This document shows positions 1 through 20,429 of a DNA stretch of 20,429 nt, in pieces. The notes beneath the pieces were generated by a model, which saw only the letters and a program-made list of their open reading frames with translations, did no database searches and was not told where the DNA came from. The position numbers and the translations under genes were made by a program. Position 1 is the stretch's first letter. Each line of letters opens with the position of its first letter. Source of the DNA: a virus; IMG/VR virus record IMGVR_UViG_3300001533_000271, positions 1-20,429 of that record. The stretch is one strand, 5' to 3'.

Positions 1-4
1 GGGC

Positions 5-220
5 ATGAGCGACGAAATGCCTATTCTAGAAGCCGGGACAGGGCGGGGCGACGATCTTATGGGCAATCTCGCCCTTGCCGCCGCCGCGCCGGACCTGCTT
101 GAGGCGTGCGAGATCTGGATTCAACACTACGACAAGTATGTACGCGATAAAAATATCGGCGACGAAATCGGCATTGCTGAAATGCGCGCCGCCATCGCCA
201 AAGCCAAAGGAGAATCCTAA
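5..220 (+). CDS. Small phage protein of unknown function (71 aa, possibly 5'-truncated)
   Basis: The 71-residue product contains the stretch LAAAAPDLLEACE (around residues 22-34), a helix often seen in small phage proteins of unknown role. The rest is predicted helical, with acidic and alanine-rich patches and no catalytic motif. The first ATG lies only four bases into the window, so the real gene may begin upstream. Its TAA overlaps the ATG of the next gene by one base (TAATG), which argues that it is translated and coupled to the ATPase downstream. I cannot assign a function. Confidence 0.6.
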   Translation: MSDEMPILEAGTGRGDDLMGNLALAAAAPDLLEACEIWIQHYDKYVRDKNIGDEIGIAEMRAAIAKAKGES

Positions 221-1719
221 TGACCGACCACGAACCCTACCCCCCCATTCAACCCCCCAAGCCGATCACCACGCAGGTCCGCAAGTTGCAAAGTTTCCGC
301 CCAAAGGACGGCGGGCGGGCCGTGGACAAGTCACTGCGGGACGAGATCGCGATTGCGGCGATGCAGGCGATGATTTCTGACCCAGAGTGGGTGAGAGAAA
401 CTCTCCGTGAATCCCACCTTGAATTCGTCCGACTCGCTGAACGACAGTTCCCCGAACTCGCGACTGCCAAGGGTTCGAATCGGGTTCTGAATCGTCAGGA
501 AGTAATTGAAGTTATTGATGCTCATGGCATTGAATCTCCGAACTGGTTGACGGTCGATAAAAAGTATCGCGCTGCGCGTGGTGCTTACTTTATCCCGTCG
601 CGCGACGGATCCTACAACCCCGGTGCGGGTGTGGATGGTCGAAAGGCTTCGAAGCCGAAGCGTGAACCTGCTACCGCCACCCGTACGGTTACCGTTATGG
701 ATGAACAGGTCGCTGCGATGCCGAAGTCAACCGCGATGAATGCTCCAAGCGCGACCGTTGCTTATGGCGCACCGGAAAACATTTCCTTTGTCCCTCCTAA
801 GATGAAGGGTTTTGTGAAGTGGGGTCACTATCGAGACCTGCACCGAATCGTCAAGTCTGAGCGATTTTTCCCGGTCTATGTTACGGGTCTATCCGGTAAC
901 GGTAAGACCACGATGGTTGAACAGATTTGTGCGGATATCGGTCGCGATTTTTTCCGTGTGAACATCACTCGCGAGACGAACGAATCCGATCTTCTGGGTT
1001 CATTCCGTCTGGTGAATGGTGCGACCGTGTTCGAGTATGGTCCCGTGGTAAACGCTATGCTCCGCGGCGCGGTCCTGCTTCTCGATGAAGTTGACCTTGC
1101 CCAAGAGGATATCATGTGTCTCCAGCCCGTGCTTGAGGGTAAGCCGATCTTCCTAAAGAAAATCTCGAAGTGGATCAAGCCCGCTCCGGGGTTCACTGTG
1201 TTTGCCACCGCGAACACCAAGGGTCGCGGATCCTCAGATGGTAAGTTTGTCGGTGCAAATGATCTGAATGAGGCTTTCCTTGACCGATTCCCGGTCACCT
1301 ACGATCAGCCGTATCCATCCGTAACCGATGAGCGCAAGATGCTCAAGGGTATGCTCAAGGCTCAGGGTGTGGAAATTGACGAGGATTACGCATCGTTCAT
1401 TGACTGTTTGGTACAGTGGGGTGATACTATCCGCAAGACCTACTTTGAGGGTGGCGTTTCTGAAATCGTTTCGACTCGCCGACTCCTGAACGGTCTTGAA
1501 TTCTACTCGATCTTCCGTTCCAACCGCGCCGCTTCAACTTCGCCCTACCGTGAAAAGGCAGTCAACGCTATTGTTTCACGATTCCCCGACGAAGATAAGC
1601 AAGTCTTTGTCCAACTCTACGCGAAGATTGATGAAACCCTCTCTGCTCAGGCTCAGGGTGATTCTGAAACCAAGTCCCCATCGGAACGGGTGACGGAACT
1701 TGACTCGGTATCGTTCTGA
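220..1719 (+). CDS. CobS/MoxR-like AAA+ ATPase
   Basis: A 499-residue P-loop ATPase. Walker A is GLSGNGKT at residues 223-230 and Walker B is AVLLLDEVD at about 284-292. A sensor-1-like ATAN follows at about 329-332 and an arginine-finger-type LDRF after it. The AAA core (about 190-430) resembles the cobaltochelatase CobS/MoxR group, which are hexameric chaperone-like ATPases. The N-terminal 180 residues hold a small helical part and a linker rich in Ala, Thr and Pro; the last 30 are polar. Phage CobS-like proteins generally occur without cobalamin genes, so the name gives the fold and not a pathway; a role in remodelling a phage or host complex is inference. It starts on an ATG overlapping the previous stop and is followed by a terminator-like hairpin. 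Confidence 0.88.
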   Translation: MTDHEPYPPIQPPKPITTQVRKLQSFRPKDGGRAVDKSLRDEIAIAAMQAMISDPEWVRETLRESHLEFVRLAERQFPELATAKGSNRVLNRQEVIEVIDAHGIESPNWLTVDKKYRAARGAYFIPSRDGSYNPGAGVDGRKASKPKREPATATRTVTVMDEQVAAMPKSTAMNAPSATVAYGAPENISFVPPKMKGFVKWGHYRDLHRIVKSERFFPVYVTGLSGNGKTTMVEQICADIGRDFFRVNITRETNESDLLGSFRLVNGATVFEYGPVVNAMLRGAVLLLDEVDLAQEDIMCLQPVLEGKPIFLKKISKWIKPAPGFTVFATANTKGRGSSDGKFVGANDLNEAFLDRFPVTYDQPYPSVTDERKMLKGMLKAQGVEIDEDYASFIDCLVQWGDTIRKTYFEGGVSEIVSTRRLLNGLEFYSIFRSNRAASTSPYREKAVNAIVSRFPDEDKQVFVQLYAKIDETLSAQAQGDSETKSPSERVTELDSVSF

Positions 1720-1738
1720 GAAATAGATTCCTTTCCAG

Positions 1739-1772
1739 AGATCGCGGGTGGGAAACTGCCCGCCGATCTTTT
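1739..1772 (+). terminator. Rho-independent terminator or attenuator after the CobS-like gene
   Basis: AGATCG (1739-1744) pairs with CGATCT (1764-1769), and CGGGT (1745-1749) pairs with GCCCG (1758-1762), closing with a T-G wobble. One C (1763) is bulged, the loop is 8 nt, and a TTTT run (1769-1772) follows. This is a good intrinsic terminator. Only 23 bases separate it from the next ATG at 1796, too few for a full sigma70 promoter, so the HD gene may depend on readthrough. Confidence 0.7.
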
Positions 1773-1795
1773 CCAAAATTTGAAAGTAAGTGTAT

Positions 1796-2734
1796 ATGAA
1801 CCGAGAAACAGCAAAGAAAAACAAAATCCCATCGACCACTGCATTCCAGAATGGGTTTACCCCTCTCCTGCATATTTGTAAGTCCCTCCACGCCCGCAAT
1901 GAGCCGGTATCTGTTTTAGCGTCTACCATCGCTTCTAAATGCCATGAAAATCAGTATCGCGACACCAAGGATGCAAACGATAAGTCAGTGGCATATTACT
2001 CTCACTGCGCAGAGGTTCGGGATCTCGCTACAACCGCTCTTGCAAGCCAGTTTCAGGATGACGAAACTGCCGCCCGACTGTTGAAATTAGAACTTGAGTA
2101 TGCCAAGCGTGTAGAACTTCGAGAGTCTGTCTCAGACCATAAGGGTCTGTGTCCGTCTTGTATATTCACGGGTGGCGGCATTCCATCTTCCGAAAACTCT
2201 GATTTGAACGCCGGTACAGGTAAGCCGGGTGCCGAACTGCTGTATCTCCGAGAACAGGTTTCTGCTGCCGCAATACTTCACGATACCGTCGAAGATACAT
2301 TTATGGAACTGCCCACACTGTCATATCTGCTGACACCCACGCCAAACCATATTCACCCATACGCTCTCAACCTAGTGTATCAACTCACGAACCTAACGGA
2401 GATGGGTAAGGGGTTTGAGGGTCGAGAAGTTCAGAACGCTATCGACTATTTCTACTACACCAACCTAACTCCGCTCGCATTGCTTATCAAGACCGCTGAT
2501 CGTCGCCACAATCTGGAATCGGCGCGATACGCTTGGAAGCATGAACGATGGGTCAACTATTTGACTAAGACGCGCCTGTTCCTCCGAGCAACGGATCTTT
2601 TGCTTTTGGACTATGAAGAATTTGGTTCCTCTATCGGTATCCCCTCACTGGTGAGGGAGCGTGTAAAGAACATGATCGAATTCAATCGAGATGAAATCAA
2701 AAAAATAGTTGGAGTGGAGAGTGATAATGAATAG
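1796..2734 (+). CDS. SpoT/MESH1-type HD hydrolase, probable small alarmone hydrolase
   Basis: The product has 312 residues from the ATG at 1796; an in-frame GTG at 1790 is less likely because GTAAG at 1786-1790 is spaced for the ATG. It carries the HD signature of the Rel/SpoT hydrolase domain: HENQYR (50-55), YYSH with H70, LHDTVEDT with H162/D163 and E167/D168, and IKTADRRHNL with D235 and N239. In Rel and SpoT the matching His, His-Asp, Glu-Asp and Asp/Asn residues bind manganese and remove the 3' pyrophosphate of (p)ppGpp. No synthetase, TGS or ACT domain is present, as in small alarmone hydrolases. Unusually, about 92 residues separate H70 from the HD pair, where Rel has roughly 24; the insert holds CPSC (119-122), a possible metal knuckle. 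The gene overlaps the next by 8 bases. Substrate is inference; another nucleotide phosphohydrolase is possible. Confidence 0.82.
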   Translation: MNRETAKKNKIPSTTAFQNGFTPLLHICKSLHARNEPVSVLASTIASKCHENQYRDTKDANDKSVAYYSHCAEVRDLATTALASQFQDDETAARLLKLELEYAKRVELRESVSDHKGLCPSCIFTGGGIPSSENSDLNAGTGKPGAELLYLREQVSAAAILHDTVEDTFMELPTLSYLLTPTPNHIHPYALNLVYQLTNLTEMGKGFEGREVQNAIDYFYYTNLTPLALLIKTADRRHNLESARYAWKHERWVNYLTKTRLFLRATDLLLLDYEEFGSSIGIPSLVRERVKNMIEFNRDEIKKIVGVESDNE

Positions 2735-3434
2735 ACCTGCGTGTGTTATTGATGTTGAAACTACCGGTCTGTGTCCTTTCATGGGATACGGTATGGTCCA
2801 GTTTGCCATGATCGCATTTGATTTGGCAGACCCGGATTTGAAGGTGCAGTGGTCTCTTGATATCAAGATCAACCCCGATACACTTGAAGATCTCCAAGTT
2901 TCTCAGGAAGCATTGAAGTTTTCAGGTAAGGTTTATGAGCAAGCCAAGGAGACTGGGTTTGACGCGAGTGCCGCCGCGATAAAAATTTGGGAAGCACTTT
3001 GCTCCGTTGCGCCATTCAAGATGATTCCGTTCGGACAGAATACAACCTTTGACCTCAACTTCACTAGATGCCATCTGATGAAGTATCTCCCGATTGACTA
3101 TCTGATTGATGGGGGATATAATCCATATGTTTCCACGATGCGAAACTATGAGACAGCGATTGTCGCATCCAAAAACTCGCCATGGAGTCCACAGGCTGAA
3201 CTGTTGACTAACTGGGACTTCCTCCCATGGTCCCGGCGATACTATGACCTGCAATCCATGGCTATTGGTATATGGCACAGTGATCCGAGCATGACATCGT
3301 TTAGCCTAAATAGTATCTCCAAGAAACTCAAGATCATCGTGGATGACCGCCCGGATGACCACGACGCTCTACATGACTGTAAACTGACACTGGCGAACTT
3401 GCGTCAGTTGAAGAAAGCGAAGATCATTGCCTAA
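2727..3434 (+). CDS. DnaQ-like DEDDh 3'-5' exonuclease (DexA-like)
   Basis: A 235-residue exonuclease of the DEDDh class. Exo I is VIDVETTG with D9 and E11. Exo II lies in GQNTTFDLNF with D109. Exo III is HDALHD with H212 and D217, the spacing typical of the His-type subgroup. Together these supply the four acidic metal ligands and the general base for stepwise 3'-5' cleavage of DNA or RNA. Length and arrangement are close to T4 DexA, but a ribonuclease role cannot be excluded. I chose ATG 2727 because GGAGTGGAG lies just upstream and because the product then begins directly before the first beta strand; it overlaps the HD gene's stop. It sits between the HD and kinase genes and contains an internal sigma70-type promoter. 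Confidence 0.85.
   Translation: MNRPACVIDVETTGLCPFMGYGMVQFAMIAFDLADPDLKVQWSLDIKINPDTLEDLQVSQEALKFSGKVYEQAKETGFDASAAAIKIWEALCSVAPFKMIPFGQNTTFDLNFTRCHLMKYLPIDYLIDGGYNPYVSTMRNYETAIVASKNSPWSPQAELLTNWDFLPWSRRYYDLQSMAIGIWHSDPSMTSFSLNSISKKLKIIVDDRPDDHDALHDCKLTLANLRQLKKAKIIA
3094..3122 (+). promoter_or_regulatory. Near-consensus sigma70 promoter inside the exonuclease gene
   Basis: TTGACT (3094-3099), a 17-base spacer, then TATAAT (3117-3122). One mismatch to consensus. Transcription would begin near 3129 and reach the kinase gene at 3427. Confidence 0.6.
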
Positions 3435-3960
3435 ACTCTACATTCATCGTGGATTACCCGGATCCGGAAAGTCAACTGCCGCTTCAAAGCGAGGGTGCTT
3501 TGTTCTTTCAGCAGTGGATATGTTCTGTATGCAAGACGGGAAGTATCAATACACAAACGAGTCTTGGTTGCCCGCACACGAACTCTGCTTTTCACTTGCA
3601 GTTCGCATCATGCAGGCACAGGCAGACCTTGCGTTCGCGGAATGCTTCTTGGACCAGCATGGAACCTTGTTTCCGTATCTCGGTCTGGCTATGAACTATG
3701 GTTACGAGATTCATGTCACAGATCATATCATCACTCCAGAAGAATCCATGGAACGAAACACTCATGAAGTTCCGGAAAAGATCATCTACGCGATGCATTC
3801 AAAGTTTCGCCCATGGGAAGTCTTGGCTCCACAGTGGCATTCATGGTACAAGTATATTCTATCAAACGGAACGCAGAAATTTGATGGACTGTTTTTGAAG
3901 ATTCTTTTAGATAGGATTGACACTCAAAACCGGGAACGGTTCGATATCCAACACGACTAA
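3427..3960 (+). CDS. P-loop kinase resembling the kinase half of T4 polynucleotide kinase
   Basis: 177 residues. Walker A is GLPGSGKST at 9-17, right after the first beta strand; VDMF with a candidate catalytic Asp near residue 31 follows. A lid-like stretch ERNTHEVPEKIIYAMHSKF resembles the RN...VP...YKSM pattern of the T4 Pnk kinase lid. This suggests ATP-dependent 5'-hydroxyl phosphorylation of a nucleic acid or nucleotide. The HAD phosphatase domain of T4 Pnk is absent. The reading frame begins at a TTG that overlaps the preceding TAA, with AAGAAAGCGAAG as ribosome site; no ATG is available before the P loop. Neighbouring exonuclease, HD hydrolase and metallophosphoesterase suggest end-processing or nucleotide metabolism. 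The exact substrate is unknown. Confidence 0.8.
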   Translation: MPKLYIHRGLPGSGKSTAASKRGCFVLSAVDMFCMQDGKYQYTNESWLPAHELCFSLAVRIMQAQADLAFAECFLDQHGTLFPYLGLAMNYGYEIHVTDHIITPEESMERNTHEVPEKIIYAMHSKFRPWEVLAPQWHSWYKYILSNGTQKFDGLFLKILLDRIDTQNRERFDIQHD

Positions 3961-3996
3961 CCTACATACCGCTAGACTACTCCATGGAGAAATAAC

Positions 3997-4140
3997 ATGA
4001 ATGGACAAGCAGGAAAAGGTGATACCTACCGCCCAATAGATCGTCAAAAATGGGATGAGAACTACGAAAGAATTTTTGGAAAGAAAGATGCAAAAGTTAC
4101 CCAAACTAACAAGTCAGGAAATAGCAAGACTTCGAAGTGA
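3997..4140 (+). CDS. Small conserved-type phage protein (47 aa)
   Basis: 47 residues beginning MNGQAGKGDTYRP, followed by WDENYERIFGKK. A very short protein with a GKGDxYRP start and a YxxIF core is common in phages of many families, but its role is not known to me. The ribosome site GGAGAAAT lies immediately upstream of ATG 3997. It is very basic and ends in a Lys/Ser/Asn-rich tail encoded in the same bases as the start of the next gene. Confidence 0.75.
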   Translation: MNGQAGKGDTYRPIDRQKWDENYERIFGKKDAKVTQTNKSGNSKTSK

Positions 4141-4234
4141 AGGTGTGAAACAACGCGCATCAACTTGGTCCAAGACCAAAAAATATGAATCCCGACAGTC
4201 AGCAAAGATCAAACTCCGTGGGGAAATTGAATGA
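4088..4234 (+). CDS. Small basic protein (48 aa) overlapping its neighbour
   Basis: 48 residues, strongly basic, including LTSQEIARLRSEGVKQRAS and a Lys/Arg-rich C-terminus. It starts at ATG 4088 with GGAAAG just upstream, inside the previous gene in another frame, so 53 bases are read twice. Its TGA overlaps the ATG of the next gene (ATGA), a typical coupling junction. A basic helix suggests nucleic acid binding, but this is inference and no family is recognised. Confidence 0.6.
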   Translation: MQKLPKLTSQEIARLRSEGVKQRASTWSKTKKYESRQSAKIKLRGEIE

Positions 4235-4434
4235 CAACTATTCTCGTCCGAAACACCCTTTCCGACTTGACACGGCGTGTTGAGCAGTGTATAATTGATC
4301 GACTAAAAGATCTTTCGGACAATGACATGGACCGTTTGGAGTCCATCCTAATTGATCCGGTCAACGACGCGCTCGATGATTTTGAAGATTTTGTAGATCA
4401 CCGAAGATCCCTTTGGAATGATGAAAATGATTGA
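4231..4434 (+). CDS. Small acidic helical protein of unknown function (67 aa)
   Basis: 67 residues, mostly helical and acidic, with repeated Leu/Ile/Asp heptad-like spacing and an Asp/Phe-rich C-terminal half. ATG 4231 overlaps the preceding stop and has GGGGAA seven bases upstream. No motif is recognised. Its coding sequence contains a full-consensus sigma70 promoter (4267-4295), which may constrain part of the protein; conversely, the promoter leaves some doubt that the ORF is a gene. Confidence 0.55.
   Translation: MTTILVRNTLSDLTRRVEQCIIDRLKDLSDNDMDRLESILIDPVNDALDDFEDFVDHRRSLWNDEND
4267..4295 (+). promoter_or_regulatory. Full-consensus sigma70 promoter inside the 67-aa gene
   Basis: TTGACA (4267-4272), exactly 17 bases, then TATAAT (4290-4295). 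Predicted start near 4302, about 125 bases before the metallophosphoesterase gene, which it probably serves. Confidence 0.75.
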
Positions 4435-5095
4435 AATGACGAAGCATCTCTACCTAATCGGTGATATTCACGGTGATGTCAAATCACTGGTCAGTTGCCT
4501 TGAATACATTGCTTACCGTAATGCCGATACACCCTCGACCATCCTCCAAGTTGGTGACTATGGCATGGGGTTTGATCCGGAGATTGACGAATTCCTGACA
4601 GAGGATATCCCGGCACTGGTCAAAGGTCCGAAGTTTCGAAACATTGAATACTCTTGGTTCCGTGGAAACCACGACGATCCTGTGGTGTCTAGTCAGACCT
4701 TTGGTAACATTGGCGACTTCGGATGCCACCCGTCATACCCCTTGTTCTTTGTCGGCGGTGCATACACACCCCCGTTCTACAGAGGTCGTGTGTTCGAAAA
4801 TGAGCAATTGACCGCCGAACAAATGGAAGCGTGTCTTGAACTCTACAAAGAGTTGAAGCCAGACTTGGTTGTAACCCACGACTGCCCAGAGTTTCTAGTG
4901 AATCGGTTCTATCCAAAGCAGAGCGATGGAAGGTATGCAAATCGAACCACGAAACTTTTGCAGGATATGTTTGAGTTTCATCAACCGAAGCATTGGTACT
5001 TCGGTCATCATCACAAAGCAGTCTCTTGGAATGTTCTAGGGACTCAGTTCCGTTGTGTGGCATCGAATGAAATAGTTGTCCATAACTCAGTTTGA
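4427..5095 (+). CDS. Calcineurin-like metallophosphoesterase
   Basis: About 222 residues with the full set of metallophosphoesterase motifs in order: GDIHG near the N-terminus, GDYG, RGNHDDP in the middle, VTHDCP, and GHHH near the C-terminus. These bind two metal ions and cleave phosphate esters. The family covers protein phosphatases, dinucleoside tetraphosphate hydrolases and nucleases, and the sequence alone does not decide between them; at this size with no extra domain a nucleotide or protein phosphatase is more likely than a Mre11-type nuclease. In-frame ATGs occur at 4418, 4421, 4427 and 4436; GGA at 4415-4417 is best spaced for 4427. It overlaps the previous gene slightly and closes the accessory cassette. 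Confidence 0.85.
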   Translation: MIEMTKHLYLIGDIHGDVKSLVSCLEYIAYRNADTPSTILQVGDYGMGFDPEIDEFLTEDIPALVKGPKFRNIEYSWFRGNHDDPVVSSQTFGNIGDFGCHPSYPLFFVGGAYTPPFYRGRVFENEQLTAEQMEACLELYKELKPDLVVTHDCPEFLVNRFYPKQSDGRYANRTTKLLQDMFEFHQPKHWYFGHHHKAVSWNVLGTQFRCVASNEIVVHNSV

Positions 5096-5105
5096 AAGGA
5101 TTGTA

Positions 5106-5477
5106 ATGTCTGAATCTAACCCCATTAGCGGTGTCCGTCTTTCCAACGGTGAAATGATCTTTGGTCGCGTCACCAAGACCGAAACCGGTCTCACTGTTTC
5201 GAACCCTGCTGGCATTGTCCAGACCCCACAGGGAGCCGGTCTGGTTCCTTGGTGTCCGTTCTTCGAATTCGACAGGGAAACCGGGTTTGAATTTGATGCT
5301 GAACAGGTTTCCTACCACTGTCCACTCAATGGTGAAACCCAGCGAGCATACCAGCGAAACATTCTGGGTCTGGATATCCCTGAACCCGAGAAGCCGTCGC
5401 TGGCAACCCCCGGTGAGATTGCCGAAGTCAGTGCTTCCGAAATGACCGGTGGTCCGAAGTTGCAACTAGCAGACTAA
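5106..5477 (+). CDS. Sm-like small phage protein
   Basis: 123 residues from ATG 5106, which has AAAGGATTG upstream; an in-frame ATG at 5076 lies inside the previous gene and lacks a ribosome site. The N-terminal SGVRLSNGEMIFGRV, then GLTVSNPAGIV, then VPWCPFFEFD and a terminal beta strand, fit the pattern of a small Sm-like beta barrel (a 'LxxGExIxGxV' strand followed by 'NP' and 'PW' strands) found in T4-like phages. The gene at 9083 has the same layout, so the two look like paralogues. The last 30 residues are a disordered Pro/Glu/Ser tail. RNA binding or host-complex binding is possible, but nothing here proves it. Confidence 0.72.
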   Translation: MSESNPISGVRLSNGEMIFGRVTKTETGLTVSNPAGIVQTPQGAGLVPWCPFFEFDRETGFEFDAEQVSYHCPLNGETQRAYQRNILGLDIPEPEKPSLATPGEIAEVSASEMTGGPKLQLAD

Positions 5478-5494
5478 AACGCTAGATACTTTGT

Positions 5495-6025
5495 ATGAGC
5501 AACCATGTGCCACCTATCAGAGACCCCACCACCACAGGGGTTATCTCATCGCAACCGGCAAACCTGAATACGGCTCGGGAGAATCGATTCCGAGTTGTAT
5601 TCAGACGGTTGCCCAATGTTCAATTCTGGACTCAGAGTGTTCAGGTTCCACCCTACACTGTAAACTTTGTCGAACAGCCAACGCCGTATGGGAAGATTCC
5701 GCTTCCGGCTGATGTCAACTTCACGGAATGGCAGTTGAACTTTCGACTCGATGAAGACTTCAAAAACTATCGAGAACTCTACAAGTGGATGCGTGCGACG
5801 ACCAATGATGGGTCATCGGACTTCTATGACAAAAACAGTCTTCACTCTGATGCCACGGTAATGTTTACCAACAGCGAGGGTAAGGAAACCCAATTGATGG
5901 TGTTCCAAAATGTCATTCCGGGTATTCTAAGTGGGTTTGATATGAACTACACTGGTGCTCCGCCTGCTGAAATTCTTGTCAACGCATCGTTCAAATACAT
6001 GCGACATGAATTCGTTTGCCCTTGA
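5495..6025 (+). CDS. Tail-tube-fold structural protein (gp19/gp54 type)
   Basis: 176 residues. It aligns by eye with the T4 gp19 tail tube pattern: RENRFRVVF near residue 28 (T4 RPNLFQVEI), a strand with VPPYTVNFVEQP, then FTEWQLNFRLDEDFKNYRELYKW (T4 DDWTVTVMNDEAHDARQKFVDW), and a final ILSGFDMNYTG...FKYM strand pair. So it probably belongs to the tube family that forms or caps the tail tube; whether it is the tube itself or an initiator-type protein is unclear. It lies outside the head gene cluster. No ribosome site stands before ATG 5495; CTAGATA, close to the late motif CTAAATA, ends only six bases upstream. Its TGA is part of the -35 box of the uvsY promoter. Confidence 0.7.
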   Translation: MSNHVPPIRDPTTTGVISSQPANLNTARENRFRVVFRRLPNVQFWTQSVQVPPYTVNFVEQPTPYGKIPLPADVNFTEWQLNFRLDEDFKNYRELYKWMRATTNDGSSDFYDKNSLHSDATVMFTNSEGKETQLMVFQNVIPGILSGFDMNYTGAPPAEILVNASFKYMRHEFVCP

Positions 6026-6050
6026 CATGACACTTCTTTTGGGGTATAAT
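6022..6050 (+). promoter_or_regulatory. Full-consensus sigma70 promoter of uvsY
   Basis: TTGACA (6022-6027), 17 bases, TATAAT (6045-6050). The predicted start is near 6056-6059, at or within three bases of the uvsY ATG at 6059, so the transcript is leaderless or almost so. The -35 box overlaps the stop codon of the tail-tube-type gene. Confidence 0.85.
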
Positions 6051-6058
6051 TCCTCACT

Positions 6059-6508
6059 ATGAGACTAGAAGATATTCAGAAAGAAGCCAAGCAGGATCGG
6101 TATGACCATGACACCATGGAATTCGATACTGAACTACTTCGCATTCCTAATCTTCATCATAAGTGGATTGGAATCCTTACAGAGGAAAAGAATCGGCTCA
6201 TCCAACTCAAGCATGAGAGATCTACACTTCGGAGAAAGAAGTGGGCATACTACACCGGTAAGATGAGTCAGGAAGAACTGGAACAAGAGGGGTGGGAACC
6301 TTTTGATCTCAAAGTTCTTAAAACAGATATCCAAATGTATCTCGATGCCGATGCCGACCTTCAGAAAAAGGAGTTTGCTATCGAGTATCAGGATAACAAA
6401 ATTGCGTATGTTGAGGGGGTCTTGAAAGAGATCATGTCTCGGCAGTGGACTATTCGTTCAGCCATTGATTATGTCAAGTTTGTCGGGGGAGAAGTCCGCA
6501 CAACTTGA
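6059..6508 (+). CDS. uvsY: UvsY recombination mediator
   Basis: 149 residues; T4 UvsY has about 137. The start MRLEDIQKE matches T4 MRLEDLQEE, followed by the same plan of helices, including the MSRQWTIRSAIDYVKF helix near the C-terminus (T4 KSRGFAIKHIQDMRAF). UvsY loads the RecA-like UvsX on single-stranded DNA coated with gp32; neither is in this window. The gene follows its own full-consensus promoter and has no Shine-Dalgarno sequence upstream, and the N-terminal match to T4 supports this ATG as the real start. It is the first gene of the block running through uvsW, 55, 47 and 46. Confidence 0.92.
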   Translation: MRLEDIQKEAKQDRYDHDTMEFDTELLRIPNLHHKWIGILTEEKNRLIQLKHERSTLRRKKWAYYTGKMSQEELEQEGWEPFDLKVLKTDIQMYLDADADLQKKEFAIEYQDNKIAYVEGVLKEIMSRQWTIRSAIDYVKFVGGEVRTT

Positions 6509-6544
6509 TTTTTGTTATGGAGATAGAGAAAGCATAGAGAGAAC

Positions 6545-6865
6545 TTGAGAGAATCCAGAACTTGTATCGGTCGCTACTGGGGAAACCCTATCAGCGTAGA
6601 ACAACTTTCATCCGGTAAGTGGGTTGCGTATTTGCACCACCCCAAACTCGGAACACTTGAAAGCGATCTGTTCAGCAAACCGCCGAAACTCTGGCAAGCA
6701 AAGTTCTCTTTTCGTGATGAAGTGAAATCTTTGCGCAAGAGAAACTACGAACGAAAGTTCGGCGAAGGAAGTTATGATGAAACAGAACAAAAGCGAAGAA
6801 TCGACTCCAAAGAACTACTGCAATGGGTGCGAAAGCCCGAGGGACCAATCTTCCGTATCGGTTGA
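6545..6865 (+). CDS. Hypothetical basic protein (106 aa), TTG start
   Basis: 106 residues, basic (many Lys and Arg) with a beta-rich first half (CIGRYWGNPISVEQLSSGKW) and a helical Arg/Lys/Glu-rich second half. No family recognised. An in-frame stop at 6524-6526 leaves the TTG at 6545 as the only usable start, with GAGAGAA just before it. Its 3' end overlaps the deaminase gene by about 90 bases in another frame. It sits between uvsY and the deaminase. Confidence 0.6.
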   Translation: MRESRTCIGRYWGNPISVEQLSSGKWVAYLHHPKLGTLESDLFSKPPKLWQAKFSFRDEVKSLRKRNYERKFGEGSYDETEQKRRIDSKELLQWVRKPEGPIFRIG

Positions 6866-7526
6866 GGAATTCACTCGGTTTGTAGATCACCAATCAAGGT
6901 GGTTCCTAAGCAACATGCAGTGTGAAAGCCCTGTCAACTTCTGGCTCAATGTCAGCAAAGCGTTGATCGACGCTTATGACTACGGTCATGAACACAGCAC
7001 GGACAAAAGCACCAAACTGGGTGCAACTATCGTCTCAAGTTTGAAGCAGGACCACCAAGATTTTCGACCGCATTACTTTGGAGCAAATCGAGTCTCCGAA
7101 GAACTACAGAATTGGGAAAAGGTGGGACGAATCGGCGATCTTGATTCTAGACCAAACAAGTATTACTACACTGAGCATGCGGAGCGTGATGCTCTGGCAA
7201 CTCTCAATAGGGCAACGGTAAACCGTGATTCCACTTGGACGATGGTTTGCCCATGGTACGCTTGCGCTGATTGCGCCAGAGCCATTGTGAACTCGAAAGT
7301 GAACATTGTGATTGGTCACCGATCAATGTTGAATCACTTTCTGAACAGTGTAGACGAGCGGGCAAGATCCCAGTGGATGGATAGCATCTATGCTGGGTTC
7401 AAGATCCTAGAAGCGGGTGGGGTCAGACACGCCTATCTGGACACCCCTCTTATCAAATTCACCCAACAGGGTTTGCAAATTGTCAACCGAACTGTAACGA
7501 TTTCTGGTAAGGAATATATTGTCTAG
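6777..7526 (+). CDS. dCMP deaminase-like zinc-dependent deaminase
   Basis: 249 residues. The zinc site is HAERDAL with H134 and catalytic E136, and CPWYACADC with C163 and C166. This matches the cytidine/deoxycytidylate deaminase superfamily (HAE plus PCxxC), although the usual Pro before the first Cys is replaced: here it reads YACADC. dCMP deaminase makes dUMP for dTTP synthesis, a common T4-like function. I chose ATG 6777 (the preceding ATG 6774 is also in frame) because AAGGA at 6765-6769 is seven bases away. The N-terminal 45 residues are an extension with NYCNGC; an ATG at 6915 would remove it. Overlaps uvsW by 8 bases. dCMP as substrate is inferred from the family. Confidence 0.8.
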   Translation: MKQNKSEESTPKNYCNGCESPRDQSSVSVEEFTRFVDHQSRWFLSNMQCESPVNFWLNVSKALIDAYDYGHEHSTDKSTKLGATIVSSLKQDHQDFRPHYFGANRVSEELQNWEKVGRIGDLDSRPNKYYYTEHAERDALATLNRATVNRDSTWTMVCPWYACADCARAIVNSKVNIVIGHRSMLNHFLNSVDERARSQWMDSIYAGFKILEAGGVRHAYLDTPLIKFTQQGLQIVNRTVTISGKEYIV

Positions 7527-9120
7527 TTCTACAATCTGCCTATATACAGATATGGGCAAGATTGAAATTTACCAACTTGATGCTGCTCAAATCCGCGTTG
7601 CGTGTGACTCAGAATCCACGATGCGTGAACTCACCGACTATTTTACTTTCGACTCGCCGAACAAACAATGGTCCCCCGCGTACAAATCCCGTAAGTGGGA
7701 TGGTAAGATTCGCCTATTGAGTCAGAAGACCGGGCAGACCCTATCGGGTCTGGTCGGTCATGTCATGCACTTTGCAGGTCAGTCAGGTGACTCGATAAAG
7801 GCGATTGATTTTTTGGGCGGTGGTGTTGTTGGGTTCAATGATGAGAACGCTGCGGATTTCATGCAGGGGCTTCACCTGCGATCCAATGGAAAAGAAATCA
7901 CATCACACCCCCACCAGATCCAAGGATTCGGTCACGCCATTCGCACTGGTCGATCAATTTTGCTGTCACCGACATCATCTGGTAAGTCCGTCATCGCTTA
8001 CGCGATGGCAAGATACTATCAGCAACAAATCTTCACAGACAAGGCAAACAAGATTCTCATCATGGTCCCAACTGTTCAGTTGGTTGATCAGTTGTATTCT
8101 GACTTTGCTGATTACTCATCGGCTATCAAATGGAATGTTGAGGACCACTGTCATAAGATTTATGAAGGGCAGTTGAACACCAGCGAAAAGCAGATCTATA
8201 TTTCAACTTGGCAGTCGATCTACAAACTTCCGAAGAAATACTTCGAACAGTTTGGAGTTGTCATTGGAGACGAATGCCACAGATACGAAGCCCAGTCTGC
8301 TAAGAGAATCATGACTTCATGTATCCATGCTTATCGCCGACATGGTATGACGGGTACACTTCGGGATCTTCAAGAGTCGAGTATCCATCGTCTTGTCCTT
8401 GAGGGTCTATATGGTCCGGTCAAACAGGTTATCACAACCAAAGAAATGATCGACAAGAAAATCTCATCTGGGATTCAAATCAACTGTCTGAGACTGTCTT
8501 ACCCGGAACATGACCGCAAAGTTGTGTGTGGCATGAGGTATCCGGATGAAATGGACTTTATCTGCGCACACAACCCGCGTAGTGAGTTTGTGACAGACCT
8601 TGCATGCAAACTCAGGGGTAACACCCTCATGCTCTTTCAGTATATCGACAAGCATGGAAAGACGCTGAAAGAACTCATGGAATCCAAATTGGCTCATACC
8701 GGGCGGTCTGTCTACTATGTCGATGGTAGTGTCCCGAAAGACACCAGAGAAGAAATTCGATCACTGGTTGAAAAAGAAGACGATGCAGTTATCATTGCAT
8801 CGTATGGAACATTCTCTACCGGTATCAACATTCGGCGATTGCATAATATCATCATGGCATCGCCTACAAAAGCCCCGGTGACTGTCAAGCAGTCCATCGG
8901 TCGAGGTCTGCGTAAAGCAGAAGATAAAGAGATCGTTACAGTCTATGATATTGCTGACGATCTATCCTACAAGATCAGGAGGAATTTCGCCCTATCGCAC
9001 TTCCGTAAACGGGTGGAAATCTACATTAGCGAGAGTCACCCGTATCGAGTCATACCCATTGACCTAACACAGGGGACTCCCAATGCAATCACTAGGAATT
9101 CAAGTGGTAAAGATGAGTAG
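7519..9120 (+). CDS. uvsW: UvsW DNA/RNA helicase (superfamily 2)
   Basis: 533 residues. The N-terminal part (ELTDYFTF, KWDGKIRLLS) matches the T4 UvsW DNA-binding domain. Walker A PTSSGKS has its Lys at 156; DECH at 251-254 is motif II; GTLRD is motif III; SYGTFSTGINI and QSIGRGLRK are motifs V and VI. In T4 UvsW unwinds branched DNA and R-loops and shifts origin-driven to recombination-driven replication. The TTG at 7519 has AAGGA at 7509-7513; however, ATG 7552 gives MGKIEIYQ, which aligns with the T4 start, and TATATA ends five bases before it. The true start is therefore open by 11 codons. It overlaps the following gene by 38 bases. Confidence 0.93.
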   Translation: MSSSTICLYTDMGKIEIYQLDAAQIRVACDSESTMRELTDYFTFDSPNKQWSPAYKSRKWDGKIRLLSQKTGQTLSGLVGHVMHFAGQSGDSIKAIDFLGGGVVGFNDENAADFMQGLHLRSNGKEITSHPHQIQGFGHAIRTGRSILLSPTSSGKSVIAYAMARYYQQQIFTDKANKILIMVPTVQLVDQLYSDFADYSSAIKWNVEDHCHKIYEGQLNTSEKQIYISTWQSIYKLPKKYFEQFGVVIGDECHRYEAQSAKRIMTSCIHAYRRHGMTGTLRDLQESSIHRLVLEGLYGPVKQVITTKEMIDKKISSGIQINCLRLSYPEHDRKVVCGMRYPDEMDFICAHNPRSEFVTDLACKLRGNTLMLFQYIDKHGKTLKELMESKLAHTGRSVYYVDGSVPKDTREEIRSLVEKEDDAVIIASYGTFSTGINIRRLHNIIMASPTKAPVTVKQSIGRGLRKAEDKEIVTVYDIADDLSYKIRRNFALSHFRKRVEIYISESHPYRVIPIDLTQGTPNAITRNSSGKDE

Positions 9121-9751
9121 TGGTGAAAACATCATTTCATATGTCGAGACCGTTACCGGTAATCCGCAACTCCTCAAGTTCTATTTTCCAATGGTTCTCG
9201 TTCTAGAGAATCAAGGTAAGGATCACCAGTATCAAATTCGATACCGGTCTTGGCTTCTGTTCAGTGAAGACAAAACTGTGTGTGAGGTGGACCGAAAACA
9301 GGTCTTGACCCTATCCGATCCGAATCCCGATATTGCCTTTGAGTATGATGAAATGGTTTCCAAAATCGAAAAGGAAACTGGGGTTTCAATGAATGACCAA
9401 TTGACAGAGGAGGACGAACTTCTCATGGATATTGAAGACCTTTGTTACGAAGTGGATATGGAAAAAATTCTAAATTCTAAGTGGGGTGACCCGAAAATGC
9501 AAAACCGTGGAACCACCATGGATGGAATTTCTACCCCAAGTCCCACGGAAATCCGAAATGTAGTTGACTTTTTGTTGGATTGTGGTATAATTAGCGAAAT
9601 GAGGAAAGGTTGTGATATGGGTGAAAATCATACACAGGATCCAAACGATCACAACTGGGGTCACGACCCCGGAGACGAGGATCAACTGGGTAACGACACA
9701 GATACTATGAAAAAGAAGAAGTGGAATCCACATGATAGATGGTCAGAATGA
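9083..9751 (+). CDS. Sm-like phage protein with acidic/His-rich tail
   Basis: 222 residues. The first 90 follow the same pattern as the protein at 5106: IQVVKMSSGENIISYV, then NPQLL, a YRSWLLFSED strand and a DRKQVLTLSDPNPDIAFEY segment, i.e. a small Sm-like barrel of T4-like phages. The rest has helices (EKETGVSMNDQLTEEDELL) and a 50-residue tail rich in Asp, His, Asn, Gly and Lys. GGGGA six bases before ATG 9083 serves as ribosome site. The start lies inside uvsW and the end overlaps gene 55 by 20 bases. A promoter at 9564-9591 could also produce the last 50 residues alone from ATG 9599. Function unknown. Confidence 0.72.
   Translation: MQSLGIQVVKMSSGENIISYVETVTGNPQLLKFYFPMVLVLENQGKDHQYQIRYRSWLLFSEDKTVCEVDRKQVLTLSDPNPDIAFEYDEMVSKIEKETGVSMNDQLTEEDELLMDIEDLCYEVDMEKILNSKWGDPKMQNRGTTMDGISTPSPTEIRNVVDFLLDCGIISEMRKGCDMGENHTQDPNDHNWGHDPGDEDQLGNDTDTMKKKKWNPHDRWSE
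9564..9591 (+). promoter_or_regulatory. Sigma70 extended -10 promoter upstream of gene 55
   Basis: TTGACT (9564-9569), 16 bases, TATAAT (9586-9591), with TGG just before the -10 (TGnTATAAT, extended -10). Predicted start near 9598. Gene 55 begins at 9732, so this is its likely promoter, and ATG 9599 would be read as a leaderless start. Confidence 0.7.
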
Positions 9752-10391
9752 GAAAAAGCCGTTTTACCTGACGGACGAAAAAACCGAAAGAAACGCCAAA
9801 GGTCACTATGTTGACAAGGACAAGTTTCTTGCGGAGATGACAGCGTTCTGGGAGCAGTGCGAAAAGGAGAGACAGAAAGCCGCGAAAAAAGGCATCGAAC
9901 TTGATCGCACTGAACTCCCGCCGCCGAACAACTATATCGGTCAGTGTATCTTTGACATTGCAAGGAACTACGCCAAAGCCCCCAACTGGGCTTTCTATCC
10001 CTATGTCGAAGATATGATTGGGGATGCCATTGAGAATTGCTTGACATATATTCACAACTGGGATCCGAACAAAGGCAGCAACCCCTTTGCATACTTTACG
10101 CAATTTTGCTACTATGCTTTTATTAAAAGGATTGAGAAAGAGAAGAAGCAAGCCCAAATCAAATTCGATGCTATCCGAGAAATGGATAGTCGAGGAACAT
10201 TTGATCAGTGGCTAAAGCGCGAGGGGTTTGAGGGTACGCCGGAAGAACGGCTTGCGGACTATCTCAAAATTCCATCCCGTGACATTGCCGAGAATCAATC
10301 TATAGGTGGGAAGAAACCCAAGAAGCCCAAGACTGGGAAAATGACCGAACTCATGAACAAGACAAAGGAAAAGAAAAAGGATGACGACTGA
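9732..10391 (+). CDS. 55: Late-transcription sigma factor gp55
   Basis: 219 residues; T4 gp55 has about 185. The central region (YIGQCIFDIARNYAKAPNW...MIGDAIENCLTYIHNWDPNK...PFAYFTQFCYYAFIKRIEKEKK) matches the T4 sigma core, including the FxYxTQ.C..AF..RI.KE pattern of the region-2-like helix that reads the -10 element. gp55 directs host RNA polymerase to late promoters, together with a co-activator and the sliding clamp (gp33 and gp45 in T4, not in this window). A likely target set is the CTAAATA motif upstream of the head genes here. The C-terminal 40 residues are an extra Lys/Pro-rich tail. Read in another frame, it overlaps the 55-aa gene by 11 bases. Confidence 0.92.
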   Translation: MIDGQNEKKPFYLTDEKTERNAKGHYVDKDKFLAEMTAFWEQCEKERQKAAKKGIELDRTELPPPNNYIGQCIFDIARNYAKAPNWAFYPYVEDMIGDAIENCLTYIHNWDPNKGSNPFAYFTQFCYYAFIKRIEKEKKQAQIKFDAIREMDSRGTFDQWLKREGFEGTPEERLADYLKIPSRDIAENQSIGGKKPKKPKTGKMTELMNKTKEKKKDDD

Positions 10392-10548
10392 ACAAAAGAA
10401 ATATCCGACCATTGAAGTAAGCAAAGCCCGCCAACAGATTCAAGAAGTTCTCTTGGAGAATTACGATCTGAATAAACTCAAGGTGGGTTCTCTCATCCTC
10501 TTGGGCGATAAGACCTATCGCATCATTGAGGACAAAGATCAGTCCTGA
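10381..10548 (+). CDS. Small hypothetical protein (55 aa)
   Basis: 55 residues from ATG 10381, preceded by AAGGAAAAGAAAAAGG, a strong ribosome site inside the end of gene 55. A helical N-terminus with AxQQIQEVLLENYDL is followed by LKVGSLILLGDKTYRIIEDKD, which looks like two short beta strands. No family recognised. It lies between gp55 and gp47, where T4 has small accessory genes. Confidence 0.72.
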   Translation: MTTEQKKYPTIEVSKARQQIQEVLLENYDLNKLKVGSLILLGDKTYRIIEDKDQS

Positions 10549-10563
10549 TACAGGAATTTTATT

Positions 10564-11523
10564 ATGAAAATTGCGATTCTCTGTGATACCCATTTCGGGG
10601 CAAGAAACGATCATGCCCTTATTGCAGACTCACAGCAAAAGTTTATTGATTCGTTCTATGAAAAAATGAATGCCGAGGGTATTACCACCGGTATTCATCT
10701 TGGTGATGTTTTTGACCGCCGTAAATATCTGAATATCAGCACACTCAACTGGGTCAAGAAAAGATTCATTGAGCCAGCAGAGCGTTTGGGTATGCATTGG
10801 TACACGATCATCGGAAACCACGACACCTACTACAAGAACACAAACGATGTATCGTCCGTGAATGAAATTCTTGCACCGCTCGATTGCTTTACGGTATACA
10901 ACGATCCCACAGAGATTCAGTTTGGTGAGTTTACCTTTGGTATGATCCCATGGATCAACCGAGAAAATCAAAAGAAGTGTTCGGACTTCATCGCAAAAAC
11001 CAAAGCGCAGATTCTTTGCGGTCACTTCGAAATCAACGGATTCGAAATGAACGCGAACATTCTTTGCAATGACGGAATCGAAGCAAGTCAGTTCAGTCGG
11101 TTCCCCTGTGTTTTGTCTGGTCACTTCCATAAGAAACACACCAAAGACAACATTCACTATCTGGGAACTCCCTATCCTCTGACATTTGGAGACTACGGGC
11201 AACCCAAGGGGTATCATATCTTTGACACCAATACAGGGGAGTTGGAGTTTATTCCCAATCCCGACAGCATCTTCAAGGTGTTCAAGTATGACGACGATGC
11301 AAACGATTATGACTTTGACAACCAAGACTTTTCGGAGTATAATGGGTGCTTCGTAAAGGTTGTGGTTGTTGACAAGAAAGACCCCTATACATTCGACCGA
11401 CTCATCAGCAAATTGTATGAGGTCGAATGCTTTCAAATCCGAATTGTTGATACCACTCTTGCGAACAACTTTGACGATGAGAAGATCACGATAGATCTAA
11501 CCGAAGATACTCTAACGCTATGA
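10564..11523 (+). CDS. 47: Recombination endonuclease subunit gp47 (Mre11/SbcD-like)
   Basis: 319 residues. Metallophosphoesterase motifs of the Mre11/SbcD nuclease: CDTHFG near the start, HLGDVFDRR, IGNHDTYY, then CGHFEING and SGHFHKKH. gp47 works with gp46 to resect double-strand ends and start recombination-dependent replication. AGGA lies eight bases before ATG 10564. The C-terminal 100 residues form the capping part, with a gp46-contact region presumed. A full-consensus sigma70 promoter lies within it at 11315-11343. The stop overlaps the 24-aa gene (ATGA). Confidence 0.93.
   Translation: MKIAILCDTHFGARNDHALIADSQQKFIDSFYEKMNAEGITTGIHLGDVFDRRKYLNISTLNWVKKRFIEPAERLGMHWYTIIGNHDTYYKNTNDVSSVNEILAPLDCFTVYNDPTEIQFGEFTFGMIPWINRENQKKCSDFIAKTKAQILCGHFEINGFEMNANILCNDGIEASQFSRFPCVLSGHFHKKHTKDNIHYLGTPYPLTFGDYGQPKGYHIFDTNTGELEFIPNPDSIFKVFKYDDDANDYDFDNQDFSEYNGCFVKVVVVDKKDPYTFDRLISKLYEVECFQIRIVDTTLANNFDDEKITIDLTEDTLTL
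11315..11343 (+). promoter_or_regulatory. Full-consensus sigma70 promoter inside gene 47
   Basis: TTGACA (11315-11320), 17 bases, TATAAT (11338-11343). Start near 11350, 170 bases before the 24-aa gene and gene 46. It lies in codons for YDFDNQDFSEYNG of gp47. Confidence 0.75.
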
Positions 11524-11594
11524 GTGAAGTTCAAGACCCTGATCGACTCAAGAAAATTATGAGCGAGATTTATACGGAAGCGGTGAATCTTTGA
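11520..11594 (+). CDS. 24-residue micro-gene between 47 and 46
   Basis: 24 residues: MSEVQDPDRLKKIMSEIYTE and a few more, one amphipathic acidic/basic helix. Its ATG overlaps the stop of gene 47 (ATGA), and its TGA overlaps the TTG start of gene 46 (TTGA). T4 also has a small gene, 47.1, in this position. Short, but the double coupling supports translation; a role as a translational bridge for gp46 is inference. Confidence 0.55.
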   Translation: MSEVQDPDRLKKIMSEIYTEAVNL

Positions 11595-13339
11595 GTAACA
11601 CACAAAGTGGAATCATCTTTGAGAAAATTCGCTGGAAGAACTTTCTGGCAACCGGTAACTCTTTCATTGAAGTTGACCTTGCGGAGTCACCAACAACTTT
11701 AGTTCTCGGTGAAAACGGAGCCGGGAAATCAACAATGTTGGACGCTCTATGCTTTGCCCTATTCGGCAAGGCTTTCCGAAATATCAACAAGCCGCAGTTG
11801 ACTAACTCGATCAATGAAAAAGACTGTATGGTTGAGTGTGAGTTTACTATCGGGAACACCAACTACATGATTCGTCGTGGACAGAAGCCCGGCATCTTTG
11901 AGATCTATCAAAATGGAACTCTGTTCAATCAAGACAGCACTGCCAGAGACTACCAGAAGTATCTTGAGCAGAGTATCCTCAAACTGAACTACAAATCATT
12001 CACTCAGATTGTGGTTCTCGGGGCGTCTAACTTTACCCCATTCATGCAGTTGTCTGCTATGGATCGTCGAGCGGTCATTGAAGATCTTCTGGACATTCAG
12101 GTATTCTCTAACATGAATGTTGTCCTCAAACAGAAGATCAAAGACTCTGAATCTGAACTGGCATACTGTGACTCGCAGATCCATATCATCAAAGAGAAGA
12201 TCGAACTCCAACAGGACCACATTCGAAAAATCAGGGAGAAAGATCAACAGAGCATCAAAAAGTTGGAGGAAGAAATTGAAAACGCAAAGCAACAGATCGG
12301 CGAGCGTTGGGAAGCAATATCCTCACTTGATGAGAAGATCAAAAAACTGACACAGACGGCTTTTACTAAAGAGGGATCTATCTCTCTCTATGACCGTTCG
12401 GTTCAGATGAAGCGAAAAGTCCAAGCCAAGATGGGTAAGATCAAAGACTCAATCGAGTTCTATGAACATAACTCAACATGTCCAACATGCTCACAGGATA
12501 TTGATGATGACTTCAAGCAGAAATCCATCTCAGAGCAAAAGGATCGGATGGGTAAACTGGACGAGGCGTTGGATCAGGTTGAGGTTCTTATCGGCGAGCA
12601 AAAGTCGATCATGCAGGAACACCAGAAGATTATGGGAGAGATCCGATCATTCAATGATCAGCGTTCTGATCTTCAATCTGAGATTCGTGGATTCGAAACC
12701 TACATGGCTAAGGTATCCGCAAAGATTCAGGATCAGACAAATTCCAATTCAGACACCACGGATAGTGAGAGCAAACTAGAATCCTTCAAAGATGATAAGC
12801 AAAAGTCTGAAAGCAAGCGGAAGAATGTTATCGAAGAACAACACTATCTCAAGATTGCGGAAACGATTCTCAAAGACACGGGTATCAAATCGAAGATCAT
12901 TCGCCAATACCTGCCGATCATGAACAAGTTCATCAACCAGTATCTCCAAAAGATGGACTTCTTTGTAAACTTCAATTTGGACGAGAATTTCAAAGAAACC
13001 GTCAAGAGCCGACACCGGGATGAATTTTCATACAACTCATTTTCCGAGGGTCAGAAGTTTCGGATCAACATCGCTATTCTGTTGGCATGGCGTGAGATTG
13101 CCCGTCTCAAAAACAGCACCAACACCAATCTGCTTGTGCTTGATGAAGTGTTTGATTCTTCACTTGACTCCGCAGGTGTAGACGACTTCATGGAACTTCT
13201 TCAACTGGTCAGCAACGACAGGACAAATGTCTTTGTGATTTCTCATCGTGGGCAGACGATGATAGATAAGTTCGACCGCGTGATCGAATTTTACATGCGG
13301 AAAGACTTTACGAAGATGCAAAAGAAAGAGTCAACATGA
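11591..13339 (+). CDS. 46: Recombination endonuclease subunit gp46 (Rad50/SbcC-like ATPase)
   Basis: 582 residues; T4 gp46 has 560. Walker A is GENGAGKST at 40-48, preceded by KIRWKNFLATGN like T4 KYKNIMSVGQ. Coiled coils flank the zinc hook CPTC at 297-300. The C-terminal half has the signature FSEGQKFRINIAILLAWREIA and Walker B NLLVLDEVFD with D518 and E519, then VISHRGQ. With gp47 it forms the end-resection complex. The start is a TTG coupled to the micro-gene stop, with GGAAG at 11576-11580. The stop overlaps the start of the next gene (ATGA). Confidence 0.94.
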   Translation: MSNTQSGIIFEKIRWKNFLATGNSFIEVDLAESPTTLVLGENGAGKSTMLDALCFALFGKAFRNINKPQLTNSINEKDCMVECEFTIGNTNYMIRRGQKPGIFEIYQNGTLFNQDSTARDYQKYLEQSILKLNYKSFTQIVVLGASNFTPFMQLSAMDRRAVIEDLLDIQVFSNMNVVLKQKIKDSESELAYCDSQIHIIKEKIELQQDHIRKIREKDQQSIKKLEEEIENAKQQIGERWEAISSLDEKIKKLTQTAFTKEGSISLYDRSVQMKRKVQAKMGKIKDSIEFYEHNSTCPTCSQDIDDDFKQKSISEQKDRMGKLDEALDQVEVLIGEQKSIMQEHQKIMGEIRSFNDQRSDLQSEIRGFETYMAKVSAKIQDQTNSNSDTTDSESKLESFKDDKQKSESKRKNVIEEQHYLKIAETILKDTGIKSKIIRQYLPIMNKFINQYLQKMDFFVNFNLDENFKETVKSRHRDEFSYNSFSEGQKFRINIAILLAWREIARLKNSTNTNLLVLDEVFDSSLDSAGVDDFMELLQLVSNDRTNVFVISHRGQTMIDKFDRVIEFYMRKDFTKMQKKEST

Positions 13340-14142
13340 GTTCAGCAATCGAGTCCGAGTGGTATAAGAAAAAGCGGTTGATGGTTGAAGACGCTTTCAA
13401 AATTGGAAAGCCGAAACTGGAAAACTCGCGAACCGAAATATCCCCCAGTGATCGTTACTATGTTGAAATCGTTCCCTATAAAATTTCCGATACCGGCTGG
13501 GATTATTGTGAATCTGTGATCTTCCGAAAGGGTTCTCGGGACAAGATTGGCACGGTTCTGAGAAATTACGGTCGCATGCCTCTTGCGTGGTGTGAAAACC
13601 ATCTCAAGACGAAAGATGACTATTTGCTATGCGGGGAAGATTATCAAGGTGTTACGGTTGTCAACCTGAATACTGGGGAAAAGACTAGTTGGATTGGTGA
13701 AGAAGCCAAGGTTGGATCCGGATTTTGTATGGCGGATGCTCTTATTTCTCCGGACCACAGTATCATCGCAGTCCACGGGTGTTACTGGGGTGGAGCATAT
13801 GAGATTCACTTCTTTGACTTCAACGACCCGGAAAAACTACCATGGAAATCTATTGGAGTTTTTGAGGGATTCGTTCCCATGTTCGGAAGTCACTATGCTA
13901 TTGATGAGATTATCGCATGGGATGATGACCAAACTCTACTCTGCACAACAGTATCTTACCACCATGCAGTCAATCAAACAAGAATCGAAGAAATCGACGA
14001 TGTAGAAGAATTTGATTGGCTGTGGGAAGACCCCGAAGAAAGAATTGCCGTTTGTACAACCAGTGTGGCAATTAGCCCGGACGGTAAGAGTGAAATTTTA
14101 GAACATTCATGGTCGGAATACGATTCCAAGATTGACGGCTGA
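13336..14142 (+). CDS. Beta-propeller-like protein of bacterial type, function unknown
   Basis: 268 residues. Blade-like strands are visible: YLLCGEDYQGVTVVNLNTGE, then ALISPDHSIIAVHGCYWGG, AYEIHFFDFNDPEKLPW, DEIIAWDDDQTLLCTTVSYHH and SVAISPDGKSEILEHSW. The phrase SPD...IAVHGCYWG..YEI.F.DF..P recalls uncharacterised bacterial proteins of the same size, and I know no T4 counterpart; it may come from a host genome. It starts on the ATG that overlaps the gp46 stop (ATGA), so it belongs to the recombination operon as read, and it ends just before the palindromic terminator. Enzyme function is not evident; binding of a partner protein is a guess. Confidence 0.7.
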   Translation: MSSAIESEWYKKKRLMVEDAFKIGKPKLENSRTEISPSDRYYVEIVPYKISDTGWDYCESVIFRKGSRDKIGTVLRNYGRMPLAWCENHLKTKDDYLLCGEDYQGVTVVNLNTGEKTSWIGEEAKVGSGFCMADALISPDHSIIAVHGCYWGGAYEIHFFDFNDPEKLPWKSIGVFEGFVPMFGSHYAIDEIIAWDDDQTLLCTTVSYHHAVNQTRIEEIDDVEEFDWLWEDPEERIAVCTTSVAISPDGKSEILEHSWSEYDSKIDG

Positions 14143-14166
14143 GTTTCACAAAAATCAAGGCATGAA

Positions 14167-14190
14167 AAAACCCCGGATATCCGGGGTTTT
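14167..14190. terminator. Bidirectional intrinsic terminator at the convergence point
   Basis: A perfect 24-base palindrome: AAAA, CCCCGG, ATAT, CCGGGG, TTTT (stem 14171-14186, loop of four). T runs follow on both strands, with GTTTT to 14195 on the + strand and AAAAAA at 14165-14170 giving U's on the - strand. It ends both the + strand recombination operon and the gp23 transcript. Confidence 0.9.
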
Positions 14191-14225
14191 GTTTTAGACC
14201 TTGTAGAGGTCCATGTTATCTGCTA

Positions 14226-15572
14226 TTAGGCAAGCAGGTTAGCGACATGGACATAGCGGTAATACTGGTTGATGTTCGCAGTCATATTCTGTGCGTCGGG
14301 GGTGTTACTACCATTGACGACGAACGGGTTCGCGACAACGCCGTAGCGAGTCTTGAAGCCGATCTTCGGCTGGAAGGTATCTTCACCAACTGCCTGTACC
14401 ATCTGGAGCGGAACATACGGGCAGTAGAACAGACCAGCATCCATCGCGTTAGGACCCTTGTAGCCAGCAACGAAGTATTCGTTGTTTGCTGAGGCAGAGT
14501 GGTAAGGGTCAATGAAAACCTTGATTCGACCGTTGATGGTACCAGCAAAGGTGTTACCGGTATCGTCAACTTCAAGGTTCGACTGAAGCGCAGGAGCGTA
14601 GTCAAGAACACCAGCCATTGCGAGGGCGGCAGCAACATCACTCGAAGTGATGATGAAGTTACCCTTGCCACGGCGAGTTTCCTTGGCAATCGCGTTGCAC
14701 TCACGCTCGATCTGGAACAAGAGACCCTTGAATCGCTCAACCGACCAGCGACCGTCAGAGTCAACTTGCAGGTCGAATGCACCCGCAGTCGTGGTCTGCT
14801 GCGCACCAGTCTTAGCGACCTTGTAGATGAGACGGATGATTTCTCGGTTGATTTCCGCAAGGATTTCAGTCGAGAGCATGTTGGCGAGTTCGGTCTGGGC
14901 ATCGAGACCGTGGAGAGCCTTGAGGTCTTGCTCAAGTTCCATGGTGTATTCAGCCTTGAGACCACGGGTCTTTGCTTCAACCGAAGTCTTGTCGATGTTG
15001 ATCGACATTTCGTTGAATGCTTCATTATTGGCAGAACCAAGACGCTCACCAATCGCAGTATCGAGACCACGACCGATGATTGCGTTAGTGGTACCGAGGT
15101 CTGAACGGGATGCACCGCTCACACCGAACGAGAAGTCTTGGGTTCCAACCGAAGAAGTCTGTCCAAGAGCCGAAGTACCAGAGAACGCGGATGCTGGTTC
15201 AGTGAGACCAAGAGCCTCATTTTCCTGTGCCGCTTCGACACTTCCACCGTTCTTACCGTATGCTGCTCGGAGAGCGAATACGAGACCGGTAGGACCGCTC
15301 ATTGGCTGAACACCACAGATATCGTAAGCGATCAACTGTGGGGCTGCACGGCGAACGAGACTGATGAGAATTGGATCCCACTTGTCAACATTGCCGGTCT
15401 TGTTATGATGATCGCTAGACTCACGCAGGAACTTCTTCTGGTTCTCTAGAAGAACAGAAGTCACTCGCTTGCGGTAAGAGTCCTTGATCTGCGGATATTT
15501 CTTACTTTCAAGCAGAGGCTTCCACTGCTTCGAAAGAGATTCGTACATATTCATTTGATCATTGAAGTCCAT
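14226..15572 (-). CDS. 23: Major capsid protein gp23
   Basis: 448 residues from the ATG at 15572, with GGGAGAATCC upstream; an in-frame ATG at 15620 would put that ribosome site inside the protein. T4 gp23 has 521. The match is clear: LVRRAAPQLIAYDICGVQPM, PTGLVFALRAAYGK, MSINIDKTSVEAKTRGLKAEYTMELEQDLKALHGLDAQTELANMLSTEI, and AGYKGPNAMDAGLFYCPYVPL. It builds the head shell as hexamers. T4 gp23 loses its N-terminus to gp21 at (L/I)xE; here FLRE at 48-51 is the best candidate. It has its own late-type promoter and ends at the shared palindromic terminator. Confidence 0.95.
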   Translation of the reverse strand: MDFNDQMNMYESLSKQWKPLLESKKYPQIKDSYRKRVTSVLLENQKKFLRESSDHHNKTGNVDKWDPILISLVRRAAPQLIAYDICGVQPMSGPTGLVFALRAAYGKNGGSVEAAQENEALGLTEPASAFSGTSALGQTSSVGTQDFSFGVSGASRSDLGTTNAIIGRGLDTAIGERLGSANNEAFNEMSINIDKTSVEAKTRGLKAEYTMELEQDLKALHGLDAQTELANMLSTEILAEINREIIRLIYKVAKTGAQQTTTAGAFDLQVDSDGRWSVERFKGLLFQIERECNAIAKETRRGKGNFIITSSDVAAALAMAGVLDYAPALQSNLEVDDTGNTFAGTINGRIKVFIDPYHSASANNEYFVAGYKGPNAMDAGLFYCPYVPLQMVQAVGEDTFQPKIGFKTRYGVVANPFVVNGSNTPDAQNMTANINQYYRYVHVANLLA

Positions 15573-15593
15573 TGTGGATTCTCCCTTTGTGAA

Positions 15594-15625
15594 CACTGGA
15601 TCGGGGTAACATTTCCCCAACAGTG
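15594..15625 (-). other. Leader hairpin of the gp23 transcript
   Basis: On the - strand CACTG (15625-15621) pairs with CAGTG (15598-15594), and GGGG (15618-15615) with CCCC (15606-15603); the internal loop is 2 and 4 nt, the end loop 8. The late promoter would start transcription near 15621, so only the inner stem is certain to be in the RNA. May shield the 5' end. Confidence 0.4.
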
Positions 15626-15626
15626 G

Positions 15627-15633
15627 TATTTAG
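15627..15633 (-). promoter_or_regulatory. gp55-type late promoter of gene 23
   Basis: CTAAATA on the - strand, 55 bases before the gp23 ATG, in the short gap after the gp22 stop. The same heptamer, preceded by ATTT or AATT, stands upstream of gp22 and gp67. Confidence 0.72.
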
Positions 15634-15651
15634 TAAATTAGAACTTTCAGA

Positions 15652-17178
15652 TTAGAAATCACGGATGACGCGGTTTGCGCCTTCAATTAGAGACTTGGTG
15701 AGCGGATCCATTCCGGCGTATTCGTCGTCGATGAGTTCCTTGACCTCACTGAGGTTTCGGGACTTACCATTGACAATCGTTTCGGTAGTATCCTTAGTTG
15801 GCTTGTTCGAACGCGAAGTCTTACGATCTTCGCTGTAGGTCTCAACGAGGGTCTTGATCTTCGAAGAATACTTCTTGGGATCAGAAGTTTCGATACCTTC
15901 CGCAAGACGGGCAATCTTTGCACGACCGACCGAAGAAAGGTTTGAAGTCAGACGATCAAACTCACGCTCGCAGTTTTGCTCATTGAGTTTGTTGCGTAGT
16001 TCAACATTCTTAGCGATCTGCTCACTGAGTTCAGTCTTGAGGATTTCGGTTTCCTTGTGCATCTCATCGAGAACATTGAACTTACCCGTAGGCACTTCAA
16101 TGTGGTGTTCTTCGAAGACACGGAAGATGTTCTCTTGGAGAGATTCAAGAAGTTCACCACGGAGACCGCTATCAATTGCCGTTTGGTTATCTTCAACCCA
16201 CTCATTGATGGTCGCCGAGAGGAATCGGTCAATACCATCAACTAGGTTTTCAACCTGCTTGTTTGCGCGGTTATATGCCTTGGTCTTTGCAACGGCATAC
16301 TTGGTCTTGTAATGCTCAGTTAGAGAGTGAGCAAGACCGTGTACACGCTCACGAACAGCGGCTTCGAAGACGGTTCGGGTATGAGCCTTGAATTCCTCGG
16401 TGAGGTTCTTCTGACTCTTAGAGAAGATAGCGTTGTAATGCTCGTCCATCTTCTCTTTGTTTTCCTCGTCGTCGTCCATTTCCTTTAGACGCTTCTCAAC
16501 CATATCGTCAGTTTCGTCGTCATAGTCGTCATAGTCGTCGGATTCAGACATTTCGTCATCTTCGTCTTCATCGTCAGACTCAGACATTTCTTCGTCATCA
16601 TAATCCTCATCATCGGACTCAGACATTTCGTCGTCTTCGTCTTCGTAGTCATCATCCGACTCAGACATTTCTTTGTCATCATCTTCGTCTTCATCGTCAG
16701 ACTCAGACATTTCGTCGTCTTCGTCTTCGTCATCCATTTCGCGGACCATTCTCATGATACGCTCGGAGACGGTTTCAGAATCGTCATCTTCGTCATCTTC
16801 GTCATCCGACTCGATAACATCTTCGTCTTCATCGTCCTCGTCATCAGACTCGATAAGACCCTCATCGTTCGGGTTATTGTCGAGTTCATCATACTCGGGC
16901 TTGACTTCGGATTTCGATTCTTCCATTTCTTCCTCGTCATCATCCTCATAATCTGACTCTTGCATACTGCGAGTATCAGAAGTGTTTGAGTCTTGACGAT
17001 TTTCAGAGTCACCAGAGGTTTCCTCGGTGCCATCACGCTCCTGCTCTGCGGAAGCATCTACGGCATCTGCGTCTTCTTGGTCACTCATTTCATCTTTGGT
17101 ATTCTTGCCTTGAATTGAATCGGCAGCACCTTCCATCAGTCTGCGTGCTTCTTCAATTGCGTTTAATTCAGATGCCAT
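15652..17178 (-). CDS. 22: Prohead scaffold protein gp22 with long acidic repeat domain
   Basis: 508 residues against about 269 in T4 gp22. The last 260 match T4: LTEEFKAHTRTVFEAAVRERV (T4 TFGTVFEATVKQHAVK), INEWVEDNQTAIDSGLRGELLESL (T4 KEWLAENKLAVDKGIKAELFESM), HHIEVP and the following coiled coil. It forms the inner core on which gp23 assembles. Residues 28-245 are an added, extremely acidic domain with five MSESDD repeats and two IESDDEDDED repeats. (L/I)xE sites for gp21 occur at about 110 and 233. ATG 17178 has AGGAG upstream, with a late-type promoter 42 bases before it. Confidence 0.92.
   Translation of the reverse strand: MASELNAIEEARRLMEGAADSIQGKNTKDEMSDQEDADAVDASAEQERDGTEETSGDSENRQDSNTSDTRSMQESDYEDDDEEEMEESKSEVKPEYDELDNNPNDEGLIESDDEDDEDEDVIESDDEDDEDDDSETVSERIMRMVREMDDEDEDDEMSESDDEDEDDDKEMSESDDDYEDEDDEMSESDDEDYDDEEMSESDDEDEDDEMSESDDYDDYDDETDDMVEKRLKEMDDDEENKEKMDEHYNAIFSKSQKNLTEEFKAHTRTVFEAAVRERVHGLAHSLTEHYKTKYAVAKTKAYNRANKQVENLVDGIDRFLSATINEWVEDNQTAIDSGLRGELLESLQENIFRVFEEHHIEVPTGKFNVLDEMHKETEILKTELSEQIAKNVELRNKLNEQNCEREFDRLTSNLSSVGRAKIARLAEGIETSDPKKYSSKIKTLVETYSEDRKTSRSNKPTKDTTETIVNGKSRNLSEVKELIDDEYAGMDPLTKSLIEGANRVIRDF
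16504..16854 (-). repeat. Acidic 12-14-residue repeats in gp22
   Basis: In the protein, MSESDD recurs at 157, 171, 185, 198 and 210 with 12-14-residue periods filled with Asp, Glu and a few Tyr. Two further units (IESDDEDDED) start at 109 and 122. In DNA the units are 36-42 bases, each containing a near-identical 15-base core ending in CAGACAT as read on the + strand. A coding repeat that probably changes in number by slippage or recombination. Confidence 0.85.
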
Positions 17179-17219
17179 GTGGAATATCTCCTGTAAATGG
17201 TCTTGGTCAATCTGTTGTT

Positions 17220-17226
17220 TATTTAG
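17220..17226 (-). promoter_or_regulatory. gp55-type late promoter of gene 22
   Basis: CTAAATA on the - strand, preceded by ATTTC, 42 bases before the gp22 ATG and between gp21 and gp22. Confidence 0.7.
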
Positions 17227-17252
17227 GAAATCTGTGGTTTCAGAGTGAAACT

Positions 17253-17903
17253 TTACCCTCTGAGATCATTCATGAAATCTTCGAAGACCTTGGCTTCCGC
17301 CATTCGAAGTTTGCGACTGGGGGTGTTCTTAATGACTTTTCGTGCAATCTCTGCCTTGCGAACCCAGTTGCTGTTGCGGTATACCCACACAACACCTTCC
17401 ATGATTCCATTGACGAATGCACTCGGAGCCGATGGATCAGCAACGATGTCAGCAGCCGTGACAAGACGAAAGTCTTCCTGAACATAACTCACCGCGTTTC
17501 GTTCTTGGACTGAACCAACGCCGCGTGAAGACACGCCTAGATTGAACCCACCCTTGAGCAAACCTTTGACAGTTTGCCCTTTGGGGGTATCCAGAATCAA
17601 AGCCTTACCAATGTAATTCTTTCCCTCTTTCTTGAGGGATACGATTTTATGGCTGACTCGTTCTAGGTGGATCTTCGGTCCTTCCGGGTGTTCCAGTTCA
17701 CCGTAGCCGCGATTGGTGTCGATAGATTCTTTGATGTATCGAGCGGTTTCCCGGTCCAAAACTGGCATGGGGTATACACGGTTGTTACCGTTTCGAATAT
17801 CCCCTTGAAGGAATATTCCTTCGATGTAATAAGATTTCTCTTTACCGTTGCTTTCGGTAAGAACAGAGATCTCAGGATTGTATTCAGTAATAAGTCGAGC
17901 CAT
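17253..17903 (-). CDS. 21: Prohead protease gp21
   Basis: 216 residues; T4 gp21 has about 212. The catalytic His lies in ELEHP (H72), the Ser in GVSSRG (S125 or S126), and an acidic DFRLVTAADIV.DPSAP segment follows, as in T4 (ELNHP, GVSSRGLGS, DAVWGPSAP). This U35-type serine protease cuts capsid and core proteins at (L/I)xE and then itself. Its ATG overlaps the gp67 stop by one base (TAATG), so it has no promoter of its own and is read with gp67. Confidence 0.94.
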   Translation of the reverse strand: MARLITEYNPEISVLTESNGKEKSYYIEGIFLQGDIRNGNNRVYPMPVLDRETARYIKESIDTNRGYGELEHPEGPKIHLERVSHKIVSLKKEGKNYIGKALILDTPKGQTVKGLLKGGFNLGVSSRGVGSVQERNAVSYVQEDFRLVTAADIVADPSAPSAFVNGIMEGVVWVYRNSNWVRKAEIARKVIKNTPSRKLRMAEAKVFEDFMNDLRG

Positions 17904-18067
17904 TACTTGTCCTTTTTGAACATACCCTTTGCAACTTCAATCTTTCGATCTTCCAATGCAATGTGGGCTTTGGTGTTCATTGCAGTCTGAAAGTGTTTCT
18001 TCGCAGACCGAAAGTCTCCGTTTTGATATGAGCGGAGCATTTTACGAATTGAAAGTCGGCTGTCCAT
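17903..18067 (-). CDS. 67: Prohead core protein gp67-like (54 aa, no acidic tail)
   Basis: 54 residues from the ATG at 18067, with GGAGAAG upstream. MLRSYQNGDFRSAKKHFQTAMNTKAHIALEDRKIEVAKGMF resembles the helical start of T4 gp67 (NDLVAARKLFAEAMAARTIDLIKEEKIAIARNFL). As I recall, T4 gp67 continues in an acidic Asp/Glu tail; here the protein stops right after the helix. A late-type promoter is 62 bases upstream. It overlaps gp21 by one base. The match is short, so the gp67 name is likely but not certain. Confidence 0.75.
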   Translation of the reverse strand: MDSRLSIRKMLRSYQNGDFRSAKKHFQTAMNTKAHIALEDRKIEVAKGMFKKDK

Positions 18068-18128
18068 TGTTATTTCTTCTCCGAAACATGGTTGTGTAGA
18101 TACCAGTTTAGTGACTGTTCTACAAGAG

Positions 18129-18135
18129 TATTTAG
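18129..18135 (-). promoter_or_regulatory. gp55-type late promoter of gp67/gp21
   Basis: CTAAATA on the - strand, preceded by AATTCG, in the 94-base gap between the 146-aa gene and gp67. Confidence 0.68.
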
Positions 18136-18161
18136 CGAATTCCCATCGTTGAACTCGGATA

Positions 18162-18602
18162 TTAGTCGGCGTTTGTTTGGATCGGATAGGGATTCTGAGA
18201 ACAAAAGTAGTGCCGGATCGCCTCGAAAACTGAGTTCCAATTTTCAACAAGAATTCCATCCGCATCGTCGGCAAGTGACTTCACGATATCACCACTACCA
18301 CTCTGTGAAACAATGGTCGCCGTGTTCCCTGAAACCGAATCTTTCTTGACCAATCCAAGATCTTTGGCAGTGTTTACAAACAACTTGGCTTTGGATGGGT
18401 TGGCAAACTTGACGCGAATTGTTTCTTCAGAGAGCGATTCGCTTTTCTCCTTGCGGGAGTTATACATGTCCCATGCTCTACCATAGAGAATTGAAACACC
18501 CTCGTCTTCACCGTAGCGGTCAGTAAACCGCTTCTTGTTTTTCTTGATCCAAGTCTCAATAGACTTGTCCGGTGGCGCGGCTTCGGATAGATTTAGTCTC
18601 AT
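18162..18602 (-). CDS. Phage structural-region protein of unknown function (146 aa)
   Basis: 146 residues. The N-terminus PDKSIETWIKKNKKRFTDRYG...ILYGRAWDMYN is a helical motif widespread in tailed-phage structural regions. The C-terminal part, with TIRVKFANPSKAKLFVNTAKDLGLV and repeating strands, suggests a small alpha/beta fold. T4 has gp67 directly after gp20 and gp68 before gp21; this gene occupies the place between gp20 and gp67 but does not look like gp68. Its ATG overlaps the gp20 stop (ATGA). A core or packaging role is inference from position. Confidence 0.65.
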   Translation of the reverse strand: MRLNLSEAAPPDKSIETWIKKNKKRFTDRYGEDEGVSILYGRAWDMYNSRKEKSESLSEETIRVKFANPSKAKLFVNTAKDLGLVKKDSVSGNTATIVSQSGSGDIVKSLADDADGILVENWNSVFEAIRHYFCSQNPYPIQTNAD

Positions 18603-20314
18603 TGATCACCCCTCTGCGAATCTTTTTTGTCTTCGTCATCCGGAAGTTGTTGCTCCGGTGGAAGACCCGGTTCTCTGGAAGATGGTGTGGGTGGTTCATC
18701 ATACCCAAACCCACCCTCGTCATCATCGGATTGATCGGATCCACCACCCGGTTCATCTCCAAACCCACCGCCACCAAACCCACCGCCACCAAAACCATCA
18801 TTGTCTGCATCCGCGTATTGGGAATTGTCTTTCTCTTTCTCAATCTGCTTGTCGATTTCGTCGATTTCTTCTTCGGTTTGGCGAAGAATATCGAGCCTAA
18901 TCTGTCGGTGTGAGAAATACTTGCCGACATATGGATCGAGACTTTGAAGTAAGTTCATTCTCTCGGTCATCAATTCCGCTTCTTTGAGTTCGGTGAAATG
19001 GCTGTCACGGCGGAAGTCAAAGAAAATGTCGTTGGAGATTTCTTGCCATTCATCTAGGGTCATAATACCCTTGAGAATAACCTGAGTTTTGAGAAGATCA
19101 TAGAAAATAGCAGCAAAGCGGGTTCGCAGTCGATCAACAAACTTCGAAAACTTCAATTCGTCTCTGGTCATTTCTGACGCTCGACCCAGACTAAACCCGG
19201 TTTCGGGTTCAAGTCGGGTGATCGGAATATAGAGCGATTGATAGAGTTTCTTTTGGAAGTATCGAACATCTTCGATTTCTCCCAAGTTTTGACCGCCCTG
19301 CAAAGTCTCAATTTGGGTTCCCTGAGACCCTTCACGACGCGGTAGCCAGTAGTCTTCGGTCATTGCCAAGTGGCGGTTGTTGTCTCTCAGTTCACCAGTG
19401 TTTGCATCGTAAACAATCTTGTTGCGATACTGAGTCATGAGTTTGCGGACATACTGCTCTGCTCGATTTTTAGGAAGCGAACCGGTGTCAATGTAAAACG
19501 CTCGGCGTTCAGGTGCGCGGGCAAGTCGGTAAATCACAACAGCATGCTCAAGCATTCTCAACTGGTTTGCTGGTCGGATTGCTTTGTAAAGATACCCTAA
19601 CACCATGTTTTTCTGTGGGTCATATAGACCGGATGGGGCATAAGCAATAGCATCAGGGAAAACAGAAACCTTGTTTCCGCCATATCCGTATCCGCCCCAC
19701 GACGAATCGTCAAGGTAAGTGTAGTATTCTTGGTAATCCTTGATAATCGTGTTTCCAGACTCATCCGTTTCTTCGACGATTTCTCGGATCTTCTGCATTC
19801 GGGTCGGATCAATCTGACGAAGTTCCTGAATCCCATTTTTTGGTTTGTTGGTGTCTACGATCTTATGGAAGTAAATCTTCCCGTCGATATACCATCTTCG
19901 AAACAAGTCATAACATTCAGTGTTGAAGTCTAAAAGTTCAAGAATCTCATCAAAGGATTCTTGCATCTTCTCTTTGGTCGCCTCATCAACTTCAGTTTTA
20001 CCCAAGTCCAATTCGATGATTTGCTCTTGGTCACCCGTCACGATACTGGCAGTTACAATGTCCTCAATCGCCATATCGACTTCTGGGATACTAGAAATCT
20101 CTCGATACTTCTGGATGAGTTCGACTTCACTTTGGAATACAGCATCAAGGTCGATTGCCTGACCGAAAAATCCACCACTGGCTTCGATGGTATAAGAGCC
20201 GTCTATATCCATGGGTCTCGCAAAAGACCCAAGTTTTCTCATGTTCGAAGTTTGCTTCTTAGTGGCTTTGAACTGCCACCCTGCAAACTGGTATTTTTTT
20301 GTCATTCCTGCCAT
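18599..20314 (-). CDS. 20: Portal protein gp20
   Basis: 571 residues; T4 gp20 has about 524. The T4 pattern is clear: SIPEVDMAIEDIVTASIV, LFRRWYIDGKIYFHKIVD, QELRQIDPTRMQKIRE, LYKAIRPANQLRMLEHAVVIYRLARAPERRAFYIDTGSLPK, RYFQKKLYQSLYIPITRLE and FSKFVDRLRTRFAAIF. It forms the dodecameric ring at the capsid vertex, starts head assembly and carries DNA packaging. The last 75 residues are extra: a Gly-rich stretch with GFGGGGFGGGGFG, then an Asp/Pro/Glu-rich tail. ATG 20314 has AGGA upstream. Confidence 0.95.
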   Translation of the reverse strand: MAGMTKKYQFAGWQFKATKKQTSNMRKLGSFARPMDIDGSYTIEASGGFFGQAIDLDAVFQSEVELIQKYREISSIPEVDMAIEDIVTASIVTGDQEQIIELDLGKTEVDEATKEKMQESFDEILELLDFNTECYDLFRRWYIDGKIYFHKIVDTNKPKNGIQELRQIDPTRMQKIREIVEETDESGNTIIKDYQEYYTYLDDSSWGGYGYGGNKVSVFPDAIAYAPSGLYDPQKNMVLGYLYKAIRPANQLRMLEHAVVIYRLARAPERRAFYIDTGSLPKNRAEQYVRKLMTQYRNKIVYDANTGELRDNNRHLAMTEDYWLPRREGSQGTQIETLQGGQNLGEIEDVRYFQKKLYQSLYIPITRLEPETGFSLGRASEMTRDELKFSKFVDRLRTRFAAIFYDLLKTQVILKGIMTLDEWQEISNDIFFDFRRDSHFTELKEAELMTERMNLLQSLDPYVGKYFSHRQIRLDILRQTEEEIDEIDKQIEKEKDNSQYADADNDGFGGGGFGGGGFGDEPGGGSDQSDDDEGGFGYDEPPTPSSREPGLPPEQQLPDDEDKKDSQRGDQ

Positions 20315-20344
20315 CGTGTTTTCCTATAAGGGGGACTCATCATA

Positions 20345-20351
20345 TATGTAG
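20345..20351 (-). promoter_or_regulatory. Weak candidate late promoter of gp20
   Basis: CTACATA on the - strand, one base from CTAAATA, 31 bases before the gp20 ATG. Weak on its own; the site is where a late promoter would be expected. Confidence 0.35.
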
Positions 20352-20355
20352 GACT

Positions 20356-20422
20356 AAAAAACCCGCCAAAGTGTGCATCGTCCTGCGGGTGACGAGAGGC
20401 ATGGCGGGTCTGCTTTGCACAC
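20356..20422 (-). terminator. Terminator-like element with crossing stems upstream of gp20
   Basis: On the - strand ACCCGCC (20409-20403) pairs with GGCGGGT (20367-20361) and is followed by a T run ending at 20356: a terminator for the gene lying off the right edge. GTGTGCA (20422-20416) pairs with TGCACAC (20377-20371) across it, and TCGTC (20395-20391) with GACGA (20382-20378) inside. The two long stems cross, so either one excludes the other or they form a pseudoknot. Confidence 0.6.
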
Positions 20423-20429
20423 TAACATG

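Follow-up and report, generated by a model that had tools for sequence, protein, structure and literature searches.

Four genes of a T4-like phage fragment, predicted to encode an alarmone-hydrolase relative of the HD superfamily, a DEDDh exonuclease, a polynucleotide-kinase-like protein and a Dbr1-like metallophosphoesterase (MPE), stand in an order that is not a conserved system. We see about an even chance that they make up a lineage-specific accessory set of this phage for RNA-end processing, most likely of tRNA hit by host defence. Because the nearest kin of these proteins in other phages often stand beside RNA ligases, the set probably represents a local form of the equipment with which phages are known to repair tRNA.

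Organization of the locus

All four genes derive from the T4-like fragment contained in the window (the whole stretch of 20,429 nucleotides analysed, IMG/VR record IMGVR_UViG_3300001533_000271), and their families and positions proved to be as first annotated (Table 1). The HD and exonuclease genes overlap by 8 bp (ATGAATAG at 2727), as do the exonuclease and kinase genes (TTGCCTAA at 3427), which confirms the coupling of the first three genes proposed in the first-pass annotation. Its description of four enzymes in a row holds less well for the last of them, since the MPE gene is separated from the kinase gene by 457 bp with three small overlapping ORFs, and is uncoupled. A CobS/MoxR ATPase gene stands upstream of the set, and a T4-like recombination block (UvsY, UvsW, gp46/47) adjoins it on the downstream side.

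A second contig of 53.9 kb, 99.7% identical to the window, contains the four genes in the same order; this agreement between two assemblies excludes an assembly chimera. Over the common stretch there were no substitutions in the four enzyme genes, and the two contigs differ too little to allow a test for selection. The internal promoters suggested earlier at 3094 and 4267 were both recovered, and in total the window contains four near-perfect sigma-70 patterns, all on the + strand, against 0.31 expected; none of 100 shuffles reached four, and the second contig keeps all four sites. The count of the T4-type late promoter TATAAATA in the window was below that expected by chance. Transcription would probably proceed from upstream and then again from the internal promoters. 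Scans of the window with Rfam and for tRNA genes gave no matches, and PADLOC returned no match for the HD protein, the kinase or the MPE, and only generic DEDDh models for the exonuclease.

Table 1. Features of the four-gene set and its surroundings (positions in the window)
Feature	Position	Strand	Basis
Terminator-like hairpin at the boundary between the CobS/MoxR ATPase gene and the set	1744-1763	+	8 pairs, 6 GC, then CGATCTTTTC
HD-superfamily protein, putative divergent small alarmone hydrolase (MESH1/SAH/Rel type), 312 aa	1796-2734	+	Profiles, motifs, predicted fold
DEDDh 3'-5' exonuclease, 235 aa	2727-3434	+	RNase_T profile, motifs
Sigma-70-type promoter-like site TTGACT-17-TATAAT, within the exonuclease gene	3094-3122	+	Pattern search
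5'-polynucleotide-kinase-like P-loop kinase, 177 aa, TTG start, no phosphatase domain	3427-3960	+	Profiles
Small ORF, 47 aa, no family	3997-4140	+	Family searches
Small ORF, 59 aa, no family; other frame, overlaps the preceding ORF	4055-4234	+	Family searches
Small ORF, 67 aa, no convincing family	4231-4434	+	Family searches
Perfect sigma-70 promoter-like site TTGACA-17-TATAAT, upstream of the MPE gene	4267-4295	+	Pattern search
Metallophosphoesterase (phrog_1649), 225 aa, nearest to the RNA lariat debranching enzyme Dbr1	4418-5095	+	Profile, fold

Sequence and predicted fold of the four proteins

The HD protein matched PF01966 (E 0.0026) and phrog_990 (3.8e-13). It carries the motif HDTVEDT, with HDxxED and the other HD-motif residues present (H70, H162-D163, E166-D167, D235 and N239); these residues, together with H50, are invariant among 14 phage sequences. 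Its model (pLDDT 78) had MESH1 (3nqw, 3nr1, 5vxa) as the best Foldseek matches, followed by the bacterial SAH 6yvc. This similarity to Rel and MESH1 in sequence and modelled fold marks the protein as a divergent alarmone-hydrolase relative. The Rel-type first motif, RKxxGEPYxxH, is not preserved (QYRDTKDANDKSVAYYSH): the Arg and His are retained, and the remainder is replaced or interrupted. In addition, about 70 residues that the relatives lack (roughly 83-152) separate the first two HD motifs. Given the insertion and the residues that differ past the conserved Arg, recognition of alarmones is uncertain. Direct tblastn searches against phage records gave no match for the HD protein or for the exonuclease; the HD homologue of phage DLP_6 has relatives in 316 phage records.

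The exonuclease has the DxE of motif I and the H-x4-D of motif III (DVETTG ... HDALHD), and it matched RNase_T (PF00929, 1.1e-6, above the Pfam cut-off) as well as phrog_192, which carries the annotation "DNA polymerase exonuclease subunit". The kinase contains the P-loop GLPGSGKST and D31, and matched phrog_2071 (8.9e-14) and AAA_33 (2.6e-5, under Pfam's own cut-off). A profile built from seven members of its family matched the structures 1ly1, 1ltq, 4xrp and 4gp7, the best being T4 PNK (1ly1, 5.1e-9), followed by Pnkp1 and the Pnkp kinase domain; on these grounds, the protein belongs to the T4-polynucleotide-kinase family. In the MPE, which matched the Metallophos profile (3.1e-10), the motifs GDIHGD/GD/GNHD/THD/GHHH are all intact. 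Dbr1 was its best match both by profile (2.4e-7) and by fold (E 1e-9), with Rv0805 among the next fold matches. An iterative search with the MPE was discarded after it drifted into gp47, as the superfamily would predict.

Distribution of the set and of its members in other phages

The exact four-gene set was found in this phage species only. The search of phages for co-occurrence of the four families that the first-pass annotation called for, covering 80 UvsW loci, known phages, and the IMG/VR loci of the HD and kinase families, recovered the same order nowhere else; no member of the set was detected in the DNA available around UvsW in the 80 relatives selected by this gene, and the homologues of individual members that known phages carry are dispersed. 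Such scattering was named in advance as evidence against a conserved cassette. The claim of an unreported system is thus not upheld. Phage RNA repair of this general kind, which combines a kinase with ligases and in some cases HD-like or calcineurin-like phosphatases, has been described before (PMC7824862, PMC12846349).

The HD and kinase families show recurrent partners. An RNA ligase and/or an MPE lies within a few kb of the kinase family in 46 of 79 IMG/VR loci and within 6 kb of the HD family in 41 of 93, compared with 0 of 80 UvsW controls. The locus counts overstate the number of independent lineages behind this linkage: after greedy clustering at 60%, a partner within 2 kb was observed in 14 of 29 clusters of the kinase family and in 5 of 28 of the HD family, and single-linkage grouping leaves one group as the source of the HD signal within that distance. 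In several IMG/VR loci an HD protein, a phosphoesterase and a kinase are found together; one of them (L171) has the order Ro60/TROVE-like protein, HD, MPE, kinase, two small ORFs and Rnl2-type ligase, the names Ro60 and Rnl2 being our reading of the sequences. Among isolates, phages of Vibrio, Salmonella and Pseudomonas have both an RNA ligase and a phosphoesterase next to the kinase, and RcXuper has an RNA ligase there; the HD protein lies within a kinase/ligase/phosphoesterase cluster in PHB09, COT4 and Pyxpy02, and RtcB adjoins it in BDU-MI-1.

The exonuclease and MPE families of the window were absent from every HD or kinase locus examined in IMG/VR. The usual linked MPE is phrog_547, whereas that of the window is phrog_1649 and is missed by the linked-MPE profile. 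No partner was detected beside the nearest relatives of the kinase (L146-L149, 38-41%). Two ligase profiles, one Rnl2-type sequence and one RtcB sequence detected no RNA ligase in the window or in the 53.9-kb contig, which represents an incomplete genome; a phage RNA repair cluster, that is, a kinase and a phosphoesterase with an RNA ligase nearby, is accordingly not seen in the known 53.9 kb. Three candidates were set aside: a kinase candidate adjoining an MPE in DLP_6, since this candidate is a different protein with a P-loop plus nucleotidyltransferase; a weakly similar P-loop protein of HTVC008M; and an exonuclease of weak similarity located 2 kb from an MPE in G011.

Possible function of the set

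The earlier suggestion of RNA-end repair or erasure of alarm nucleotides points to the right neighbourhood, given the HD relative, the T4 PNK profile and the linkage to ligases and MPEs. Judging from the families, the HD enzyme would strip pyrophosphate or phosphate from nucleotides or tRNA 3' ends, as reported for PaSpo, the alarmone hydrolase of Salmonella phage SSU5, which removes a tRNA modification made by toxSAS (PMC11559606). The exonuclease may trim 3' ends or clear fragments, the kinase would add a 5' phosphate to cleaved RNA, and the Dbr1-like enzyme could open or remove 2' or 2',3'-cyclic phosphate linkages. The final repair step would be that of a ligase, of which none was found in the known 53.9 kb. 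A role in tRNA repair has been proposed for the kinase of phage Adele, which has no phosphatase and is accompanied by two ligases (PMC12846349).

It is somewhat unlikely that the neighbourhood is accidental, with four nucleotide enzymes that a T4-like phage acquired independently and gathered in a variable region, where they do separate jobs with no joint function. Such enzymes are abundant in phage genomes, the restriction of the order to one species and the absence of the exonuclease and MPE families beside HD or kinase genes elsewhere agree with this idea, and the relatives of the exonuclease, kinase and MPE in RcXuper are about 19-39 kb apart, while HD and MPE are distant from each other in phiM12 and DLP_6. 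However, the first three genes overlap translationally, and the HD and kinase families occur repeatedly with the same types of partner and with each other (L171, L191, L195, PHB09, Pyxpy02). An anti-signalling set, in which the HD enzyme would destroy (p)ppGpp/(p)ppApp, the MPE would cut alarm molecules that are cyclic or 2'-5' oligonucleotides, the exonuclease would clear the linear products and the kinase would be incidental, seems unlikely to a greater degree: it leaves unexplained the kinase and the frequent linkage of the HD and kinase families to RNA ligases, and the altered first HD motif and the insertion make alarmone recognition uncertain. What speaks for it is the relationship of the HD protein to alarmone hydrolases, for which altered host stress signalling has been proposed in phages (PMC12846349), and the action of the MPE's nearest solved relatives (Dbr1) on 2'-5' linkages, with Rv0805 among the next fold matches.

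The neighbouring recombination block, the annotation of phrog_192 and a DLP_6 annotated exonuclease located just upstream of that phage's own tail tube/UvsY/UvsW block could instead suggest that the ends of phage DNA are what the exonuclease, kinase and MPE act on. We regard this as very improbable, since the nearest relatives of the kinase and MPE act on RNA, RNA ligases accompany the kinase family, and the HD protein would have no role.

Beyond a lineage-specific set for RNA-end processing, we put forward, as a tentative and rather doubtful extension, that many of the "alarmone hydrolases" of phages serve to heal RNA ends in partnership with a kinase, a phosphoesterase and a ligase, for instance in removing the tRNA 3' pyrophosphate made by toxSAS; the version described here, which includes an exonuclease and a Dbr1-like 2'-phosphodiesterase, would repair both CCA-end modification and anticodon cleavage. 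If true, enzymes usually read as modulators of the stringent response would be tied to RNA repair, the HD enzymes undoing toxSAS damage to tRNA and the adjoining kinase and phosphoesterase undoing anticodon cleavage, and a Dbr1-like phosphodiesterase would gain a place in phage repair. The window by itself supplies one lineage-specific example; of more use is the finding that the HD and kinase families are linked to ligases more widely.

Comparison with known systems

Dbr1 has a cysteine in its first metal motif (GCxH), a C-terminal extension and about 350 aa. The MPE, although nearest to it by profile and fold, has 225 aa, lacks the C-terminal domain, and its first metal motif is GDIHGD (GDxH), without the cysteine. 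The kinase shares its 5'-kinase family with bacterial Pnkp and with PseT (Pnk) of the T4 PseT/RNA ligase system for tRNA repair, and the presence of kinase and MPE resembles the pairing of these activities in Pnkp; in contrast, the proteins of the window are separate and have no HAD phosphatase domain, and there is no ligase in the known 53.9 kb. With the phage-borne small alarmone hydrolases (PaSpo of SSU5 and SAH of Pseudomonas phage Adele) the HD protein has in common the HD fold, HDxxED and related motif residues, but it is only ~25% identical to them and contains the roughly 70-residue insertion between motif regions. An HD alarmone-hydrolase relative, a metallophosphoesterase and a phosphatase-less PNK-like kinase also occur together in the RNA repair cluster of Vandenendeviridae type (Otagovirus PHB09, COT4 and phiK7A1; Pakpunavirus Adele; PMC12846349). 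In that cluster the phosphoesterase is of phrog_547 and an RNA ligase is present, whereas the window, with no ligase in the known 53.9 kb, carries the Dbr1-like phrog_1649 phosphoesterase and an extra DEDDh exonuclease.

Arrangement of the four genes

The first-pass annotation described four enzymes in a row. This stands for the HD, exonuclease and kinase genes, which overlap by 8 bp at each junction, but the metallophosphoesterase (MPE) gene follows the kinase gene only after 457 bp containing three small ORFs. The proposed internal promoters at 3094 and 4267 were borne out as near-perfect consensus matches, since TTGAC-N18-TATAAT (17-nt spacing) occurs four times in the window, on the + strand only, against 0.31 expected. 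A fifth sigma-70-type site has a 16-nt spacing. All five, mostly intragenic, are consensus matches and thus putative rather than mapped promoters. They are also kept in a second contig, another assembly of a near-identical phage, which has one extra site (30812 in reverse-complement coordinates).

Features of the window (sites are sigma-70-type matches)
Feature	Position	Strand	Remark
Terminator-like hairpin	1744-1763		
HD gene	1796-2734	+	
Exonuclease gene	2727-3434	+	
Site	3094	+	upstream of kinase
Kinase gene	3427-3960	+	TTG start
Site	4267	+	upstream of MPE
MPE gene	4418-5095	+	
phrog_527 match	5106-5477	+	
Site	6022	+	upstream of UvsY
Deaminase-like gene	6774-7526	+	
phrog_527 match	9083-9751		
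Site	9564	+	16-nt spacing; upstream of gp55
Site	11315	+	upstream of gp46
gp23 to gp20	14226-20314	-	head genes
gp22-like scaffold gene	15652-17178	-	DDEDEDDEMSESD units

The 20.4 kb window, from an IMG/VR record of a T4-like phage, carries on the + strand a CobS/MoxR ATPase, the four-gene set, a phrog_527 gene, tail tube, UvsY, a deaminase-like gene, UvsW, gp55, gp47 and gp46, followed on the - strand by gp23, gp22 (named by position relative to DLP_6), gp21 and gp20 (named by homology). The phage represents an isolated lineage, because its major capsid protein is ~56% identical to those of the nearest isolates (Stenotrophomonas phage DLP_6 and Pelagibacter phage HTVC008M) and its UvsW is 47% identical to the nearest UvsW. 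In both isolates the head genes lie just upstream of the recombination block on the same strand, whereas here they are on the opposite strand; therefore, gene order was rearranged in this lineage. The gp22-like gene encodes long acidic D/E-rich repeats. The two phrog_527 matches, possible paralogues, flank the UvsY/UvsW block. The deaminase-like protein has a weak match, far under the cut-off (E 0.0043), to anti-phage dCTP deaminase (NF041025), and its relatives in two other viral loci (L029, L032) also lie between UvsY and UvsW. The second contig (53,891 bp) is 99.7% identical across the shared stretch, with gene order kept and zero substitutions in the four enzyme genes; it carries 22 additional bases near the gp47 3' end (~11519), so that the two strains differ in the C-terminus or stop of this gene.

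Predicted properties of the proteins

The HD protein matches Pfam HD weakly, its PDB sequence matches are of RelA/SpoT type only, and its match to NCBIfam spoT_relA is weak (1.3e-5, far under the full-length cut-off). An AlphaFold2 model built on 14 phage sequences (pLDDT 78) matched the fold of MESH1 (3nqw, E 3.7e-4, TM 0.66 by target), and further those of human MESH1, P. aeruginosa SAH and SpoT. Because of these fold matches and the invariance of the catalytic-motif residues in the 14 sequences, the protein is predicted to resemble a small alarmone hydrolase in anatomy, although its first motif deviates from RKxxGEPYxxH and it has an insertion of ~70 residues, partly disordered in the model. 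The exonuclease is of the DEDDh class by motif and family match. The kinase lacks a phosphatase domain; its family profile has T4 PNK as top match (5e-9), with Pnkp1 and the Pnkp kinase domain among weaker ones, and the window copy departs from its family at the NTFTT motif. For the MPE, Dbr1 was the top match in the profile search (2.4e-7) and the first fold match of the model (pLDDT 87), followed by LpxH and Rv0805.

Conservation and linkage

The four-gene order is not a conserved cassette. The HD, exonuclease and kinase genes, as well as the MPE family of the window, were absent from 80 UvsW loci of relatives, an absence measured only within the sequence present, since many of these loci are short. 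Family profiles run against 21 records detected single members in some of them, scattered. Scattering in relatives had been named beforehand as a result that would speak against a four-gene system, and the proposal of such a unit is not upheld.

Parts of the set do keep company elsewhere, but with different partners. Annotated isolates carry phosphoesterase, RNA ligase and kinase (Salmonella UAB_1); RNA ligase, kinase and phosphoesterase (Vibrio Brizo); HD, phosphoesterase, RNA ligase and kinase (Pyxpy02); HD, phosphoesterase and RNA ligase (COT4); RNA ligase and kinase (RcXuper); or HD and RtcB (BDU-MI-1). PHB09 has the order of Pyxpy02, its kinase being 'hypothetical' 005 (phrog_2071, 4e-45). 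In IMG/VR, 46 of 79 kinase loci had a phrog_547-type MPE (24) or a ligase (40), compared with 0/80 UvsW control loci with either partner (Fisher p 8e-19, too strong because loci are treated as independent). Among 93 HD loci, 39 had an MPE and 22 a ligase; 41 had an MPE or either of the two main ligase profiles. MPE genes ≤2 kb away shared the strand of HD (38/38) or kinase (19/19). The seeds of the ligase and MPE profiles were taken from loci initially seen adjoining kinase or HD. The IMG/VR loci that were counted had been fetched separately, but the families were chosen after seeing the seeds. The loci are highly redundant: when they were clustered greedily at 60%, a partner lay within 2 kb in 14/29 kinase and 5/28 HD clusters, and single-linkage clustering collapses the HD signal at this distance to one group. 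The nearest relatives of the window kinase had no detected partner genes among the IMG/VR kinase loci.

A clean candidate for an RNA-repair locus is L171, on a 173-kb viral contig, where a TROVE/Ro60-like protein, HD, MPE, kinase, two small ORFs and an Rnl2-type RNA ligase follow in order at 2279-8078, the named genes all on one strand. Another viral locus (L126:4588-8387) holds an MPE, a nucleotidyltransferase-like gene (CCA-adding-type motif), a short kinase-like ORF and HD inside 4 kb.

Comparison with phage RNA repair

The analysis assigns each of the four proteins to a family and links the HD and kinase families with RNA repair genes; all four proteins of the set may act on RNA ends. No ligase was found in the known part of this incomplete genome. 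In phage SSU5, PaSpo reportedly removes the tRNA modification installed by a toxSAS (PMC11559606). Phage Adele, whose genome also encodes an alarmone hydrolase, has a phosphatase-less kinase and two ligases proposed to repair tRNA (PMC12846349), and a jumbo phage survey already suggested calcineurin-like and HD-like phosphatases for RNA repair (PMC7824862). Given these precedents, the set is probably best regarded as a variant within a type of system already described, phage RNA repair. New here are the gene combination, its inclusion of a Dbr1-like enzyme, and the HD/ligase/MPE linkage count, for which a literature search limited to searchable papers found no earlier one. The MPE and exonuclease of the window belong to families other than those normally linked.
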